A stretch of DNA of 64,000 nt from a virus, in the IMG/VR virus record IMGVR_UViG_3300034122_000625, positions 1 through 64,000 of that record; one strand, written 5' to 3'. Under the pieces are notes generated by a model. That model did no database searches. It saw only the letters and a list, made by a program, of their open reading frames with translations, and was not told where the DNA came from. A program made the translations under genes and the position numbers. Numbering within the stretch: the stretch's first letter is position 1; each line of letters begins with the position of its first letter. Shown here one piece after another: positions 1 to 64,000 of the stretch.

Positions 1-2
1 AT

Positions 3-101
3 TCATACATCCGCACTGCGGGGTGTCGTACCAGTCCGGGCGAGGCCACGACTAATAAGCGCAATCATTGGCAGTATTAACCAACCTTTATCTTTTTTCA
101 T
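3..101 (-). CDS. Small hydrophobic peptide, candidate
   Basis: A 32-codon frame starts at ATG (complement 99-101) and ends in TGA at the window edge. It reads MKKDKGWLILPMIALISRGL and then a polar Thr/Arg tail. The lysine-rich start and hydrophobic stretch suggest a signal or membrane peptide. It follows the 114-317 gene by 12 bases on the same strand. No family is recognised, and the frame is short enough to be chance. Confidence 0.3.
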   Translation of the reverse strand: MKKDKGWLILPMIALISRGLARTGTTPRSADV

Positions 102-113
102 TTCTCGTTGGTG

Positions 114-317
114 TTAAAGGTTTTCAACCTCTTGTTTTACTTCAGTCCAGTAATCAATTTCATTTTGAGCCGTGAGTAATGCAATCTTCTTGGCAATTGT
201 GGTGCATAGGATTTCATTTCCGCACTCTGTGTCCTCCTCCATTAAAACCATTTTGTTTTGCATGACTAAGAGTTGTGCTTTTTCTTTTGCAGTCAAAAAT
301 TTCACGTTGTCTTTCAT
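114..317 (-). CDS. Small hypothetical protein
   Basis: This encodes 67 aa, mostly charged helix (KEKAQLLVMQNKMVLMEE), with two cysteines and no membrane segment. The start overlaps the stop of the 314-556 gene as ATGA, so the two are probably translationally coupled. It is the second gene of a leftward pair near the distal end of the accessory island. No family is recognised, and a regulatory or host-interaction role is only a guess from context. Confidence 0.6.
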   Translation of the reverse strand: MKDNVKFLTAKEKAQLLVMQNKMVLMEEDTECGNEILCTTIAKKIALLTAQNEIDYWTEVKQEVENL

Positions 318-556
318 TTGTTTTTGATTTGTGCAAGTTGTTGTTCGAGTTCTGCGATTTTTTCTTGTCTTGCCATTTCAGCGTCATCAACAATTTCGTG
401 TCTGCATTGGGCGAATGTCATCCCCCAGTCCCTGCCTTCTTCGCGCACAACGTACGGGTGCGGGAGGTCCACTTTCGCCACAAAAATTCTTGGCAGCCAT
501 TCCGTGTTGTCGTAATCGCGCACTTCTACGCGGTCTCCAGTTTTGAACTCTGTCAT
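314..556 (-). CDS. Small SH3/KOW-like protein
   Basis: This encodes 80 aa. The N-terminal 45 residues (FKTGDRVEVRDYDNTEW, then IFVAKV and PYVV) have the alternating pattern of a small beta-barrel of the SH3 or KOW type. The C-terminus is a short coiled coil (EMARQEKIAELEQQLAQ). The N-terminal half resembles the protein at 1191-1418 (G-x-x-V-x-V-R, a W, then a hydrophobic strand and PH/Y-x-V-V), so the two are probably paralogues. No SAS-type promoter is seen upstream; instead there are palindromic sites at 601-657. Function unknown. Confidence 0.6.
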   Translation of the reverse strand: MTEFKTGDRVEVRDYDNTEWLPRIFVAKVDLPHPYVVREEGRDWGMTFAQCRHEIVDDAEMARQEKIAELEQQLAQIKNK

Positions 557-600
557 TGTTTAACTTGATTTATTGATTTAACTTGTAAATTCTTGGGTTG

Positions 601-617
601 ACTCTGTGTCACAGAGT
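601..617. promoter_or_regulatory. Perfect 17-bp palindrome, operator-like
   Basis: ACTCTGTG-T-CACAGAGT is an 8+1+8 perfect inverted repeat, 45 bp upstream of the 314-556 start. An imperfect second copy follows at about 639-657 (CGTGTCACAAAGTCGGGG). The form is that of a repressor or activator dimer site. The binding protein is unknown. Confidence 0.45.
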
Positions 618-716
618 GGGGGCAATTTTCCCTGTTTCGTGTCACAAAGTCGGGGTTAATACGCTTTTGCATATAGTTTAGTTTGTTTGAACTGAATTAT
701 ATCTTTAAGCATATTG

Positions 717-843
717 TAGTCAGGACAGGATTCGAACCTGTATGATGCATTGTCTCAGAGTGGCCCCCTTACTAACGCCAACCACTCCTTAAAGGTCGGT
801 TTTGATTACATCTTTTTGCGTCTACCAATTCCGCCACCTGACT
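717..843 (-). tRNA. tRNA-Leu-like element, oversized
   Basis: The 7-bp acceptor (AGTCAGG/CCTGACT) with A73, the type II D-arm TGGCGGAATTGGTAGACGCA and a perfect T-arm (ACAGG-TTCGAAT-CCTGT) identify a tRNA-Leu body. It is 127 nt, about 40 nt longer than a normal tRNA-Leu. No ordinary 5-bp anticodon arm follows the D-arm. One reading places a TTTAAGG loop (anticodon UAA) on a weak stem inside CCGACC...GGTTGG. GATGTA/TGCATC and GAGTGG/CCACTC can also pair. It may be a tRNA with an insertion, a degenerate tRNA or a tRNA-like regulatory RNA. CCA is not encoded. Confidence 0.6.
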
Positions 844-936
844 AAAATAACGAGTTCGGGTCTTTCGGGGTTTCTGGTTTGCTGGCTTAATACAAACCCT
901 TTTTATTCCGCGCCAGCCTAACAGCGTTACTGCTCG

Positions 937-1125
937 TTATTTGTTCTTTCCAACTCCCTTGCCCAAGATTAGGGCGAGGAGAGCAATTACTACTGCATCG
1001 TGACCAAATTTGTTGGCGGCAACCATTGCCAATGTCACAACGATAATCTTAGCGAGAACGACTCCGGTCAATTCAGAATACTCTCGCAGTCGCTTCTCTC
1101 TCTGGGTTTCTTTCAAACTATCCAT
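937..1125 (-). CDS. Small two-helix membrane protein
   Basis: This encodes 62 aa: a charged 20-residue N-terminus (KETQREKRLREYSEL) and then hydrophobic stretches (VVLAKIIVVTLAMVAANKF and VVIALLALILGKGVG). It is probably an inner-membrane hairpin with a basic C-terminus. A phage-type promoter lies at 1150-1179, 25 bp upstream. A holin-like or superinfection-exclusion role is possible but not shown. Confidence 0.6.
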   Translation of the reverse strand: MDSLKETQREKRLREYSELTGVVLAKIIVVTLAMVAANKFGHDAVVIALLALILGKGVGKNK

Positions 1126-1149
1126 TGTTTTGAATTAAGGTTTCACAAG

Positions 1150-1179
1150 TATAACGCATCTTTCATCATTTTATTGTGC
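1150..1179 (-). promoter_or_regulatory. Phage promoter (GCACAATAA-N14-CGTTATA)
   Basis: On the minus strand GCACAATAA is followed 14 nt later by CGTTATA, matching the repeated island promoter. It drives the 937-1125 gene. Unlike most copies, the upstream box here does not overlap a stop codon. Confidence 0.6.
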
Positions 1180-1190
1180 AATGTTGATAA

Positions 1191-1418
1191 CTAATCATCG
1201 TTTGTACCGATGAGACCTATGTGTCCGTCTACTTCCTTGGCTTCAGCGTAACTGATGCACTGAAACTTACCTCCGCGTTTGAACTTGTCTGTGTCCTTGC
1301 CAAGTACAACAATGTGGGGTTCTTCGCATCCCTCGACGTATGCAAGGTAGATTCGTTTCCACCACAGCATACTGCTGGGTTCACGCACCAGCACTTCCTG
1401 TCCTCTTTGAAATTCCAT
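1191..1418 (-). CDS. Small SH3/KOW-like protein, paralogue
   Basis: This encodes 75 aa. QRGQEVLVREPSSMLWWKRI and a following hydrophobic strand suggest a small beta-barrel like that at 314-556. The C-terminus is acidic. It starts one base after the stop of the 1420-1698 gene and has no promoter of its own, so it should share that transcript. Function unknown. Confidence 0.6.
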   Translation of the reverse strand: MEFQRGQEVLVREPSSMLWWKRIYLAYVEGCEEPHIVVLGKDTDKFKRGGKFQCISYAEAKEVDGHIGLIGTNDD

Positions 1419-1419
1419 G

Positions 1420-1698
1420 TCAGATACTTTTGGTTTGGTAGATAGTTACATTCTGCGTCGGAGCATCCTCCATGATGAGGCGGCGAAGGGACTGCTTCAC
1501 GAAGTCATTCATCTTCTGTGCCGCCAGTCTTGCATAGGTTGAACGTTGGGTGTACGTTCCGGTTGTCTGAGGAGATGGGAGATACAGGTCAAACCCGTAC
1601 TCTCGCCTCTCATCCCTTGCTGCTACAATAACCATGTCCATACCATCCATGATGGACTGATAGATGAACTCTTCTTGATTGGGCATTACGAACTTCAT
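1420..1698 (-). CDS. Hypothetical protein, 92 aa
   Basis: A mixed alpha/beta protein with an N-terminal strand-helix (PNQEEFIYQSIMDGMDMVIV), a central Thr/Tyr-rich segment and a basic helix (KQSLRRLIMED). No signal or membrane segment is visible. A repeated promoter-leader unit lies directly upstream (1717-1747), and the gene leads a two-gene unit with 1191-1418. Not recognised. Confidence 0.6.
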   Translation of the reverse strand: MKFVMPNQEEFIYQSIMDGMDMVIVAARDERREYGFDLYLPSPQTTGTYTQRSTYARLAAQKMNDFVKQSLRRLIMEDAPTQNVTIYQTKSI

Positions 1699-1716
1699 GT
1701 CTGTTGTTGTTTGATA

Positions 1717-1747
1717 GATTAACGTCTGATGACTTCTGATTATTGCC
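1717..1747 (-). promoter_or_regulatory. Phage promoter-leader copy
   Basis: The minus strand carries GGCAATAA, 15 nt, then CGTTAAT, followed by leader ATCAAACAACAACAG before the 1698 start. The upstream box abuts the TAG stop of 1747-1935. It is a diverged copy of the island motif. Confidence 0.55.
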
Positions 1748-1935
1748 TACTGAGGTGAATTTTCTGGGCCATACTTGATGACAAACCCATATTCAAGGTA
1801 GTCGTTCTCGCCATGCTCGCCCCATGACTCGTAGTAATGGCCATCGGCAGTGATGATAGTGACGCTGTCCCCACTGACTTCCACCCGCTTGGTGGTGGTA
1901 TCGAACTTGTGCTGGTCTACGATTTGAAAGTACAT
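1747..1935 (-). CDS. Small hypothetical protein, 62 aa
   Basis: A beta-rich acidic protein (RVEVSGDSVTIITADGHYYE) ending in SPQ. It begins 6 bases after the stop of 1942-2223 and has no promoter of its own, so it is third in a unit led by 2220-2447. Function unknown. Confidence 0.55.
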   Translation of the reverse strand: MYFQIVDQHKFDTTTKRVEVSGDSVTIITADGHYYESWGEHGENDYLEYGFVIKYGPENSPQ

Positions 1936-1941
1936 GGCTAA

Positions 1942-2223
1942 TTAGTTTTGTTGTGAGCAGTCGGGTGAGATATCGAGGATTTTGTTAGGGCTGAAGGTCT
2001 CTTGAATCTGTACGTGTGAGCAGACGATGCCGAATGGGAAGTAACCTTGTGATTCGTGCCCGTATGGCAAGGTCTCATAATAGTTTCCACTGGTGTTTGA
2101 GAGTTCAAGCCAGATGGTCTTGTCATGGTCAATCTTTTGGTTGCAACGTTCGCAACGATGGGCTGATGGACTTGCGTCCTGCTTGCTCAACTCGATGAGT
2201 TGATGCTGAATTTCGTAGTTCAT
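1942..2223 (-). CDS. Small protein with possible zinc knuckle
   Basis: About 93 aa from MNYEIQHQ. That start overlaps the previous stop as ATGA, which I prefer to the in-frame codons further upstream. CERCNQKIDHDKTIW forms a C-x2-C pair, with a Cys-Ser-His further on (FGIVCSHVQIQ), so a zinc-binding site is possible. It is the second gene of the 2220-2447 unit. A host-interaction role is a guess. Confidence 0.6.
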   Translation of the reverse strand: MNYEIQHQLIELSKQDASPSAHRCERCNQKIDHDKTIWLELSNTSGNYYETLPYGHESQGYFPFGIVCSHVQIQETFSPNKILDISPDCSQQN

Positions 2224-2447
2224 TTCAGTAAGTTCTTGTTTTTTACATAGCATCCCCATGACTTTGCTACAGGATTCCCATTGATGGTCTTCTCATAGAT
2301 GGCGACGATATCCCCATCGGCAAGGTCTGAGATGTTGTAGTATCCTCCACCACCAAAGATGCTGTGGTTGTAACCACTGACTTGCTGTCCGCTTGCAAGC
2401 ATTTCGTTGACTTGCTTCTTGCTCTTGGCTTCTACATAGATTTTCAT
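2220..2447 (-). CDS. Small hypothetical protein, 75 aa
   Basis: The start MKIYVEAKSKKQ lies just after a promoter-leader copy; in-frame codons upstream run through that promoter and are not coding. A Gly-rich turn (SIFGGGGYYNISDL) and strands follow. KSKKQVNEMLASGQQVSGYN looks like a helix-turn segment. It leads a three-gene unit. Function unknown. Confidence 0.6.
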   Translation of the reverse strand: MKIYVEAKSKKQVNEMLASGQQVSGYNHSIFGGGGYYNISDLADGDIVAIYEKTINGNPVAKSWGCYVKNKNLLK

Positions 2448-2464
2448 GGCTCTGTTGTTTGATG

Positions 2465-2496
2465 TTATAACGTTGATTGATGTCCTATTATTGTGC
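2465..2496 (-). promoter_or_regulatory. Phage promoter overlapping upstream stop
   Basis: Minus strand: GCACAATAA, 15 nt, CGTTATAA, then leader CATCAAACAACAGAGCC and ATG. GCA-CAA-TAA is also the Ala-Gln-stop end of the 2488-2763 gene. Confidence 0.65.
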
Positions 2497-2763
2497 ATCC
2501 TCTCTCTTTGCTGCAATTTCCTTCCAAATCTTATCCTCTGTGTCTCGAAGAGCATTCAATGTGAACTTGAATGGTTGCACATCGATGACATACCCCTTCC
2601 TGTTGGTGACCACCAATGTGGTCTTCCATACTTCGTACTTGGTTCCGTCTACGTTCAATACCCAATTCCTGCTACCTTCCGTGTCAAGCGTGAAGGATAC
2701 TTGTCTGCGGGTTGCTCGCTTTGAATCAACAAAGTTGAACGGCTTCTGCTGTGTGCTGTACAT
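2488..2763 (-). CDS. Hypothetical protein, 91 aa, ends DAQ
   Basis: A beta-rich basic protein (QVSFTLDTEGSRNWVLNVDG) with a C-terminal charged helix ending KREDAQ. Its last two codons and stop form the upstream box of the next promoter. It has its own promoter at 2782-2812. No family recognised. Confidence 0.6.
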   Translation of the reverse strand: MYSTQQKPFNFVDSKRATRRQVSFTLDTEGSRNWVLNVDGTKYEVWKTTLVVTNRKGYVIDVQPFKFTLNALRDTEDKIWKEIAAKREDAQ

Positions 2764-2781
2764 GATGCTGTTGTTTGATTG

Positions 2782-2812
2782 TTTAACGTTGCTTGATGAC
2801 TGCTTATTGTAC
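2782..2812 (-). promoter_or_regulatory. Phage promoter overlapping upstream stop
   Basis: Minus strand: GTACAATAA, 15 nt, CGTTAAAC, then leader AATCAAACAACAGCATC and ATG. The 15-nt spacer is identical to that of the next copy at 3017-3047, which points to duplication. Confidence 0.65.
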
Positions 2813-2998
2813 TCGCTTCAAAATTTTTCCTTCGTAATTCAGGTAACCTTTCTCAATAAGCATTGTTGCTGTCCTGCCGTAGTGACCTTGCAGTGACCAA
2901 ACCAAACCGGAACGAATTAGTCCCGAGAATAGTTCCAATACGTCATTCGCATCTCCTTCGCCTGACTCGTAGGCAATGATTTTGCTTGTCAATTCCAT
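2804..2998 (-). CDS. Small protein with LQGHYGRTA motif
   Basis: 64 aa, starting at MELTSKIIAYESGEGD directly after the leader. The codons upstream read through the promoter and are not coding. WSLQGHYGRTATMLIEKGYL is, from memory, a signature of small phage proteins of unknown function, with an acidic helical N-terminus. It ends KRVQ, whose codons contribute to the next promoter. Confidence 0.7.
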   Translation of the reverse strand: MELTSKIIAYESGEGDANDVLELFSGLIRSGLVWSLQGHYGRTATMLIEKGYLNYEGKILKRVQ

Positions 2999-3016
2999 TG
3001 TTCTGTTGTTTGATTG

Positions 3017-3047
3017 TTTAACGTTGCTTGATGACTGCTTATTGTGC
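3017..3047 (-). promoter_or_regulatory. Phage promoter overlapping upstream stop
   Basis: Minus strand: GCACAATAA, 15 nt, CGTTAAAC, then leader AATCAAACAACAGAACA and ATG. The box doubles as the Ala-Gln-stop of the short gene at 3039-3197. Confidence 0.65.
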
Positions 3048-3197
3048 GTCTTCGATAAAAACTTCATCACATACCCACTTCTTTGTTCGCGCCATGTAGG
3101 CAATGAAGTTGTCCATGTGCTTCTCGTCGGTGAAGGTCTTGTTCTTGATGCAGACCTTGCGCCCATCGAAGTTCCAGAATTCAATTGTTGCTCTCAT
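3039..3197 (-). CDS. Short hidden gene, 52 aa, ends DAQ
   Basis: The protein begins MRATIEFWNFDGRKV and ends CDEVFIEDAQ. Its ATG shares a base with the TAA stop of 3197-3457, so it is coupled to that gene. The terminal GCA-CAA-TAA matches the other island genes, which supports the frame. It is basic with Trp/Phe, possibly a small beta-hairpin-helix fold. No function assigned. Confidence 0.65.
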   Translation of the reverse strand: MRATIEFWNFDGRKVCIKNKTFTDEKHMDNFIAYMARTKKWVCDEVFIEDAQ

Positions 3198-3457
3198 TAG
3201 TTTGCGATGCTTTGGGTGTACAACTGCTCGACATACACATCTCCGTACTCATTGACTGCGACATAACCACCTAATGCAAACCCAATCTCGTCCATCACTT
3301 CGTGCATTTCCTCTGCGTAGTCATCTGATGTTGCATCCAAATCCATCGCGATGATGAATTGATGGAATGTACACAGGATGATGTAGTCGGTCTGTGCCAG
3401 CATCCCTGCAATCGTCTTCACTCGGAAGACCTTGTTGAATCTCTCAATTGTATTCAT
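3197..3457 (-). CDS. Hypothetical helical protein, 86 aa
   Basis: Mostly helical, with a hydrophobic core (MLAQTDYIILCTFHQFIIAM), an acidic middle (DATSDDYAEEMHEVMDEIG) and a C-terminal strand pair. It is preceded by a diverged promoter-leader copy (3475-3505) and followed without a gap by 3039-3197. Not recognised. Confidence 0.6.
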   Translation of the reverse strand: MNTIERFNKVFRVKTIAGMLAQTDYIILCTFHQFIIAMDLDATSDDYAEEMHEVMDEIGFALGGYVAVNEYGDVYVEQLYTQSIAN

Positions 3458-3474
3458 AACTCTGTTGTTTTGTG

Positions 3475-3505
3475 TTTAACGTCGGTTGGTTTGTGCTCAT
3501 TGCGT
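3475..3505 (-). promoter_or_regulatory. Diverged phage promoter-leader
   Basis: Minus strand: ACGCAATGA, 15 nt, CGTTAAAC, leader ACAAAACAACAGAGTT and ATG. The box would be the end of a six-codon frame (MKHSTQ-stop), perhaps a relic of a lost gene. Confidence 0.5.
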
Positions 3506-3552
3506 AGAATGTTTCATGGGCGAATGTTTTTTAGTTTGTTTAACAATCTCAT

Positions 3553-4032
3553 TTACTTAAGGTAGATGCATTCCTGCATCCGGCAGTCATAGATGGCTCG
3601 CTGCTTGTTCGCAAGGCCCAGCAGGATGGCGGATTCTCGGTCAGGAACGTTCACGCTGACATCTGCAACGACCTTCCCTTTCTCAATCCACAATCCAATG
3701 TACAGATTCACTTCGGTGTGCCAATAAACCTTTATGATATTTGAATGCATCTCTGCCATCAGACCTTCAACATCGCTCTTCATGTCAGTGAGTGAGATGA
3801 ACTTGCTGCTCTCTTGCAATTTCACTCCTGCGTAGTTACCCTTCAGGCTGACCATGTACCCATCTTTGGCCGATGACTCCAAGTATTTCAAATCGCTTGG
3901 GATGTCCGGAGCCAATTCTTTCTTTACATACTTCCAAAGTGGGTCAAAGGCTACCTTCACGCTCGCTCCATTGTAATCCTTCAGTGACTGCAATGCGTAG
4001 TCAACTGCTTCACTCCAATTCATGTTGTTCAT
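3553..4032 (-). CDS. Hypothetical protein, 159 aa
   Basis: The largest gene of the accessory island. The N-terminal half is helical (WSEAVDYALQSLKDYNGASV). The C-terminal half has strands (VNLYIGLWIEKGKVVADVSV) and ends CRMQECIYLK. No signal peptide is seen. A typical promoter-leader copy is upstream at 4050-4081. No family recognised. Confidence 0.65.
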   Translation of the reverse strand: MNNMNWSEAVDYALQSLKDYNGASVKVAFDPLWKYVKKELAPDIPSDLKYLESSAKDGYMVSLKGNYAGVKLQESSKFISLTDMKSDVEGLMAEMHSNIIKVYWHTEVNLYIGLWIEKGKVVADVSVNVPDRESAILLGLANKQRAIYDCRMQECIYLK

Positions 4033-4049
4033 GGCTATGTTGTTTGATG

Positions 4050-4081
4050 TTATAACGTCGGTTGCTGTTCAGTTATTGTGC
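4050..4081 (-). promoter_or_regulatory. Phage promoter overlapping upstream stop
   Basis: Minus strand: GCACAATAA, 15 nt, CGTTATAA, then leader CATCAAACAACATAGCC and ATG. The box is the Ala-Gln-stop of 4073-4297. Confidence 0.65.
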
Positions 4082-4297
4082 GAATTTGAATGCGATGAGA
4101 TGTTTTAATGCTGAATCTTTGTCCGCATGGATGCTTGTGTGCAGATGGTCTAAGTCATCGTCGTAGATGTTCAACGCGAAGTCAACGTCTTGGTCTACGA
4201 TATCGACGATGTATGGCGTTCCATCCTTTGTCGTTACATCGAACAAAATACACCCTGCAATTTGTGCAACTGGTTGAATGCTTGCCGTCTGATTCAT
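4073..4297 (-). CDS. Hypothetical protein, 74 aa, ends FAQ
   Basis: The start is MNQTASIQPVAQ after the leader; the longer reading passes through the promoter. It is an acidic alpha/beta protein (DGTPYIVDIVDQDVDFALNI) ending KFAQ, whose codons form the next promoter box. Function unknown. Confidence 0.6.
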   Translation of the reverse strand: MNQTASIQPVAQIAGCILFDVTTKDGTPYIVDIVDQDVDFALNIYDDDLDHLHTSIHADKDSALKHLIAFKFAQ

Positions 4298-4315
4298 GTT
4301 TCTGCTGTTTGATTG

Positions 4316-4346
4316 TTTAACGTCGGTACTTGCTCTGTTATTGTGC
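4316..4346 (-). promoter_or_regulatory. Phage promoter overlapping upstream stop
   Basis: Minus strand: GCACAATAA, 15 nt, CGTTAAAC, then leader AATCAAACAGCAGAAAC and ATG. The box is the Ala-Gln-stop of 4338-4547. Confidence 0.65.
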
Positions 4347-4547
4347 ATCCTCCCATTCTATGGTGATATTTTTTGTGGGCCTATAGGGATAATTTCCTCC
4401 CCGATTAGACATCTCCACCATCTCCATTAGTTCGCTGCCGTTGCGAAGATGCAGATAGCCACATGAATAGCGGACAAAGGATGCTGCTGTGCCGGCGCAA
4501 TCGAATGTGCCTACGACTCCTGCTGTGGTGCTGACGATGAATTTCAT
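4338..4547 (-). CDS. Hypothetical protein, 69 aa, ends DAQ
   Basis: The start is MKFIVSTTAGVVGTF after the leader. It is a small beta-rich protein with two cysteines (DCAGTAAS and RYSCGYL) and a tail ending WEDAQ. The last codons form the promoter box of the next gene. No family recognised. Confidence 0.6.
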   Translation of the reverse strand: MKFIVSTTAGVVGTFDCAGTAASFVRYSCGYLHLRNGSELMEMVEMSNRGGNYPYRPTKNITIEWEDAQ

Positions 4548-4565
4548 GATGCTGTTGTTTGATAC

Positions 4566-4596
4566 TATAACGCTGTGCTGTTTCCTGTTATTGTGC
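4566..4596 (-). promoter_or_regulatory. Phage promoter overlapping upstream stop
   Basis: Minus strand: GCACAATAA, 15 nt, CGTTATAG, then leader TATCAAACAACAGCATC and ATG. The box is the Ala-Gln-stop of the short gene at 4588-4740. Confidence 0.65.
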
Positions 4597-4740
4597 GTCC
4601 TTGAAAATATTTTCAATCTCTTTCCGCTGTGCATCCTGATGCGCGGAGATGAAGTGAACTACAACGTATGCGATGGCGATGGTGATGACTGCTCCTTGGA
4701 TGCCGAGGATGATGGTGCGGATGAATTCTTTGTTGTTCAT
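4588..4740 (-). CDS. Short hidden membrane protein, 50 aa
   Basis: It begins MNNKEFIRTIILGIQGAVIT and has one hydrophobic helix of about 24 residues (ending in IAIAYVVVHFI) and a charged tail ending IFKDAQ. It starts after a promoter-leader (4759-4789), and its final GCA-CAA-TAA matches the island rule. It is probably a single-pass inner-membrane protein. Function unknown. Confidence 0.65.
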   Translation of the reverse strand: MNNKEFIRTIILGIQGAVITIAIAYVVVHFISAHQDAQRKEIENIFKDAQ

Positions 4741-4758
4741 GACTCTGTTGTTTGATTG

Positions 4759-4789
4759 TTTAACGTCGGGTTGTTTCGGTTTAGTATGC
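4759..4789 (-). promoter_or_regulatory. Phage promoter, diverged upstream box
   Basis: Minus strand: GCATACTAA, 15 nt, CGTTAAAC, then leader AATCAAACAACAGAGTC and ATG. The box overlaps the Ala-Tyr-stop end of 4781-4996. Confidence 0.6.
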
Positions 4790-4996
4790 GAAGTCGTTGG
4801 TCAGGTAGTCAAGTGCCCATCTTTTGTTGTCAAATGGGTAGTGATGGACCGTATCGTCGTTGGCATCGTACACCACTAAACCCCACCACTTTCCGCATTC
4901 CGAATGTTCGAGTTTCGCTGTGAAGGTTGAGCCCCCACATTGGACGATGTACTTGTAGTAGCCGGGGTGCTTGTAAGTGCAGGTGACCTTGTTCAT
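4781..4996 (-). CDS. Hypothetical protein, 71 aa
   Basis: This is the promoter-proximal gene of the left arm. I start it at MNKVTCTYKHPGYYKY: the in-frame ATG at 5069-5071 lies inside the promoter, so that longer reading is rejected. It is rich in Tyr, His and Trp with two cysteines (TFTAKLEHSECGKWWGLVVY), suggesting a small beta fold. Function unknown. Confidence 0.6.
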   Translation of the reverse strand: MNKVTCTYKHPGYYKYIVQCGGSTFTAKLEHSECGKWWGLVVYDANDDTVHHYPFDNKRWALDYLTNDFAY

Positions 4997-5053
4997 CTTG
5001 TTTTTTGTTTGTGTTTCTATTTGACCCGGTGCTGTGTGCCCCGTTCCTGCACC

Positions 5054-5082
5054 TATAACGCCATTGCTCATCCTTATTGTAT
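5054..5082 (-). promoter_or_regulatory. First leftward phage promoter
   Basis: Minus strand: TACAATAA, 13 nt, CGTTATA, at the edge of the control region. It is the first copy of the island promoter and has a longer, different leader (about 57 nt). Confidence 0.5.
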
Positions 5083-5236
5083 GTCCACATGGGAATTAAC
5101 ATCCGTTAACATATGGCCATCCCCAATCAGACATGGCACCCGCGCGTAACGCGCGCGAACGCAGCACGAGGAATATTATTGTGTCTGGGGAGATTTTTTT
5201 TTCTGAGGGTGAAAATGGGGGGGAGACCATCCGAAC

Positions 5237-5248
5237 GTATTGCAATAC
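5237..5248. promoter_or_regulatory. 12-bp palindrome
   Basis: GTATTGCAATAC is a perfect palindrome in the control region, 40 bp before the inverted-repeat cluster. It is a candidate dimer-binding site. This is seen directly; function is inferred. Confidence 0.35.
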
Positions 5249-5288
5249 AAAGGTTTACAATTAACAACACAATATGCATACATCCACT

Positions 5289-5408
5289 TTCGCAATCCCA
5301 TGCGAATGACGTGTGGTGGTGGGGTTCACTTTCGCATACGCATTGCGAAGGATGGAGATGCGGATGGCACTATGACATTCGCACCCCCATTGCGAATGAT
5401 GATAGTGC
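5289..5408. promoter_or_regulatory. Three iterated inverted repeats TTCGCA-N6/7-TGCGAA
   Basis: Sites lie at 5289-5306, 5331-5349 and 5377-5397 (ATTCGCA/TGCGAAT). The third is enclosed in an outer arm pair GCACTAT (5367-5373) and ATAGTGC (5402-5408). Spacing is about 42-46 bp, roughly four helical turns, so bound proteins could lie on one face. They are candidate operators or origin iterons. Confidence 0.6.
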
Positions 5409-5536
5409 ATGGCCCCCCGGCCCTGCCCAATCGCTGAATGTTGTGGCCAAATCGCCCTGCCTCAGACCCCACGGGGTTCGCCAAGTCCGTTCCGGATGCG
5501 TGTCGGGTACGTCCGTGATTATATACAATCCCCAAC

Positions 5537-5581
5537 CTCTCTATAACTCCACTCTCTATAACTCCACTCTCTATAACTCCC
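5537..5581. repeat. Triple 15-bp tandem repeat
   Basis: CTCTCTATAACTCCA is repeated three times (last base varies). On the minus strand each unit contains GTTATAGAG, the same string as the downstream box of the promoters at 8355 and 62217, but without a recognisable upstream box. It could be a binding decoy, an origin element or a tandem promoter block. Confidence 0.6.
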
Positions 5582-5716
5582 CCCTTTGCGTTGCGGGAGA
5601 CTGTTTTTTGTCTCTGGCAAGTATTTTGCGTCCCAAAATTTGTTAATTCGCCCATAAGTTACGGTCAGTATGAGTTAATCTGTTGATTTGCAGGGGTAAG
5701 ATTTTTACAGAAGCAC

Positions 5717-5747
5717 TTGACTTTTGACGAAAAAAGTTGTAACTTCG
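5717..5747 (+). promoter_or_regulatory. Bacteroidota-type promoter, rightward
   Basis: TTG at 5717-5719, 20 nt, then TAACTTCG at 5740-5747, close to the TTG/TAnnTTTG consensus known for the Bacteroidota primary sigma factor. It would start transcription just before the structured RNA and the rightward arm. Confidence 0.5.
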
Positions 5748-5755
5748 CCATGCTA

Positions 5756-5818
5756 CTGAGCAAGACAGCACCTTAGCTTCGGGGCTTACCTACGGGCCCC
5801 TTTCGCGGTGCTACTCAG
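5756..5818 (+). ncRNA. Structured leader or small RNA, candidate
   Basis: Nested pairings are visible: CTGAG/CTCAG (5756-5760 with 5814-5818), AGCACC/GGTGCT (5767-5772 with 5807-5812) and GGGGC/GCCCC (5781-5785 with 5796-5800). It lies between a promoter and the first rightward gene, with an A8 run near 5871. It may be a leader, an attenuator or a free RNA. No known family is recognised. Confidence 0.35.
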
Positions 5819-5932
5819 ATGGGAGTAGAAGCGATGGTAACTCAGTTGTGAAGTGGGCGTAGTGTACCCAAAAAAAAGCATAGTTACGGGGAAGGGTTAC
5901 TGGGGTAAAGGGAGGGGGTGATGAATCTGTTG

Positions 5933-5940
5933 TATATTTG
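5933..5940 (+). promoter_or_regulatory. TAnnTTTG box (TATATTTG)
   Basis: A perfect match to the Bacteroidota -7 element, 16 nt before the start of 5957-6094. The upstream TTG element is unclear. Confidence 0.4.
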
Positions 5941-5956
5941 CCCATACCTCCTACAG

Positions 5957-6094
5957 ATGATTATCAAGAGCAAGGGTCAGTGGCAGGTGCGGTCGAGGGC
6001 TGGGAAGCTCTTGGGCACCCACGAGAGTCGAGAGAAGGCCTCCCGACAGCTGGCTGCTATAGAGGCATCGAAAGCAAGGAGGGGAGAGAAGTAA
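5957..6094 (+). CDS. Short basic protein, 45 aa
   Basis: It begins MIIKSKGQWQVRSRAGKLLG and continues with a basic helix ending ARRGEK. The pattern (K-x-Q-W-x-V-R-S-x-x-G-K-x-L-G-T-H-x-S) resembles small basic phage proteins seen near capsid or terminase genes. It is the first gene of the rightward arm, one base before the next start. Role unknown. Confidence 0.65.
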   Translation: MIIKSKGQWQVRSRAGKLLGTHESREKASRQLAAIEASKARRGEK

Positions 6095-6095
6095 C

Positions 6096-6293
6096 ATGAA
6101 AGCAGTAAGACAACAGACTGACCCACCAAAGTCAAAGAAGAAGAGGTACAGCGACGATGATTTGATTCTGTTCGCTACAAGGGCACCGCGCAAGCCATCT
6201 GAGTACGGACCTATAATTCGTGGGAAGTTGAATGACAATAAACTGTTGGTGGCTGACTATGAGGCCTACCTGAAGTCAAAGGGCAAGCAATAA
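6096..6293 (+). CDS. Small basic hypothetical protein, 65 aa
   Basis: Lys/Arg-rich N-terminus (PPKSKKKRYSDDDLILFATR) with no membrane segment. Its stop overlaps the next start as TAATG, so it is coupled to 6293-6739. Possibly a small virion or DNA-associated protein, by context only. Confidence 0.6.
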   Translation: MKAVRQQTDPPKSKKKRYSDDDLILFATRAPRKPSEYGPIIRGKLNDNKLLVADYEAYLKSKGKQ

Positions 6294-6739
6294 TGGCTGT
6301 ACTCACAACAACGATTACGGAGGACGTATTCATCAATGGGGCTCAGAGAGGCTCCACGAGTATACTGACGGTTACTGGGGTGAACGAGGTGCTGCACAGG
6401 CTCATCAGTGTACCTCTGAGTGGATTGGGGTATACGACACTCATGACTACAGATACGCTTGGGGGTGGGTCCACGGTTATCCCCGCCAGCTTCAAGTACC
6501 TGAGGGTCACCAACTCCTCTTCAGACGACGTAACAGCCTCCCTGTACCTGAAGGTTCAGACGGCTAATAGCGAGGCTGTCTTTACGTTGGATAACGGTGA
6601 GTCCTTTGTACTGACGAATAAGGATGTGTACGCAGGGACAGGGGTGGACCAAGCCTTCAGTTTTGCCAACCTCAAGTCCATAAAAGCAGGGGCTACAGGG
6701 GCTGCCTGCCTGACAGAAGTATTTTTAGCAACAGCATAA
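6293..6739 (+). CDS. Putative virion protein (decoration-like), 148 aa
   Basis: Thr/Ser/Ala-rich and beta-patterned (VTGVNEVLHRLISVPLSGLG, then YLRVTNSSSDDVTASLYLKV). The pattern of a strand with Y-L-R-V/K-N-x-S-S and a late F-x-L strand is shared with 27350-27751 and 27751-28155, suggesting one family of small jelly-roll-like structural proteins. Assignment as a decoration or minor virion protein is inferred. Confidence 0.5.
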   Translation: MAVLTTTITEDVFINGAQRGSTSILTVTGVNEVLHRLISVPLSGLGYTTLMTTDTLGGGSTVIPASFKYLRVTNSSSDDVTASLYLKVQTANSEAVFTLDNGESFVLTNKDVYAGTGVDQAFSFANLKSIKAGATGAACLTEVFLATA

Positions 6740-6746
6740 CAAACAT

Positions 6747-7835
6747 ATGAGAACGATTAAGAGTTACATGAAAGGTGGTAGAATGTACCAGCAGGGTGGT
6801 GGAGTCACCGGACCATACCAAGAGACGGTAAGAACCATCTCTACTGGCTTCCCATTGGGGAATGATGGTATGATTCAAGCTGTATCCCCAGACAAGATAG
6901 ATGCATACAACATCTCCCTCCCTAAGTCTGGGAGGTTGGATGACTTGCCTCCTGAAGAGCAGCAGATGTTGCGTCAGACACCCTTCGGGAAAAGATATCT
7001 CAGTGGAGATGGCAGCTTGGATAGCCAGTACAATGCTTGGACAAGAATGGTAAATGAAGCGTTAGATAGAGAACCGGCTCAAGCGCTATCTGTCCTTGAC
7101 GAACTCGTAAACTCTGGGGCTGAGAACTTCCAGTTCCTTAGGGACATGGACCCAGATGCTCGGCTTGCAGCAGCAAGACAGCTTATGACGGACAGATACA
7201 TTGGGGACTGGCATGGCGCCATACAGTTCGGTGAGGAGTCACGTCCAACAACTCGTATGTACGACGCAAATAGACCCGTCACCGCTGCTGGGTTTAGGTC
7301 TTTTGGTGAGTTGCCTGTAGTTGTTACAGGACTTGGTGGTGAGACGCTTCCTGAGGGCGCCATACCAAACGCTATTATGGCGTCTGAAAGGATGGGTATA
7401 GACATCACCCAAGACACACCAGAGTCTCGTCAATTCATCTCAGAGTTTATGGCCAGAGAAGGAAGTCAAGACAGAGGGGCCACCTATGAAGGCATAGACA
7501 ATCAGTTCTTCATCAACCAAGCGAAAGAACAGTTTGAGAACAGGATGCAAAATCGGGCCAGTGACGCCAAAGCCAGAGCTATGGAGGAACTGCTCAGAAG
7601 ACAGCAGTCGCGTAATTATGAGAAAGGCGGCAAGCCTAAAAGGCCAACTGGTGTTGACGTAGAGGGTCTTAGGGCTCAAGCTGCTCGCTCAACAGACAAC
7701 GTAAACCCATTCAGAGCTGTACACAGGGGATACAACAATCAGGGCGACAAGATGTACGACGTAAGGTACAGCCCGCTCTTGAATGCGTTGAGAAGCTCTA
7801 TGGGTAAGAACGAGCGATTCAAGGTTCAGATGTAA
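6747..7835 (+). CDS. Putative internal virion protein, 362 aa
   Basis: It opens MRTIKSYMKGGRMYQQGGG, a Gly/Lys/Tyr-rich leader, and has a second similar patch (NYEKGGKPKRPTGVDVEG) near residue 290. The middle is helical, acidic and Gln/Arg-rich. I see no enzyme motif. The KGG-type patches recall minor virion proteins of marine phages, but this is a weak comparison. Confidence 0.5.
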   Translation: MRTIKSYMKGGRMYQQGGGVTGPYQETVRTISTGFPLGNDGMIQAVSPDKIDAYNISLPKSGRLDDLPPEEQQMLRQTPFGKRYLSGDGSLDSQYNAWTRMVNEALDREPAQALSVLDELVNSGAENFQFLRDMDPDARLAAARQLMTDRYIGDWHGAIQFGEESRPTTRMYDANRPVTAAGFRSFGELPVVVTGLGGETLPEGAIPNAIMASERMGIDITQDTPESRQFISEFMAREGSQDRGATYEGIDNQFFINQAKEQFENRMQNRASDAKARAMEELLRRQQSRNYEKGGKPKRPTGVDVEGLRAQAARSTDNVNPFRAVHRGYNNQGDKMYDVRYSPLLNALRSSMGKNERFKVQM

Positions 7836-8336
7836 TTAGTGCCACCCGACGCGGTACTTGCCGCTGAGCTCGTTTTTCGTTGTGGGGCTGTACACTTTCT
7901 GAGAAGTACCCATAAGGTTGGCGGTAGCAAACAGGTAGACCGTTTTTCCATCCGAAAAGCAGAACTTGTTCAAGTTGGCCATTTGGTATGCGAGGAGCTT
8001 GCCTGTGAACTTGTTACGCAACTCGAAATGGTAGATGCCAAGCCCGTCCAACAAGAAGACTCCGTAGAAGGTGCCATCTGACGGTGCAGCCACATGACGC
8101 AATGAGTCCTTAGATGCTTGGATGAAGGCGTCGTCGATACCGCACCGCACAGCTCTCTCTTCAAAAGACTTCCAGTCATATCGACCGTTGTCCACCCACA
8201 CTTCCCATACAAGCGAGTCGTTGTATACGGACGAGTGCCAAGGGTTGTGAGGCAGGTTTACACAGATTTCAAATTTCATCTGAGCTTGAACGTGGGTTGC
8301 TGAGATGAGGGAGACGGCTACAAGGAACTTCTTCAT
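7836..8336 (-). CDS. Secreted or periplasmic moron protein
   Basis: 166 aa with a clear signal peptide: MKKFLVAVSLISATHVQAQ has a lysine n-region, hydrophobic core and A-x-A-like cleavage site. The mature part is beta-rich with cysteines (CVNLPHNPW, AVRCGIDD and NKFCFSDG). It lies on the opposite strand within the rightward arm and has its own phage promoter and leader (8355-8384), the layout of a moron. A host-surface or exclusion role is inferred. Confidence 0.65.
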   Translation of the reverse strand: MKKFLVAVSLISATHVQAQMKFEICVNLPHNPWHSSVYNDSLVWEVWVDNGRYDWKSFEERAVRCGIDDAFIQASKDSLRHVAAPSDGTFYGVFLLDGLGIYHFELRNKFTGKLLAYQMANLNKFCFSDGKTVYLFATANLMGTSQKVYSPTTKNELSGKYRVGWH

Positions 8337-8354
8337 GTGTGTGGTGTTTGACTC

Positions 8355-8384
8355 TATAACGCAGAATTTCGTAAATTATTGTGT
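8355..8384 (-). promoter_or_regulatory. Phage promoter of the moron
   Basis: Minus strand: ACACAATAA, 14 nt, CGTTATAGAGTCAAAC, then a CA-rich leader and ATG. It has the same motif as the accessory island but sits 3.3 kb away, inside the rightward arm. Confidence 0.65.
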
Positions 8385-8419
8385 GTGTATGCTATTTTAG
8401 TCGAAAATTTTTTTCATCC

Positions 8420-8890
8420 ATGAACATAAGCAAGAACTTGACGCTCGCAGAAGTCACTAAGTCTCAGACAGCCAGTAGGTTAGGTATTAGCAATACCCCC
8501 GGTAAGGAGGAACTTGAGAGTCTGAAGCTGGTGGCAGAGAAGGTGTTCCAGCCTGTGCGCGAACACTTCAAGGTCCCCATAGCCGTCACCTCTGGCTACC
8601 GCTCCCCAGCCTTGAACAAGGCCATAGGTGGGGCCAAGCGCTCGGAGCACATGATGGGGAGGGCACTCGACCTCGACGCGGATATCCACGGAGGGGTGAC
8701 CAACAAGCAGATATTTGAGTTCGTAAGGGACAACCTCACCTTCAACCAACTGATTTGGGAGTTCGGTGATGACGACTCCCCGGACTGGGTGCACATCTCC
8801 TACTCCCCCACAGCAAACAGAGGGGAGGTGCTTCGTGCTGAGAAAGTAGGCAATAAGACAGTCTACACCCTGTTCCCCAAGAGGAAGTAG
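8420..8890 (+). CDS. M15-family peptidase, endolysin
   Basis: 156 aa from MNISKNLTLAEV; an upstream in-frame ATG falls next to the minus-strand promoter and is less likely. TSGYRSPALNKAIGGAKRSE, SEHMMGRALDLD (about 75-86, zinc His and Asp) and WVHIS (about 122-126, second His) are the M15 D-Ala-D-Ala carboxypeptidase signature. It should cut peptidoglycan cross-links to lyse the cell. It lacks a signal peptide, so a holin or holin-like protein (candidates at 52421, 14450 and 27117) would be needed. It converges on the next gene with a 28-bp overlap. Confidence 0.85.
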   Translation: MNISKNLTLAEVTKSQTASRLGISNTPGKEELESLKLVAEKVFQPVREHFKVPIAVTSGYRSPALNKAIGGAKRSEHMMGRALDLDADIHGGVTNKQIFEFVRDNLTFNQLIWEFGDDDSPDWVHISYSPTANRGEVLRAEKVGNKTVYTLFPKRK

Positions 8891-9288
8891 AAGCGCTCCA
8901 CAGCCATCACCCCACGCTTGCTGAGGGCGAAACGGACCCTGTACTTGTGCCCACCGTCCTCGCGGAATCTGGCGGCCTCGAAGGTCTTGTAGGTCTCGAA
9001 CCGGTGGAAGTGGTGGTATATGAGGTCCTTCTTTAACAGTGGGTATAGGAGGCGGGCGTACATATTTCTGTCGTTAATACCCGTATCTTTACTCGCATGG
9101 ACACGTGTAAAGAACACCAAGTCATACGCCCACACCATAAAGTCCAGTTGGGCACCGGTGACTTTGTTCTCATCGGCCACCTGTTGCCTTATGCGGCCAT
9201 AATACTTGAGTATGTTCTCTCTCTTGACGTTTATGTCTTTATAGAGGAACTCTCTAAACATATACTCTCTCTTTAACTTAGACTCCAT
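8863..9288 (-). CDS. Winged-helix-like protein, 141 aa
   Basis: I start it at MESKLKREYMFREFLY. The pattern of helices then KKDLIYHHFHRFETYKTFEA, a wing-like strand pair (GHKYRVRFALSKRGVMAVER) and a final helix resembles a winged helix-turn-helix of the MarR or PadR kind. It is divergent from 9287-9613 with overlapping start codons (CATG at 9286-9289). It could regulate the divergent pair. Confidence 0.5.
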   Translation of the reverse strand: MESKLKREYMFREFLYKDINVKRENILKYYGRIRQQVADENKVTGAQLDFMVWAYDLVFFTRVHASKDTGINDRNMYARLLYPLLKKDLIYHHFHRFETYKTFEAARFREDGGHKYRVRFALSKRGVMAVERFYFLLGNRV

Positions 9289-9613
9289 GAATAAGAAGGT
9301 TTTTGAGGAAGCTCTGAAGCGTTCGTTTCTCGCCCAAGCCAAGATGATACTCGAGGCTCTCGATGAGCTCGTGGATGATATGGGGTTGAGGGATGAGGTG
9401 TTTATGGTGAACTGCGTGGCAGTAAACACAGGGGAGGACGATGAAGGGACAAATATAAGTGCCGTGTTCCAGATTCAGGTGGATGAAGCAGAAGATATAG
9501 CTGATATTATGGAGATGGCTATAGGGCACTACAGCCGATATGAGAAACTCCCCAAGAATAAACTATCGGCTACAGGGGCTATATTTGCCTCAAATCCAAT
9601 ATCCTTAAACTAA
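9287..9613 (+). CDS. Hypothetical acidic protein, 108 aa
   Basis: The N-terminus is helical (KKVFEEALKRSFLAQAKMIL) and the rest strongly acidic (EALDELVDDMGLRDEVF, then VDEAEDIADIMEM). Its ATG overlaps the start codon of the minus gene at 9288. It ends TAATG into the next gene. No family recognised. Confidence 0.6.
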   Translation: MNKKVFEEALKRSFLAQAKMILEALDELVDDMGLRDEVFMVNCVAVNTGEDDEGTNISAVFQIQVDEAEDIADIMEMAIGHYSRYEKLPKNKLSATGAIFASNPISLN

Positions 9614-9852
9614 TGGATGGCTTAATTAGAAAGATAGTTATCGGGCGAGACCCGAAGAACGCTATGGCATACCACATAGGTATGGCAGCTGGCGCAAATA
9701 CCGTCAGCACCATTGTATTCGACGATGAGCATATGCACCACACAGCCAAGAGCCGCTACCTCATCTACGTCAGTGAGGCGTCAGGGGTGCAGGTGCTGTG
9801 GAAGACGGTGGACGATATGCCGTGCATCGTGGAGTACGACCTGAACTTCTGA
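9613..9852 (+). CDS. Hypothetical protein, 79 aa
   Basis: Alpha/beta composition with His-rich DDEHMHHTAKSRYLIYVSEA. It is coupled to the preceding gene through a TAATG overlap. A TATATTTG box at 9580-9587, inside the previous gene, may give it an extra promoter. Function unknown. Confidence 0.55.
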   Translation: MDGLIRKIVIGRDPKNAMAYHIGMAAGANTVSTIVFDDEHMHHTAKSRYLIYVSEASGVQVLWKTVDDMPCIVEYDLNF

Positions 9853-9869
9853 GTTACAATCAATTTATT

Positions 9870-10463
9870 ATGAGGACATTTGACAAGTTTATCGTCCGTG
9901 TGCCCAAGCGCATGAACGATGAGATGACGCTGAAGAGTGGTCTGAAGCTGTTTGTGGACACCCGATTCAACGAGTTTGAGCACAGGGTGAATGAGGGAGA
10001 GGTGGTGTCTACGCCGTTTAAGTACGAGACCCCGGTATCTGTAGGGGATACGTTGTACTTTCACCACTTGGTGGTTATTAACGATGGGCAGGCGCTGGAC
10101 GACCATAAGGACCAGTACCTCGTCACCTACCACCCCACCATAGCTGTGAACAATCAGGCGATAGGGTACAAGAGCAAGGAGACAGGACAGTTTCACCCGC
10201 TCAACGGGTGGGCGATACTGTCAGAGGCTGAGGTTAAGGAGGAGCCGGTATCCACGATAATAGAGGTGGTGAAGCTCACAGAGGAGCCAGTAAGGAAGGG
10301 GGTTGTGGCTTTCGATAGCGATGAGACGGTAGCCTTGGGGCTGAAGGTGGGGGATGTGGTGGGGATACGAAAGAACCACGACTACAGGTTTAAGATTGAC
10401 GGGGAGGAGTTTTACCGCACGCGAGTAGAGGACCTGCTGTATGTCGAAGAAGAAGCCATTTGA
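9870..10463 (+). CDS. GroES-like co-chaperonin, putative
   Basis: 197 aa from MRTFDKFIVRVPKRM. FDKFIVRVPKR at the N-terminus, GEVVSTP and VSVGDTLYF recall the GroES barrel (D-R-V-x-V, G-x-V, V-G-D-x-V-x-F). A second half has VAFDSDETVALGLKVGDVVG and FKIDGEEFYRTRVEDLLYVE, close to the GroES end (IDGEEYLLMREDDVLAV). The extra length and duplication fit divergent phage co-chaperonins such as T4 gp31, which let the host GroEL fold capsid protein. The mobile loop is not obvious. Confidence 0.55.
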   Translation: MRTFDKFIVRVPKRMNDEMTLKSGLKLFVDTRFNEFEHRVNEGEVVSTPFKYETPVSVGDTLYFHHLVVINDGQALDDHKDQYLVTYHPTIAVNNQAIGYKSKETGQFHPLNGWAILSEAEVKEEPVSTIIEVVKLTEEPVRKGVVAFDSDETVALGLKVGDVVGIRKNHDYRFKIDGEEFYRTRVEDLLYVEEEAI

Positions 10464-10737
10464 CAGCCTCGACGCGATAACACGGCTGATGGATAGTATG
10501 GCGGACGCCATAGACAACATGATTGAGGAGGTCCGTAAGCCAGTGGACTCGGAGGTGACGGGTAGCGCCAGAAAGGCTGAGTTGCAGTCCGTAAAGCAGA
10601 CAGCCTTGGACTGTCAAGAGATGATTAAACGGTATCAAGAGTTGGCGGAGATGAAGAGAGAGCTATCTTCGTCCCACGGAATACTTAGCGAGCAGAAGGA
10701 GTACCAGCCGGGGTTCGCAGAAAGGTTTAGCAAATGA
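10441..10737 (+). CDS. Hypothetical helical protein, 98 aa
   Basis: Mostly helix with heptads (DSLDAITRLMDSMADAIDNM, then KRYQELAEMKRELSSS). It overlaps the GroES-like gene by 23 nt and the next gene by ATGA. The position and coiled-coil content suggest a small partner or accessory protein. Not recognised. Confidence 0.55.
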   Translation: MSKKKPFDSLDAITRLMDSMADAIDNMIEEVRKPVDSEVTGSARKAELQSVKQTALDCQEMIKRYQELAEMKRELSSSHGILSEQKEYQPGFAERFSK

Positions 10738-11672
10738 AGAAAGTTTTATTTCACTCTAACCAACTTGGTGTAAGGGGCACTGAGGTAGCTATGTTTGACC
10801 ACGCTGAGGCAAACGAATCTGTATTAGGGAATAAATCTTACATAGCCTCAAGGATTGACTCAGACCTGTTCTGCTTAAAAAAGTTTGAAGACAGGTTTGA
10901 GGTGTTCCTCTACAAAAACTTGACTGAATTAGAGGATTTTTGTCATACAAAAGGCATAGGTTTCATCTATTTGTGCCGTTCAGGCGAAACCGACTTTGTG
11001 TTAGGTGGCGTTAAAAACCTTGTGTACTCTGTTTTTAATGTTAATGAGCCGCATGGAGATAGGTATATGTACATATCTAAATGGCTGGCCGAACAGAACG
11101 GTGTTCCAGATGACTACATACCGTATATAGTTAATTTGCCGTATGTAGACGGGAATCTCAGACAAGAACTTGGTATACCCCCTGATGCCATTGTATTTGG
11201 TAGGCACGGAGGCGAAACTGAATTTAACATACCGTTTGTTCACTACGCGGTATACAAGTTCGCTGTAGAAAATCCTGATACTTACTTCTTGTTTATGAAT
11301 ACCAGTAGGTTTTGTCCCAGCCTTCCTAATGTAATACATCTGAGCGCTTCATATGACTTAAGCAGAAAAGTTAAGTTCATTAACACTTGCAATGCCATGA
11401 TTCATGCAAGAGCAATGGGCGAGTCTTTTGGATTGGCCGTTAGCGAGTTTTTGTTTTTTGATAAGCCAGTTATATCTTGGACCGGTGGTAATGACCAGAA
11501 TCATAGGGTTATGCTTGAGCATACCGGATTGATGTACTCAGACGTAGATGACTTCTTTAGATTGATTTCAAATATGTCGTTTGATTATAAACCGGGAACA
11601 TTCAAGAGTATAGTAGATGAATTTAGCCCTGAGCTTGTTATGAATAGGTTTAATGAAAAATACTTGAGTTGA
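10734..11672 (+). CDS. GT-B glycosyltransferase, family 4-like
   Basis: 312 aa. It opens MKKVLFHSNQLGVRGTEVAM, a Rossmann strand and glycine loop with a GTE motif. The second half contains IHARAMGESFGLAVSEFLFF and DKPVISW, the E-x7-E donor-site region of GT4 enzymes. It should transfer a sugar from a nucleotide donor. It is the first of four clustered glycosyltransferases. Targets may be phage DNA, virion proteins or host glycans. Confidence 0.75.
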   Translation: MKKVLFHSNQLGVRGTEVAMFDHAEANESVLGNKSYIASRIDSDLFCLKKFEDRFEVFLYKNLTELEDFCHTKGIGFIYLCRSGETDFVLGGVKNLVYSVFNVNEPHGDRYMYISKWLAEQNGVPDDYIPYIVNLPYVDGNLRQELGIPPDAIVFGRHGGETEFNIPFVHYAVYKFAVENPDTYFLFMNTSRFCPSLPNVIHLSASYDLSRKVKFINTCNAMIHARAMGESFGLAVSEFLFFDKPVISWTGGNDQNHRVMLEHTGLMYSDVDDFFRLISNMSFDYKPGTFKSIVDEFSPELVMNRFNEKYLS

Positions 11673-12814
11673 TGAAAAAGACGGTATGCCTTAACATGAT
11701 TGTCAAGGACGAGGAGGACTCTATCGAGAGATGTATCGATAGCGTTGCCCCGTATATTGACAGTTGGGTCATTGTAGACACTGGGTCGAAGGACAAGACC
11801 ATAGAGAAGATTCACGAGGTGATGGGGAAGCACGGTATCCCCGGAACGCTTTATGAGCGCCCTTGGGTGAATTTCGCTCACAACCGCACCGAGGCCCTTA
11901 ACTTGGCTAAGGATGTATGCGACTACCGCTTTATGATGGACGCCGACGACTACCTCGTGGTAGACGAAGGGAAGAACCCATTTAGTGTACTGGATAGTGA
12001 CGCCGGGTACAGCATTAAGTTGAAGTTCGCCGACATAGAGTATTACCGCTTCTTCTTGTTTAAGTCTGACTTGGACTGGAGATTTGAGGGTGTTCTCCAT
12101 GAGTATCCCGCACTTCCAGACAATACCCCCAAATCTGGTGGCAATCTCAATGATTGTCACATCATGGCAAACATCTCACCTCTAAAGAGGGCTAAGTCGG
12201 TTAAGGAGAAGTACGCTAAAGACGCAAAGATTCTTGAGAAGGCGCTCAAAGATGAGCCGGGAAATCCAAGATACCAGTTCTATCTGGCTCAGTCTTATAG
12301 GGACTCAAGCCAAACAAACAAGGCTATAGAGGCATACAAGAAGCGTGCGGCTATGGGTGGGTGGGACGAGGAGGTGTACATCTCGTTGTACCACGTGGCT
12401 CTACTCATGGACCAAGTGGGTAGAAAGGAGGAGGATGTGTTTTATGCGTACTCCAGAGCGTGGGAATTCCGCCCGCACAGACTCGAGGCTGTCTACTACC
12501 TCATGCGGTACTTGAGGATGAACAAGCGATATGTTTTGGCTTTCACGTATGGGAACATGGCGGCGCAGAATGCCAGAGAGGGAGATGTACTTTTTGTGAA
12601 TGTGCCCATCAAGAAGTGGCTGTTTGTAGATGAGTATTGTATGTCGGCATACTATGTTGGTCAGTACCAGCTGGCATATGACAATGCGAAGACGTTTATG
12701 GAGTCAGAGCACTTCAAAGAGGTTCCAGCAGAGGAGCAGGAGCGCTTAAGGAATAACTTCGCCTTCTACGAAGAGGCTATAAATAAGAATAAAAATGAGC
12801 AAAAAGATAATTGA
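11672..12814 (+). CDS. GT2 glycosyltransferase with TPR-like tail
   Basis: About 380 aa. The ATG at 11672 overlaps the preceding TGA. TVCLNMIVKDEEDSIERCID, WVIVDTGSKDKT and the MMDADDYL metal-binding D-x-D (about residue 90) are GT-A family 2 features. The C-terminal half from about residue 190 is helical TPR-like repeat (NPRYQFYLAQSYRDSSQTNK and LEAVYYLMRYLRMNKRYVLA). This architecture is known in phage and bacterial GT2-TPR proteins. Confidence 0.85.
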   Translation: MKKTVCLNMIVKDEEDSIERCIDSVAPYIDSWVIVDTGSKDKTIEKIHEVMGKHGIPGTLYERPWVNFAHNRTEALNLAKDVCDYRFMMDADDYLVVDEGKNPFSVLDSDAGYSIKLKFADIEYYRFFLFKSDLDWRFEGVLHEYPALPDNTPKSGGNLNDCHIMANISPLKRAKSVKEKYAKDAKILEKALKDEPGNPRYQFYLAQSYRDSSQTNKAIEAYKKRAAMGGWDEEVYISLYHVALLMDQVGRKEEDVFYAYSRAWEFRPHRLEAVYYLMRYLRMNKRYVLAFTYGNMAAQNAREGDVLFVNVPIKKWLFVDEYCMSAYYVGQYQLAYDNAKTFMESEHFKEVPAEEQERLRNNFAFYEEAINKNKNEQKDN

Positions 12815-13556
12815 CTGCTTTACGTTTTATAACGAGTTCAATATGCTTAAGTTTAGGCTGACTGAACTCTATGACCACGTGGATTGGTTTGTTATTGTTG
12901 AGGCCAACAAGACTTATTCTGGGGCGGACAAGGAGATGAACTTTCCGCTTATATCATCTGAACTTGAGCCATTTTTAGATAAGGTCATATACGTTAGTGT
13001 CACTGATATGCCGGATGGAGATGACCCTTGGGTTAGAGAGCGATTTCAGCGCAACTGTATATCCAGAGGATTAGACGTTATCTCTCCATCTGACGACGAT
13101 GTGATTTTAATATCCGACTGCGATGAAGTACCGGACGTATCTGCACTTCCGCTACTTAAAGTGTTTAAGTTTAATGACACCACCTTAGGTTTTGCTCAAG
13201 ATATGTATTACTACAATCTTAATACGCTTGCTGACAACCTTTGGTTTCATGCCAAATCGTGCACTTACGGCATCTTCAAAACGCTCGGCGGTGCTGAAAA
13301 AGTTAGGTTCAACTCTCCGGAATACTATGTTAAATGCGGGTGGCACTTCTCTTATTTTGGAGGTGTAGACTTCATAAAAAACAAGATATCCAATTTCTCT
13401 CACCAAGAGTACAATACAGACCTATATACCAGCGATGAGAATATAAGCAACGCTATAAGGGATGGCAGGGACTTATTTCATAGGAGCGAAATATCATACA
13501 GTCTTGTCGAGTTGGACCCAGAAGCCCTTCCTAATAATTACGAAATGCTTTTGTAA
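12795..13556 (+). CDS. GT17-like glycosyltransferase
   Basis: 253 aa. IIDCFTFYNEFNMLKFRLTE, WFVIVEANKTYSG, the RERFQRNCISRGL region and DDVILISDCDEVPD are features of the family 17 N-acetylglucosaminyltransferase fold, with DCDE as the metal site (about residue 104). It overlaps the GT2 gene by 20 nt. Acceptor unknown. Bacterial and phage GT17 proteins usually sit in glycan clusters. Confidence 0.8.
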   Translation: MSKKIIDCFTFYNEFNMLKFRLTELYDHVDWFVIVEANKTYSGADKEMNFPLISSELEPFLDKVIYVSVTDMPDGDDPWVRERFQRNCISRGLDVISPSDDDVILISDCDEVPDVSALPLLKVFKFNDTTLGFAQDMYYYNLNTLADNLWFHAKSCTYGIFKTLGGAEKVRFNSPEYYVKCGWHFSYFGGVDFIKNKISNFSHQEYNTDLYTSDENISNAIRDGRDLFHRSEISYSLVELDPEALPNNYEMLL

Positions 13557-14200
13557 TGTATAGTGTAGTCATTCCCACCATGTGGCGCTCTGACAGAACG
13601 ATTAGCTTGCTCGAGGCTTATGATAAGTGCGATGCCGTTAATGAGATTCTGCTTATAGACAACGACCCATCCTCCGCCCCTGACTACTCTCACATAGAGA
13701 AACTAAACGTAATCCATTCAGGGAGAAACATATACGTCAACCCGTCTTGGAACTTAGGTGTGGCCGTGTCTTCATGTGAGGACGTCATCATATCCAACGA
13801 TGACATCTCGTTCCCTGTTGAAGAGACCCTCAACTTTATGTTAGAGAGCATATACGACTGCGTCGGCGTTCATCCAAAGGGTATAAACAATCCAGAGCCT
13901 GTTAAGATGGAGCTCACGGAGGGTAATCACATAGGTAATGGCTGGGGTGTGCTCATGTTTGTTAAAAAGAGCAAATACAAGCCCATCCCGTCTTATCTTA
14001 AGGTGTGGTTTGGTGACAATTGGTTACATTTAACGTCCAAGAGCGTTCATAGTTTAACGGTGAATCTTCATACAGAGATGTCTACTACGTCGAATCTATC
14101 TGAGATGCACCCGGTGATTCGAATGGACATCAACAACTGGATAGCCATGACTGACATGAAGAACGACAGAAACGCTGCTGCATCTTTGCTTATGAGTTAA
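13556..14200 (+). CDS. GT-A-like glycosyltransferase
   Basis: 214 aa. SVVIPTMWRSDRTISLLEAY and NEILLIDNDPSSAP match a GT2-type nucleotide-binding start. NPSWNLGVAVSSCEDVIISN and the NDD at about residue 81 stand where a D-x-D would be, so the metal motif is altered. The C-terminal half is less typical. It starts as TAATG from the GT17 stop. Glycosyltransferase is likely, family uncertain. Confidence 0.65.
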   Translation: MYSVVIPTMWRSDRTISLLEAYDKCDAVNEILLIDNDPSSAPDYSHIEKLNVIHSGRNIYVNPSWNLGVAVSSCEDVIISNDDISFPVEETLNFMLESIYDCVGVHPKGINNPEPVKMELTEGNHIGNGWGVLMFVKKSKYKPIPSYLKVWFGDNWLHLTSKSVHSLTVNLHTEMSTTSNLSEMHPVIRMDINNWIAMTDMKNDRNAAASLLMS

Positions 14201-14204
14201 TATA

Positions 14205-14212
14205 TATCTTTG
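14205..14212 (+). promoter_or_regulatory. TAnnTTTG box (TATCTTTG)
   Basis: A match to the Bacteroidota -7 element, only 4 nt before the ATG at 14217, so a transcript from it would be nearly or fully leaderless. Confidence 0.4.
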
Positions 14213-14216
14213 CTCT

Positions 14217-14444
14217 ATGCGAGCGAAGAAGCGAGACTACAAGGAGGAGTACCGTAAATACGGTAGCTCTGACGCCGCAAAGAAGTACCGCGTAGAGCTG
14301 AATAGATATAATCGCAGAAAGGGTACATACGGGAATGGTGACGGAAAAGATGCCGCCCATGATTCAAACGGAAAGATTTCTGGATATATTAGCGCATCGA
14401 AAAACAGGGCAAACAACCGTCCTAAATTAAGGGCAAGTAAATAA
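14217..14444 (+). CDS. Small basic phage protein, 75 aa
   Basis: Very Lys/Arg/Asn/Tyr-rich: EEYRKYGSSDAAKKYRVELN, then GTYGNGDGKDAAHDSNGKIS and NRANNRPK. From memory, similar short proteins (RYNRRKGTYGNGDG...H...G) are common near terminase genes of marine phages and may be a DNA-binding or HNH-derived module. The full HNH histidine set is not visible. Confidence 0.65.
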   Translation: MRAKKRDYKEEYRKYGSSDAAKKYRVELNRYNRRKGTYGNGDGKDAAHDSNGKISGYISASKNRANNRPKLRASK

Positions 14445-14449
14445 GCGAC

Positions 14450-14746
14450 ATGATGGATTCACTTGTAGTAGTAGACAGTCTCAATGCATTTGCTGAGACC
14501 TCAAGAGTGGTAATCGACACCACATTTGTCATCAAAGAGACCGCTGCGGCTTCTGGCTCTTCAAGCTGGCTGACAGGTTCAAACCTCACTGAGATTCTCG
14601 TGGCTCTGATGGTTCTGGCTAAGGTCATCATCAACATCACCCCCACAGAGAAGGATAACAAGGTGTTTGGGTTGGTGGACTCGGTTCTCAATGCCATCAT
14701 CCCAAGCCGCATTAAGTCCGGCAATGGAGGGAACGCTGAGGTTTGA
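14450..14746 (+). CDS. Single-span membrane protein
   Basis: 98 aa with a Thr/Ser/Ala-rich exterior half, one hydrophobic helix (LTEILVALMVLAKVIINITP, about residues 44-63) and a cytoplasmic-like tail (LVDSVLNAIIPSRIKSG). It starts with tandem ATG codons. It is immediately upstream of a conserved-looking small gene and the tRNA cluster. Holin-like function is possible. The family is unidentified. Confidence 0.6.
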   Translation: MMDSLVVVDSLNAFAETSRVVIDTTFVIKETAAASGSSSWLTGSNLTEILVALMVLAKVIINITPTEKDNKVFGLVDSVLNAIIPSRIKSGNGGNAEV

Positions 14747-14960
14747 GTTACCTAAGGATACCGCTGAGTTCCAAGCTGCCTGCCATGCAAAGTCTACTCT
14801 GCTTGGTGTACAGGAGTTCTCTGTTTGGCTAAAGAACGAGGTAAGGTTTCCTGAAGGTGAAGTCACTGAGGAGGAGTGGGCGATGCTGCTCAAGGTTCTC
14901 CATAAGTGGAACTCCATATGGGACAATAGAGACTCTAACTTCACACCCGTAACTTTTTAA
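14724..14960 (+). CDS. Hypothetical protein, 78 aa
   Basis: I start it at MEGTLRFELPKDTAEFQAAC, overlapping the previous gene by 23 nt. A helix-loop composition with FSVWLKNEV and EEEWAMLLKVLHKWNSIWDN is seen. The F-x-L-P-x-D-x-x-E-F-x-x-A-x-x-A start is common in small phage proteins near the terminase, function unknown. Confidence 0.65.
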   Translation: MEGTLRFELPKDTAEFQAACHAKSTLLGVQEFSVWLKNEVRFPEGEVTEEEWAMLLKVLHKWNSIWDNRDSNFTPVTF

Positions 14961-14999
14961 GGCGTTCTGCACCTCTACGTCGGAAAGGTGCTTCTAACT

Positions 15000-15076
15000 G
15001 GGGACGTAGCTCAGTTGGTTAGAGCAGGATGCTTATATCATCAAGGTCGCAGGTTCAAGCCCTGCCGTCCCTACCA
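15000..15076 (+). tRNA. tRNA-Ile (anticodon TAT)
   Basis: The cloverleaf is clear: acceptor GGGGACG/CGTCCCT (1:72 is G-T), D-stem GCTC/GAGC, anticodon loop CTTATAT giving UAU for AUA codons, T-arm GCAGG-TTCAAGC-CCTGC. CCA follows A73. The 27:43 pair (G-A) is mismatched. Confidence 0.85.
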
Positions 15077-15096
15077 CGCCAACGGGTGTGAATGTT

Positions 15097-15169
15097 GCTT
15101 CTGTAGCTCAATTGGTAGAGCAGCTGATTTGTACTCAGCAGGTTGAGGGTTCGACTCCTTTCAGAAGCT
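15097..15169 (+). tRNA. tRNA-Thr (anticodon TGT)
   Basis: Acceptor GCTTCTG/CAGAAGC is perfect, D-stem GCTC/GAGC, anticodon arm GCTGA-TTTGTAC-TCAGC giving UGU, T-arm GAGGG/CCTTT. CCA is not encoded. Confidence 0.9.
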
Positions 15170-15224
15170 CAAACAGTACTCATCACGCTACCCATAAGAA
15201 CAGCGTCCCGGGGTGAGTCCTTAC

Positions 15225-15254
15225 GGGGGTAGGTAGTTGCAAATGCCTACCCTC
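15225..15254 (+). other. Strong hairpin between tRNAs
   Basis: GGGGGTAGG (15225-15233) pairs with CCTACCCTC (15246-15254) over a 12-nt loop, between tRNA-Thr and tRNA-Trp. It has no following U-run, so it may be a processing signal or a relic rather than a terminator. Confidence 0.4.
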
Positions 15255-15258
15255 ATTT

Positions 15259-15331
15259 GCTTCGGTAGCTCAATTGGTAGAGCGCTGGTCTCCAAAACCA
15301 GAGGTTGTAGGTTCGAGTCCTACCCGTCGCG
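15259..15331 (+). tRNA. tRNA-Trp (anticodon CCA), mismatched acceptor
   Basis: D-stem GCTC/GAGC, anticodon arm CTGGT-CTCCAAA-ACCAG and T-arm GTAGG-TTCGAGT-CCTAC are sound. The acceptor GCTTCGG against CCGTCGC has two adjacent mismatches (3:70 T-C and 4:69 T-T), so aminoacylation or folding could be affected. The discriminator is G. Confidence 0.8.
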
Positions 15332-15336
15332 CAAAC

Positions 15337-15410
15337 GCCCTCGTAGCTCAGTCGGATAGAGCAACAGCCTTCTAAGCTGTGGGTCACAGGTTCGAGCCCT
15401 GTCGGGGGTA
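15337..15410 (+). tRNA. tRNA-Arg (anticodon TCT)
   Basis: Acceptor GCCCTCG/CGGGGGT with two G-T pairs, D-stem GCTC/GAGC, anticodon arm ACAGC-CTTCTAA-GCTGT giving UCU for AGA, T-arm ACAGG/CCTGT. CCA is not encoded. It lies 5 nt after tRNA-Trp. Confidence 0.9.
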
Positions 15411-15423
15411 CAATAGAATTTAC

Positions 15424-16062
15424 ATGAAAGTCAGTATACTAAACATCACACCGGATGCTGAGAGGCACATGGTCGAGGTTGCGCGTGTTAGCAGCTCTCG
15501 TAGCGATAAGAAGGAGGATTACGAGGGCTTACTGAGGTACCTCATAGAGCACGGCCACTGGTCTCCGTTTGAGCACGCATTCCTCACTTTTGAGATAGAG
15601 ACCAGCAAGGCTATTGCTATACAGCTCCTTAGACATAGGAGTTTTACGTTTCAAGAGTTTAGTCAGAGGTATCAGAACGTCTATAAGGTTGATGACGAGG
15701 TGTTCGAGAAGATTCAGCTGAGGAGGCAGTCCAATAACAATCGTCAGTCTTCTACGGACGAGATAGGCTGGCAACAGGACTACCTGTATGAACTTGTGGA
15801 GGAGCACTTAAAGCACACCAGCTACTTGTATGACCTACTGCTAAAGGAGGGTGTGTCCAGAGAAACGGCACGTATGATTCTGCCTATGTGCACCAAGACT
15901 AAGATGCACATGAGTGGAAGCGTTCGCTCTTGGATACACTTCTTCTCTGTGAGGGATGATGAGCACGCTCAGTTGGAGATGCAGTTGCTGGCTAAGGAAA
16001 TAAAATCTATCTTTATGAGGCAACTTCCTGTCATCTCAAGCGTCTTGTACAACAACCAATAA
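15424..16062 (+). CDS. thyX: Flavin-dependent thymidylate synthase ThyX
   Basis: 212 aa from MKVSILNITPDAE; codons upstream overlap tRNA-Arg. RHRSFTFQEFSQR (about 70-82) is the ThyX motif R-H-R-x7-S-x-R that binds FAD and dUMP, and SVRSWIHFFSVRDDEHAQLE supplies the conserved C-terminal RS/H segment. It makes dTMP from dUMP using methylenetetrahydrofolate and FAD, supplying phage DNA synthesis together with RNR and MazG. The length fits the family. Confidence 0.93.
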   Translation: MKVSILNITPDAERHMVEVARVSSSRSDKKEDYEGLLRYLIEHGHWSPFEHAFLTFEIETSKAIAIQLLRHRSFTFQEFSQRYQNVYKVDDEVFEKIQLRRQSNNNRQSSTDEIGWQQDYLYELVEEHLKHTSYLYDLLLKEGVSRETARMILPMCTKTKMHMSGSVRSWIHFFSVRDDEHAQLEMQLLAKEIKSIFMRQLPVISSVLYNNQ

Positions 16063-16071
16063 AATTTAGTC

Positions 16072-16248
16072 ATGAAGAAGTTCATTGTTGTTGCATTCGT
16101 AGCGTGCGTGGCTTTAGCGTCGTGCTCACCATCAGCCAGCGTAGCTCGTCACAGACGAGTCATGGAGAGAAACGACAGAATCAGTAACGGTCCGGTATTC
16201 CCGGGCAGCAGTCCGTGCTGTGAGGGCTGTGTACACGTTCAGTTTTAA
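16072..16248 (+). CDS. Small lipoprotein, 58 aa
   Basis: MKKFIVVAFVACVALASC is a lipoprotein signal peptide with lipobox LASC. The mature peptide is basic and ends in a cysteine cluster (SSPCCEGCVHVQF). The TAA stop overlaps the terminase ATG. A lysis (spanin-like) or surface-exclusion role is possible. A partner spanin was not found. Confidence 0.7.
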   Translation: MKKFIVVAFVACVALASCSPSASVARHRRVMERNDRISNGPVFPGSSPCCEGCVHVQF

Positions 16249-18362
16249 TGTCTGCACTGGCGCCTGTAGAGGGTCACAAGGAGCCCGCCATAAAGATTGA
16301 CCCCAATGGAACGACAGGAGAGGTCATAGAGCTTCATGGACTTCTCATAGCCATGCCTGAGAAGCCGAGGAGGGGTCATATCTTGTTTCATGACCTTCCT
16401 AAGTCTGAGCAGAGATGGGTGCGTCAACCCGTTCCGCGAGAACTTACGTCTGTCAGGTCTATGGATGACTGGATGGACAAACCAAAGGAGTTCAGAGAAG
16501 CTTTCTCTCCGTACATAGAGCAGGAGTTTAAGCGTAGAAGAGAGGGGCTGTGGTTTTTTAATAATGGGGAGGCGACGTACATCACGGGTAGGCACTATAT
16601 GTTCCTTCAGTGGTCTAAGGTGGATGTAGGTTACCCGGGATTTTTGAAGTTCCAGCAGCAGATATATCTGCATCTGGCAGCCTGTGAGGCCGATGAGAGG
16701 TGTCTGGGCCAACTGTACACCAAGTGTCGTCGTTCTGGGTATACGATTATGTGCTCATCAAATATAGTGGATGAGTCTACGCAGGTGAAGGATAAGCTGG
16801 TTGGTATACAGTCGAAGACGGGTAAGGATGCTCAGGAGAATATCTTCATGAAGAAGGTAGTCCCCATCTTTCAGAACTACCCATTCTTCTTCAAGCCCAT
16901 TCAGGATGGTACCACCAATCCTCGTATGGAGTTGGCGTTTCGTGAGCCATCCAAGCGAATCACCAAGAAGAACAAGAACTCCTATGTAGGTGAGGCCTTG
17001 AACACTGTAGTGAACTGGAAGAATACCACCAACAACGCATATGACGGGGAGAAGCTGCACTGGCTGTACATCGATGAGGCTGGTAAGTGGGAGGACCCGG
17101 CAGACATCAAGGAGGCGTGGAGGATTCAGCGTACCTGTCTCATTGTGGGTAAAAACGTGGTGGGTAAGGCTATGGTGGGGAGTACGGTGAACCCCATGAG
17201 CAAGGGTGGAGATGAGTATAAGAAGCTGTGGGAGGAGAGTGACCCGCTCAATAGGAATGCTAACGGACGAACCTCATCCGGACTGTACAGAATCTTTGTC
17301 CCGGCTTATGAAGCCTTGGAGGGGTTCTTTGATGTGTATGGCAATCCTATCGTAGAGACGCCTGAGTCTCCTATAAAGACGATGGACGGGAACATGACCA
17401 GCATGGGGGCTAAGGAGTACCTCAAGAACGAACGAGATAGTCATAGGCACGACTCTTCTGAAATGAACGAGGTGATAAGACAGTTTCCATTCACTGAGGA
17501 TGAGGCGTTTAGGGATAGCGTGTCTGGCAGCCTGTTCAACATAGGTAAGATATACGAGCAGATAGAGTACAATCAGGAGATGTACCCACACCCTGTAGTA
17601 CAGGGCAACTTCATATGGCACGAGAAGGACAAAGAGGTGAGGTTCTCCCCAGACATAAACGGGCGGTTTAGGGTCTCTTGGATGCCTCCACCAGAGGAGA
17701 GAAATGTGCTCACAGAGAGCAGGGGTAAGCGTGTAGCCCCATTCTCTGATTACGGAGTAGGGGGTGTTGACTCGTATGACATCGATGCTACAGTTGACGG
17801 CAGGGGCTCAAAAGGCGCACTGCATATGTACAACAAGACATCTATGAACAGGCCGTCGAATATGTTTGTCGTGGAATATGCCTCTCGTCCGGACATGGCT
17901 AAGATTTTCTACGAGGATGTACTTATGTGCGCTGTCTTCTACGGATACCCACTACTCATCGAGAACAACAAGTACGGAATAGTCAGGTATTTCGAACAGA
18001 GGGGATATGATGGGTACATCTTGGATAGGCCTGAGCATTTGAGGATATCTGGGGCGGCTCAGTCATCAAAGACCAAGGGTGTGCCGTCAAACTCTCAGGA
18101 CATCATCCATGCACACGCGCAGGCGATAGAGTCGTACATACACCACCACGTAGGGGTTAACTATGACACAGGTGAGATGGGTAAGATGTACTTTGACAAG
18201 ACGTTAGAGGACTGGATAGGGTTTAGGATAGACAAGCGTACCAAGTATGACCTTACCATCAGTTCTGGTCTCGCTCTACTTGCAGCTCAGAAGGGCAAGG
18301 AGCGTCAGGTATCCACTATTAGTGACAAGACATTCATTAGGCGGTTCAAGCCCATCGGCTGA
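16248..18362 (+). CDS. Terminase large subunit
   Basis: 704 aa. A degenerate Walker A (KCRRSGYT, about 159-166), Walker B LYIDEAG (about 272-278) and a later GVDSYDID (about 505-512), which would supply aspartates of the RNase H-like nuclease, give the TerL order: ATPase then nuclease. It powers DNA packaging into the procapsid through the portal and cuts the concatemer. No small terminase subunit was identified next to it. It starts as TAATG from the lipoprotein gene. Confidence 0.85.
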   Translation: MSALAPVEGHKEPAIKIDPNGTTGEVIELHGLLIAMPEKPRRGHILFHDLPKSEQRWVRQPVPRELTSVRSMDDWMDKPKEFREAFSPYIEQEFKRRREGLWFFNNGEATYITGRHYMFLQWSKVDVGYPGFLKFQQQIYLHLAACEADERCLGQLYTKCRRSGYTIMCSSNIVDESTQVKDKLVGIQSKTGKDAQENIFMKKVVPIFQNYPFFFKPIQDGTTNPRMELAFREPSKRITKKNKNSYVGEALNTVVNWKNTTNNAYDGEKLHWLYIDEAGKWEDPADIKEAWRIQRTCLIVGKNVVGKAMVGSTVNPMSKGGDEYKKLWEESDPLNRNANGRTSSGLYRIFVPAYEALEGFFDVYGNPIVETPESPIKTMDGNMTSMGAKEYLKNERDSHRHDSSEMNEVIRQFPFTEDEAFRDSVSGSLFNIGKIYEQIEYNQEMYPHPVVQGNFIWHEKDKEVRFSPDINGRFRVSWMPPPEERNVLTESRGKRVAPFSDYGVGGVDSYDIDATVDGRGSKGALHMYNKTSMNRPSNMFVVEYASRPDMAKIFYEDVLMCAVFYGYPLLIENNKYGIVRYFEQRGYDGYILDRPEHLRISGAAQSSKTKGVPSNSQDIIHAHAQAIESYIHHHVGVNYDTGEMGKMYFDKTLEDWIGFRIDKRTKYDLTISSGLALLAAQKGKERQVSTISDKTFIRRFKPIG

Positions 18363-18368
18363 TTTCCT

Positions 18369-18376
18369 TATATTTG
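18369..18376 (+). promoter_or_regulatory. TAnnTTTG box (TATATTTG)
   Basis: A perfect -7 match, 29 nt before the portal start and just after the terminase stop. The context CCTTATATTTGCA recurs at 27102. Confidence 0.45.
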
Positions 18377-18405
18377 CACGATACTCACAGGTATCTTGAG
18401 CCCTA

Positions 18406-20793
18406 ATGTATAATAACGAAAGAAGGAACACTGGCGGATTCCCAGACCCTCTTGCAGAGTCATCTGTAAAAGAAAGTAGGGACTACGGCCTAAAGTACGC
18501 TAAGGCTATAGAAGCTCAGTGGGCTGGGTTGAATAGCACAGACACCCTTCTGAGTCGCCGGAACAAGATGTTTGAGCGTTGCAGAAACTACGCTAACGGA
18601 ACTCAGGACACGTCGATATACAAGCAACTACTCAACACTCTCGACCCGGGGAACAATGACGGGAGCTTGGTGAACTTGGACTTTACACCGGTACCCGTTC
18701 TACCTAAGTTTGTCCGGGTGGTGGTGAATAAGATTCTGTCTCGCTCCCCCTACCCTAACGTAGAGGCTATAGACCCTATATCTTCCTCTGAGAAGAATGA
18801 GTACAAGCGGAGGATAGAGCTTCAAATTGCGGCCAAGGAGCAGCTTATCGCCCTGAAGAAGCAGGCTGGTATCGTGCTTGACGAGGACCCAGAGAACTTG
18901 CCTGATACGCTTGAGGAGGCTGAAATCTTTATGGGGGTTAACGTAAAGACCTCGGCAGAGGTGGCTGCTCAGATAGGTACCCAGATGACCCTGTCTTGGA
19001 ACAACTTCACTGACGGGACATACAGACGGTGCGTCAATGACTTGGCCTCTATAGGCATGGCAGTGACGAAGCGTAGAAACGACCCAAACTACGGTATCGC
19101 TACAGAGTATGTGGACCCAGCTCGGTTTGTTCACAGTTACACAGAAGACCCGAACTTTGCAGACATCTCGTATGCGGGTCAGGTAAGGCGTATGACCATA
19201 GACGAGCTTCGTCGGGTATCCAACGGTGAACTCACCGAGGAGGACTTGAAGAAGATAGCGTACAAGGTTAGAAGCAAGAGCGGTAACGACGCAGATAGCA
19301 TCAACAAGTACAAGTACGACGACAGACTCAAGAAGACTATCTATGGGTACGATGAGTATACTGTTGATGTGTTGGAGTTCGAGTTCCTGTCTGTAGACAC
19401 CATATACTTCGAGGAGAAGGAGAACCGTTACGGTAACAAGAACTTCTTCTACAAGGGGTTCGAGTATGCAGAGAAGCCGGGGAGTGTGTACGAGCGCACA
19501 CCTCACATGATGACGATGATGACCGTGTATGGCGGTAACTATATACTTGATTGTGAGGAGTATATCTTCGGTTACGGTCGCATGAAGAATGTCCCGAAGA
19601 ACGTACACGACATCACACGAGCCAGACTGTCCTACTCTGTCGTAGCCACGAACTTCATCAATATGATGCCAAAGAGTATGGTTGACAGCTGCATCGGTTT
19701 CGCCGATATGCTTCAGCTTACTCACCTTAAGTTACAGCAGGCAATAGCCAAGGCTAAGCCCGACGGACTGATTATCGACATCGAGGGACTGGAGAATGTT
19801 CAGCTGGGTAAGGGCGGGGAGCTTGAGCCGTTGGAGCTGCACGACATCTACGAGCAGACGGGTGTCTTCTACTACCGCAGTAAGAACCCAGAGGGTGGAT
19901 TCCAGAATCCGCCTATTAGGGAGATAGGGAACAGCATCAGAAACATCAACGAGCTGATAGGTATATACAACCACTACCTCCGTATGATTCGTGATGTGAC
20001 GGGTATCAACGAGGTTATGGATGCGTCTACCCCCAAGTCTGACGCTCTGGTGGGTGTGCGTGAGCAGGCCATTGCTGCTGCAAATAACGCCACGTATGAC
20101 ATCACCAATGCCTCGATGATTCTGTTCAAGCTTGTGTGCGAGGACATCATCAAGTGTATGCAGATTCTGCCTCAGGATTCGGTTATATACCGCGTCTATG
20201 AGAATGCTATTGGCAAGGAGAATATGTCCGTCTTGTCTTCATTCAACAACCTCCCGATGTACAACTTCGGTGTACGCATTGTTAAGGAGTTGGAGGATGA
20301 GGAGCGTATGTATCTCGAGCAGAATATACAGGTGTCCCTTCAGCAGAAAGAGTTGGATATAGAGGACGCTATAGCTATTCGTGGCCTTAAGGATGTCAAT
20401 CAGGCGGAGCTGCTGCTTATCTCAAGAAGAAAGAAGCGTATGAAGGCCATGCAGGAGCAGGCTATGCAGAACTCTCAGATGCAGGCACAGATTCAACAGC
20501 AATCAGCTCAGGCTACCTCTGAAGCCAAGATGCAGGAGATGCAGATGCAGGCTCAGATTGAGGCTCAGAAGATGCAGCTTCAGGCAGAGCTTGAGGCTCA
20601 GTTGGAGACGCTAAGACATCAAAACCGTATGCAGGTTGAGATGCTGAAGGCTCAGGCTATGCTTGGGTTTAAGACCGATGACAAGGAGTTCAAGGAGAAG
20701 ATAGAGGTGTTTAAGGAGAACCGAAAGGATGAGCGTGTAACTAAGCAGGCTATGGAGCAGTCCAGACTTATTGAGCAAAGAAAGAGAACGTAA
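18406..20793 (+). CDS. Portal protein
   Basis: 795 aa, directly after TerL. The N-terminal 600 residues have portal-like composition with VPVLPKFVRVVVNKILSRSP, a long central domain and the ELIGIYNHYLRMIRDVTGIN region typical of podovirus portals. The last 150 residues form a Gln/Met-rich coiled coil (QMQAQIQQQSAQATSEAKMQ, EMQMQAQIEAQKMQLQAELE), a barrel-like extension as in P22-type portals. The dodecamer forms the DNA channel. Confidence 0.85.
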   Translation: MYNNERRNTGGFPDPLAESSVKESRDYGLKYAKAIEAQWAGLNSTDTLLSRRNKMFERCRNYANGTQDTSIYKQLLNTLDPGNNDGSLVNLDFTPVPVLPKFVRVVVNKILSRSPYPNVEAIDPISSSEKNEYKRRIELQIAAKEQLIALKKQAGIVLDEDPENLPDTLEEAEIFMGVNVKTSAEVAAQIGTQMTLSWNNFTDGTYRRCVNDLASIGMAVTKRRNDPNYGIATEYVDPARFVHSYTEDPNFADISYAGQVRRMTIDELRRVSNGELTEEDLKKIAYKVRSKSGNDADSINKYKYDDRLKKTIYGYDEYTVDVLEFEFLSVDTIYFEEKENRYGNKNFFYKGFEYAEKPGSVYERTPHMMTMMTVYGGNYILDCEEYIFGYGRMKNVPKNVHDITRARLSYSVVATNFINMMPKSMVDSCIGFADMLQLTHLKLQQAIAKAKPDGLIIDIEGLENVQLGKGGELEPLELHDIYEQTGVFYYRSKNPEGGFQNPPIREIGNSIRNINELIGIYNHYLRMIRDVTGINEVMDASTPKSDALVGVREQAIAAANNATYDITNASMILFKLVCEDIIKCMQILPQDSVIYRVYENAIGKENMSVLSSFNNLPMYNFGVRIVKELEDEERMYLEQNIQVSLQQKELDIEDAIAIRGLKDVNQAELLLISRRKKRMKAMQEQAMQNSQMQAQIQQQSAQATSEAKMQEMQMQAQIEAQKMQLQAELEAQLETLRHQNRMQVEMLKAQAMLGFKTDDKEFKEKIEVFKENRKDERVTKQAMEQSRLIEQRKRT

Positions 20794-20798
20794 TAGTT

Positions 20799-21251
20799 AT
20801 GGCAAGTAGAATCTCCCTCGATACAGCAGACAAGCTGGATATCGTATGTAAGCGTGGTGACACGTTCATGCTCCAACTTCGTATGAAGGACAGCAATGGT
20901 GTCCCTATTCAGCTCGCTACTTTGGGTTACACCTTCTTGATGCAGGTGAGAGACCCTAATGAAGTAATTTCGGTTGAAGATAATGGCACATCGGCTAAGG
21001 GCAAGGTTATTCTCAGCACCCCAGACGCTAAAGAGGTTGTGAGCAAAGATGGTCGCCCAGAGACAAACCTTTCGTTTGAGGACATTACAGTTGACGACAA
21101 TGGTAACGTAACTATTATCGCTAACAATAACGTTATGAAGCAGATAAACCCCGGGAGGTATATATACGATATCCAGTCTGTCTCATCTGGCGTGTACAAA
21201 ACTATTGTGAGAGGCTCCTTCGTGGTTAACGACGACATAACTCAGGTGTAA
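20799..21251 (+). CDS. Putative tail or fibre-base protein, 150 aa
   Basis: KRGDTFMLQLRMKDSNGVPI, YTFLMQVRDPNE and a closing IYDIQSVSSGVYKTIVRGSF recall the Ig-like N-terminal domain of baseplate-upper or fibre-attachment proteins (BppU-like), where a strand set ends in Y-x-Y-D-h-x-h and G-x-F. It is coupled by TAATG to the first collagen-type fibre. It probably joins the fibre to the virion. Confidence 0.55.
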   Translation: MASRISLDTADKLDIVCKRGDTFMLQLRMKDSNGVPIQLATLGYTFLMQVRDPNEVISVEDNGTSAKGKVILSTPDAKEVVSKDGRPETNLSFEDITVDDNGNVTIIANNNVMKQINPGRYIYDIQSVSSGVYKTIVRGSFVVNDDITQV

Positions 21252-22582
21252 TGGCCCTCACAATTACCGATGAGCTTGGTAATACTACAGTAGAGGTATT
21301 ACTTCCTGCTGTGTCTGGTGCAGTTGGCCCTGCGGGAGCTACGGGTGCCACGGGCGCTACAGGTTCCGGCGGAGAGCCGGGTGGATTAACGGGGCAGGTT
21401 TTAACCAAGGCTTCTACCAACGACTACGACTATGTGTGGGAGTACAAGTATTTAGGTAGGTTTAATTTAGAAGCGGCCACCAACCGCGCCCTTGCTGACG
21501 CCACGGGCGTCACGGTGGAACGCTACTTCACCTGCACGGCAGAGGGCAACGGCGAGTCGTTCAACATCCAATCCAACACCCCGTCCGCCGGCAACAAAAT
21601 CGTGCGGAAAATTTGGTACAAGGCGGAAGCCTTCGAAGCCACCGACGTGGACACGTGGACGCTGCTGCACACCTTCGCTGATGACACCGCCTACGCTTCG
21701 ACCGCGACCAAATGGCAGGAGTATTTGGACGGGCAGACGTACGGCAAGCCGCCATTCACGCTGGCGATTAGTTGGGAGGATGTGCCACTACCGACCACGC
21801 TGCTTGCCACCTATTCGGGCGCAACGGCAGGGTTTTCACTGCGTTTAATCGGCGACGGCAATTACACTGGCAGCGCAATTCGCGTGCGCCGGGCATCGGA
21901 CAACACGGAACAAGACATCGGGTTCGACGGCAACGGCGACCTTGACACCAGCGCGCTGACGACCTTTTGCACCGGGACAAATGGGTTCATTCGGACTTGG
22001 TACGACCAAGGCGGCAACGCCCGCAATTTGGTGCAGACGACGACTTCGCGGCAATTCAAAATTTATGACAGCAGCACGGGATACTTGGGCAAGTTGTCGC
22101 AAACGGCTGGAACGCTAAACGCATTGGTATTTAGCAGCCTCACGATTTCGCAGCCGTTTAGCGTTTTTGCGGTTGCAGATTTTGGCGCGGCAACGAGCAA
22201 TAATACGCAGCCGTATTTGTATGACGGAACTGGGGCAAGCAATAGGGCAGTCACATACCTAAATGCAATATCGCCGACAAACACGACAGGCCTTTTCAGC
22301 GGCACAGAAGTGACTGCGACGCCACGCCTTACAGCTGGCAACAAAGTGATTGCCGCAATTCACAACGGAGCGTCTTCAACTTTACACTCCAACGGCGCGT
22401 CTGTTATTAGCGGCAACATCGGTTCAAATAGTTGGACGTTTGGAACTGTTGGCAATAGTTACATTCGGAACCAACAAAACAACATCACGTCGCTTACCGA
22501 GTTCGTCGTTTGGCCTTCAAGCCAAGCGAGCAACCGCGCTGCTATTGAAACGCATATGAACGATTATTGGAACATTTACTAA
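21251..22582 (+). CDS. Tail fibre, collagen stalk plus lectin-like head
   Basis: 443 aa. The N-terminus has [20 protein letters not shown], a short collagen-like stalk. From about residue 190, LRLIGDGNYTGSAIRVRRAS, DLDTSALTTFC and FIRTWYDQGGNARNL match the arabinofuranosidase-B-type / concanavalin A-like domain often found in phage receptor-binding proteins. From about 21475 base composition rises sharply in GC compared with the stalk and with neighbouring genes, suggesting an acquired head module. It likely binds a host glycan. Confidence 0.75.
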   Translation: MALTITDELGNTTVEVLLPAVSGAVGPAGATGATGATGSGGEPGGLTGQVLTKASTNDYDYVWEYKYLGRFNLEAATNRALADATGVTVERYFTCTAEGNGESFNIQSNTPSAGNKIVRKIWYKAEAFEATDVDTWTLLHTFADDTAYASTATKWQEYLDGQTYGKPPFTLAISWEDVPLPTTLLATYSGATAGFSLRLIGDGNYTGSAIRVRRASDNTEQDIGFDGNGDLDTSALTTFCTGTNGFIRTWYDQGGNARNLVQTTTSRQFKIYDSSTGYLGKLSQTAGTLNALVFSSLTISQPFSVFAVADFGAATSNNTQPYLYDGTGASNRAVTYLNAISPTNTTGLFSGTEVTATPRLTAGNKVIAAIHNGASSTLHSNGASVISGNIGSNSWTFGTVGNSYIRNQQNNITSLTEFVVWPSSQASNRAAIETHMNDYWNIY

Positions 22583-22983
22583 TGGCATCGTACATCATCG
22601 TCCGCCCCGAAGGGATTTTAAGCAGCCCGCAGCGCGCGCAGTTCATCACGCGCGAGTTGTACTGCATCACGATTCCGCTGCAATTCCAAACGCCCGACCA
22701 AGCCAACGGCACGGTGTTCGGTGTCATCCACCACCCGACCGACGGCAGGGCAGCGTTGCAGGTGGATTTGGACTACGTCATCCCGGTGCATCCGCTGGTC
22801 ACGTTGGAGCGGCTGGTGTCGCTCTTTCCCGAAATCACCGACGCGGAGCGCATGACGCTGATGCAGGTGATATTTTCCAGCAAGGCGTTTCCGTTCCGGC
22901 ACATCGTGCCAAGCACGGTCACGGTTAGGGACGAGGCGTACATGCAATCACTTGGATGGTTTGGAGATGACGTTGATTTGTAA
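22582..22983 (+). CDS. Hypothetical fibre-associated protein, 133 aa
   Basis: It starts MASYIIVRPEGILSSPQRAQ, overlapping the fibre stop as TAATG. It is an alpha/beta protein with LERLVSLFPEITDAERMTLM and FPFRHIVPSTVTVRDE. It shares the high-GC composition of the preceding fibre head, so both probably arrived together. A chaperone or fibre-cap role is inferred from linkage. Confidence 0.55.
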   Translation: MASYIIVRPEGILSSPQRAQFITRELYCITIPLQFQTPDQANGTVFGVIHHPTDGRAALQVDLDYVIPVHPLVTLERLVSLFPEITDAERMTLMQVIFSSKAFPFRHIVPSTVTVRDEAYMQSLGWFGDDVDL

Positions 22984-22988
22984 CTTTG
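22981..22988 (+). promoter_or_regulatory. TAnnTTTG box (TAACTTTG)
   Basis: It matches the -7 element, overlapping the stop of 22582-22983 and 13 nt before the collagen-fibre ATG. A TTG element was not confirmed. Confidence 0.4.
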
Positions 22989-23001
22989 CTTATTAAGTAA
23001 C

Positions 23002-25827
<2,826 letters not shown>

Positions 25828-25831
25828 TTCA

Positions 25832-26569
25832 ATGCCAGCATTTTTTAACGCCATACATCCTGCACCAGTTTCAGCAGCGTTTGTGACATCCAATTTAATC
25901 GGTTATTGGGATGCGCTGCCGGTTAATCAAGGAAGTCCTTGGCCAGACTTATCCCCAACTTACAATAACACCGGACAGACTCACAATTTAAACCTTGCTA
26001 ATGGAGCTGCATTTTCTACCCTTGGCGGAGTTGATTGCTTGTATTTGGACGGTGTAAACGATAGAGCGACTTACACAAATGCCAGTTATGGAGCGTCAGA
26101 TACGTTTTACATTAGCACGCTCCTTGCGTTTACTCACGAGTATTGGATACGCTCTAATGGAGCTTGGATAAATGATGGAAATATATATTCTGCTGCGTTT
26201 AATAGTGGAAGCAGAAGCAGGTTTGATTCCAGCGGGAATTTATGGTTTTACAACGTAGGTTCGTTGTTTGGAGGTAATTTGGGTGGAAGTTGGGCAACAA
26301 ATACTTGGCACCACCTCTGCGTAACTATGGAAAGTTTGGGGGCAAACGATAGGTTTACTGTATATAAAAACGGTGTACAGGTGGGTCAAGATACTACAGG
26401 AAATTATGCTCCTACCTTTGCTGGACCGAACTTTTACCTTGGAACTCAAGACGGGTCGAGGGAGTTTGCAAGAATTGGATATGGATTAGGAAGGAGGTAC
26501 AACAGGGCCTTAACGTCCACTGAAGTTTCTCAGAACTTTAATGCCGAAAAAGCAAGATTTGGATACTGA
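25832..26569 (+). CDS. LamG/concanavalin A-like fibre protein
   Basis: 245 aa from MPAFFNAIHPAPVSAAFVTS. LIGYWDALPVNQGSPWPDLS, GVDCLYLDGVNDRATYTNAS, AFTHEYWIRSNG, NTWHHLCVTMESL and YNRALTSTEVSQNFNA are the classic LamG-type order (strand-rich jelly roll ending in a YNRAL/E-x-x-NF motif). It probably caps a fibre and binds glycans. Confidence 0.8.
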   Translation: MPAFFNAIHPAPVSAAFVTSNLIGYWDALPVNQGSPWPDLSPTYNNTGQTHNLNLANGAAFSTLGGVDCLYLDGVNDRATYTNASYGASDTFYISTLLAFTHEYWIRSNGAWINDGNIYSAAFNSGSRSRFDSSGNLWFYNVGSLFGGNLGGSWATNTWHHLCVTMESLGANDRFTVYKNGVQVGQDTTGNYAPTFAGPNFYLGTQDGSREFARIGYGLGRRYNRALTSTEVSQNFNAEKARFGY

Positions 26570-26838
26570 TGAGAAGATATTCCTTTGTCCCTGTAAAAAC
26601 TCTCTACGAAATAGACTACAACTCGCTTGCTGACGATTCTATAGAGTCCACACGAAAGTCTGTAGATGGACTAATGGCAGTTATAGAATACAGGCAAGAT
26701 ATTGAGCCAGCATTCCCTTGGTTTGATAATGACGAGACCGTCAACATTCTTGAATCAAATTATAATTATTGGAATCAACCTGAAGATTTGCCAAAAGAAG
26801 ACACAAAGCATGGAGAACAGAACGACATCAATCCTTAA
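26569..26838 (+). CDS. Hypothetical acidic protein, 89 aa
   Basis: YSFVPVKTLYEIDYNSLADD and an acidic, Asn-rich tail. It follows the LamG gene as TGATG and overlaps the next gene. It may be a fibre accessory. No family recognised. Confidence 0.5.
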   Translation: MRRYSFVPVKTLYEIDYNSLADDSIESTRKSVDGLMAVIEYRQDIEPAFPWFDNDETVNILESNYNYWNQPEDLPKEDTKHGEQNDINP

Positions 26839-27097
26839 AAAGAATGGCCTGTCAGGGGTTAACAAGCCCAAGGCCACTCCGTCACATCCTACTAAGTCTC
26901 ACGTAGTCTTGGCTAAGGTTGGGGGCAAAACGAAACTAATTCGATTCGGTCAACAGGGTGTATCTGGCTCCCCCAAGAAAGAGGGGGAGTCTGAGGCATA
27001 CAAGAACCGTAGACAGTCCTTTCAGGCTCGTCACTCACAGAACATCGCTAAGGGTAAGATGAGTGCTGCTTACTGGGCCAATAAGGTTAAGTGGTAG
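26810..27097 (+). CDS. Conserved basic phage protein, 95 aa
   Basis: I start it at MENRTTSILKKNGLSGVNKP. KSHVVLAKVGGKTKLIRFGQ, QGVSGSP, and RQSFQARHSQNIAKGKMSAA then YWANKVKW give a strand plus basic helix. From memory, this RFGQQG and R-x-S-F-x-A-R-H pattern recurs in many marine phages, function unknown. Nucleic-acid binding is plausible from charge. Confidence 0.7.
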   Translation: MENRTTSILKKNGLSGVNKPKATPSHPTKSHVVLAKVGGKTKLIRFGQQGVSGSPKKEGESEAYKNRRQSFQARHSQNIAKGKMSAAYWANKVKW

Positions 27098-27101
27098 TCC
27101 T

Positions 27102-27109
27102 TATATTTG
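27102..27109 (+). promoter_or_regulatory. TAnnTTTG box (TATATTTG)
   Basis: A perfect -7 match, 7 nt before ATG 27117. An RNA from it would have almost no leader. The context CCTTATATTTGCA is shared with 18369. Confidence 0.45.
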
Positions 27110-27116
27110 CAGAACG

Positions 27117-27323
27117 ATGGATATCAATCTGTATCAAATAATACTGCTGGCCACGGGTCTGGTCGGGGTGTACGTTAAGCTAAATATCGAGATAAGCAAA
27201 CTCACGCTTAGACTTGACATACATGAGAAACAGACTATCGCTCTCCAGCATAGTATCGACAGATTACTGAAGGATGTGCAAGAGATAAAGCTGCTCTTGG
27301 CCAGAAAACAGATAGACGAATAA
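27117..27323 (+). CDS. Small membrane protein with coiled coil
   Basis: 68 aa from MDINLYQIILLATGLVGVYV, placed just after the -7 box; a longer frame would overlap the previous gene. One N-terminal membrane helix is followed by a charged coiled coil (EISKLTLRLDIHEKQTIALQ, LLKDVQEIKLLLARKQ). The shape resembles XhlA-type or holin-accessory proteins. Lysis role possible. Confidence 0.6.
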   Translation: MDINLYQIILLATGLVGVYVKLNIEISKLTLRLDIHEKQTIALQHSIDRLLKDVQEIKLLLARKQIDE

Positions 27324-27327
27324 GACA

Positions 27328-27335
27328 TATATTTG
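27328..27335 (+). promoter_or_regulatory. TAnnTTTG box (TATATTTG)
   Basis: A perfect -7 match, 14 nt before ATG 27350. It is the third such box in a 10-kb stretch. Confidence 0.4.
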
Positions 27336-27349
27336 CAAAAACATAACAG

Positions 27350-27751
27350 ATGGCAACTACCACTGCAACTATTACATTGTCAAGCGCTGACCTGACAAAT
27401 GACACCCTTGCACTGACTCAGACAACCAACCTGAATAAGGCTGCCACTGTTACTGGTCTTGACCAAACGACAGGTGTGGGTCGCATCACTCGTGGCTCTA
27501 CAGCTGACTACACGCTGTTTGACGCAGCCAACTACTCTGACGGTAAGGCTCACAAGCTGTACCTGAAGAACACCTCCTCCACCGCTACAGAGTACATGAC
27601 CCTGAAGGTTAACACTCAAGAGGTTGGTAGACTGTACGCTGGTGACTGGGCTTTCATGCCTTGGAATGGTGGACCTACTGCAAACGTCATCGTAACTAAC
27701 AGCGTTGCCACCAACATGACGCTGGAGTACGCCCTCATCTACGAAGCCTAA
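27350..27751 (+). CDS. Putative virion surface protein, 133 aa
   Basis: Thr/Ala/Asn-rich and beta-patterned (ATITLSSADLTNDTLALTQT), with HKLYLKNTSSTATEYMTLKV and YAGDWAFMPWNGG. It shares layout with 27751-28155 and 6293-6739 (strand-rich, LYLKN, A-F-M-P). Probably a capsid decoration or minor tail-surface protein. Function inferred from neighbours. Confidence 0.55.
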   Translation: MATTTATITLSSADLTNDTLALTQTTNLNKAATVTGLDQTTGVGRITRGSTADYTLFDAANYSDGKAHKLYLKNTSSTATEYMTLKVNTQEVGRLYAGDWAFMPWNGGPTANVIVTNSVATNMTLEYALIYEA

Positions 27752-28155
27752 TGGGAACCCTGACGGCATCCATATCGCTCAGCAGTCCCGACGTACTGTC
27801 GAGTCCAGTTAGCGTTGACCTTGGGGTGTCTGTCAATGCAGATGGAGGCAGCATAATCCGCTCTAAGGTTGCTGCCACTGGCGTAACTGGGGCTGTGACG
27901 ATATACAAGGCGAATGACAAGTTGGACTCTGCGTATGTCTACGTGAAGAATATGCACGAGGAGAGAGAGAAGTTCGCTTACGTCTTTGCCGACTCTGCCA
28001 CGGATGACCCTGTGTTTCTGAAGTTGGCTGGTAACGAGTTTGCTTTTATGCCCGTAAAGAATGACGTCACACTGAAGGCTTATGTCACTCAGGTTGACCA
28101 GATTATAGAGTACGGGGTGTTTGGATTAGATAGTTCATCTGTAACTCTTTCGTAA
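27751..28155 (+). CDS. Putative virion surface protein, paralogue
   Basis: 134 aa. LTASISLSSPDVLSSPVSVD, SAYVYVKNMHEEREKFAYVF and NEFAFMPVKNDVTLKAYVTQ parallel the previous protein (K-N, then A-F-M-P), so they look like tandem duplicates. The start overlaps its stop as TAATG. Structural role inferred. Confidence 0.55.
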   Translation: MGTLTASISLSSPDVLSSPVSVDLGVSVNADGGSIIRSKVAATGVTGAVTIYKANDKLDSAYVYVKNMHEEREKFAYVFADSATDDPVFLKLAGNEFAFMPVKNDVTLKAYVTQVDQIIEYGVFGLDSSSVTLS

Positions 28156-28487
28156 TGTCAAGGATTAACATCGCAAACCTGAATATAGTTGGTTCAGCTA
28201 TTATTCCTGCCGGAGTTACAGCTACTGCGCCAACTGGATATGCATTTGTCATGTTGACCCCGGCTACTGCTACCGGTGTAACATTTCAGCACTTGTTCAG
28301 CCCAATTACTGGTGCTGATACAAACTTCGTTGGGAGTAATGCGGGTGCTACGGGTCCAGTCGGAGAGGCAGGTGTGTTGGTTTCAACCTCAAACTTAGAG
28401 GCCACTATGCAACGACCGATATATGGGAGGTATACTCAGGTCCGCCCGGGCGCAACGTTTGCTGCATTTGCATACATAGGTAGATAA
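28155..28487 (+). CDS. Putative small virion protein, 110 aa
   Basis: Ala/Gly/Thr-rich with a beta pattern: NIVGSAIIPAGVTATAPTGY, FVMLTPATATGVTFQHLFSP and NAGATGPVGEAG, a short collagen-like triplet run. It is coupled to the preceding gene by TAATG. It may be a decoration or fibre-base protein. Unproven. Confidence 0.5.
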   Translation: MSRINIANLNIVGSAIIPAGVTATAPTGYAFVMLTPATATGVTFQHLFSPITGADTNFVGSNAGATGPVGEAGVLVSTSNLEATMQRPIYGRYTQVRPGATFAAFAYIGR

Positions 28488-28502
28488 TCAATCAATAATT
28501 TA

Positions 28503-29573
28503 ATGGAAAAGTTTGAAATTTTAGGGTCTGCGGAGGAGCTTGCAAGAAGCCTTGAGGCTGATGCAGCAGCCCCAGCACTCGAAACACCATCGAGTCCCGA
28601 GTCTACGTTTAACCCTTCTGAAGCGGAGCCGCCTCAGGAGAGTCAGTCTGTAGATGCGGCGGTAGACCAACAGGTGCAGCAACCACAGGTCGATGCGCCT
28701 GAGGGTGTGCAGTATACTGAGGCTGACATGGAGTCGGCTGTCATAAGCTATTTGAGCGAAAGGCTCGGCAGACAGCTAACCTCCTTTGATGACCTCAACA
28801 CCACACAGCCTCAAGCCATTGATGACCGAGTAGCTGCTATTGCAAAGTTTGTTCAGGACACCGGTCGCGCTCCGGAAGACTGGTTCAGGTACCAAGCCCT
28901 CAATCCATCCGAAATGGATGACATGACGGCTGTAAGAATTCAGATGGCATCTGAGTACCCGAATCTGGCTTACGACGAGATTGAACTCCTGATAAACTCA
29001 ACGTACAAGCTCAATCCAGATATGTACGACGAGTCTGAAGTCAAACTCTCTCAACTGAAGTTGAAGATTGACGCTCAAAAGGCCAAGCAGTCCATTGAAT
29101 CGCTTAGAAGCAGTTACACTGCTCCGGCGAGCCAAGCTGGCTCAGAGTATCAATCTTTTATCGACGACTCTTGGGTGAGTGAGATGCGTTCTAATGTTGA
29201 GAGCCTTGAAGGCGTTGAGTTCGACTTGGGTAACGGAAATGCGTTCACCTTCGGAATCGATGACCGGTATAAGGGTCAACTCATTCAGAAGAACTCGAAA
29301 CTCGACAGCTTCTTTGACTCGTATGTAAAGAAGGATGGAGCTTGGGACTACGACCTGCTGTCTTCTCACATGACCATTATTGACAACATAGACAACATTG
29401 TAAAGTCTGTGTATCAGAAGGGCCTTGGGGATGGACAGAAGGGGCTTGTCAATAGAGCGGCCAATGTGTCTGCGTCTACACCGCAAACTCCTAACACAAA
29501 CCAAGTTGACCCCGTAGTAGAACAGCTTAAGAGCATCCTCGGGGCCAGCAACACCTTAACATTCAAAATCTAA
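28503..29573 (+). CDS. Capsid scaffolding protein
   Basis: 356 aa immediately upstream of the major capsid gene. The N-terminal 80 residues are acidic and Pro/Ser/Gln-rich (SLEADAAAPALETPSSPEST, VDQQVQQPQVDAPEG). The rest is helical with DFKI-type C-terminal short strand (ASNTLTFKI). The composition and place are those of podovirus scaffolds, which shape the procapsid and then leave it. Confidence 0.8.
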   Translation: MEKFEILGSAEELARSLEADAAAPALETPSSPESTFNPSEAEPPQESQSVDAAVDQQVQQPQVDAPEGVQYTEADMESAVISYLSERLGRQLTSFDDLNTTQPQAIDDRVAAIAKFVQDTGRAPEDWFRYQALNPSEMDDMTAVRIQMASEYPNLAYDEIELLINSTYKLNPDMYDESEVKLSQLKLKIDAQKAKQSIESLRSSYTAPASQAGSEYQSFIDDSWVSEMRSNVESLEGVEFDLGNGNAFTFGIDDRYKGQLIQKNSKLDSFFDSYVKKDGAWDYDLLSSHMTIIDNIDNIVKSVYQKGLGDGQKGLVNRAANVSASTPQTPNTNQVDPVVEQLKSILGASNTLTFKI

Positions 29574-29578
29574 AGATT

Positions 29579-30994
29579 ATGGCATTGACAACATCCAATG
29601 AGGCTTCCAACAGAACTGGCAATATCGCCTCTGGAACCCTCAAAACAGACCCCTCCAAGTACACCGCTATTGGTGACTTCTTGACGGGTGAAGACGCTTA
29701 CAACAAGCCCGAAGTTCGGGAGCTTATGGTTAAAACCTACGGCGACCAAGGCATCACGGGCTTCTTGACACTCACGGGAGCCGTGAAAAACGCTGGTCAG
29801 GCTGACCAAATCGAGTGGTTCGAAGAAAGAAGAAGACATCGTAGACTTAAGGCTATTGCAGCCGCAAACTTTAGTGCCGCTGGTGCATCTGGCGGAACAG
29901 GAAACGTCGGCCTTAGTGGCGATGGAACCAACGCTATGATTCAGAAGTATGACGTTCTGATGAAAATCAATGACGGAGAAAGATTTTTGGTAGTTACAGA
30001 CCCAACTGGGTTGACCGCTACTCTTCGTTCATTGGGCGGAACCGAGGGAGCTACAGCTTATGACACGGCAGTAGCACAAAACGACGAATTTGCTCTTATC
30101 GGGAATATGTATCCTCAAGGTTCAGACCAACCCACTCGGTTTACTGAGCCCGGAGTAGACAGATTGACTAACCCTTTTGCTATCGTAAAGGAGCGCTTCC
30201 AAGTCAATGGCTCTCAGGCTACCAACATCGGCTGGATTAACCTCGGAAACGGAGACTACAGATGGTTTATGTACGGCGAACAGGAGGCTCGTAAGCGCTT
30301 CATGGATAAGCGTGAGATGACTCTGTTGTTTGGTAACGTCTTCCCCCTTGGCCTTGGCGCTCAAGTAGTTACTGATGGTGGCGTAAGAGGTACAGAGGGT
30401 TACTTCTCTGCTGTTGAGGCTCGTGGTAACGTATACGGTGGTACCATCCAGAGTATGCAAGATATTGACGACATCATCATCGAATTGGATAAGCAAGGGG
30501 CTCCCGCAGAGTACGCTATGTACCTGAACAGAAGTTTCGACTTGGCTATCGATGACTTGTTGGCTCAGGGTATCGCTACTCAGGTTACTGCCGGTCTTCC
30601 CGGACAGTTTGGTGCATTCAACAATAGTTCCGATATGGCTGTGAAGTTGGGCTTTAAGTCCTTCACTCGCGGAAGTTACACCTTCCACAAGCACAGCTGG
30701 AAACTGTTGAATGACCCGACTCTGCTCGCTGGTAGCGTATACGCTGGTGCAATGGTTCCGATGACTCAGGTTACCGACCCACGCACTGGTATGAAGGCTC
30801 CTGCTCTGGAGATGAACTACAAGGCGTCTAACGGTTACAGCCGTGAGTTGAATCACTGGGTAACTGGTGGTGATGTATTGGGATACACGAATAACGGTGA
30901 TACCGGTAAGGACGTTGCTACTTACCACTACCGCTCTGAGTGTAACTTGGTTACTCGTGCAGCCAACCAGCACCTCATCTTCAAGACAGCGTAA
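29579..30994 (+). CDS. Major capsid protein
   Basis: 471 aa. It opens ALTTSNEASNRTGNIASGTL and contains IGDFLTGEDAYNKPEVRELM, EWFEERRRHRRLKAIAAANF and a C-terminal H-W-V-T-G-G-D region (ELNHWVTGGDVLGYTNNGDT). Size and position after the scaffold, with a terminator after it, fit the HK97-fold capsid protein. It is probably the most expressed late gene. Confidence 0.85.
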   Translation: MALTTSNEASNRTGNIASGTLKTDPSKYTAIGDFLTGEDAYNKPEVRELMVKTYGDQGITGFLTLTGAVKNAGQADQIEWFEERRRHRRLKAIAAANFSAAGASGGTGNVGLSGDGTNAMIQKYDVLMKINDGERFLVVTDPTGLTATLRSLGGTEGATAYDTAVAQNDEFALIGNMYPQGSDQPTRFTEPGVDRLTNPFAIVKERFQVNGSQATNIGWINLGNGDYRWFMYGEQEARKRFMDKREMTLLFGNVFPLGLGAQVVTDGGVRGTEGYFSAVEARGNVYGGTIQSMQDIDDIIIELDKQGAPAEYAMYLNRSFDLAIDDLLAQGIATQVTAGLPGQFGAFNNSSDMAVKLGFKSFTRGSYTFHKHSWKLLNDPTLLAGSVYAGAMVPMTQVTDPRTGMKAPALEMNYKASNGYSRELNHWVTGGDVLGYTNNGDTGKDVATYHYRSECNLVTRAANQHLIFKTA

Positions 30995-31010
30995 AAAAAA
31001 CCGAGGAAAG

Positions 31011-31041
31011 GGGAGGGGCTTAGGCTCCTCCCTCTACCTTT
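31011..31041 (+). terminator. Rho-independent terminator after capsid gene
   Basis: GGGAGGGGC (31011-31019), loop TTAG, GCTCCTCCC (31024-31032), then TCTACCTTTC. The 9-bp stem has one G-T pair and a weak U-tract, so partial termination is likely, lowering the expression of downstream genes relative to capsid. Confidence 0.6.
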
Positions 31042-31056
31042 CATCAAAAAGAAATC

Positions 31057-31821
31057 ATGGCAAAAGACAACATTTTTCCGCTTTACCTTACTGCGCCTGC
31101 TCAAAGTGCAGTTGGAGCAACGGCTTGGAATGGAAGCACGAGTAATGTACTCTACGCTCCAACGGGCAACGTTGCATTCACAGTTGGCGATGCAGTTGAG
31201 ATTGGAACTGTTCTTTCCATAAGAAAGACCAATGCTACCGCAGTCAATTTGACTGTTAACGCTAATGCATCCAACATAGTCATTCTCAGCAACGAGCACG
31301 ATACCGTTACTCTTATTTGGGATGGAAACGACTGGCAAATATATTCACTTTCAGACATTCCAGCATCTCTTAGTGCCACTTCGTTAAGCTTAGCTGGAAA
31401 CCTTTCTGTTGCCGGTACTTCCACGCTTAATATAATGGGCGTTACCGGCGCTTCCACGTTTGGAAGCACTCCTCACGAGGTTGGCGCAACAGCTACATTT
31501 AATGGCGGCGTATCCTTTGTCCCATTAACCGCAACTCAAGCATCAAGCAGAACAACTGGGGTTACCTTAAACACTAAGGCTGGTTCTATAACCAGTTTTA
31601 CAAGTAATTCTGGAGCTGCAAACGCGGCGATTACGTTTACTGTAACTAATGCTCAGGTAACGGCAAGCAGTGTTGTTTTGCTCACAATAGCAGACACTAC
31701 TACTGTGCCAACTTATGCTCGTGTTTCAACTACCGCAGCTGGCAGCTTTAATATATCCTATGCCTACTCAGCGGTAGACGTAAATACATCAACAAAGTTT
31801 AACTTCCTTGTTATGAACTAA
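31057..31821 (+). CDS. Putative capsid fibre or decoration protein
   Basis: 254 aa, Thr/Ser/Ala/Asn-rich, almost entirely beta-patterned (SATSLSLAGNLSVAGTSTLN, TQASSRTTGVTLNTKAGSIT). VGDAVEIGTVLSIRKTNATA with WDGNDWQIYSLSD suggests a small barrel at the N-terminus. The place after the capsid and terminator fits a head decoration or head-fibre protein. No enzyme motif. Confidence 0.6.
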   Translation: MAKDNIFPLYLTAPAQSAVGATAWNGSTSNVLYAPTGNVAFTVGDAVEIGTVLSIRKTNATAVNLTVNANASNIVILSNEHDTVTLIWDGNDWQIYSLSDIPASLSATSLSLAGNLSVAGTSTLNIMGVTGASTFGSTPHEVGATATFNGGVSFVPLTATQASSRTTGVTLNTKAGSITSFTSNSGAANAAITFTVTNAQVTASSVVLLTIADTTTVPTYARVSTTAAGSFNISYAYSAVDVNTSTKFNFLVMN

Positions 31822-31856
31822 TTGGGTGTTTTTGTGGGTGTTTACGATAATTAACT

Positions 31857-33218
31857 ATGACTAAATTCTTCCTGTTTAACAAAGAACCCGTTAACAGCGG
31901 GAGCTCTATAGAGTCAGACTCTGGCGTAGGGATAAGCATGATTGCCCTACAAGCCCAGAGTCTGTCCTATGTTGCAGCAAGTAAGGGGAAGATTACATTC
32001 GTGTTCAACAACTCTGGTATATACGACTTTGCTAATATGCCAGAAGGGGAGGCCTTTAGAAAGACCACCATCGATGTTGCGTGTGACATAGGGTCGGAGC
32101 AGTCTCTTATTCAGGACATACTTAACTTCATCTCCAACTCTTCGTCTAACAAGACTGTCATGAATTTCGTGTACACAGGCTCCTCCAGCTTTAGGCAGGC
32201 AGAGGTGACGAATACGAAGACTATTGAGAGTAAGGTGTACACCTCACCTGAACTTATGCGGCCAAGACAACTGCTTCTCTCTGATACAGGTTTGACGGCA
32301 TACGATATAGATGGTATTGAGTTCTCTGAGGCTACATACCCCATCTTAGACTACAGTCCTGCCGGGATGTCTGGAGCTACAGGTATCACAGCTACAACAG
32401 GAGGCGCTGGACTGACTTACACGTCCTCTCCGGGTAATTGGACGAATAACTCCTTGCTCCCTAATAGCGTAGGTCCCACGGGTTATGACCTATCTACTTA
32501 CTTTATTTCTTTCCCCCCGCTCCTCGTTTACCCCGGGGTTAAGTCGAGTACAGGAGTTGGTACGACAGGTATGTTCTTCAGCAGGACCAGGTTTATGAAG
32601 ATTCCTGATGAATCTAAGTTGCAGCTTGAGTCTGAATACACCACATACATAGCCTTCGGGGTACCAGACGATACCACTGCGATAGACTCAATCAGTTCTG
32701 GTGCCCTATCAAGGGAGAACTACAAGAGCTTTGGCTCGTTCTACGGAACATATGATGGCTCCTTTGCCGGATTCTTAAGTACAGACATAAGTACCTTTGG
32801 GTTGAGACACGCCGGGTTAAATGGAGGCCCAGCGAAGACGAGGACAGATAACGAGGCAGAAGGAACTGCATCGTATGTGGCTCCGGATAATAGAGGTAAA
32901 GGCATCCAACAGACCTGCTACGTCTTCATTATCAGAAGAGACAGAGCCTTTAACGTATTCGTTCACGATTACGAAGGAGATATTATAGCTGTCATTCCCG
33001 CAAAGACAGGTGTTATTGCATCTGAGTCAGGCAGGACGGACGGACTCTTTGAGTTTCTTTCACTTGGATACGGAGAATCCGACCCGACAAAAATCAACAA
33101 CTCAGATGCCTTCTGGGGTGTTATGACGAGATTTGGAGTTATAGGCACAGACATTGGGCCATCAGAGGCGTCTCGACTTGCCAAGGCCCTATATGAGCGA
33201 TACAAACCCATAAAATAA
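31857..33218 (+). CDS. Putative LamG-like virion protein, 453 aa
   Basis: Beta-rich. The N-terminal 90 residues form a separate domain (FLFNKEPVNSGSSIESDSGV). The C-terminal half from about 210 (YFISFPPLLVYPGVKSSTGV to FEFLSLGYGESDPT) and a closing DIGPSEASRLAKALYERYKP resemble a LamG-type jelly roll with its terminal helix. It is probably a head-fibre or tail-surface protein. Confidence 0.5.
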   Translation: MTKFFLFNKEPVNSGSSIESDSGVGISMIALQAQSLSYVAASKGKITFVFNNSGIYDFANMPEGEAFRKTTIDVACDIGSEQSLIQDILNFISNSSSNKTVMNFVYTGSSSFRQAEVTNTKTIESKVYTSPELMRPRQLLLSDTGLTAYDIDGIEFSEATYPILDYSPAGMSGATGITATTGGAGLTYTSSPGNWTNNSLLPNSVGPTGYDLSTYFISFPPLLVYPGVKSSTGVGTTGMFFSRTRFMKIPDESKLQLESEYTTYIAFGVPDDTTAIDSISSGALSRENYKSFGSFYGTYDGSFAGFLSTDISTFGLRHAGLNGGPAKTRTDNEAEGTASYVAPDNRGKGIQQTCYVFIIRRDRAFNVFVHDYEGDIIAVIPAKTGVIASESGRTDGLFEFLSLGYGESDPTKINNSDAFWGVMTRFGVIGTDIGPSEASRLAKALYERYKPIK

Positions 33219-33223
33219 ATACA

Positions 33224-34051
33224 ATGGAACAACCAAGAAAGCCCGGACGGCCAGCAGCCGTCCAACCCGTCAACCCACAGGTTGAGGCAGCAGCGTCTTC
33301 AAGCAAGAAGGCTGTAAAGTACAACTACCAAGAACCAGAGGAACCTCTGGCGCTGGTGTACGAGATTAAGCGTAATGCAGGTATTGCGTATATGCTCAAT
33401 CAGTCAAACGTCACTGTGTACGATAAGGTGAGCGACTCCGTAAGACAGATTCGGTACTGCCCTAACGAGAACAGTGTCTTTGTTGATGAGCAGAGCCCTG
33501 TTGCAAGAAAGGAGGCTGTTATCTTCAGAAATGGTAACCTTATCGTGCCAAGAGAGAAGCCTAACCTCCGTAAGTTCTTGGACCTGCACCCCGGGAACGC
33601 AAAGAACGGCGGGTCAGTCTTCAACCTTGTTGACGATAAGCGTAACGTAGAGGAGGAACTGACTAAGGAGTTTGATGTGTTCGATGCTGTAGCTCAGGTT
33701 AGAACCAAGTCTATCGATGAGCTGCTGCCTGTGGCCATCTACTACAGCGTAAACGTTGATAGACCTGTTGCTGACATCAAGTTCGACCTGCTTAGAATTG
33801 CCAAGAACAAGCCAGAAGAATTCGTCAAGTCCTTTGACAATCCTATGGTTAAGGCTCGCTCGGTAGTCCACCGTGCATCGCAGTATAACATCGTTAGACT
33901 GTCTGCCGATGGATGCTACTGGGTTGATAGCAATACGCTGATTGTGGCTGTACCCGTGGGGCAAGACCCAACGGATACTTTGACTCGCTTCTGTATGACG
34001 GAGAGAGGGGCGTCTGTACTGGCCTCTTTGGAGGACCAGTTGACGATGTAA
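33224..34051 (+). CDS. Conserved-type virion-region protein, 275 aa
   Basis: A Pro/Ala-rich basic N-terminus (QPRKPGRPAAVQPVNPQVEA), then alpha/beta domains with EEPLALVYEIKRNAGIAYML and DGCYWVDSNTLIVAVPVGQD. No catalytic motif. It precedes a terminator and may be a head-to-tail or minor capsid component. I do not recognise a family. Confidence 0.55.
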   Translation: MEQPRKPGRPAAVQPVNPQVEAAASSSKKAVKYNYQEPEEPLALVYEIKRNAGIAYMLNQSNVTVYDKVSDSVRQIRYCPNENSVFVDEQSPVARKEAVIFRNGNLIVPREKPNLRKFLDLHPGNAKNGGSVFNLVDDKRNVEEELTKEFDVFDAVAQVRTKSIDELLPVAIYYSVNVDRPVADIKFDLLRIAKNKPEEFVKSFDNPMVKARSVVHRASQYNIVRLSADGCYWVDSNTLIVAVPVGQDPTDTLTRFCMTERGASVLASLEDQLTM

Positions 34052-34076
34052 GAAGGCATTGAGCCACAGCAAGATG

Positions 34077-34106
34077 GGCCGTCCTTAGGGGCGGCCTTTC
34101 TTGTTT
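34077..34106 (+). terminator. Rho-independent terminator
   Basis: GGCCGTCC (34077-34084), loop TTAG, GGGCGGCC (34089-34096), then TTTCTTGTTT. An 8-bp GC-rich stem between the 33224 gene and the neck-protein genes. A -7 box overlaps its end. Confidence 0.7.
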
Positions 34107-34113
34107 ATATTTG
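34106..34113 (+). promoter_or_regulatory. TAnnTTTG box (TATATTTG)
   Basis: A perfect -7 match overlapping the terminator U-tract and 4 nt before ATG 34118. It would restart transcription of the tail genes with a leaderless RNA. Confidence 0.5.
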
Positions 34114-34117
34114 CATT

Positions 34118-34891
34118 ATGGTCAGCGTACAACGGGTTTACAATACCCTAAAGAACCTTGCAAACAAGGACCAGAAAGGGTTCATCACTCCATCTGTATT
34201 CAACTCATTTGCATATATAGCTCAGCTCAACGTCTTTAACGAGATTATGGGGGAGCTTGTAGAAGCGAGGAAGATGAATAGAGCGGGGGTAGATGCAGGT
34301 TCTGTATTGTCTATGAGGGATAGGAAACTTGAGGATATGTCTTACTTCTTGAAAAAGAGTACCTTTTCGGCTGGATGGAGGGTGAGTAGGCCGTCCGACT
34401 TGTACAAGATTGTGTACATCACCTACGAGGATGACCCGACTTCAAGTAGCGGCCCCACCCTTCAAGACTTAGACAACTCGCCTTATGGAAAGTGTGAGAT
34501 AATATCCAAGCCGGAGCTGTTTGAACAACTGAAGATTAGTAGACTTTCTGCGCCAACAGACGCATACAGGGTGGCCCTTGTGGGTAGGGACTATATAGAA
34601 GTATGGCCGCAAGACACGTCGTATGTATATCATTTACACTACTATTCACTCCCGGGTAGCTTTTCGTATAATCAAAATAACAATACATACGCATACCAAC
34701 AGCAACCACCATCGTATTCAGCAAGTTTGTTAGAAGGTGTGGAGATTTTTGACACGTTTAACTCAAGAAATTTTCACTTGCCTCCATCATACGAGAATGA
34801 GTTGGTATCTGAAATTGCATCTATGATTGGGTTGAATCTTCGTGATACAGAGGTTCAGGCGTATTCACAGGAAAATACAGTGGCTGAGTAA
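34118..34891 (+). CDS. Neck/ring protein, putative
   Basis: 257 aa. QRVYNTLKNLANKDQKGFIT and FNSFAYIAQLNVFNEIMGEL resemble the start of virion proteins in Bacteroidota podoviruses and crAss-like phages that sit between portal and tail (ring or head-completion proteins). A Gln/Tyr/Asn-rich loop (NNNTYAYQQQPPSYSASLLE) lies near residue 190. Function by position and resemblance from memory. Confidence 0.6.
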   Translation: MVSVQRVYNTLKNLANKDQKGFITPSVFNSFAYIAQLNVFNEIMGELVEARKMNRAGVDAGSVLSMRDRKLEDMSYFLKKSTFSAGWRVSRPSDLYKIVYITYEDDPTSSSGPTLQDLDNSPYGKCEIISKPELFEQLKISRLSAPTDAYRVALVGRDYIEVWPQDTSYVYHLHYYSLPGSFSYNQNNNTYAYQQQPPSYSASLLEGVEIFDTFNSRNFHLPPSYENELVSEIASMIGLNLRDTEVQAYSQENTVAE

Positions 34892-35712
34892 TGAGCATGA
34901 ACACCGTACCCCTCAATGTCGTCATTGCAGACTTTAGGATAGGTCTTGATGAGGATGACTACATCAGCAATGTGTCTGATGTTCAGCTCAGGAACATAGC
35001 TCTTAGGGGCATCCGAGACATAGGTTTTGACCTTGGAAGAAAGACTAAGTCCTTGAAGTTGACTGTCAATGACAATGACACAATTACTCTTCCAGATGAC
35101 TTTGTCTCTGTGTCCAAGATAGGATTGGTGGGTGAGGATGGATTGGTGTATGTGCTGAACGAGAACAAGAACATCAACTTCTCGAGTAAGAAGCTAACAA
35201 ATTCTACATCATTCAATAGTTCTCCGCTTGACATTACAGCAAATACTGTAAAGGACATAGAGGATAGCAAGACGTCCACCTCGGACGGTATGGCGGTTAA
35301 CAGCGACTACCACCAGTACATCTTTGAGAACTACTTGCTTGAGGGTGGGATTGGTAGACTGTATGGTATGGGTGGTGGCAGAGCGATGGGGGAGTACAGG
35401 ATTAACCTTGACCAAAACAGAATAGAACTGTCTGTGTCCACTCACGTATCTGAGGTGGTTATGGAGTACATGGGGGATGAGGCTCGCTCTGGTAACCCGT
35501 CTGTTCATGTGTACGCTGAGGAGGCGCTGAGGGCTTACATCTACTACAAACTGATTGAGAAGAAGTCTGGGGTTCCTGCAAATGAGAAGGCACGCGCCAG
35601 AGCTGAGTATTACAACGAGAGACGCTTGGCTGGAATCCGTATGTCTAACTTCAGCAAGAGCGAGGCTCTGAAGGTTATTCGCAAGAACTACAAGCTCGCA
35701 CCGAAGTTCTGA
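34891..35712 (+). CDS. Tail-tube adaptor protein, putative
   Basis: 273 aa, coupled by TAATG. NVVIADFRIGLDEDDYISNV, LPDDFVSVSKIGLVGEDG and the helical C-terminus (HVYAEEALRAYIYYKLIEKK) have the order of podovirus tail-tubular / ring proteins (gp11 or gp4-like), which link portal and nozzle. Conserved short motifs only. Confidence 0.6.
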   Translation: MSMNTVPLNVVIADFRIGLDEDDYISNVSDVQLRNIALRGIRDIGFDLGRKTKSLKLTVNDNDTITLPDDFVSVSKIGLVGEDGLVYVLNENKNINFSSKKLTNSTSFNSSPLDITANTVKDIEDSKTSTSDGMAVNSDYHQYIFENYLLEGGIGRLYGMGGGRAMGEYRINLDQNRIELSVSTHVSEVVMEYMGDEARSGNPSVHVYAEEALRAYIYYKLIEKKSGVPANEKARARAEYYNERRLAGIRMSNFSKSEALKVIRKNYKLAPKF

Positions 35713-38700
35713 TGATTGACAAAATCTATCCCAAGAAGCTTGACTCATCCCTTGACCTTAAGCTCACGCCTAAGGACTCTATGATTGATGCGTTGAATGT
35801 GTCATTGACAAATTCACTATCATCAGGTGAGGAGGGTTCTGGTAACACGGGCGTCATAAAGAATCCGCTTGGTAATACGCCTGCCGAAGGTTTTAACAGC
35901 TTTGACCTGCCACCAGTTAGCAACAACAGCTATCAGGTTATAGGCAGTGTTACGGACATAAAAACCAAGGTTGTATATTTTTTCGTCTATTGCAATAAGC
36001 TGTCTGAGCATGGCATATACGCATATGACCCGCTCGGTAGGCTACCCAAATCAAAAACGGTTGGAACTGTAAAGGCTGGGAGTGTTCGCCTGATACTCAA
36101 GTCAAACAGGCTCAGGTTTCCTCAGAACGGTTTTGTCAAGGCTGACGTTGTTCACGTAAAACGCTCTGAACTTAGCAAGTATCATGCGGTAAAAAGTTAC
36201 GCTGAGTCTAAAGGGTACTGGGATGAGGTTAGCGCTGACTGCATCATCTACTTTACTGATAACAAGAACGAGCCGAGAAAGATAAATGTATACAGAGCTC
36301 TGCTGAATAATTCTCAGCAAGAGAATCTTGTTAATTCTACGGGCTATAGTAATTATACGCCTGATGAGTTTGAAGACTTCATCTCTGCTTGCCCACGGAC
36401 ACCACTCGATAAGATTCAATTTGCTTTTACGCAAGACCCATCGTTCTTGGGCTCCAACTTCTCGCGTAGCCCGGGGTTTACGTTCGCCTATCAGTTTGTA
36501 TATGAGGATGGTATAGAGTCGTCTATATCTCCGTACTCTGACTTGGCCGTACCTGTGGTGACATTAAGTCAAGGCGCTGACACGTCAGTTGACTACTCGT
36601 CGAACAACCTCTGCGAACTCGTCATACCGCCATTCAATAAAGAGGCAGCATTCATCAAGATTATCGCCAGAGAGCACGATACGTCGTCATTTCTTCTCAT
36701 AGACGAAGTAAGTGCTACTGCATCTGAATCAAGATGGAATGTAGGAGAACGCAAGTACAGATTCTACAACGATAGGGTGCTTACTGGGGTTAGTGATGCT
36801 GAAGTGGCTAAGCAGTTTGACTCTGTGCCGAAGAAGGCGTACACCCAAGCCGTAACAAACAACAGACTCCTCTACGGTAACTACGTGGAGGGGTTTGACA
36901 ATGTATCTGTGTCTGCGACCATAACCCCAGCATATAATAAGTATCCTGAGTCTCAAGACCTTCGCATTTATGTAACACCAACCGTAAGAAGCAGAGGTGT
37001 ACACTTGCCCGGAATGACTAATGCTCAGAAGGCAAAGCGCAACAGTATCTACAATGGAGGTTCGTCGTTTATTATAGATGTAGACGCCAGTAACCTGAAT
37101 TTAGAGACTGGGGTTATAGTAAAGTTTCAGATGACTATTGCCCCAGACAAGAACTTCCACGTATTCAGGAAGAACGGGTGGGCTATGCCGTCTAATGACT
37201 CCAACTCGGCCCAGAGGTACTACAATGAAGGCGGTATTGAACAACCATACCCTATAACCTCCGATGAGGGAGAACTGTTTGCCGATGTTGTAAATACGAA
37301 GATTGTGTCCGGTACAACTTGGACGTACACAAAGTCAAATGGGGCAACAGAAACTGTTCTGTGCAAGTTTGGCGATTCGGTTACTCGCCCACTTATACTT
37401 TCTGGAGGCCCACTTACGTTCGGCGTTGAGTTCACATATACCGGCACTTCAATGTCCGGTCAAGTAGCTGCTGATTTTGTGGCTACTGTGATATCTTACT
37501 CTATAACCGGAAGGACTCTTGGTGCTCAGTATACAAACTCTATATCAAGTCTTTCTGCAACAAGCACACAAGTACACTCCATAAACCTTGGGTTAAGTGG
37601 CTTTGCCAAAATAGCTACCAATAAAACTGGTGTTGCGTCAAACCAGTTATCTTATTTGGTTACGCCTGTGTTTGAGGATGTATCCATGAATCCTACGCCA
37701 AAGGCACCGATAGGATACTTCATAGTGAACAAGGCGGATGTTTTGTTCGGTTTGCAATATGTGTCTCAGCCAGATGGCGTAAACTCTGTGCATGAAGTGC
37801 TTCTAAACTTAAGAAGCGTAGATGGAATAGAGGCTTTTACGTGCATAAGGACTCCCAACAACAATGGGTATTGGTACGTCCTTACACCGTCTTTCATGAA
37901 TGCTGGGACTGGTTCGTCAAGGATTAACGCCTTTTTGGACAACGCACAAATTCCAAACGTTGATACACTTGATGAATTTTATCGCTTAAGAGATGGTGAT
38001 GTTTCCACAGAAATAGACTCTATATCTGGCCTTCCTGTTACGTTTTCCAACTTCAAAAAACAGTTCGGGCTTGTCAACATAATAAGCAATAAAATAGCGT
38101 CAAACCAGCTAAAAAGTAACAGTTTTTTTGAGTTTACTCAAGACCCTAATTTAGCCCTTATTGGTGTGTGCGTCATAGACGGTGAGTCTGGAATAGGTGG
38201 AACTCTTTTAGATTCTGGCCCTGACCCCAACTTTATAGAGCAAAATAATCAGGGTTCTATTTTATCACACATTAGACTGGTTGTTGGTCAAACTATACAG
38301 CTTTTTGGTTACTTTTTTACCGGAAGTGAGTTAATAGGCTCTGGCGTTGCAAAAGATAGCTCGAATCAGATTTTCACTCGCGTAGAGGTAAACAATTCAT
38401 TGGTGGTTTCTGGAACGTACACCGCTCAAAACAATATCGGAATTCCAACTACCACATTAAGCGTTATACCGCTCAGAAGAACAATCGTGTCAGGATATGG
38501 CCCTTACAAGCACCCCGGTCAAAACGACGATACATACAATCTGGAAGAGTACAAATCGCTTCGCTATCCTCAAATAGAAATCCTCAATCTGTTTACAGAC
38601 TTGTATTCGTTTGAGGACTACACTGACTTCAGAACCTTTAAGAGTAACTCAGCGCACGATTTCGGTGTGGTGTACTATGACAAGAGGGGTAGGCATGGAT

Positions 38701-40229
38701 TCGTAAACCCAATAGGCTCTCTATATATACCCGGGTACTCCAATCAAGAGAGGAGTTCTGGTAAGGGTAAGGTGGATGTGGAGATAGAGTTTCCCCCTAA
38801 CTCCCATCCCTCATGGGCTGACAGCTTCAGAATAGTGCACTCGCGCTCTACGTCTACTGAGTCATTTATTCAGTACACGGCTGGAGGAGCTTTTGTTCGG
38901 CACACACCACCCAATGAGGACCTTGACAACGTATACGTCTCTCTGAACTACCTTCAGAGCAGCGTAGTATCATACGTCAGTTCCTTTGGGGCAAGAAGCC
39001 CAGAGGGTGGAGTGTCTATGTACAAGTTCCTACCCGGTGACAGGGTTAGGGTTGTCTCTTATGCCATCAACGCTAATACGTTCGAGTACCCATATAATCT
39101 TGACTTTGAGATTGTGGACATGGTGGAGCTTGGCCCTACAGAGAACCCGCTTCACGCTGGAATAGATGCGGCGCCATACAACAAAACTGGGCAGTTTCTT
39201 GTGATAAAGAATAACCCATTTGCGCCACTGTTTGACTACACAAGCGTAAAGAATGGGGTGGACCTGTGGCAGAAGAACTGTATCGTAGAAATATACAGAC
39301 CATCTAAGATTCAGGACCAGTCTGACAAGATATTCTACGAGGTCTCTGACACCCTCAGGACTACTGGGTCTAATCAGCCTATTGTGATAAAGAATGGTGA
39401 CGTTTGGTGGAGACCAGTGGCTTTAGCCCTGAGGAGATTCAATAACGGTGTATTCAATGACTTGCTTATTGACACTGAGGACTCCAGCTTGACCAACACC
39501 TCCAAGCCTAACTTTAAGAGCCGGTATCTTGAGTCCGAGACCTGTACAGACCTCATCAGGGGTAACAACTACGGACTTGGTAGGCCTAACGTAATATACA
39601 AGCAGTCAAAGGAGATACGCAACGAGTCTGGTATAACCTACTCACTGCCAACAGCACAGTCTGCTATAAGGCTGTTGTACTCTACGTTCAACAGTTCTCT
39701 TTTGAACTTCAAGGACTTGCCTGAGGTGTACGGGGCCATCTCATACCTGATAGACCGTGGCGACTCCTTGTTGTGCATACAGGATACTCGGTGCTGTCTG
39801 GTGCCGGTGAACAGGAACATCATATCTGACTTGTCTGGAAGCGAACTCATTTCTGCCTCAAGCCAGATACTTGGTTCTGAGAGGTACTTCGCTGTCCCGG
39901 CTGGGTGCGATGGAACTCCTGAGTCTATTGTTGAGGTAGACGGCACTGCCTACTTCGTAAACAAGTCTCTCGGAGCTGTATTCGCCGTATCCAGCTCTCA
40001 GGTAGAGGATTTGACGTCTATGGGCCTTGAGTCCGCTATAAGGGACGTAATAGCCGCTGCTGTAGAGACGGCGAGGACAGAAGATAAGCCTCTCCGCATA
40101 CCCGGAGGGTATGACCAAATAAACAAGGAGTACATCTTTACGGTAAAGAATATAGATGTTGTGGGAGAGGTTGATGACTCTAATACTGACGATGAGACCG
40201 CTCCTACCAACCCAAGTCGAAACCGATGA
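35712..40229 (+). CDS. Tail nozzle (muzzle-like) protein, 1505 aa
   Basis: The N-terminus (IYPKKLDSSLDLKLTPKDSM) leads into NRLRFPQNGFVKADVVHVKR-type strands and FTDNKNEPRKINVYR, a pattern I recall from crAss-like muzzle/P22 gp10-like nozzle proteins with beta-propeller domains. The C-terminal part has DRGDSLLCIQDTRCCLVPVN. It should form the tail tip that carries the ejection path. The next gene overlaps by ATGA and reads like a continuation. Confidence 0.65.
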   Translation: MIDKIYPKKLDSSLDLKLTPKDSMIDALNVSLTNSLSSGEEGSGNTGVIKNPLGNTPAEGFNSFDLPPVSNNSYQVIGSVTDIKTKVVYFFVYCNKLSEHGIYAYDPLGRLPKSKTVGTVKAGSVRLILKSNRLRFPQNGFVKADVVHVKRSELSKYHAVKSYAESKGYWDEVSADCIIYFTDNKNEPRKINVYRALLNNSQQENLVNSTGYSNYTPDEFEDFISACPRTPLDKIQFAFTQDPSFLGSNFSRSPGFTFAYQFVYEDGIESSISPYSDLAVPVVTLSQGADTSVDYSSNNLCELVIPPFNKEAAFIKIIAREHDTSSFLLIDEVSATASESRWNVGERKYRFYNDRVLTGVSDAEVAKQFDSVPKKAYTQAVTNNRLLYGNYVEGFDNVSVSATITPAYNKYPESQDLRIYVTPTVRSRGVHLPGMTNAQKAKRNSIYNGGSSFIIDVDASNLNLETGVIVKFQMTIAPDKNFHVFRKNGWAMPSNDSNSAQRYYNEGGIEQPYPITSDEGELFADVVNTKIVSGTTWTYTKSNGATETVLCKFGDSVTRPLILSGGPLTFGVEFTYTGTSMSGQVAADFVATVISYSITGRTLGAQYTNSISSLSATSTQVHSINLGLSGFAKIATNKTGVASNQLSYLVTPVFEDVSMNPTPKAPIGYFIVNKADVLFGLQYVSQPDGVNSVHEVLLNLRSVDGIEAFTCIRTPNNNGYWYVLTPSFMNAGTGSSRINAFLDNAQIPNVDTLDEFYRLRDGDVSTEIDSISGLPVTFSNFKKQFGLVNIISNKIASNQLKSNSFFEFTQDPNLALIGVCVIDGESGIGGTLLDSGPDPNFIEQNNQGSILSHIRLVVGQTIQLFGYFFTGSELIGSGVAKDSSNQIFTRVEVNNSLVVSGTYTAQNNIGIPTTTLSVIPLRRTIVSGYGPYKHPGQNDDTYNLEEYKSLRYPQIEILNLFTDLYSFEDYTDFRTFKSNSAHDFGVVYYDKRGRHGFVNPIGSLYIPGYSNQERSSGKGKVDVEIEFPPNSHPSWADSFRIVHSRSTSTESFIQYTAGGAFVRHTPPNEDLDNVYVSLNYLQSSVVSYVSSFGARSPEGGVSMYKFLPGDRVRVVSYAINANTFEYPYNLDFEIVDMVELGPTENPLHAGIDAAPYNKTGQFLVIKNNPFAPLFDYTSVKNGVDLWQKNCIVEIYRPSKIQDQSDKIFYEVSDTLRTTGSNQPIVIKNGDVWWRPVALALRRFNNGVFNDLLIDTEDSSLTNTSKPNFKSRYLESETCTDLIRGNNYGLGRPNVIYKQSKEIRNESGITYSLPTAQSAIRLLYSTFNSSLLNFKDLPEVYGAISYLIDRGDSLLCIQDTRCCLVPVNRNIISDLSGSELISASSQILGSERYFAVPAGCDGTPESIVEVDGTAYFVNKSLGAVFAVSSSQVEDLTSMGLESAIRDVIAAAVETARTEDKPLRIPGGYDQINKEYIFTVKNIDVVGEVDDSNTDDETAPTNPSRNR

Positions 40230-41236
40230 CATACGCATTCTCTACGTCTGGAAATTTTTGGAAGACGCGGTACAGCTTTGAACCAGACTGTTATGGCGCC
40301 TCTGAAAATTACTTTGTCTCTTTTCTGCCAAAAGCATTGACTGGCGCTACAGGCGCTGACTTGTGTTGGATTCACAATACCAACCAGACAAGAAACAGTT
40401 TCTACGGGGACCTGTACCCAAGCACCATATCTGTGGTGTCAAACGAAAACCCGTCCGCAGAGAAGGCTTACAGAGCGCTGTCTATAGAGTCGAATCAGAA
40501 TGTGTTTAAGGCTAAAGTGTCAACCAACCTTGACCTACCAGATTCGTCTGTAACTAAGCCTCAGACGGCAGAGGTGAGGTCTTTTGATGCAAGGGAGGAG
40601 GCACTGTATGCGGCAATAGGGCCATCTAAGACGAACTCGAAGAAGAACGTAAAAGTTATTGGCTCCATAGCTGCGCTTACCCCATTTAGTTTTGGAATCA
40701 GCAGTGTCGGTCTTTCTAATGACAATGGATACACCAACATTCCGACTTCATCTCCGGTTCGCCCGTTCGTTATACGAATAAACGCACTTGATTCTAATGA
40801 AGTTAGCTTAAACAATGCCGCTGTAGCGTTTGAACTGGGGAACTCCTCTACAAGTAATTATGGTTTTTATTACTTCAAATATACTAATGGGGCGTGGGTT
40901 CAAATACCCTTTAATGCTGAAGATTGCTATGAGGAGTCATCTTTTAGGGTTGCATCCTTCAGGAGCAATCCGGGGGTTGCATTAGGAACATTCTTGACCT
41001 TAATGTACCCGGGTTCTATCAATCCAATATCCCAATCGACAAATCCCCTAACGCCGTTTATCTCGCAAGCGGGCCAAAGAAGAATTATAGCTGTGTACGA
41101 CCCCGAGTTAGATGGTGACCCCATTAGAGGCAGGTACGCTCGTATAGACATAGAAACGCAGGCTGACGGTAAGCCATTCGAGTTATTGGCTGTTAATACA
41201 GAATACTCGATGTCAAACCTTGATGCCTCAAAATGA
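40226..41236 (+). CDS. Tail nozzle second part, 336 aa
   Basis: YSFEPDCYGASENYFVSFLP, LCWIHNTNQTRNSFYGDLYP and SAEKAYRALSIESNQ correspond to the C-terminal repeats I recall from single-chain muzzle proteins, so the ancestral protein may be split in two here. The start overlaps by 4 nt. A separate binding or plug subunit is an alternative. Confidence 0.6.
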   Translation: MTYAFSTSGNFWKTRYSFEPDCYGASENYFVSFLPKALTGATGADLCWIHNTNQTRNSFYGDLYPSTISVVSNENPSAEKAYRALSIESNQNVFKAKVSTNLDLPDSSVTKPQTAEVRSFDAREEALYAAIGPSKTNSKKNVKVIGSIAALTPFSFGISSVGLSNDNGYTNIPTSSPVRPFVIRINALDSNEVSLNNAAVAFELGNSSTSNYGFYYFKYTNGAWVQIPFNAEDCYEESSFRVASFRSNPGVALGTFLTLMYPGSINPISQSTNPLTPFISQAGQRRIIAVYDPELDGDPIRGRYARIDIETQADGKPFELLAVNTEYSMSNLDASK

Positions 41237-41237
41237 T

Positions 41238-41245
41238 TAAATTTG
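41238..41245 (+). promoter_or_regulatory. TAnnTTTG box (TAAATTTG)
   Basis: It matches the -7 pattern, 4 nt before ATG 41250. Like 27102 and 34106, it would give a leaderless or near-leaderless RNA. Confidence 0.4.
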
Positions 41246-41249
41246 TAAG

Positions 41250-42197
41250 ATGGCTACAGGTTCATTCGACTGGAGTTCATTCCTAAGCGGATACTCCCCA
41301 AACATAGGTGGTACTGGTCAGTACGGCCAAGCCATCCCCGGTATGCTTCCCGGTGGGGGTGCCATCGGCGGTGTGGCCGGAATAGCTGGTGGAATCCTTG
41401 ACCTCGTCAGCTTTAACAAGCGGATGAAGGAGCAGCAAACTGGGCTTGAAGGTGCCAAGGCTGACCTCAGTAAGATTAGAGGCGACTTTGCAAGCGGCCT
41501 TTACAACCAGCAAGTTAGTCAGGCTCAGAGGGACTTGGCTATGGCTGGCATCAGGCCCACAGACACCTCGGGTATACAGTCTTCTGCTGCTACAGCTCTT
41601 CAGGCTGCATCGATGGACCCACGTGTCCTCGGCGGACTTCTCGGTAATATGCAGAGAACGACAGCACAACAGATGCAGCAGCAACAGCAGCAGGATGTGC
41701 AGAGGGAGATTGAGTCTCGCAAGGGGCTTGCGAATCTCGAGCAGGACGTCCTCTCGCAAAACATAGGCCTCAAGCAGCAGATGGGGATGATGGGGATGTC
41801 TGAGGCTATGCAGGCAAGAAATCAGGCCCTGCAAAACATAGAACAGCTTAAGGCTAATAAGCGTGACGCCTTGGCGAATATAATTGGTGGTGCCGCAAAC
41901 ATAGCGTCATCCGCCTTTGCGTTGCCGACGGCTGAAGAGGGCGCCAAGGTTAAGAAGACTCCGGGTGAGTTTAGCCACGCCACCAACCCCATACATATGC
42001 TTAAAGATGGCATGAAGATAGGGGAGATGACTGGTGGTGAGTACATCATCAATCCTGAGCAGGCGGATGAGATAGAGGATGTGTACGAAGAAATTGCTGA
42101 GAAGCAGGCGGCAGGGAAGAAAATCTCTCGTCAAGAACTCATGATGCTGTATAAAGTTGTAAGAGGTGTGTTCTCACAGCCTCAATTCAAGGATTAA
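41250..42197 (+). CDS. Putative internal/ejection protein, 315 aa
   Basis: Gly-rich N-terminus (PGGGAIGGVAGIAGGILDLV), a helical Gln-rich centre (NMQRTTAQQMQQQQQQDVQR) and a C-terminal MKIGEMTGGEYIINPEQADE motif. Membrane-inserting glycine-zipper stretches followed by coiled coil are typical of podovirus ejection proteins packed in the head. It begins the block of three such genes. Confidence 0.6.
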   Translation: MATGSFDWSSFLSGYSPNIGGTGQYGQAIPGMLPGGGAIGGVAGIAGGILDLVSFNKRMKEQQTGLEGAKADLSKIRGDFASGLYNQQVSQAQRDLAMAGIRPTDTSGIQSSAATALQAASMDPRVLGGLLGNMQRTTAQQMQQQQQQDVQREIESRKGLANLEQDVLSQNIGLKQQMGMMGMSEAMQARNQALQNIEQLKANKRDALANIIGGAANIASSAFALPTAEEGAKVKKTPGEFSHATNPIHMLKDGMKIGEMTGGEYIINPEQADEIEDVYEEIAEKQAAGKKISRQELMMLYKVVRGVFSQPQFKD

Positions 42198-42199
42198 AC

Positions 42200-43612
42200 A
42201 TGGCTGAATATCAAGGTTATATAGCTCCACTGGCTCAATCCCAGAGCTACTCTGATGCTCTTCAGGCTCGTATGGATGTCATACGACAGCAACAAATGCA
42301 GAATATGCAACTGTTGCTTGACGCTCAGAACAAGCGGGATGCTATGACGACTCAACAGCTTGAGAAGCTGTACAGCCTGCGTACCAATGGTTGGGGGGAG
42401 AAACCTATAGAGGCTTTTGCAGCACAGAGAGATAAGTTTGCTGAAAAACTAAAGACCAATCAGTATACTGACCAAGCATCGTTCTTGGCTGACTTAAGCA
42501 AACTTGCTGACACCCATGCTGCGTACTCGTCTCATTACGAGACCACAAATCCTGTAATAAGACAGACTCAGCAATACGTGGCTCAGCCGGGTTTATACCC
42601 AGACAAAACCATGAAGGTTACTGAGAATGTAGAGACACTTACTCAAAAGATGGGGCTACAGAGGAATCTCGGTATAAGTAGTTTTAGTGTTTCTGACGAC
42701 GGAAGTATTCAGTATTTAGGTGCAGATAACAGACCGTTAGACATATCTGCCGCTATGAATCCTGCTACATATCTACCAAAGGTGGAACCAGTGTTTGTCC
42801 ATCCAATGCAACTATCTAATGAATTTACAACCCTTTACCAAAAGGCATTAGAGAACGGAAAAACTGGTAACGCATTCATTGCAGATGTGCTCCCGAGTCT
42901 TACGACTAAAGTCATCGAAGACCCATCGTTATCGTCTTCAGCTCGAACATACTATGTGAGTGTTAATGGAACAGACACTATTCCATCAGACGAAAAATCA
43001 GAAGGCGAAACCGATGAGCATTACTACGCCAGACACTATGCTGAGGCAGGGTTGGCTACATTTAGGAATACCAAAAAAACGTATGCCCCCACGAGTGGCG
43101 GAGGCAGGACAAGTGCAACAACTGCCTCAACAAAACAACCGGCTATAATGGATGTAGGGGTGAGAAAAGGGGAGGGTCCTTCAAGGAGCTATACAAATTT
43201 AGGTGCATTGGGGGGCTACGGCGGTAAACCAAACGAACAGTATTATCAATATAGTTTTCCGAGTGTTGTGTCCAAAGTGAACTTAGCTTCCTTCCTTGCT
43301 CCAGAAGCAAAAGCGGAGATAGGTGATGATTTGAGTTTTGACATTAAGACTTTACGCTTTACTGAGAACGGATATATGGTTCTTCCGAATGTAAGTATAG
43401 GAGCTAAGCAAGTTGGCGACGTATACATAGGAGCAGACAGTCATGTTTATAGTGAAATAAGCGCCGCATTGAAAAAGGAATACGGTTACGACATAACCCA
43501 ATGGACTAACGGAAGTGTATACAGCGTTATACAAGGGCAAGCCTCTGGTGTTCCTCAAACCACTCAACCGGGTGCAGGTACAGTTATAAAATTCAACGCA
43601 ATTGTACAATGA
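42200..43612 (+). CDS. Putative internal/ejection protein, 470 aa
   Basis: A Gln-rich coiled-coil N-terminus (YSDALQARMDVIRQQQMQNM, LDAQNKRDAMTTQQLEKLYS) with an extended Ser/Thr/Gly middle and beta-like C-terminal part. Context with 41250 and 43609 suggests the second ejection protein. No enzyme motif. It overlaps the next start as ATGA. Confidence 0.55.
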   Translation: MAEYQGYIAPLAQSQSYSDALQARMDVIRQQQMQNMQLLLDAQNKRDAMTTQQLEKLYSLRTNGWGEKPIEAFAAQRDKFAEKLKTNQYTDQASFLADLSKLADTHAAYSSHYETTNPVIRQTQQYVAQPGLYPDKTMKVTENVETLTQKMGLQRNLGISSFSVSDDGSIQYLGADNRPLDISAAMNPATYLPKVEPVFVHPMQLSNEFTTLYQKALENGKTGNAFIADVLPSLTTKVIEDPSLSSSARTYYVSVNGTDTIPSDEKSEGETDEHYYARHYAEAGLATFRNTKKTYAPTSGGGRTSATTASTKQPAIMDVGVRKGEGPSRSYTNLGALGGYGGKPNEQYYQYSFPSVVSKVNLASFLAPEAKAEIGDDLSFDIKTLRFTENGYMVLPNVSIGAKQVGDVYIGADSHVYSEISAALKKEYGYDITQWTNGSVYSVIQGQASGVPQTTQPGAGTVIKFNAIVQ

Positions 43613-46600
43613 ACGAAAATTATCAACAGCTATACGGATACCTGTCCCAAAATGGGTTGACAGACCTTAGTTCCGATGAGTTTTATAATTCGTACTCGTC
43701 CAATAAAGCGAATTTCAATCAACTATACGCATATCTGGCGGAGAACAAGATGACAGACTTGGGGGCGGACGACTTCTACGCCGCATACTTCGAGCCCCCT
43801 GCTGGTGCGAAAAAAAAAAGTCAATCTTCTCCGTCATATACTCCACCTTCGAGAGGGTACTTGCCGGGTGATGAGCTCGTTCGTCAGATAGCAGAGGCTC
43901 CTTCTGAGCCTGTATACCCTAACGTTCGTAGGGCTCAAGTGGTTCGTCAGATGCTTGAGAACACCACCCTGCTTGACGTAGACCAAAATGTGCTTCAGTC
44001 TTATGGACTTGACGAGTCTGACTGGAGAACGGCACAGGTGGCTTACGCCCTTGATAACACAGAGCAAGACGTTCAGGTAGCCTCTCAGGCTATTCAAGAC
44101 AGGAGTTATGAGCAGGCTTTGGCTGAGGCCAAGTTGAAGGCTCAGGAGGCGTTTATCCCTCAGTTGCTGAAGAATACGTTCCCTAACTCGCCGAATCTGT
44201 TCCGCGCTGCCGAGTGGTTGTTTGAGCCGCAATATGGGCCAATGGGGAATGCTACGGCAGACTTCATGCTCGAACTTGTAGACTCTTCTGTTAGAGCCGT
44301 AGCTGGAGGATTAACCACCAACGATGCAGCAACGGAGGCTTTTAATGTGTTTGCTGAGAAGGGTGTTGGCCTGTCCAGAGAGTCTACAGACAGACTCTAC
44401 AATGCTGTAACGGCGGCTCAGGGCTTTCAGGAGCGCTATGGACAGTCTGAGAGTATGTTGGAGTGGAGCGCTGAAATAGAGGAGGCTAAGAGGAATGGGG
44501 ACAGCGAGCTGCTTGCAGCCCTGTTTGCTACAGCTAAGAACCCTATGGTTCTCCCTGAGATTATGGTGAACTCATACGCCAGTGTATTTAACAAGGCCTC
44601 TATCGCTGCTGCGGCTACTACTACAGGTGGATTTATAGCCGGTGGTGCCGGTGCCGGTGCTGTTGGAGGGCCTGCGGGTGCAGCTGGGGGTGCCTTGGTG
44701 GGTGCAGCTTCAAGTGTGCCTTGGGCTATGGGTGCAGCCTTTACGGCTCTTGAGGTGGGTATGACATTCCCTGAACTTGTCAGGGCTGAGATGGAGGAGC
44801 GCGGTATGGAGTTCAACAAGGAGAACTTCTACGCTGCACTGAATAACGACGAGATATATAACTCCGCTTTGGCTCGCTCTGCTGCTCGTGGTACAGCTAT
44901 CGGTGTGGTGAGTGCTCTCGGCGCAAGAGCGGCGACACAGGTGTCTAAGAACCTCGCCAATAGAGGTATGAGCTCTGTAGGCAGAACGTTCTCTGTTGCA
45001 CCTATAGAGATGGGGGCTGGTTTCAGTGGTGAGGTATTGGGTCAGGCGGCTGGTGGGCAGGAGATAGACCTTGCAGAAGCTACTATGGAGGGGCTTGCTG
45101 AGATAGGCATGGCCCCAGTTGCTGTAGCTGGTGCATACGCTGAGGACTTGGCGGCTAAGAAGCCGAAGTACAAGGTCGGCACGAATACCGTTGGTAGAGA
45201 GGAGATAGAGCGTGTGGTTACGGCAGCAACTCCTGAGGAGTTGAAGCAGATGTCGCTGACGGTAGAGAATGATAGTGAAATGGAAGCTCTTATCGACGAT
45301 AAGATGTTCCGCTCAGAGATTGCTGACAGAGTTCCAGAGACGCTTGGCTCTGAGGACAGAAGACGCATCATCAACCTTGAGGCAGAGAAGAGACAGATTC
45401 AGAACAGAAAGACTGACTCCTTCACGGGCACTGAGGGTGCTATGGCTATAGCTGGCAAGGAGCGTGTTGCTCAGATAGACGAGGAGATTTATGGCATCAT
45501 GAATCCAGCCCCAGAGCCTCTGCAACCTATTACTCTGGACATTGAGCCCATCGCAACGCCTGAGATAGTCACCGAGCCTGCCCCCACATTAGAGCCTGTC
45601 TTTGTGGCCGACTTGGTCAATAGACCTGTTACACTTACCTCTCACAACGGAACACTGCTTGAGACTCCTGTGCAGGGTGACCTGTATGTAGATGGACAGA
45701 CTGTAGTTGTTGAATCGGCAGACAGGATATACGAGATTGGCAATGTGTCTGAACTTAATGAGCAGGACTCAAGGGCCTTGGGTATAGAGCCTCAGGTGGA
45801 GACTGTTGTCGTTCAGGCTGATGAGTCTCTGGTCATCGAGAATGAAGAGTTCTTGATTCAGAGAGACCTCCCCACGATGGGTATAGACTACGATGCCGAT
45901 GGTAACGTCACAAGGGTTAGCCTTGAGAGTAAGAAAGACGGCTCGAAGAAAATGTTCTCTGGTCAAACGGCTATCGACGCAGCATATCAGATACTTTTGT
46001 CCAAAGCCGAGTCACCAGAACAGATTGACCGTATAGACAAGATACTTGAACAAGATGAAGAATACAAAAGACTCCACGACGAGTACGTCGCCAAAAAGCT
46101 CGCAGAGCGGGATGAAAAACCTCGAGAAGCTGCGGCAGCTCCCCAAGCAAGACCAGATACGGATACTGGCGCGAGTGCTAAGCCAAGCGAATCAAAACCA
46201 GTAGCCAAGCCTGAACCTAAGAAAACCCCTCCACTTAAAGAGAAGGAGGCGCCTCAGCCTAAGCCTGCCAACAAAGTTGTAGACAGATTGACCCGTCTGT
46301 TGTCTATAGAGACAGACCCAGTTCGTATGTCCAGCCTTGTGGCTCAGTTGGAGCAGGCGGCAGCTATGGGTGTCGTGTTGCCTGAGAAATCCGCCAAGGA
46401 GTTGAGAGAGGCAAAAGAACAGCTTGAGGCAGGTGGTTATGTCTCTGAGACGCCACAGGTAGGTTCTGACTATGACCCCAATACCACGGATGAGGTTGTC
46501 ATGGTTACGTCAACTGAACTGCCAGCAGGTCAGAAGAAGGTTGTATCTGTCACTCGTCCCAGAGTTACGCAAAACGGACGGGTGAAGCAGTCTGCCAAGT

Positions 46601-49600
46601 TGGTGGTTGCTGTAGGCACAGCCGACCCTACTGCGCTTTCTACAGGCAGGGCGCGTGGAGAGCTTGAAACCCTCAGCAATCCTCGAAACACAAAACAGCT
46701 TCAGTCTACATACGAGAAACTGTGGGGTATGACCCCAGAGAAAGCAAAGGCGGCAGCAGCCATATCTGACAAGATGATTGGTACTATGGCCGCAAGGCAC
46801 GGTATCAGCAAGAAGGATATGTACGCTCGCATTAAGTGGGTGAAGTCTAAGAGTGTGGATGCAAACGGCAACTCTGTCCCGGATACTGACGGACCGGTAG
46901 TAAGGTTTCAGGCCAGAATAGAGGACAGTAAGCGAGGTATAACTATGCAGTTCTTTGCCGGTGGCCCCGAATTAGAGCAACGGAAGCAAGATGGCAACCT
47001 TGATGACAATGCGCCACTATCTACTATATACGACAAAACTGGTGTCCTTTTTCATACCCCTGATAAGGCGGGTGGGTTTATTATATCTAAGGACGGAAAA
47101 AATATTGTAGAGGGACAGGGTGGTATGTACTTCCCTCTTCTCCCGGGTTTCTTTGAAAACAGATACTTCTGGGCTTCCACAGAAGGCGCGGCTAATGGAA
47201 TGGCTGATTCCCTTAATCGGGCCGCTCAGATGTCTAAGGACGGAAAGGTTAGGATGGTGCTGGTGAGCACAAACTTAAACAAGTTGTCTGGGGGTTCTGG
47301 TATAAACCAAGGGTTGGTGCGTATGCTTCAATCTTTTATGGAAGATAAGAAGTTTCCGCTTCTCCAGTCGGACGTGAAGTCCATTTTGATTGCAGCAAAC
47401 GCAGCCCTTGGAAGGCCTCCAGCAGGAAAACCGGATGGCCCCAGAGCTGTTTTGAATGCTGACGTAAAAGGAAGCATGAATGTAAAGCAGATAATTGATG
47501 TAATCTTAGATAAACTGTCTCCAGAAAGTAGTTCTTTTCCAGACAGATGGGCGTTTTTTGAAGGTGTTGCTATGGGTTTAAGCAAAGTTGCCTCAGAAGA
47601 CCCTAAAAAAAAGAAGGCCATTGTGGAGCTGTTGAACACCATCTCAGGTCTTGAGGAGTGGGGCCCAAAGAAAAATCCAAAGAAGAAGCTGTTTAAGAAA
47701 GACGTTCTGGTGGCCCTTCACTCAGCGTTTTCTGAACCTGTCTTAAGAGTAGTAGGCGACTCGTTGGATACAGACAAGAAACTGGGGACAAACAATGAAA
47801 GGGTGTATGCTGTTATAGAGGCCGATGTAAATCCAGATGACCCAGCAAACACCTTCGAAGCTATATCACCAAAATACGAGGGTCTTCCAGAGCACGCATC
47901 ATATCCTCGCGTAATAAGGCTTGTCAATCAAGACGCCAGAACTACCGTTCGCATTCTTAACGAAAGGGCTCCTTGGTATAACTTAGCCATAAATCCAGCT
48001 ACAGGCAGGACGCCTGAGGAAAACGAAAGGCTGAAGATATTCCCGTTTGGATTCACAAATAATCCGCTGTCTACTACATCCATATCGGAAGACCCGACGG
48101 ATGTAAATCTGATTCCTCTGACGTCCTCTGCAATTGATACTAAGGCTGTTACAAAAAATACAAAGGCAGAGGTTGACAGAATAAAGGGGTTGCCTGAGAA
48201 TGAAGAGGATGGGGCTACGTTTAATAATGACGGAACTAAGCTGGAGTTGGCTCAGGGCGCTATTGTGCCTGTTGCATCATTTAACACTACGCAGGAGGAA
48301 CTTACTCCTGAGATGATTTCTGAGTTCTTAGATTCTATGAGAGGTGTGTTTTCTACTCAGACCGTAAGGTTTGGGTTGTACAAGTTCCCTGACTCCACCA
48401 AGGTTTCCATAGACATAAACATTGTAGTTGACGAAAACAACAGAGACGAGGCTATAAAGTTTGCCAGATACGCTGGTCAAAAGTCTGTGTTTTTTATGTC
48501 AGACTTCAGTACGGCTGAAACCGGGGCAAGCGGAAAAAACCCCAAGACCTTTAGCATAGAACAGTACGCCGAGATTGCTCGCAGGCTTGAAGACGGCACA
48601 ATAGACACGTTTATTCAGGGCAACAACCCGTACTCGCTTCCAGAAGAAATTTCAGATGTTCTTACAGATGACGGCAATGGCAATTACGTCTTTAGGCACT
48701 ACTCAGAGGAAAGGCGAGATGTCATCAAGCCCGGCTCCGGACAAAACATTAGGACTTCGAGAGATGAGGCATCTGCAATAGGTTCTGTTGGCGGGCTGGC
48801 AATGTACTACGTTGACGATTCAAGAGACGTGGGTGGCAATGTGCCTCATATAGTAAAAGTCCCTAAGGATAAGGTTTACTACTACAATGAAGACGCCTTA
48901 GACTTTTTTTCTGAAGCAAAAAAGAGGTATAGCGAAAGGACTGGGCTTAGGAATTTCTTGAATTACAATCAAGAGCTCGCTTGGATTACAAAGGTTGCTA
49001 ATGAGAGAGGCTTTGAGATGGTAATCAGTGAGTGGAGTGTTGGTAATGCCAAGCTAAGGGCTCAGACCACCATGACTCTTGAGCCTATCGAGGGCGACTT
49101 TGAAATGAACTCCAACAAGAGGACGCCGCCAAACATCGTAAAGGGCGACAACATATTGATAGATGGCTACAGATACGTTGTCGTCAATTCACAAATCATT
49201 AACGGTCGGCGTGAGATAGAGTACACCAACACCAGTCTAAGTAACACACAGAAACAGTTTGTGGACCTGATGGTTGATGGAAATGGGAATCCCAACGTCA
49301 CCCGCAATAGATTTACCTACGAAGTCATAGACGCCAACGGCAATGTCGTTCGTCAAAACAAGGGTCAAGTTTACTTCCAAGACCAACGCGCTGCTATTGT
49401 TATGAGCGGCACAGAGGCTGTTATTCACGCTATCTCCAACCCAGACGTAACTTCCCCTCTCCACGAACTTGCTCACCTGTATGAGCAGGTATTGACTGAC
49501 GAGGAGAGACAACAGATTCTCGATTGGACAGGGCAAGAGCAATGGAATGGTGATACGTCAGAAGCTTTTGCCGAAGGATTCGAGAAGTTCCTGTATGAAG

Positions 49601-52446
49601 GTGAGGCTCCCACCCCGGAGATGAGGGATGCATTCAGTAAGTTCAAGAAGTGGATTACGGAGATATACAGCGCCATCAAAGGCACTCCGCTACAGCTTGA
49701 GCTGAATGACAACATGAGACGGATATACGAGAATATATTCGCCACTCAGGAGCCAGAGAACATAACCCACAATCAACAGCCCATCAACGGCGTACTGTAT
49801 CAAGGACCTACAAATGCACAGGGGCAGAGCACTTACTCTCCCTCAAACATGAGCTCCTTCCAGACGTACTTGCTGGCATTTAGACGCAAGTGGCAGGACA
49901 AGTATGCTGAGGTTATGTGGTTCCAAGATGACATCAAGAAACAGGGCAAAAAAGTAACAGAGTCCGCCGACTTCAGGATGGCAGAAGACCTGATGCACGG
50001 GCGGACAAGGAATGACATGGATAAGGTTGAGCAGCAGCTTGAAGAGGCTCAGAAGTTCATGAGAAAGCACGGCCTTACATCAGACGACTTGTCAGACTAT
50101 CTGTACGCCCTCCATGCACCATCTCGTAATCAGGCCATCTTGGATAAGTATGGGAAGGTTGACGGCTCCGGTATGTCTGATGCTGAAGCTGATGCCATCC
50201 TTAACGATTTGAGAGCGAAGTATGACCCAAATATCCTTGAACAGGCGGCTGACTACTTTCGCGATATGCTTGCGAACAACAGACAGGTTATGTCTGAATT
50301 CGGGCTTGAAACGCCTGCCATACTTGATGACTTTGAACAAAACGAGACTTATGTTCCCTTGTTCGGTATTGCCACAGACGAGATGTCAACTGACACGACC
50401 GTCTACCCCACTGGAGGTGCAGGTATACACGTATACGGACACGTCAGCAAGAAAGCTAAGGGTAGAAAGAGTAGGGCCACCAACGTCCTTGCAAACATAG
50501 TATCCGCCTCTCTCGCTCTTAGAATCAAGGCGCGTAAGAATGAATCCCTGTTGTCACTGTACAACCTTATTCAGGATAACCCGAGCGATGCTTGGGAGGT
50601 TGTGTCCGACTCGAAGACAGGTGATGAGGCAAGCGTTGGTGTTCGCATAAACGGTGAGCAGCACTTCATCAGATTTGCAGACCCCAACAAGGCTAAGCAG
50701 CTAAAGAACATGGGGATTGACAGCGTCAACTGGTTCAATAAGGCTTTGAGAGTTTTGCCTACCAGTTGGTTGCGAAAGTCGTTCACCGTGTACGACCCAG
50801 AATTCGTTATCTCAAACTTCTTAAGAGACTTGGAGGCGGCCATATTGAATGCCGCAGCTGAAGCTGAAGAAGGGGGTATAACTGAAGGCGTAGACCTGTC
50901 CAAGGATATAGCCAAGATTAAGAAGAATGTTTGGCCAACCTTTAGGGCTTTGGTTAAAATAAACTTTGGTGGGGTTGCTGACCCGACAATCAATCAGTAT
51001 TACGAGGAGATGAAGGAAGATGGCGGCATCACAGGGTGGGTGCAGCTAAAGACCTTAGGGGATATGGCCGCAGACATTCAGAACGGTATAGACCCAAGTA
51101 ACGTTAGGATAGCTAAGGATAAACTCGGAAGCGTTTTTACATACATCGAGAAGATGAACGATGCTGTGGAGCAGGCTGTGAGATTGACAGCTTACATAGC
51201 CGCTCGTGAACGTGGAATATCTCGGAACAAGTCAGCGCAGCTTGCAAAGAACTTGACGGTAAACTTTAACCGGTACGGCGAACATGGCATCACGCTCAAC
51301 CAGTTCAAGATGTTCTTCAATGCATCGGTTCAAGGTTCCTACAGAGTCCTCACTACGCTTGGCAAAACAAGAAAAGGCCCGGGACCCTTTTACAACAGAC
51401 TTACGAAGTCTCAGAAACTTGCAATTGGTTTGTTCCTTATGAACTCAACCATCACGGCCTTTAATATAGCCATGAGTGATGACGATGAGGATGATGTCAG
51501 CTTCTACAAGAAGATATCGGACAATGATAAGCAGCGTAACCTGATTCTCATGTACGATGGGCAGAACTTCATAAAGATACCTATGGCCTATGGATTTGGT
51601 GTCATAACCAGTTTTGCTGAGGCTGTTACCTCTACCGCTATGGGGGTTAGAGATGCTGATGATGCTGCTTGGTTTACGCTATCTTCCCTCCTAAACTCAT
51701 TCTCCCCGATTCAGTTTGGAGACTACACCACAATTGAGAAGTCAATCACCACACTGATAACACCATCAGGCTTGGCTGCTGTAACAGAATCTGCTCTGAA
51801 TGAAACTTTTATGGGTTCTCAGGTGTACAGAGAGCAGCTGCCGTTTGGTACACCAGCCCCAGAGTATCAGCTCGGATTTAAGTCACCTATGTGGCTCAGA
51901 GATGCCACAAAGACCATCAACGAGATGACGGGTGGTAGTGAGTATGTTCCGGGAGATATAGACATAAACCCAGACAGAATATATCACTACTACAACTTCT
52001 ACATCGGCGGGTTGGGTAGGTTTGTGGGTAGAAGCGGCGAGGCTATCCTGTCCACAAAAGAGATGATTCAGAGTGGAAAGGCTATACGGATGAGTTCCAA
52101 TGACTTGCCCATGCTTAGGAAGATATACGGGGAGCCATCTCGATTCTACGACTACAGGCTGTTCAACGAAAACCTTACGGAGAGCAAACAGCTTCTCGAC
52201 GAGTACGAAGACCCAGCCACGAGGAGCAGCGACAAGGACCGGTATGGAAAGATATACACCATTAAGCAGGCTCGATTGGAAGCAGAGAAAAAGCTGAAGG
52301 ACTTGAGAGCTCAACTGAGACAGGCTGAAAAGATGGAGGACTACGTGGAGAGAAAGAATACTGTATTCGAGTTGTACGAGAAGCAGCGTTTGGTTATGGC
52401 AGAGTTCAATAAGCTATACAATGAGAAGGGACCGAAAAAAGATTAA
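43609..52446 (+). CDS. Giant polyvalent ejection protein, 2945 aa
   Basis: The N-terminus has two 28-residue repeats (QLYGYLSQNGLTDLSSDEFY and QLYAYLAENKMTDLGADDFY). Then come a Gly/Ala membrane-like stretch (about 327-388), a Pro/Lys linker (about 835-890), a HYSEERRD region (about 1695-1830) with ADP-ribosyltransferase-like look, an HELAH zinc-protease-type motif at about 1950, and a helical C-terminus with LAIGLFLMNSTITAFNIAMS. The order recalls polyvalent proteins of phages, which are ejected with the DNA and carry enzymes into the host. It ends in a Lys/Glu-rich coiled coil. Confidence 0.7.
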   Translation: MNENYQQLYGYLSQNGLTDLSSDEFYNSYSSNKANFNQLYAYLAENKMTDLGADDFYAAYFEPPAGAKKKSQSSPSYTPPSRGYLPGDELVRQIAEAPSEPVYPNVRRAQVVRQMLENTTLLDVDQNVLQSYGLDESDWRTAQVAYALDNTEQDVQVASQAIQDRSYEQALAEAKLKAQEAFIPQLLKNTFPNSPNLFRAAEWLFEPQYGPMGNATADFMLELVDSSVRAVAGGLTTNDAATEAFNVFAEKGVGLSRESTDRLYNAVTAAQGFQERYGQSESMLEWSAEIEEAKRNGDSELLAALFATAKNPMVLPEIMVNSYASVFNKASIAAAATTTGGFIAGGAGAGAVGGPAGAAGGALVGAASSVPWAMGAAFTALEVGMTFPELVRAEMEERGMEFNKENFYAALNNDEIYNSALARSAARGTAIGVVSALGARAATQVSKNLANRGMSSVGRTFSVAPIEMGAGFSGEVLGQAAGGQEIDLAEATMEGLAEIGMAPVAVAGAYAEDLAAKKPKYKVGTNTVGREEIERVVTAATPEELKQMSLTVENDSEMEALIDDKMFRSEIADRVPETLGSEDRRRIINLEAEKRQIQNRKTDSFTGTEGAMAIAGKERVAQIDEEIYGIMNPAPEPLQPITLDIEPIATPEIVTEPAPTLEPVFVADLVNRPVTLTSHNGTLLETPVQGDLYVDGQTVVVESADRIYEIGNVSELNEQDSRALGIEPQVETVVVQADESLVIENEEFLIQRDLPTMGIDYDADGNVTRVSLESKKDGSKKMFSGQTAIDAAYQILLSKAESPEQIDRIDKILEQDEEYKRLHDEYVAKKLAERDEKPREAAAAPQARPDTDTGASAKPSESKPVAKPEPKKTPPLKEKEAPQPKPANKVVDRLTRLLSIETDPVRMSSLVAQLEQAAAMGVVLPEKSAKELREAKEQLEAGGYVSETPQVGSDYDPNTTDEVVMVTSTELPAGQKKVVSVTRPRVTQNGRVKQSAKLVVAVGTADPTALSTGRARGELETLSNPRNTKQLQSTYEKLWGMTPEKAKAAAAISDKMIGTMAARHGISKKDMYARIKWVKSKSVDANGNSVPDTDGPVVRFQARIEDSKRGITMQFFAGGPELEQRKQDGNLDDNAPLSTIYDKTGVLFHTPDKAGGFIISKDGKNIVEGQGGMYFPLLPGFFENRYFWASTEGAANGMADSLNRAAQMSKDGKVRMVLVSTNLNKLSGGSGINQGLVRMLQSFMEDKKFPLLQSDVKSILIAANAALGRPPAGKPDGPRAVLNADVKGSMNVKQIIDVILDKLSPESSSFPDRWAFFEGVAMGLSKVASEDPKKKKAIVELLNTISGLEEWGPKKNPKKKLFKKDVLVALHSAFSEPVLRVVGDSLDTDKKLGTNNERVYAVIEADVNPDDPANTFEAISPKYEGLPEHASYPRVIRLVNQDARTTVRILNERAPWYNLAINPATGRTPEENERLKIFPFGFTNNPLSTTSISEDPTDVNLIPLTSSAIDTKAVTKNTKAEVDRIKGLPENEEDGATFNNDGTKLELAQGAIVPVASFNTTQEELTPEMISEFLDSMRGVFSTQTVRFGLYKFPDSTKVSIDINIVVDENNRDEAIKFARYAGQKSVFFMSDFSTAETGASGKNPKTFSIEQYAEIARRLEDGTIDTFIQGNNPYSLPEEISDVLTDDGNGNYVFRHYSEERRDVIKPGSGQNIRTSRDEASAIGSVGGLAMYYVDDSRDVGGNVPHIVKVPKDKVYYYNEDALDFFSEAKKRYSERTGLRNFLNYNQELAWITKVANERGFEMVISEWSVGNAKLRAQTTMTLEPIEGDFEMNSNKRTPPNIVKGDNILIDGYRYVVVNSQIINGRREIEYTNTSLSNTQKQFVDLMVDGNGNPNVTRNRFTYEVIDANGNVVRQNKGQVYFQDQRAAIVMSGTEAVIHAISNPDVTSPLHELAHLYEQVLTDEERQQILDWTGQEQWNGDTSEAFAEGFEKFLYEGEAPTPEMRDAFSKFKKWITEIYSAIKGTPLQLELNDNMRRIYENIFATQEPENITHNQQPINGVLYQGPTNAQGQSTYSPSNMSSFQTYLLAFRRKWQDKYAEVMWFQDDIKKQGKKVTESADFRMAEDLMHGRTRNDMDKVEQQLEEAQKFMRKHGLTSDDLSDYLYALHAPSRNQAILDKYGKVDGSGMSDAEADAILNDLRAKYDPNILEQAADYFRDMLANNRQVMSEFGLETPAILDDFEQNETYVPLFGIATDEMSTDTTVYPTGGAGIHVYGHVSKKAKGRKSRATNVLANIVSASLALRIKARKNESLLSLYNLIQDNPSDAWEVVSDSKTGDEASVGVRINGEQHFIRFADPNKAKQLKNMGIDSVNWFNKALRVLPTSWLRKSFTVYDPEFVISNFLRDLEAAILNAAAEAEEGGITEGVDLSKDIAKIKKNVWPTFRALVKINFGGVADPTINQYYEEMKEDGGITGWVQLKTLGDMAADIQNGIDPSNVRIAKDKLGSVFTYIEKMNDAVEQAVRLTAYIAARERGISRNKSAQLAKNLTVNFNRYGEHGITLNQFKMFFNASVQGSYRVLTTLGKTRKGPGPFYNRLTKSQKLAIGLFLMNSTITAFNIAMSDDDEDDVSFYKKISDNDKQRNLILMYDGQNFIKIPMAYGFGVITSFAEAVTSTAMGVRDADDAAWFTLSSLLNSFSPIQFGDYTTIEKSITTLITPSGLAAVTESALNETFMGSQVYREQLPFGTPAPEYQLGFKSPMWLRDATKTINEMTGGSEYVPGDIDINPDRIYHYYNFYIGGLGRFVGRSGEAILSTKEMIQSGKAIRMSSNDLPMLRKIYGEPSRFYDYRLFNENLTESKQLLDEYEDPATRSSDKDRYGKIYTIKQARLEAEKKLKDLRAQLRQAEKMEDYVERKNTVFELYEKQRLVMAEFNKLYNEKGPKKD

Positions 52447-52882
52447 GGACACCAAGGTAGGTAAGTGGCTCAAAGAGAAGGCTCCAGACGTTCTGGATAC
52501 TGTCGGAGAGCTTCTGCCTGACCAAGGTGCCTTGGGGGTAGTCAAGAGACTGATAGACCTTGAGCCTAACATGGACGCCGAACAAAAGATGGAGTTCAAC
52601 AAGATGCTCATGGAGTACGAGTCTAACGCTCAGGACAACGTCACTGAACGGTGGAAGGCGGATATGTTGTCTGACTCTTGGCTGTCAAAGAACATTAGGC
52701 CCATAATGCTCTCATACTTAGTCCTATCGTTCACTATATTTGTTGTGTTTGATAGCATTGAGTCTGTTTCTTTTGAGATAAAAGAGGCTTACATAGACGT
52801 ACTCAGTGTCTTGATGACAACAGCATTCACAGCTTACTTCGCAGGAAGGTCTTATGAAAAGGTTAAACTGAACGGACGATGA
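52421..52882 (+). CDS. Holin-like 3TM protein, 153 aa
   Basis: A charged helix N-terminus (KKIKDTKVGKWLKEKAPDVL) and GELLPDQGALGVVKRLID, then MLSYLVLSFTIFVVFDSI and VLSVLMTTAFTAYFAGRSYE as hydrophobic helices, with a basic C-terminus. This resembles the phage 3TM holin / gene-transfer-release family. It starts inside the end of the giant gene (26-nt overlap). It may release the M15 endolysin. Confidence 0.65.
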   Translation: MRRDRKKIKDTKVGKWLKEKAPDVLDTVGELLPDQGALGVVKRLIDLEPNMDAEQKMEFNKMLMEYESNAQDNVTERWKADMLSDSWLSKNIRPIMLSYLVLSFTIFVVFDSIESVSFEIKEAYIDVLSVLMTTAFTAYFAGRSYEKVKLNGR

Positions 52883-54087
52883 CAATTGAATACAAATGGT
52901 ACGACAGATTGGCCATAGGCTTGATTCTGTTTTGGGTCTTGATGGCCTTCTGCGCCTCGCCAGCGGCAGCGCAAAACAAGGTGGTGGAAGAGTGCGTAGA
53001 GCTTGGATACGATGGCAACATTCTCCCAGACAACTACGGGGCAAACAGAAACTATAACTACCCAAAGCATATCCGGTGTGTGGTTCACGTACTGCATGAC
53101 GAGTTCTTTGTCGGCAGCGAGATAAGCATGGACATCATTGTGGATGCAATCGAACAGCTTAACGTAGACTTCATCGGGACAGACATAACGTTCGAGCTTG
53201 TCGATGTAACTTACACAGACTTAGACGTTTACCCTTGGGCAAGTGGTTACAGGTCTACAGCATCCAATGCTGTTTGCTTCCCTACTTACGGGAATCATAT
53301 GGCTATGTGGACCAATGATGTAAAGCGGAATACGGCAGAATACTGCAACATATACGTTGCCCCAGACTTCTGCTCCACCATCCTCGGGTTCGCTTGGGTA
53401 ACCTTTATCCCATACTCAGTCCTTGATGGGGTGTGGGTGGAGACAGAGGTGTTTGGTACATACGGAGAGCATCTTACTTTCAGGGATGAGAACGAGACTC
53501 TCACCCATGAGATGGGGCACTACTGTGGCCTGCATCACGTGTTCAGGGATGGCAACGGAACAGTATCTCAGTGCGGACAGAACATCGGCCCATGCGACAC
53601 GAGTGGTGACTTTGTGTGTGACACCCCACCGACCAAGGTTGCTTATGGCTGCCCCGGAATAACTGGCTACTACTGCCCAGAAGCCACGTACATGGGGGCT
53701 CAGTATTTCGCCAACAACCACATGGACTACTGTGCCGAGGAGTGCAGAGACGTCTTTACTTCCGGTCAGATAGACAGGATGCACGCTATGCTCAATTATC
53801 AGCGCTTTCAGTTGTTTGACGAAGGCGTGTACTGCTTCGGAGACCTCAATGCAGACTGCATGGTGGGGACAGCAGATATGCTCATCGTGCTTGCCAACTT
53901 CGGGTGTGAGTTCTGTTCAGACGGTGACGTAGACTTGAACTACGTGGTGAACACAACAGACTTGATGTACATACTGAATACATGGGGGGATGACTGTGGA
54001 TGCGGTGCACCTCAGCCGTTCAATGAGTTTGGCACAAAGCCTGAGGACACATACGAGTTGCTAAATAAACTGATGCAGCACAGATAA
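52879..54087 (+). CDS. Pappalysin-type (M43) metalloprotease with dockerin
   Basis: 402 aa with a signal/anchor segment (LAIGLILFWVLMAFCASPAA, about 11-30). HEMGHYCGLHH (about 210-220) is the metzincin zinc site and NNHMDYC (about 279-285) the Met-turn. A C-terminal dockerin-like domain has Ca-binding GDLNADCMVGTADMLIVLAN and GDVDLNYVVNTTDLMYILNT. It is Cys-rich, so it likely works outside the cytoplasm. Secreted metzincins are unusual in phages; it may cleave surface proteins at lysis or ride on the virion. Confidence 0.85.
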   Translation: MTIEYKWYDRLAIGLILFWVLMAFCASPAAAQNKVVEECVELGYDGNILPDNYGANRNYNYPKHIRCVVHVLHDEFFVGSEISMDIIVDAIEQLNVDFIGTDITFELVDVTYTDLDVYPWASGYRSTASNAVCFPTYGNHMAMWTNDVKRNTAEYCNIYVAPDFCSTILGFAWVTFIPYSVLDGVWVETEVFGTYGEHLTFRDENETLTHEMGHYCGLHHVFRDGNGTVSQCGQNIGPCDTSGDFVCDTPPTKVAYGCPGITGYYCPEATYMGAQYFANNHMDYCAEECRDVFTSGQIDRMHAMLNYQRFQLFDEGVYCFGDLNADCMVGTADMLIVLANFGCEFCSDGDVDLNYVVNTTDLMYILNTWGDDCGCGAPQPFNEFGTKPEDTYELLNKLMQHR

Positions 54088-54218
54088 TGGCAAAGAAGAC
54101 AGGTTCTGAGAAGATTGTCCTTAGCAAGAAGAAGAGTGTCGGCAGACACAGCAAGAGTGCTTCTGTGAACAAGGGTAGTGATATGTACACCAAAAAGTAT
54201 AGAGGTCAAGGCCGATGA
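54087..54218 (+). CDS. Short basic protein, 43 aa
   Basis: MAKKTGSEKIVLSKKKSVGR and a Ser/Lys-rich tail ending YRGQGR. ATG overlaps the preceding stop as TAATG. It resembles small nucleic-acid-associated phage proteins. Function unknown. Confidence 0.6.
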   Translation: MAKKTGSEKIVLSKKKSVGRHSKSASVNKGSDMYTKKYRGQGR

Positions 54219-54352
54219 AACTCATAAAGAGAAAGGACGGCTCATACTCCAAGAGAGGTCTGTGGGACAACATAAGAGCCAACAGAGGTTCCGGCAAGGA
54301 ACCCACCAAGGCCATGCTTGAACAAGAGAGGAAAATCCGAAACAAACAGTAA
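54215..54352 (+). CDS. Short basic conserved protein, 45 aa
   Basis: MKLIKRKDGSYSKRGLWDNI then RANRGSGKEPTKAMLEQERK. From memory, the GLWDNIRANRGSGK..TK.ML.QE..I pattern is widespread in phages (often near terminase or structural genes), function unknown. It starts as ATGA overlapping the previous stop. Confidence 0.75.
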   Translation: MKLIKRKDGSYSKRGLWDNIRANRGSGKEPTKAMLEQERKIRNKQ

Positions 54353-54353
54353 C

Positions 54354-54548
54354 ATGAGAGTCAAGAGAAGGACCAAAGAGAAAGGTACTTGGACGGTTGG
54401 AGTGGACGATGAGACTGTCGATGTCAAGGGCAGGATGGTTACCGTCAAGGATAAAGAGGGGAGAGTAAAGACAAGAAAGTTCGTTGGACGCGGTGAGCTG
54501 GCTGACGGAACCAAGATGAAGGTGAGGGACAAAACCCGCTTCAGATAA
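54354..54548 (+). CDS. Small basic beta-rich protein, 64 aa
   Basis: The start at MRVKRRTKEKGTWTVGVDDE follows the previous stop by one base. Alternating charged and hydrophobic residues (VDVKGRMVTVKDKEGRVKTR) suggest an SH3-like barrel. Not recognised. Confidence 0.6.
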   Translation: MRVKRRTKEKGTWTVGVDDETVDVKGRMVTVKDKEGRVKTRKFVGRGELADGTKMKVRDKTRFR

Positions 54549-54552
54549 TCGC

Positions 54553-55062
54553 ATGAGAAGACGGGGAATCCCCAAGGGCATAGCTCGTAGCGACAGCAGA
54601 AAGAAGAGTCTCGGCAGGTACAAGTCTCAACTGGAGAAGTATTGTGCTGAGCGCCTTGCTCACGAGAACCTTTCATTTGAGTACGAGTCAAGGGAGTACG
54701 TCTTGCAGAAGCCGTTTCACTACAACGGAATCTATTACAAGATGACCAAGGGCTCTCAGGTGCTGGCTAAGAAGACGAATAGCGCCGTACTGGCTATCAA
54801 GTACACCCCAGACTTTATAGGGGCTCAGTACAACTTCATCATAGAGACCAAGGGGTTTGTGCATGACCAGCACACGTTCCTCCTTCGGTGGAAGATGTTC
54901 TTGGACTACCTCATGAAGAACGAAGAAGAGCCCCCGGCTTTGTTCCTACCAAAGAACAAGCAGCAGGTGGACGACACAGTCAAGTTAATTGTAGAAATGA
55001 TAAAAGATGGACGCATTAAACCTATCGCAGATATACGCTCTGGCAACCCATCGGATTGCTGA
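54553..55062 (+). CDS. PD-(D/E)XK endonuclease, 169 aa
   Basis: YTPDFIGAQYNFIIETKG gives the D-x-n-E-x-K active site, preceded by helix SQLEKYCAERLAHENLSFEY. It resembles phage T7-type endonuclease I / VRR-type nucleases that cleave branched DNA or Holliday junctions. Basic N-terminus (MRRRGIPKGIARSDSRKKSL). Confidence 0.75.
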   Translation: MRRRGIPKGIARSDSRKKSLGRYKSQLEKYCAERLAHENLSFEYESREYVLQKPFHYNGIYYKMTKGSQVLAKKTNSAVLAIKYTPDFIGAQYNFIIETKGFVHDQHTFLLRWKMFLDYLMKNEEEPPALFLPKNKQQVDDTVKLIVEMIKDGRIKPIADIRSGNPSDC

Positions 55063-55240
55063 GGCGGCCACGGAACTGTACGAAGAGTTGCACGACTACA
55101 AGGGTAGACCTGTAGAGCACAAGCAACACATAGACAGCGTCATAAAAAAGTTCAGGATGTCTGCATCCATAGAGCTTGATATGATTCAGCAAGCCGTCAT
55201 AGAATACAATGAAGGTGAGCAACTTCCTAAGAGACAGTGA
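55007..55240 (+). CDS. Hypothetical helical protein, 77 aa
   Basis: QIYALATHRIAEAATELYEE and DSVIKKFRMSASIELDMIQQ, all helical and acidic. It overlaps the preceding nuclease by 56 nt and the next gene by 32. A small regulator or partner is possible. Not recognised. Confidence 0.5.
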   Translation: MDALNLSQIYALATHRIAEAATELYEELHDYKGRPVEHKQHIDSVIKKFRMSASIELDMIQQAVIEYNEGEQLPKRQ

Positions 55241-55697
55241 GGTTGGGAAGGAGGGGGAGGAGATGTGGGCTAAGTACCTCGTCTCGTTAGGGAAGACTGT
55301 CTCTTGGCCGGATGAGGGTAAGTCTTACTGGGACATGATGGACTGTGATGGGGTCAAGTATGAGGTGAAGTATGACCTCAAGGCTACCTACCACTCCACC
55401 AGATACAAGAAGCCCCCCAACCTGTTTATAGAGTACTGGAGCCCCAAGCGAGACGCCCCTGCCGGAATCATGACGTCTGAAGCGGATATACTTGTGTACA
55501 TAGTCAGGTGGTATGATATAGGTTATACGGCGTACAAGTTTGACAGTCAAAGGTTTATGGAGCACCTCATATCTAACGAGTACGAGGTGAAGGGAGGAAA
55601 AAACTCTGGGAAGACGAGCGCCGTAGGATGGGCTGTGCCAATTGAAAAAATTATACAAAGGCTCGATAGCGGGTTTATAGACGCGGTGATTCTGTAG
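55209..55697 (+). CDS. PD-(D/E)XK-like protein, 162 aa
   Basis: EVGKEGEEMWAKYLVSLGKT resembles a restriction-like helix alpha-A with a catalytic E; WDMMDCDGVKYEVKYDLKA carries D-x-n-E-x-K, the PD-(D/E)XK core. The rest (NLFIEYWSPKRDAPAGIMTS) fits the strand with a hydrophobic core. Nuclease likely, substrate unknown. It starts at ATG 55209, overlapping the previous gene. Confidence 0.65.
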   Translation: MKVSNFLRDSEVGKEGEEMWAKYLVSLGKTVSWPDEGKSYWDMMDCDGVKYEVKYDLKATYHSTRYKKPPNLFIEYWSPKRDAPAGIMTSEADILVYIVRWYDIGYTAYKFDSQRFMEHLISNEYEVKGGKNSGKTSAVGWAVPIEKIIQRLDSGFIDAVIL

Positions 55698-55730
55698 TAT
55701 ATTGCAAGCCGTTTCTAAAAAAATCCCCTT

Positions 55731-57632
55731 ATGTCAAACCCAGATTTTGCCCCCATTCCTTGGGGGGAAGTAGGCTATCCCGTCTACAAAAGAACCTACT
55801 CTCGACCTGTACCCATGTCCGACAGGACTGAGGAATGGCCGGAGACTGTTGCTCGTGTCGTTGAGGCTTGTAACAGCCAGTTGCACTGTGATTTTAACGA
55901 TAAGGAGAAGCGCGAGCTGACCGAAATCATGATGAACCTGAAGGGCACTGTGGCCGGTAGGTTCCTGTGGCAACTCGGTACCACGACAGTAGACAGACTG
56001 GGGTTCCCCTCCTTGCAGAACTGTGCCTTCGTAGTTGTAGACAACAACATCCGCCCGTTTACATGGGCCTTTGAGATGCTGATGCTCGGCAGTGGGGTTG
56101 GATTTAACATCCAGAAGAAGTACGTCAGTATGCTGTCTATCCCATACTCAGACATCAAGATTGAGCGTGTAGACAGAGGTGACGCCGACTTCATTGTCCC
56201 TGACAGCAGAGAGGGGTGGGTGGCGCTGCTTGAGAGGGTCTTGATATCACACTTTGTGACTGGTAAGGGGTTCACCTTCTCAACACAACTGATTCGCCCT
56301 AAGGGTTCACCCATCAGTGGATTTGGGGGTACTGCGTCAGGGCCTGATGACTTGGTGTGGGGCATGATGGAGATTAACAAACTCATCAACGGCAAGCATG
56401 GCGCTCCGCTGACATCTGTGGATTGCCTCGACATCATGAACATCATTGGGCGTATCGTAGTGGCTGGTAACGTCAGACGCTCTGCTCAGATTGCCATCGG
56501 TGATGCAGACGACATTGATTACTTGAAGGCCAAGCGATGGGACCTCGGCAATATCCCCAACTGGAGAGCCATGTCCAACAACAGTGTCGTGTGTGACGAC
56601 ATCGACCAACTGCCTGAAGAGTTCTGGTATGGGTATAACGGGAATGGAGAGCCTTACGGCATCATCAATCTGTCTGCTACTCGCCGTATGGGACGGACAG
56701 GTGAGACTCAGTATCCAGACCCAACGGTTATGGGATTCAACCCGTGCGCTGAGCAAGGGCTGGCCAACTTTGAGACCTGCTGTCTGGCTGAAATCTATCT
56801 TCCGAATATCACCTCATCTGATGAACTAAAGAAGGTGGCTCGGTACCTGTATAGAATCAACAAGCACAGTCTCGCCATCAAGTGTGCCGTAGAGGAGACA
56901 GAGGACATCGTGCATGAGAATATGCGTATGGGTATTGGTGTCACCGGTTACCTTCAGGCTACCGATGAGCAGCGCTCATGGCTGAGTGACTGCTACGTGT
57001 ATCTCAGAGCCTATGACAAGGAATACTCTAAGCTGTGTGGCTTCTCTGAGAGCGTAAAGATTACCACTGTAAAGCCATCAGGCACGTTGAGCCTGCTTGC
57101 AGGTGTAACTCCCGGCGCCCACCCAGCTTACAGCCAATACTACATCCGTAGAATTCGTATGGCTACAGACACTCCGTTGGTGCTTGCTGCCAAGAAGAAC
57201 GGCTACCATGTTGAGTATGTAAAGAACTTTGATGGTACGGAAGACCTTGGCACACAAGTGGTTAGCTTCCCATGTAAGTTCCCAGTTGGCACCAGACTGG
57301 CGAATGACATGAGCGCCATTGACCAGCTCGAGGTTATCAAAGAGCTTCAGGCTGTGTGGTCTGACAATGCCGTATCTGTAACAATCTACTACAGACTCCA
57401 TGAGCTTGAGGACATCAAGGAGTGGCTGCGCCAGAACCTGTACAACGTGAAGTCTGTATCCTTTTTGCTGCACAGCGACCACGGCTTCGTTCAGGCCCCC
57501 CTCGAGGAGATTACAGAGGAGCAGTACCTCGAGATGTCATCTAAGGTTACCCCCATCAACAGCATTGAGCAGATGGACATGAGTGACTTCGACATTGCTG
57601 ACTGCGACTCAGGCGCGTGCCCTGTGAGATGA
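55731..57632 (+). CDS. Class II ribonucleotide reductase (B12-dependent)
   Basis: 633 aa, a monomeric RTPR type. LQNC (C97), NPCAEQGLANFETCCLAE (C339 thiyl position and C350) and C-terminal DCDSGACPVR (C625 and C630 pair) match the Lactobacillus leichmannii enzyme pattern C119/C408/C419/C731-C736. It converts ribonucleotides to deoxyribonucleotides using adenosylcobalamin. It is slightly shorter than the about 740-aa bacterial form. Last gene of the rightward arm, just before the terminator. Confidence 0.93.
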   Translation: MSNPDFAPIPWGEVGYPVYKRTYSRPVPMSDRTEEWPETVARVVEACNSQLHCDFNDKEKRELTEIMMNLKGTVAGRFLWQLGTTTVDRLGFPSLQNCAFVVVDNNIRPFTWAFEMLMLGSGVGFNIQKKYVSMLSIPYSDIKIERVDRGDADFIVPDSREGWVALLERVLISHFVTGKGFTFSTQLIRPKGSPISGFGGTASGPDDLVWGMMEINKLINGKHGAPLTSVDCLDIMNIIGRIVVAGNVRRSAQIAIGDADDIDYLKAKRWDLGNIPNWRAMSNNSVVCDDIDQLPEEFWYGYNGNGEPYGIINLSATRRMGRTGETQYPDPTVMGFNPCAEQGLANFETCCLAEIYLPNITSSDELKKVARYLYRINKHSLAIKCAVEETEDIVHENMRMGIGVTGYLQATDEQRSWLSDCYVYLRAYDKEYSKLCGFSESVKITTVKPSGTLSLLAGVTPGAHPAYSQYYIRRIRMATDTPLVLAAKKNGYHVEYVKNFDGTEDLGTQVVSFPCKFPVGTRLANDMSAIDQLEVIKELQAVWSDNAVSVTIYYRLHELEDIKEWLRQNLYNVKSVSFLLHSDHGFVQAPLEEITEEQYLEMSSKVTPINSIEQMDMSDFDIADCDSGACPVR

Positions 57633-57732
57633 AGAACATACCTCAGTGCTGGGTCAGCCAGCTGTATTATGGCCTGACGGATATACCCATCATTAAGGGT
57701 TGAATCAGGGGATAATGAATGAATAATGCATC

Positions 57733-57759
57733 AAAAAAGGGGCTTAGTGCCCCTTTTTT
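57733..57759. terminator. Bidirectional terminator
   Basis: A6-GGGGC-TTAGT-GCCCC-T6 works in both directions, between the convergent RNR and primase-helicase genes. It marks the boundary of the two arms. Confidence 0.85.
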
Positions 57760-57779
57760 ACTTCATTAAACTTCCACTA

Positions 57780-59564
57780 TCATCGCTCTTGGTCGTAGTA
57801 CCCGAAGTCATCTCCTATGGGGGAGAACAGCTGGTTCCCTGTGGCTATGGACCTGAACCCAGTCATCGTTGGATTCATGGCGTAGTTCACAGGCTGGTCA
57901 ATTGGGGTGGGTTCTCCACCCGTCTTCACCTCCCTGACCTTCCTTACGTGGAACTCTGTGGTACGGCGAGTCTGTATGTCTGGGGCCTGCACCTTCCTGT
58001 GTATGGTGATGAAGCAGTCCGCTCGGTTGACAAACTTACCTCCACCCTCAGTGTCTTCTGCGTATGGTGCAACAGGAAGCCCATCGTCTCCCTTCCTGCG
58101 CTGAGCCTCTGTGACGGCGTGCATATTCAACCACACAGCTATACCATTGGCTGTGCTGTACGTCAGGAACTCTGAGGCAGCCTCGTAGTGGTAGTCATGG
58201 ACACCGATGCTGCTGTTCTTCACATCCAGCTTGAGGCTGTTATATGGGTCTACGAAGATGGCGTCAATCTGCTGCATCCGGCGAACCTTGTCTACAAACA
58301 GCAGGATATCTGCATACCCGTATACTTGGTTGTTGTTGATTACAGTGAAGTGGTCAGTGACCCATCGATAGGCGTTCTTGCGCTGAGCGTAGCTCATGCT
58401 GTTCACCCTGAGGCTGGTGCAGAACTCCATCAGTGTAATCTTCAGTGACCACGTGCTGTTCTCGCTGCTATACACCACCCACTTCCATCCGTGACGGAGA
58501 CTGGCATTGACCATCATGTACAGAACCATCGTCGTCTTGCCCACGTTGCTGTGGCCATTGAAGATGACGAACTCCCTCTTGTACCTGAAGAACTTGTCCA
58601 GATTTTCGTCCCCAGTGTCCAACCCAACCTGAATCTTACCGTTGACGTAGTCATCGATAATCCTGTAGTCAGAGTCGTCAGACGAGATAAAGGACATATC
58701 TCCGTCATTGATGAGCAGTTCACGGGTGATGGACTTCTCGTCGGCGATGATGTCCCTCAGCGGAGCCTTCTTGCCGTCCTCCACCCCAGCGCGGATGGTG
58801 GCCATAGCGTACTCCTCTGAGTCAATCTCACGCTTGCATATCTCTCTGAACAAGACCCTGACTACCTCCTCCTCCTCCATCCTGCCTGAGGCTATGTATC
58901 CCCCACACAGGCGAGAGGCCTTGAGCAGCGTCTTGTGCTTGTCTCCATCCTCCGCCTGACGAATCATCTTAGCGGCGAGATTGAGCTTCATGTAGTCCGT
59001 AAACAGGTGAGGTGCAGCAGGAACCTGTTCCTCGCTCTGCTTGGTCACCAGCCCACCAAACCGGCTGTAGGCGTCCTTGATGATGATGTCTGGGTCGTAG
59101 GACTCGAAACAAGCTCGAGATTCATTGATACCCGTCTCATCGACCTCCAACCCATACGACTTACTGAAGTACAGCTTTACGGCCCTGAAATGGTCTCTAT
59201 GGCGCTCAGGATGGGTAACCCTGATTAGTGCCTTCAGTCCATCACCAGAGGGGCTCACCCAGCAGCTGTGGACATACTCATCCGTACCCAACAGTCTCTT
59301 GCCTTCAACTACATCTACGTGGTCAAAGTCAAGCACGATGAATCCACTATGGTCTTGGATAGAGTCATCGGTTCTCTTGTTGAATACACCGCTCCAGAGA
59401 GTAATGGGGAGAGACATCTTGTGCTCTCGCTCCTTGGTCTCCCGGAAGGTGAGTACCTTGTCCTTGCTGCTCCCTGACTGGATGCGTTCAAGGGCCTGCT
59501 CAATACCGACGTGGTATGGCCTGTCGGTATCGTGTATACTCTTAAATAGAGTTACCCGAGCCAT
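57780..59564 (-). CDS. Primase-helicase (BT4734/VirE_N plus DnaB-like)
   Basis: 594 aa. The N-terminal 170 residues (HSGFIVLDFDHVDVVEGKRL, WVSPSGDGLKALIRVTHPER) match the VirE_N / BT4734-like primase-type domain common in Bacteroidota mobile elements. The C-terminal half has Walker A GHSNVGKT (about 338-345), Walker B IDAIFVDP (about 432-439) and the sensor region CFITIHRKVQ of RecA/DnaB-like helicases. It should prime and unwind DNA at the fork. It is the last gene of the leftward arm. Confidence 0.85.
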   Translation of the reverse strand: MARVTLFKSIHDTDRPYHVGIEQALERIQSGSSKDKVLTFRETKEREHKMSLPITLWSGVFNKRTDDSIQDHSGFIVLDFDHVDVVEGKRLLGTDEYVHSCWVSPSGDGLKALIRVTHPERHRDHFRAVKLYFSKSYGLEVDETGINESRACFESYDPDIIIKDAYSRFGGLVTKQSEEQVPAAPHLFTDYMKLNLAAKMIRQAEDGDKHKTLLKASRLCGGYIASGRMEEEEVVRVLFREICKREIDSEEYAMATIRAGVEDGKKAPLRDIIADEKSITRELLINDGDMSFISSDDSDYRIIDDYVNGKIQVGLDTGDENLDKFFRYKREFVIFNGHSNVGKTTMVLYMMVNASLRHGWKWVVYSSENSTWSLKITLMEFCTSLRVNSMSYAQRKNAYRWVTDHFTVINNNQVYGYADILLFVDKVRRMQQIDAIFVDPYNSLKLDVKNSSIGVHDYHYEAASEFLTYSTANGIAVWLNMHAVTEAQRRKGDDGLPVAPYAEDTEGGGKFVNRADCFITIHRKVQAPDIQTRRTTEFHVRKVREVKTGGEPTPIDQPVNYAMNPTMTGFRSIATGNQLFSPIGDDFGYYDQER

Positions 59565-59793
59565 ACTCCTTGGCCTTCTTTAGGTACCACTCCGCTTTTT
59601 GCAGGTCCTCGATAGCACTGGAGCCATCCTTGGTTCCTGCACGCATCTTGTACTTGAATGCGTTAATCTCGCAGTACACGGCGAACTTATCTGCCCCCCA
59701 AATCTTGAGCATCATGACCCATGTCTCCTGCGAAAAGTTTTGGTAGTGAGCTGGGCTCTCCACCATCTTCAACCTTGATTCAGTTGCTTGCAT
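59542..59793 (-). CDS. DUF3310/SaV-like protein, 83 aa
   Basis: VESPAHYQNF, W-x-M-M-L-K-I-W-G, FAVYCEINAFKYKMRAGTKD and AIEDLQKAEWYLKKAKEYG follow the DUF3310 pattern (P-x-H-Y, N-A-x-K-Y, E-D-L-x-K-A-x-W-Y-L). This family is common in phage replication modules and was linked to nucleotide-kinase-like roles, unclear. It overlaps the primase-helicase start by 23 nt. Confidence 0.8.
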   Translation of the reverse strand: MQATESRLKMVESPAHYQNFSQETWVMMLKIWGADKFAVYCEINAFKYKMRAGTKDGSSAIEDLQKAEWYLKKAKEYGSGNSI

Positions 59794-59996
59794 AGCGTAA
59801 CTTTTTTAATGATGATTTTCCTTGTCTTAGGCTTCGATTTACCTGTCTCCTTTCCGTAGTTAAACGGGTAAACCTGACGTTCTATTGTACCCATAGCCAA
59901 CTTGTCGTCCATGATATCCATCAGGTCGTCGCTGTTGGCAAGGGTGTACACGAATGCTCGCTTGTACTCCTTCCCATACAGATACTCTATGTCCAT
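59769..59996 (-). CDS. Hypothetical protein, 75 aa
   Basis: It starts MDIEYLYGKEYKRAFVYTLA, two nt past the previous stop (an earlier ATG at 60029 is possible). A basic tail (GKSKPKTRKIIIKKVTLCKQ) follows an acidic middle. Small replication-module gene, not recognised. Confidence 0.5.
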   Translation of the reverse strand: MDIEYLYGKEYKRAFVYTLANSDDLMDIMDDKLAMGTIERQVYPFNYGKETGKSKPKTRKIIIKKVTLCKQLNQG

Positions 59997-59997
59997 C

Positions 59998-60342
59998 TCA
60001 AGGTAGAATATCTTCTTTGACTGTAACATGAATTCTCTTCTTTATTTTAGGTGCTACCCACTCAAAGTCTACTGAGGTTCCCATGACCTCCATGCAGTCC
60101 TTCTTCGTCAGGAGGATGAGGTTGTCCCCTCTCTTGTTCTTGATGAGAAGGAATATAAAGTCCTCCTCGAACACAGGTATGTCCACCATCGTATTGAAGT
60201 GCTCAACTATGATGGCATGGAAGGTGTACCTCTTCCCGTCGAAGGTGCCGGAGAAGAAATAGGGGCTGGGAAACTCTATGTCCCCCAACCCCCATTCCAC
60301 CGCAGCTATTAGACCTAACGCCTTAGAAGGGTAGGTCATCAT
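59998..60342 (-). CDS. Hypothetical protein, 114 aa
   Basis: I start it at the tandem ATG (MMTYPSKALGLIAAVEWGLG), overlapping the SSB gene by 20 nt; a longer basic start reads the SSB frame in another phase. Beta-rich (YFFSGTFDGKRYTFHAIIVE, DFIFLLIKNKRGDNLILLTK). In a replication operon, role unknown. Confidence 0.6.
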   Translation of the reverse strand: MMTYPSKALGLIAAVEWGLGDIEFPSPYFFSGTFDGKRYTFHAIIVEHFNTMVDIPVFEEDFIFLLIKNKRGDNLILLTKKDCMEVMGTSVDFEWVAPKIKKRIHVTVKEDILP

Positions 60343-60673
60343 CGGCTGGTGCCGACTCTGCGGCCTTAGCCTTAGCTGGGGCAGCTTGCTTCTCTGAAGC
60401 CTTCTGCTCCTGCTCACGCTTAGCCTTGTACTCACGTGCCGACTCGCTGTTGGGGTTGTACACCCGAGCGAATGGCTTGCCAGACTTGCTCATGAAGAGC
60501 GTGATGGATACGGAGCCAGCTCCATCCTTCCCGGTCATCAGGTACCGGTCGAGGATTTCCTTCAGTTCAAAGTCTCGCAGCTTTACTCTCCAGCTGCTCA
60601 GTTGGCCCTCGTAGAACTTGGGCTCGTCAGCGAATCCCATCAGGACGCTGTCGTTTTTTTGTTGGTCACTCAT
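60323..60673 (-). CDS. ssb: Single-stranded DNA-binding protein, SSB-like
   Basis: 116 aa. A beta-barrel-like N-terminal part (SSWRVKLRDFELKEILDRYL, VSITLFMSKSGKPFARVYN) is followed by a Lys/Ala/Glu linker and an acidic tail ending ADDDLPF, like the SSB C-terminal tip that binds partner proteins. The core is shorter than the usual 110-residue OB domain, so I call it a divergent SSB. It is next to exonuclease and ERF. Confidence 0.7.
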   Translation of the reverse strand: MSDQQKNDSVLMGFADEPKFYEGQLSSWRVKLRDFELKEILDRYLMTGKDGAGSVSITLFMSKSGKPFARVYNPNSESAREYKAKREQEQKASEKQAAPAKAKAAESAPADDDLPF

Positions 60674-60678
60674 GTTAT

Positions 60679-60726
60679 GGAAATTGGTGATTAGATTCCT
60701 TAGTTGTAAAGGAAATTGGTGATTAG
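60679..60726. repeat. 16-bp direct repeat upstream of SSB
   Basis: GGAAATTGGTGATTAG occurs at 60679-60694 and 60711-60726, 32 bp apart. The second copy lies within the small gene 60700-60795, the first directly before the SSB start. A possible autoregulatory site or a local duplication. Confidence 0.45.
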
Positions 60727-60795
60727 GATGTGAAGGGTCAGGAGGATGCCAATGATGATGACATTCTCAATGATGCGTCCGATGTCAAACTTCAT
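60700..60795 (-). CDS. Tiny membrane protein, 31 aa
   Basis: MKFDIGRIIENVIIIGILLT and then LHILITNFLYN: one hydrophobic helix with a short charged N-terminus. The ATG overlaps the 3' end of the PD-(D/E)XK exonuclease gene by 11 nt, and it precedes the SSB start. The frame is too short for ordinary gene calling. Position in the operon supports it. Confidence 0.5.
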   Translation of the reverse strand: MKFDIGRIIENVIIIGILLTLHILITNFLYN

Positions 60796-61573
60796 ATTCG
60801 ATGTAGTCTTTGCGTGGGTCTTCCCCGTTTTGTAAAAAGTCTGTGATTCTCTTGATGGCCCCCCGGAACTTCATCTCGCCACGGAATAGGGTCTCCTCTG
60901 AGCAGGTTACCACGGCGGGAAGATACGGGAAGGTTTTCTCCTGTGCAACCCAGTAGAACTTATTGATACCCTCTGACTGCGTGTATAGGTAAGCCTGAAC
61001 ATCGTAGCAGAGTCCGTTTACGTCATACCGGAATCCGGAGACGCTGCGTGTAGACTTGCTATCCATGATGAAGTCTTCGCCTCGGCAGTCGATGAAACCC
61101 TTGACGAGCACACCTTCAATCTCCTTGTACACTGGCTTCTGATACTCACCACTGAAATACTTCTCGATGATGCCTGCCTCTGACAGCCGCTCCACCATCT
61201 TGTTAGCCATATCCCAGTCCTCTGGGTTGCATACAATCTCACCGCGCTCGGTCATCTCAGATATGATGGCTGCCTTCACCTCCTTGAACTCGTTGGTCAT
61301 CGACGGCGACTTCGCCTCCTGAGTCTTCAAGGAGCATCGTTCCAAGATGTAACCATTGTCCAAGATGCGATAGGTAGTCATGGCCTTCTTGCGGTCAAAG
61401 AGGAGCATATCGTACATCGTGCCGAAGTCTAAGGCATCGGACTTGTACTCGATGTCTCCGCGCATATACGCATCGAACTTAGCCATGTCATCCATAGCCT
61501 GCTTGATGCTGGAGTAGGAGAGGTGCGGCTTACCATACCGCTCCTCAAGGGCTTTTGATAGGTTGAATTTCAT
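60785..61573 (-). CDS. PD-(D/E)XK exonuclease (RecB/RecE-like)
   Basis: 262 aa. DALDFGTMYDMLLFDRKKAM (conserved G-x-x-x-H-like helix region), GVLVKGFIDCRGEDFIMDSK (D and D-x-K, the strand pair GxxDxxxx-xxDxK) and YDVQAYLYTQ (Q-motif helix) identify the PDDEXK_1-type exonuclease. Paired with ERF it forms a two-component recombination system, resecting 5' ends for annealing. Confidence 0.85.
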   Translation of the reverse strand: MKFNLSKALEERYGKPHLSYSSIKQAMDDMAKFDAYMRGDIEYKSDALDFGTMYDMLLFDRKKAMTTYRILDNGYILERCSLKTQEAKSPSMTNEFKEVKAAIISEMTERGEIVCNPEDWDMANKMVERLSEAGIIEKYFSGEYQKPVYKEIEGVLVKGFIDCRGEDFIMDSKSTRSVSGFRYDVNGLCYDVQAYLYTQSEGINKFYWVAQEKTFPYLPAVVTCSEETLFRGEMKFRGAIKRITDFLQNGEDPRKDYIEYEV

Positions 61574-62181
61574 CGGATGAACTTTTTCAGCGCGGTCTTC
61601 TGTGCCTCGGTCAACTGCCCCCCGTAGTGAGTCATGACGTTGTCGTATGCCTTCTGACGATTGGTCTGCGACTTCATGTAGTTCACAGCCTTATCCATGA
61701 TGGATGCACCTGTGGATGGTTGAGCCTGTTCCTCCTGCTCCGGCTGAGGTGCAGCCTTGGTGGGCTTGGCCTTTGGCTTCTCTTCCGTCTGCCCGTGGGT
61801 GTTGGTACCATCGCTGTCCTTGGTGTCATCGATAAGGAAGAGCCCGTTGAGAGCGTACTTACGAGCGTAAGACGATGAAGCCCCTGTGATTTGGCTACCA
61901 TCCATGCCCTTCTTGTCCTCCTCCTCTCGTGCCCATCCACTGACAGTGATTGAGTGCTGACCATCAGACAGCGTAGCCTGAGTGTGTACATAAACACGCT
62001 CTCCGACAAACTGAATCGAGTCGCTCATCACCAGCGTCACCTCGTGCTTCTTGAGCAACGGCTTGACAGCCTCGAAGATGTCTTCGCAACTCCGGTACTT
62101 GTACTTGCCGAAGGCATTAAACTGCCCCTTGGGGGCCTTTAGTTCTGACTGAATCGCCAGAAGTTTTGAGTTGATACTCAT
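61570..62181 (-). CDS. erf: ERF-family single-strand annealing protein
   Basis: 203 aa from MSINSKLLAIQSELKAPKGQ; an upstream TTG runs through the promoter and is rejected. NAFGKYKYRSCEDIFEAVKP is the ERF signature (Y-x-Y-R), with VYVHTQATLSDGQHSITVSG, SYARKYALNGLFLIDDTKDS and a Pro/Glu linker to a C-terminal helix. It anneals ssDNA, often with the exonuclease next to it. The phage promoter at 62217 lies 36 bp upstream. Confidence 0.9.
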   Translation of the reverse strand: MSINSKLLAIQSELKAPKGQFNAFGKYKYRSCEDIFEAVKPLLKKHEVTLVMSDSIQFVGERVYVHTQATLSDGQHSITVSGWAREEEDKKGMDGSQITGASSSYARKYALNGLFLIDDTKDSDGTNTHGQTEEKPKAKPTKAAPQPEQEEQAQPSTGASIMDKAVNYMKSQTNRQKAYDNVMTHYGGQLTEAQKTALKKFIR

Positions 62182-62216
62182 GGTTGATTGAATTGTGGGT
62201 TGCCCCTGATTTACTC

Positions 62217-62246
62217 TATAACGCAAGACCCTCGAAATTATTGTGC
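62217..62246 (-). promoter_or_regulatory. Phage promoter of the recombination genes
   Basis: Minus strand: GCACAATAA, 14 nt, CGTTATAGAGTAAA. Same motif as the island; GCA-CAA-TAA is again the Ala-Gln-stop end of the preceding gene (MazG). It has an extended leader before the ERF start. Confidence 0.65.
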
Positions 62247-62588
62247 CTCGTCCTTAACAAAAACTCCATTCACTGTTTTCCCGGTTCGCCCACTGATTTC
62301 GTTGTAGGCTATCGCCAAGCATTCTTCAGGGTCTAACCCCAACTGATTCGCAAGGATGATGATTGTCACCAGCACGTCACCTATAGCGTCCTTTAACTCT
62401 CTCCTTGGGGCAATCTGTCGCTCGCTCTTGAGCACCTCTCTTGCCAATTCGCCAACCTCCTCGACAACCTTTATCATCTGCTTGGGGGCTGCACTTCTTA
62501 CAAGGATGCCCTTCTCGCCTGCCCAGCGGACAACGTTGAGTTCAAGTTGCCCCCACTGCAAGTCTTCATTCAAAATCGTCTTATCCAT
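62238..62588 (-). CDS. mazG: MazG-like nucleotide pyrophosphohydrolase
   Basis: 116 aa. WAGEKGILVRSAAPKQMIKV, VEEVGELAREVLKSE (E-E-x-x-E) and LKDAIGDVLVTIIILANQLG (D-x-x-x-D) form the MazG/all-alpha NTP pyrophosphohydrolase site. It hydrolyses non-canonical or stringent-response nucleotides; phage MazG proteins may also lower ppGpp. Ends DEAQ, which contributes to the promoter. Confidence 0.88.
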   Translation of the reverse strand: MDKTILNEDLQWGQLELNVVRWAGEKGILVRSAAPKQMIKVVEEVGELAREVLKSERQIAPRRELKDAIGDVLVTIIILANQLGLDPEECLAIAYNEISGRTGKTVNGVFVKDEAQ

Positions 62589-62790
62589 CTTTTGTTAGTT
62601 TAATTGGTGGTGAATTCAGGTCTACCTTGTTGTTTTCAAACTTGTAGGTGTACAAATCTACCGATTCCCCGTGTACATCAACAAACTTTTTTATGGCGAC
62701 TATGGCTGCATCTCTGTCGCTGAACGTTCCAATGGGGAAGGTTATACCGGAACGACTTATCGACGCCATAAGCACGTAGTTCGATGCCAT
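62581..62790 (-). CDS. Hypothetical protein, 69 aa
   Basis: MASNYVLMASISRSGITFPI, AAIVAIKKFVDVHGESVDLY: a small alpha/beta protein. It overlaps MazG by 8 nt. In the operon DnaA-like to MazG. Not recognised. Confidence 0.6.
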   Translation of the reverse strand: MASNYVLMASISRSGITFPIGTFSDRDAAIVAIKKFVDVHGESVDLYTYKFENNKVDLNSPPIKLTKDG

Positions 62791-62972
62791 CAGTACCTAC
62801 TGAACTTTACAAACATGAACTGAAACTCCATGTACTTCCGTCCGTTTAAGGCGGCGATGTATGTGAACGAGAGCAGTGCTCTGGGGCCAAACTGAAGGCC
62901 ACCAAGTTCCACGACTGAGAACTTGAATGTTCTCTTGGACACCTCTAAGTCAAGCAAATCGAAGTAAATCAT
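62790..62972 (-). CDS. Hypothetical protein, 60 aa
   Basis: MIYFDLLDLEVSKRTFKFSV, QFGPRALLSFTYIAALNGRK: beta-rich, hydrophobic and basic. Overlaps 62581-62790 by one base and the DnaA-like gene by four. Function unknown. Confidence 0.55.
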   Translation of the reverse strand: MIYFDLLDLEVSKRTFKFSVVELGGLQFGPRALLSFTYIAALNGRKYMEFQFMFVKFSRY

Positions 62973-63580
62973 TGTACTATTTTTTTGTTAATGGCTTCTC
63001 TAATGACCTCGTTGATGGCATCAGTCGGACTCTCCCCTGACTGAATCTTAGACAACACTTCATCGAACAACTGAGCCTTCTCTTTGGTGAAGTCATCCTT
63101 GATGACATCCATGACTATCTTCTTAGGGCTCACATTCTGTATCAAGTCCTTCTGCGCTCTCAAGTACCTTACCCAGTCATCGTTTTCTGACTTTGGTGCC
63201 TCCAATGAATCGGCGAACGGCATTGTACTCATCACCAACTTGGCTGCCTCGTACACCTCTCTGTATCCCTTCCAATACTCAAGATTGGACTCATGATTCC
63301 TGCGGTGGTGAATGATTGTGGCGTGGTGCTGCCCCATGCAGTCCGCTACGTCGATGATTCGGAATCTGTTTGTCAGGGCGCATCCAATTGCAGCGCGAGC
63401 CTTAACTGATTCAGACATCCGGCTGTTGTCGCGTGGCTTCCCTGTTCGATTGTAGAACTCGTCGAGGGTGCTGTTTATCATGTTCTTCAGCACTCGCTTC
63501 CACATGACACGGCTGTATCCTTCTACAATGTCGTTTATCAGGAGGACATTCTTTTGGCTTAAAATGGTGTTCTGTTCCAT
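62969..63580 (-). CDS. DnaA C-terminal-domain-like protein
   Basis: 203 aa from MEQNTILSQKNVLLIND. RMSESVKARAAIGCALTNRF and VADCMGQHHATIIHHRRNHE resemble the DnaA domain IV signature (A-R-x-x-A...L-x-x-x-x-G-x-x-D/H-H-x-T-V/I-x-H). No AAA+ ATPase region is present. It may bind the phage origin or a host DnaA-box. The C-terminus is helical. Confidence 0.6.
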   Translation of the reverse strand: MEQNTILSQKNVLLINDIVEGYSRVMWKRVLKNMINSTLDEFYNRTGKPRDNSRMSESVKARAAIGCALTNRFRIIDVADCMGQHHATIIHHRRNHESNLEYWKGYREVYEAAKLVMSTMPFADSLEAPKSENDDWVRYLRAQKDLIQNVSPKKIVMDVIKDDFTKEKAQLFDEVLSKIQSGESPTDAINEVIREAINKKIVQ

Positions 63581-63819
63581 TACTCTGCGTCTTTGTGTTT
63601 CATGATGAAGATTCCGTCTCCTGCACGAGCCACGATGTACTCTACACCATCGTGTGTGTACGACATTACATCCAACTCGCTGGTGTTCTGCCTCGTTCGT
63701 TCTTCTGCCTTCAGGTATGACACCACTTGTGCGGCGGTGAAGATTAAGGAGATGCACATAATCGCTAACGTAAAGGTCGCAAGATTATTGCGTACCGAGT
63801 CAAGAAGTTTTTCGCTCAT
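63580..63819 (-). CDS. Membrane protein, 79 aa
   Basis: An N-terminal helix (LDSVRNNLATFTLAIMCISL, then IFTAAQVVSYL) followed by a charged, beta-like cytoplasmic or periplasmic tail (DVMSYTHDGVEYIVARAGDG). Coupled by a TAATG overlap to the DnaA-like gene. Function unknown. Confidence 0.6.
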   Translation of the reverse strand: MSEKLLDSVRNNLATFTLAIMCISLIFTAAQVVSYLKAEERTRQNTSELDVMSYTHDGVEYIVARAGDGIFIMKHKDAE

Positions 63820-64000
63820 TGTTGATTGTTTTTAGGGTTAACTAAGTCGTATAAGTAATCACCGGGGATGAGAAGGCTGCTCACATCTTTTTCTGCTGGG
63901 GGTTTTATGGTTATGTCTGGACTTGGATTCCACTCTGGATGGACTGACTTGTATGCTTTTACAGCGTCCCTAACCACACTTGGTGCGTAGGTGAACCTTC
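63816..64000 (-). CDS. Partial gene at right window edge
   Basis: The C-terminal 61 codons of a minus-strand frame end in TGA overlapping the next start (ATGA). It reads RFTYAPSVVRDAVKAYKSVH, then PEWNPSPDITIKP and LIPGDYLYDLVNPKNNQQ. The start lies outside the window. No family recognised. It is the upstream member of the replication operon. Confidence 0.6.
   Translation of the reverse strand, partial: RFTYAPSVVRDAVKAYKSVHPEWNPSPDITIKPPAEKDVSSLLIPGDYLYDLVNPKNNQQ

Follow-up and report, generated by a model that had tools for sequence, protein, structure and literature searches.

A probable early promoter module, often fused to the preceding stop codon, recurs ahead of small genes in podovirus-like phages

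Introduction

What is the short element that recurs before one small gene after another near the start of this viral DNA, often within the last codons of the gene before it, and what reads it? The window (the whole stretch analysed, 64,000 nucleotides) carries most copies in a single island. Little is known about transcription in Bacteroidota phages, and the module provides a precise motif common to five or more groups of uncultured phages. The initial annotation had described thirteen minus-strand copies of a promoter and leader, and took them to suggest the acquisition of single genes. The module is very probably a promoter repeated before almost every small early gene; its activity, start site and early timing we infer from the sequence. 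The full reading, to which we give a probability of about 0.7, is that of a single-gene early promoter with a translation leader, which can overlap the preceding stop codon, the modules also serving as seams for gene exchange.

A two-box element repeated on one strand

The module is laid out as [A/G]CACAATAA, 14-15 nt, CGTTA, a short A-rich leader and ATG (Table 1). All thirteen copies first described are present with their CGTTA boxes in place, and the spacer of 13-15 nt given for them also holds in the window, being 15 nt in most island copies. GCACAA lies 17-18 nt from CGTTA, and CGTTA mostly 20 nt from the ATG. The copy at 3475 needs correcting, as the GCACAA assigned to it is off the conserved spacing and the properly spaced box is a degenerate ACGCAATGA; at 4759 the properly spaced box is GCATACTAA. 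A weight matrix trained only on other phages, with the window excluded, finds 15 sites, every one of them on the minus strand, while the plus strand and the reversed sequence give none. These are the thirteen copies plus one at 5185, a CGTTC variant, and an uncertain one at 63794; the other 14 sites have CGTTA, and all 15 lie ahead of early or small genes. The stricter pattern GCACAATAA-N12-16-CGTTA occurs seven times in the window, always on the minus strand, and never in 100 dinucleotide shuffles. Across the whole record, CAATAA-N12-18-CGTTA has 13 matches, again all on the minus strand, with none in the backwards control. A chance origin of the repeats is ruled out by the shuffles, the reversed controls and the independent weight matrix. 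Among the nine copies with a 15-nt spacer, identity is 75% in the upstream box, 100% in CGTTA and 79% in the leader, against 29% and 27% in the flanks.

Table 1. Modules and associated features in the window
Position	Strand	Feature	Elements
937..4996	-	Island holding some 15 small early CDSs, one or two behind each module	
1126..1179	-	Module for gene 937-1125	GCACAATAA-N14-CGTTATAC, divergent leader
1699..1748	-	Module for gene 1420-1698	AGGCAATAA-N15-CGTTAATC, leader; first bases overlapped by TAG stop of gene 1747-1935
2448..2496	-	Module for gene 2220-2447	GCACAATAA (stop of 2488-2763)-N15-CGTTATAAC, leader
2764..2812	-	Module for gene 2488-2763	GTACAATAA (stop of 2804-2998)-N15-CGTTAAAC; spacer and leader identical to those of the module at 3047
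2999..3047	-	Module for gene 2804-2998 (DUF7417)	GCACAATAA (stop of 3039-3197)-N15-CGTTAAAC, leader
3458..3505	-	Module for gene 3197-3457	degenerate ACGCAATGA-N15-CGTTAAAC, leader
4033..4081	-	Module for gene 3553-4032	GCACAATAA (stop of 4073-4297)-N15-CGTTATAAC, leader
4298..4346	-	Module for gene 4073-4297	GCACAATAA (stop of 4338-4547)-N15-CGTTAAAC, leader
4548..4596	-	Module for gene 4338-4547	GCACAATAA (stop of 4588-4740)-N15-CGTTATAG, leader ATCAAACAACAG
4741..4789	-	Module for gene 4588-4740	degenerate GCATACTAA (stop of 4781-4996)-N15-CGTTAAAC, leader ATCAAACAACAG
5056..5082	-	Module at island head, for gene 4781-4996	ATACAATAA-N13-CGTTATA, ATG 59 nt further
5096..5110	+	Operator-like element just upstream of first predicted island promoter	TTAACATCCGTTAAC
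5157..5184	-	Extra variant copy upstream of island (weight matrix)	ACACAATAA-N14-CGTTC
8337..8384	-	Module outside island, for gene 7836-8336	ACACAATAA-N14-CGTTATAGA-GTCAAACACC
60785..61573	-	PDDEXK exonuclease (DUF3799, exonuclease VIII-like), ERF partner	
61570..62181	-	ERF-family single-strand annealing protein (PF04404)	
62182..62246	-	Module for ERF gene	GCACAATAA (stop of MazG-like gene 62238-62588)-N14-CGTTATAGA
62969..63580	-	Conserved early protein, DnaA domain IV-like HTH	
63766..63793	-	Extra uncertain copy in ORF 63580-63819	ACGCAATAA-N14-CGTTA

A stop codon within the upstream box

The reported overlap of the upstream box with the preceding gene's stop codon is real. Six genes (62238-62588, 4588-4740, 4338-4547, 4073-4297, 3039-3197 and 2488-2763) end in GCA-CAA-TAA, hence in Ala-Gln, and gene 2804-2998 ends in GTA-CAA-TAA. 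All six overlapping Ala-Gln ends use GCA-CAA, while in the early genes overall GCA accounts for 60 of 136 Ala codons and CAA for 39 of 92 Gln codons, and homologues end otherwise. The constraint therefore acts on the DNA and not on the protein, and a protein-level cause of the Ala-Gln ends is ruled out. When the island CDSs are compared with each other no real similarity is found, as had been noted, with the qualification that they are not all orphans: gene 2804-2998 encodes a DUF7417 protein (E 3e-23), which occurs in many unrelated phages. The fusion to the stop codon, first presented as the essence of the module, is not general, since at most sites in other phage groups the box does not supply the stop codon of the gene before it. 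The fusion is thus better seen as an economy, eased by an element that itself contains TAA, a triplet that compact genomes would reuse to end the upstream gene.

Distribution among phages

The proposed motif search over related phages shows that five or more groups of uncultured podovirus-like phages carry one-per-gene arrays of the module, the genes and leaders differing between groups. Many virus contigs carry the motif ahead of genes, the backwards control being about 0, and many nearer relatives that have core genes in common lack the module. In the five groups compared (A, that of the window, and B, C, D and E), the boxes are 14-15 nt apart, the spacer sequence varies, and the distance from CGTTA to the ATG ranges from 6 to 50 nt. 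A fixed box spacing with a variable spacer sequence and a variable distance to the ATG is consistent with a DNA element of two boxes, but not with one for ribosome binding. In a primase tree A, B and C cluster (82/73), while D and E are too distant for placement; the tree would imply at least one change of the module trait, and most simply three. Among isolates, elemo phage and Panino show no module arrays in those portions of their sequence that were inspected. Contigs in GTDB with a related primase belong to MAGs labelled Ekhidna, Sphingobacteriales and Maricaulis, which is a weak hint as to the host.

Other repeats are found in these phages. In the relative MW202828 many small early genes are preceded by the palindrome GTGTCGTTAACGACAC, of which there are 14 copies, with an A-rich leader up to the ATG; this resembles the module in being a repeat before small early genes, but it is a palindrome and has no CACAATAA box. 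Another relative, L318, carries five copies of an operator-like repeat, GTCCACCTAGTGGAC, at gene starts. In lineage C, TTAACATCCGTTAACA adjoins the boxes, and the 15-mer TTAACATCCGTTAAC of the window also adjoins the promoters of that lineage.

The module as a probable promoter

Each module would provide one small early gene, or a pair of them, with a promoter and a translation leader. [A/G]CACAATAA would be the -35-like element and CGTTA the -10-like element, at a fixed spacing of 14-15 nt; the 17-18 nt between GCACAA and CGTTA match sigma70-family geometry. Transcription would start about 6-9 nt past CGTTA, so that the mRNA would open in the A-rich leader, of the type favoured by Bacteroidota ribosomes. 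In F. johnsoniae, initiation benefits from A at positions -3, -6 and -12/-13 (PMC6847099), and the module leaders fit these preferences. The promoter had been called Bacteroidota-style along with the leader; this stands for the leader, which is A-rich, but not for the promoter, which lacks the TAnnTTTG carried by the late genes. This sequence, at -7, is the primary-sigma promoter of Bacteroidota (PMC9723704). When sought in the modules it is found in none, its minus-strand matches lying elsewhere. The gaps between late genes hold TATATTTG-type boxes, and 7 of the 20 plus-strand TAnnTTTG matches fall within the 1,389 noncoding of 48,240 nt, which suggests that the module is a separate promoter class. 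E. coli-type sigma70 promoters are rejected, their matches in the island being fewer than in shuffles, and no other promoter consensus is evident there. A general host promoter is also ruled out: 396 Bacteroidota genomes show no enrichment of the motif (19 matches against 18 in the control), so a host sigma factor with exactly this preference is not general. The promoter sequence fits no class that we can name.

The reader is most likely the host RNA polymerase, with either a non-primary (ECF-like) sigma factor or an unrecognised phage factor. Searches of the phages with Sigma70_r2 and r4_2 gave no match over the cut-off and the DxDGD motif is in no long ORF, by which a recognisable phage sigma factor or RNA polymerase is rejected; a search for the ssRNAP family also found nothing, but its controls were silent and it is uninformative. 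The lineage C sequence CACTATAGAA resembles an SP6/T7-like promoter; that candidate falls because the sequence occurs in none of the groups A, B, D and E and the searches yielded no polymerase. A hairpin promoter of the N4 type is set aside too, spacer stems being present in lineage C only and with varying arms. A search for a regulator common to all motif groups returned only core virion genes, the primase and the DnaA-like HTH protein, none of them exclusive. The last, not found in group D, is a DNA-binding candidate common to lineages A, B, C and E. One form of the promoter reading is that a phage-made or virion-delivered factor or polymerase, too divergent to detect, reads the modules. We consider it unlikely, though the motif is phage-specific and common to distant groups, and no enzymatic function is annotated for large virion proteins of 1505 and 2945 aa. 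Besides the missing polymerase and sigma signatures, the motif is absent from near relatives with the same core genes, an indication that the reader lies outside the core. A broader proposal, that the module is an early promoter class of several Bacteroidota phage groups with a dedicated non-primary reader, late genes being primary-sigma-like and modules stop-bearing exchange seams, falls somewhat short of even odds.

The boxes might instead be operators at which a phage repressor or silencer acts, in the manner of the cluster A mycobacteriophage stoperators, and not the promoter itself. Their many copies, in one orientation and in short gaps, would suit this role, as would the operator-like repeats at gene starts in relatives (GTGTCGTTAACGACAC in MW202828, GTCCACCTAGTGGAC in L318) and the TTAACATCCGTTAACA next to lineage C boxes. 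It is nevertheless improbable, since the element is asymmetric, its two boxes being strictly spaced and always preceding a start on the coding strand, since the island offers no alternative promoter consensus, and since the families listed, in a search that was not exhaustive, included no recognisable repressor or integrase. Slightly less probable again is an action in RNA, as an antitermination, processing or translation signal within a long early transcript. Every copy does lie between genes on the transcribed strand, and in lineage C 10 of 41 spacers have stems of 4 or more, against a shuffled mean of 1.7; however, in A, B, D and E the spacers have unrelated sequences and no more stems than expected, the ATG distance varies while the box spacing is constant, and island terminators are not above chance.

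Exchange of single genes at the modules

When two relatives, L241 and L502, are aligned, the breaks fall at modules. The module at L241:2624 has the upstream gene end and the spacer of the L502 module at 11195, and its downstream gene is that of the L502 module at 12567. It is a hybrid of the two, and the 1.37 kb between them is therefore absent from L241. Junctions 994 and 1356 are also hybrid modules. These hybrid junctions come from one pair. In ten pairs, which are not independent of each other, 63 of 177 alignment edges lie at modules, against 17.6 (sd 4.1) after rotation; part of this enrichment is expected, as modules are better conserved than the surrounding genes. Single genes gained or lost in the two relatives by crossovers inside modules support the modular acquisition first proposed, with exchange running along the modules. 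Homologous recombination there would lose, gain and reorder single-gene cassettes, plausibly through the phage's ERF protein and exonuclease, the former being a possible agent of module-to-module recombination. That modules are kept only as such seams, and not for expression, is the least probable reading despite these crossovers and the ERF and exonuclease pair, since boxes and spacing persist across groups whose spacers and leaders are unrelated, a constancy that would be needless in a homology seam, and since single copies outside the island also precede genes.

Taken as a probable early promoter, the module marks small early genes that are candidates for host-takeover functions. It also gives a sequence-level view of single-gene exchange, in which the promoter would be the seam and, with the stop codon inside, any two modules could recombine without breaking a gene. 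It raises the question of what reads an early promoter that departs from the one used by the main sigma factor of the host, when neither a sigma factor nor an RNA polymerase is detectable in the phages.

Comparison with known systems

ECF sigma promoters have an AAC motif in the -35 region. This is missing from the module, whose consensus there is [A/G]CACAATAA, and the motif is not enriched in Bacteroidota genomes; the likeness lies in the CGT of the -10 region, which marks ECF-type promoters in F. psychrophilum (motif SM6, PMC9723704), and in the distance of 17-18 nt from GCACAA to CGTTA. Like Bacteroidota primary-sigma promoters, the module sits close to its gene and has a leader rich in A, but it lacks TAnnTTTG.

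The initial annotation knew of no described equivalent, but two systems are conceptually close. The SAS and ESAS of cluster K mycobacteriophages also occur in about a dozen or more copies, in one orientation and at non-structural genes only, as is observed here, just upstream of the starts of genes of different families, and are absent from the host (PMC3203893, PMC11373665). The SAS, 13 bp long and Shine-Dalgarno-like, sits at 3-7 nt from the start; the ESAS has a 17-bp inverted repeat and SigA-like hexamers, contains a putative promoter and can have stop codons inside it (PMC3203893, PMC11373665). The module has no Shine-Dalgarno sequence and differs from GGGATAGGAGCCC, with its Shine-Dalgarno core 3-7 nt from the start. 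Both its boxes are non-canonical, the window copies have no inverted repeat, and the module alignment contains none of 17 bp with SigA-like -35 and -10 hexamers.

The second system is that of the PeSL (promoter early stem-loop) cassettes of T4-type phages (Arbiol et al., 2010; Comeau et al., 2014; via PMC4503421). As described in PMC4503421, these are repeated early-promoter cassettes among small variable genes that are shuffled by recombination. Repetition and position between small genes are likewise observed here, promoter activity and early timing are predicted, and gene gain, loss and reordering at the cassettes are seen in the L241 and L502 hybrids and in the edge enrichment. A PeSL combines a promoter with a stem-loop terminator; the module has no stem-loop, with no terminator-like site above chance in the island and no stem excess in the window spacers. 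Compared with the PeSL as described there, the module also has a non-canonical promoter sequence, a conserved translation leader and a stop codon inside the upstream box, and it is carried by an unrelated podovirus-like phage group. PeSL and SAS/ESAS are described equivalents of the idea, from which the module differs in motif, host group and reader.

The module and its copies

The module is real, informative and widespread, and is most likely a promoter. In the window, the CGTTA box is present at all thirteen copies proposed in the initial annotation, and the motif is above chance, with seven exact matches to GCACAATAA-N12-16-CGTTA and none in shuffles. The conserved upstream box (box1) does not extend to all thirteen, being degenerate, at the correct spacing, at 3475 and 4759. 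A weight matrix trained on other phages only finds 15 sites, all on the minus strand (none on the plus strand, none in reversed sequence); sites beyond those thirteen lie at 5185 and, with some uncertainty, at 63794. Where the spacing is 15 nt (nine copies), CGTTA never varies, and identity is 75% in box1, 79% in the leader, 47% in the spacer, 29% in the upstream flank and 27% in the coding flank. The adjacent modules at 2812 and 3047 match exactly in spacer and leader, which suggests a recent copying event.

The proposed fusion of box and stop codon is borne out: the TAA of the box is the stop of seven genes, six of which end in Ala-Gln. Because these six exclusively use GCA-CAA and homologues have other C-termini, the constraint at these gene ends is on the DNA, not on the peptide.

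Phage and relatives

The window covers 64,000 of the 65,190 bases of a single IMG/VR virus record. Its terminase (46% identity to MW202828, 40% to Flavobacterium elemo phages) and primase (35% to Maribacter phage Panino) place it by sequence among podovirus-like phages of Bacteroidota. The plus strand carries virion genes and encodes a very large LPD38 protein that is probably a virion protein of the ejected kind. The minus strand carries primase/helicase, exonuclease, ERF (a single-strand annealing protein) and MazG-like genes for replication and recombination, with the small-gene island; these genes are labelled early by analogy. A tRNA-Leu-like sequence, not called by ARAGORN or Rfam, is perhaps an interrupted or decayed tRNA.

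Features of the window and of compared contigs
Feature	Location	Strand	Remarks
TAnnTTTG boxes, mostly TATATTTGC	9580, 14205, 18369, 22981, 27328, 34106, 41238	+	Tiny late-gene gaps
DUF7417 protein	2804-2998	-	Small; in many otherwise unrelated phage contigs
tRNA-Leu-like sequence	716-842	-	~127 nt; GGTGGCGGAATTGGTAGACGC ... GGTTCGAATCC; acceptor ends pair
LPD38 protein	43609-52446	+	2,945 aa; domain C-terminal
TTAACATCCGTTAAC (15 bp), window	5096-5110		At first island promoter
TTAACATCCGTTAAC, lineage C	L242: 8229, 8601, 10041, 11355		Adjoins the boxes
TTAACATCCGTTAAC, lineage B	L241: 453, 2148		One exact, one near copy
GTGTCGTTAACGACAC	MW202828 (43000-60850 = L505): 746 to 12155		14 copies; perfect 16-bp palindrome
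GTCCACCTAGTGGAC	L318: 2126, 2796, 3210, 4227, 6525		Five copies; near-palindrome
Group B arrays	L241, L480/L502
Group C arrays	L242, L245, L452, L459 and others
Group D arrays	L240, L470, L475
Group E arrays	L474, L479, L485

When viral contigs are searched, the same two boxes are found arrayed in at least four other groups of uncultured phages (B to E, the window phage being lineage A). The groups have in common terminase, portal and other virion genes as well as primase. The leader is ATCAAACAACAG in A, AACACACACAG in B, TTACTATAGAA in C, ATAAAACAAACACACC in D and ATATAAAACAAACA in E, and CGTTA mostly lies 20 nt from the ATG in lineages A and B, at 18-19 nt in D and E, and anywhere from 7 to 50 nt in C. 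None of 26 primase or ERF relatives (whole or partial records) has more than one site, and carrying the motif is not a family-wide trait; on the primase tree, the trait needs at least one change, most simply three. Many lineage C spacers (L242, L245, L374, L452) carry inverted repeats above shuffled expectation, with differing arms (CCAGA-AAG-TCTGG, GACAGCTGTC, AGAAG-CC-CTTCT). The 15,484-base contig G424 (L504) is probably an inverted-duplicate assembly, since it also holds its four motif sites as mirror-image copies.

Other repeats occur at gene starts. MW202828 and L318, relatives lacking the motif, carry palindromic repeats of their own, at least seven of the 14 in MW202828 lying 15-55 nt upstream of annotated early-gene starts. 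Thus the architecture of one repeat per early gene recurs with differing sequences. TTAACATCCGTTAAC is operator-like and lies near early promoters in lineages A, B and C; outside these, the searched stretches hold no exact copy of it.

Gene exchange at modules

Modular exchange of single genes had been proposed; it is shown in one lineage B pair, L241 and L502, and other relatives are consistent with it. The pair is 72-98% identical across aligned blocks of the compared region, and its differences are single-gene events. The L241:2624 module agrees with module L502:11195 in its spacer and in the end of the gene before it, while its downstream gene matches the one after L502:12567; hence a stretch of 1,372 bases has been lost or gained, the crossover falling within the leader. 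Modules 994 and 1356 of L241 are each hybrids of two L502 modules (at 1356 the crossover is in box1 or spacer), and two more junctions, 583 and 3089, coincide with gene starts where no module can be recognised. Of 177 alignment edges counted over ten pairs, 63 are located at modules, versus 17.6 (sd 4.1) after random rotation, a test biased upward by module conservation, so the claim rests on the hybrid junctions.

Reading of the probable promoter

The primary sigma factor of F. psychrophilum recognises TAnnTTTG, and a minor promoter class there (SM6), with a CGT box at -10, is ascribed to ECF sigma factors (PMC9723704). Small late-gene gaps, 2.9% of the sequence, hold seven of 20 plus-strand TAnnTTTG matches, some just 4 nt from ATG, and these are probable late promoters. 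Because the late region has such TATATTTG-type boxes, the island promoters are a distinct class. Searches of the phages detected neither a sigma factor nor a polymerase, setting aside the ssRNAP family search, whose controls were silent. In 396 Bacteroidota genomes, a set that may not include the true host, the motif shows no enrichment (19 matches versus 18 in the control). The reader may be a host ECF-type sigma factor or a phage factor that escaped recognition. A conserved early protein of A, B, C and E resembles DnaA domain IV in sequence (E 5e-4 to 1j1v) and is a candidate DNA-binding protein.

Comparison with known systems

No description of the motif was found in the open-licence papers searched. 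The earlier view that nothing equivalent had been described is nevertheless too strong, as two systems are close in concept (PMC4503421, PMC3203893, PMC11373665). T4-type PeSL cassettes are early promoters that mediate gene shuffling, in concept the same task, but they include a stem-loop that the window module lacks (PMC4503421). The SAS/ESAS elements of cluster K mycobacteriophages resemble the module in copy number, orientation and location, but are themselves unlike it (PMC3203893, PMC11373665). The module belongs to neither system.

Follow-up and report, generated by a model that had tools for sequence, protein, structure and literature searches.

DNA hairpins form the early promoters of phage N4 (Schitoviridae), where they are read by the virion RNA polymerase and consist of a 5-7-bp stem, a 3-nt loop and conserved bases. 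Palindromic repeated sites are also typical of operators. In phage origins of the lambda type, imperfect inverted repeats of 19 bp are grouped next to an AT-rich tract (PMC7466680), and the mitochondrial genes of Nematomorpha contain many perfect inverted repeats, including in coding sequence, and almost no imperfect ones (PMC6649704). The locus described here lies in the window, by which we mean the whole 64,000-nucleotide stretch analysed (positions 1-64000 in a virus record of 65,190 bp), and it can be compared with each of these systems.

Leftward genes occupy the region from about position 5071 to the start of the record and again from 57.8 kb to the right end, and this arm encodes replication-type functions (primase/helicase, exonuclease and an Erf-like annealing protein). 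Between about 5.96 and 57.6 kb the genes are mainly rightward and structural (terminase, portal and virion proteins), with four phage tRNA genes (Ile-TAT, Thr-TGT, Trp-CCA and Arg-TCT) located upstream of the terminase gene at 15000-15411. A stretch of about 120 bp is near-identical at window positions 1-120 and record positions of about 64785-64910 (2785-2910 of L002), beyond which lie diverging paralogous genes; this end repeat bears on the closure or assembly of the record. There are no close phage relatives by DNA in GenBank. By terminase, the relatives found there infect Flavobacterium, Cellulophaga and other Bacteroidetes and all stay below 60% identity, which suggests that the window phage and its clade probably infect Bacteroidetes. 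The relatives compared below are nearly all metagenomic fragments.

The only large divergent intergenic region, at 5072-5957, contains three palindromes of the form TTCGCA-N6/7-TGCGAA. Site 1 (5289-5306, + strand) reads TTCGCAAT-CCC-ATGCGAA. Sites 2 (5331-5349) and 3 (5378-5396) carry the same unit inverted and read, on the - strand, TTCGCAAT-GCGT-ATGCGAA and TTCGCAAT-GGGGG-TGCGAA, respectively. Thus, the full repeat unit is longer than the palindrome and asymmetric (TTCGCAAT-N3..5-(A)TGCGAA, in orientations +, - and -), and the palindrome loops are 6, 7 and 7 nt. The stem of site 3 extends to 5376-5398, and the site is enclosed in an outer palindrome at 5367-5408 with the arms GCACTAT (5367-5373) and ATAGTGC (5402-5408). 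An earlier note, made from this DNA alone, had reported both the three copies and the enclosing palindrome, and each is borne out. A further short palindrome, CGCGCG-TAA-CGCGCG, is present in the same interval at 5141-5155.

This repetition is not expected by chance. Exact matches to TTCGCA-N(4-9)-TGCGAA occur three times in 64 kb, all within 5289-5396 and nowhere else in the window, where dinucleotide shuffles predict 0.01. Nowhere else in the window do hexamer palindromes with the same arm cluster in twos or more (0.02 per 64 kb in shuffles), and when the intergenic region was resampled 20,000 times under a Markov model, a run of two appeared a single time and none of three. The 8-mer TTCGCAAT occurs four times in the window, and three of these are inside the sites. 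The earlier note had also called the repeats phased, but this description does not hold. The sites start 42 and then 47 bp apart, and their centres are separated by 42.5 and 47.0 bp, equivalent to 4.05 and 4.48 helical turns, such that no regular helical face is kept. Two records of this virus differ in the stretch by a single SNP, C5408A in L004, which breaks only the outermost pair of the outer stem around site 3; one SNP is too little for a test of selection on the sites.

The earlier note had suggested looking for the sites in related phages, but no relative has them, not even L240, which among those with the region is the nearest by terminase (78%). When viral contigs were scanned for the pattern, non-self matches fell exclusively in unrelated contigs, occurring singly where counts were made, and the three-copy set was found in no other virus examined. 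The set is therefore restricted to this species, and it occupies the interval that in many relatives holds the array described below.

The surroundings of the sites are conserved. An alignment shows that parts of the divergent region are common to 46 distinct relatives, in which a box, an AT-rich core, a promoter and an RNA follow one another rightward, and the window has all four. The box (5429-5439, + strand) is AATCGCTGAAT in the window and AAAAGCTGAAA in relatives, with three mismatches between them, and it is located 91 bp before the core (91-92 bp wherever the box is found). The core (5520-5547) begins about 125 bp from site 3 and reads TATATACAATCCCCAACCTCTCTATAAC in the window and TATAYAYAATCCCCnnnnTCTnTRTnAC in relatives; this motif was not found in genome contigs from bacteria and archaea. 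Three tandem 15-bp repeats, CTCTCTATAACTCCA (5537-5580, + strand), run out of the core and duplicate its right half, and these are found in the window phage alone. The promoter follows after a gap that measures 130-230 bp in relatives. It is a strong, conserved, rightward element with Bacteroidetes-like -33/-7 sequences (TTGACTTTTGACGAAAAAAGTTGTAACTTCGCC, 5717-5749, + strand) and takes the form TTGACTTT-N5-AAAAAAGYTGTAMCTTYGCC across relatives.

Immediately downstream is the start of a conserved putative non-coding RNA (5750-5890, + strand) with a length of at least 140 nt, and regions homologous to this promoter and RNA are present in more than 40 relatives. The RNA includes a covarying hairpin with ordinary G-U exchange, and RNAalifold yields a weak consensus. 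An Rfam search with the window region gave no match at E<1, and one with L230 gave only sub-threshold chance matches.

We tentatively favour the explanation that the three repeats are binding sites for a dimeric phage-encoded protein at a divergent control region that is probably also a replication origin. The dimer would recognise the TTCGCAAT and (A)TGCGAA half-sites, and three dimers, 42-47 bp apart, would assemble a complex beside the AT-rich core, on its leftward side. This complex might start replication, set the balance between leftward (replication) and rightward (structural) transcripts, or both. Sequence recognition by a dimer is preferred because the half-sites are shared while the loops are free, and three copies with identical half-sites and identical asymmetry never arose by chance. 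On the other side, the absence of the sites from all relatives could reflect a recent local duplication.

The earlier note had likewise proposed an operator or an origin. The divergent position, the control elements conserved across the clade, a nearby minimum of cumulative GC skew (which is confounded by gene orientation) and DnaA boxes in relatives agree with that proposal, while the lack of a DnaA box in the corresponding window stretch, the dissimilarity of the sites to such a box and the irregular spacing do not. Between core and promoter, 19 of the 46 relatives have a match to the DnaA box TTATCCACA at 8/9 or better, compared with 1.8 expected, a count that is uncorrected for the shared ancestry of the relatives. 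In the window this stretch holds no such box (best match 6/9).

A candidate origin-binding protein is encoded at 62969-63757 (- strand), and its residues from about 94 to 180 resemble DnaA domain IV. The earlier description of this product as DnaA-like was apt, as it is 34% identical over 89 aa to a relative's protein with a score above the Pfam cut-off for Bac_DnaA_C, although the window copy alone scores below Pfam detection. Several relatives encode a protein above or near this cut-off. Together, the DnaA boxes in relatives and the domain IV protein support an origin, short of proof. The likeness to a DnaA-type (oriC-like) origin therefore consists of this clade protein and the relatives' boxes, whereas the window lacks the box and no full-length DnaA is present. 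The other candidate binder named in the earlier note, a protein it called winged-helix (8863-9429, - strand), is conserved across the clade in phages with or without TTCGCA sites, and is thus a poor candidate for recognising a species-specific site.

Resemblance to a lambda-type origin, with its O-bound iterons, lies in the several imperfect inverted repeats of about 18-19 bp, present in three copies. However, the window repeats are 42-47 bp apart and in mixed orientation, whereas lambda-type iterons are adjacent; the AT-rich core is conserved but starts about 125 bp away; and the sites are intergenic rather than inside an initiator gene. In addition, no O homologue or other member of an O-like initiator family was found among the proteins scanned, which were a subset of the ORFs.

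The more unusual finding is what relatives carry in the interval of these sites. In about 25 of them, including L230 (core at about 5191, array at about 4000-5190), L239, L268, L249 and L255, a chain of short perfect hairpins with arms of 6-10 bp and loops of mostly 2-5 nt lies directly left of the core. There are up to 39 hairpins in 2.6 kb, compared with 1-4 expected, and the array spans the leader as well as the first leftward gene. Ten leader hairpins have fixed distances from the core, and their stems differ between relatives. In a 14-sequence alignment, changes on both sides of a stem number 113, versus 45.2 in shuffles (0/500 as high) and 25-36 in slid controls, and a slot-by-slot refit yields 632 Watson-Crick pairs against a single G-T, 11 other mismatches and no A-C. 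In 18 cases, versus 7.0 expected (0/1000), a loop is inverted from one relative to another although the arms stay the same. All of these covariation counts come from related sequences.

G-U pairs are nearly absent from the array even though the neighbouring RNA shows them, which argues for constraint at the level of DNA, and their absence on both strands led us to reject the array as RNA hairpins. Overall, the features of the array point to constraint on the DNA itself or to template switching that corrects palindromes. The Lys/Ser/Ala-rich protein encoded by the first leftward gene (893-1594, - strand, in L156) lies within the array, has homologues with a conserved N-terminal stretch in other array phages, and possibly binds the hairpins. 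Our literature searches turned up no account of a comparable array in phages. The divergent layout of Flavobacterium elemo phages is similar, but the 50 kb examined contain no hairpin hotspot. Neither the window phage nor L240, its near relative, has the array or the DnaA box. An array-free relative, L183, has direct repeats, GGGTCATGTGTG, at about 2540-2580 in the interval matching that of the TTCGCA sites. Clade members may use different iteron-like repeats in this interval, phage by phage.

The nearest parallel to the array is in the coding palindromes of Nematomorpha, which are also many, perfect and partly within genes. These are long and scattered, whereas the phage hairpins are short, keep fixed positions and span one leader and one gene. 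N4 promoters share with the array the short stems and small loops of DNA hairpins constrained at the level of DNA structure, and the window encodes a giant protein in its structural arm (2945 aa, 43609-52446), which has an LPD38 polyvalent-protein domain near its C-terminus. However, the array comprises about 30 hairpins of unrelated sequence, with stems and loops that vary freely, compared with three having conserved bases in N4, and the window loops are 6-7 nt. We rejected N4-type promoters, as no T7/N4-type single-subunit polymerase motifs were found in the 2945-aa and 1505-aa proteins, with a PF00940 search included that had no working positive control; no vRNAP PHROG was found.

These observations raise a possible, though rather doubtful, account in which the clade has an undescribed origin or early-control element made of up to about 30 DNA hairpins that are recognised by structure, for which the window phage swapped in three sequence-specific palindromes. 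The element would occupy 0.5-1.4 kb at fixed positions beside the AT-rich core and pass through the non-coding leader and the first leftward gene.

Less probably, the palindromes themselves work as DNA hairpins, either extruded or in single-stranded form, and are the form that the array takes in this lineage, such that structure matters and sequence does not. The occupation of the matching interval by hairpins at fixed positions whose stems change on both sides, the near-exclusive Watson-Crick pairing and the loop inversions fit this idea. Folded as single-stranded DNA, the window segment also does better than shuffles (z about -2.9). In that single strand, sites 1 and 2 pair preferentially with each other, as site 2 is inverted relative to site 1. 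However, the window loops are longer than the 2-5 nt of the array, one arm sequence is common to all three sites in a way that array hairpins are not, and the array-carrying leftward gene is missing from the window phage. One-to-one homology of the sites with slots -217, -175 and -112 is tempting but not claimed, since distances from a G-rich anchor are off by about 13 bp and array slots already cover half of the interval.

It is unlikely that the sites serve solely as a transcriptional operator, binding a repressor or activator of a leftward promoter with no link to replication. Their divergent position would suit this role, and a weak Bacteroidetes-like promoter candidate with two mismatches lies left of site 1 (5280-5248, - strand), but such a match is at chance level (1.38 expected). 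There is no cI/Cro-like or other dedicated regulator among the proteins scanned, and the relatives' DnaA boxes point toward replication. Least probable of all is that a chance palindrome was duplicated locally and, with no function, kept perfect by template switching in replication, a process that makes imperfect inverted repeats perfect and has been proposed for the Nematomorpha palindromes (PMC6649704); restriction of the sites to one species and the relatives' loop inversions would fit, but all three copies have kept the exact half-sites despite diverging loops and flanks, and they lie within the most conserved control region.

On the favoured explanation of protein-binding sites, the TTCGCA palindromes point to where a widespread group of aquatic phages, probably infecting Bacteroidetes, is likely to have its origin and early switch. 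The hairpin array of their relatives covaries like a structured RNA yet keeps strict Watson-Crick pairing. If it is functional, it would be an unusual DNA-structure signal, and if it is not, it would be a clear example from nature of palindromes maintained by template switching.
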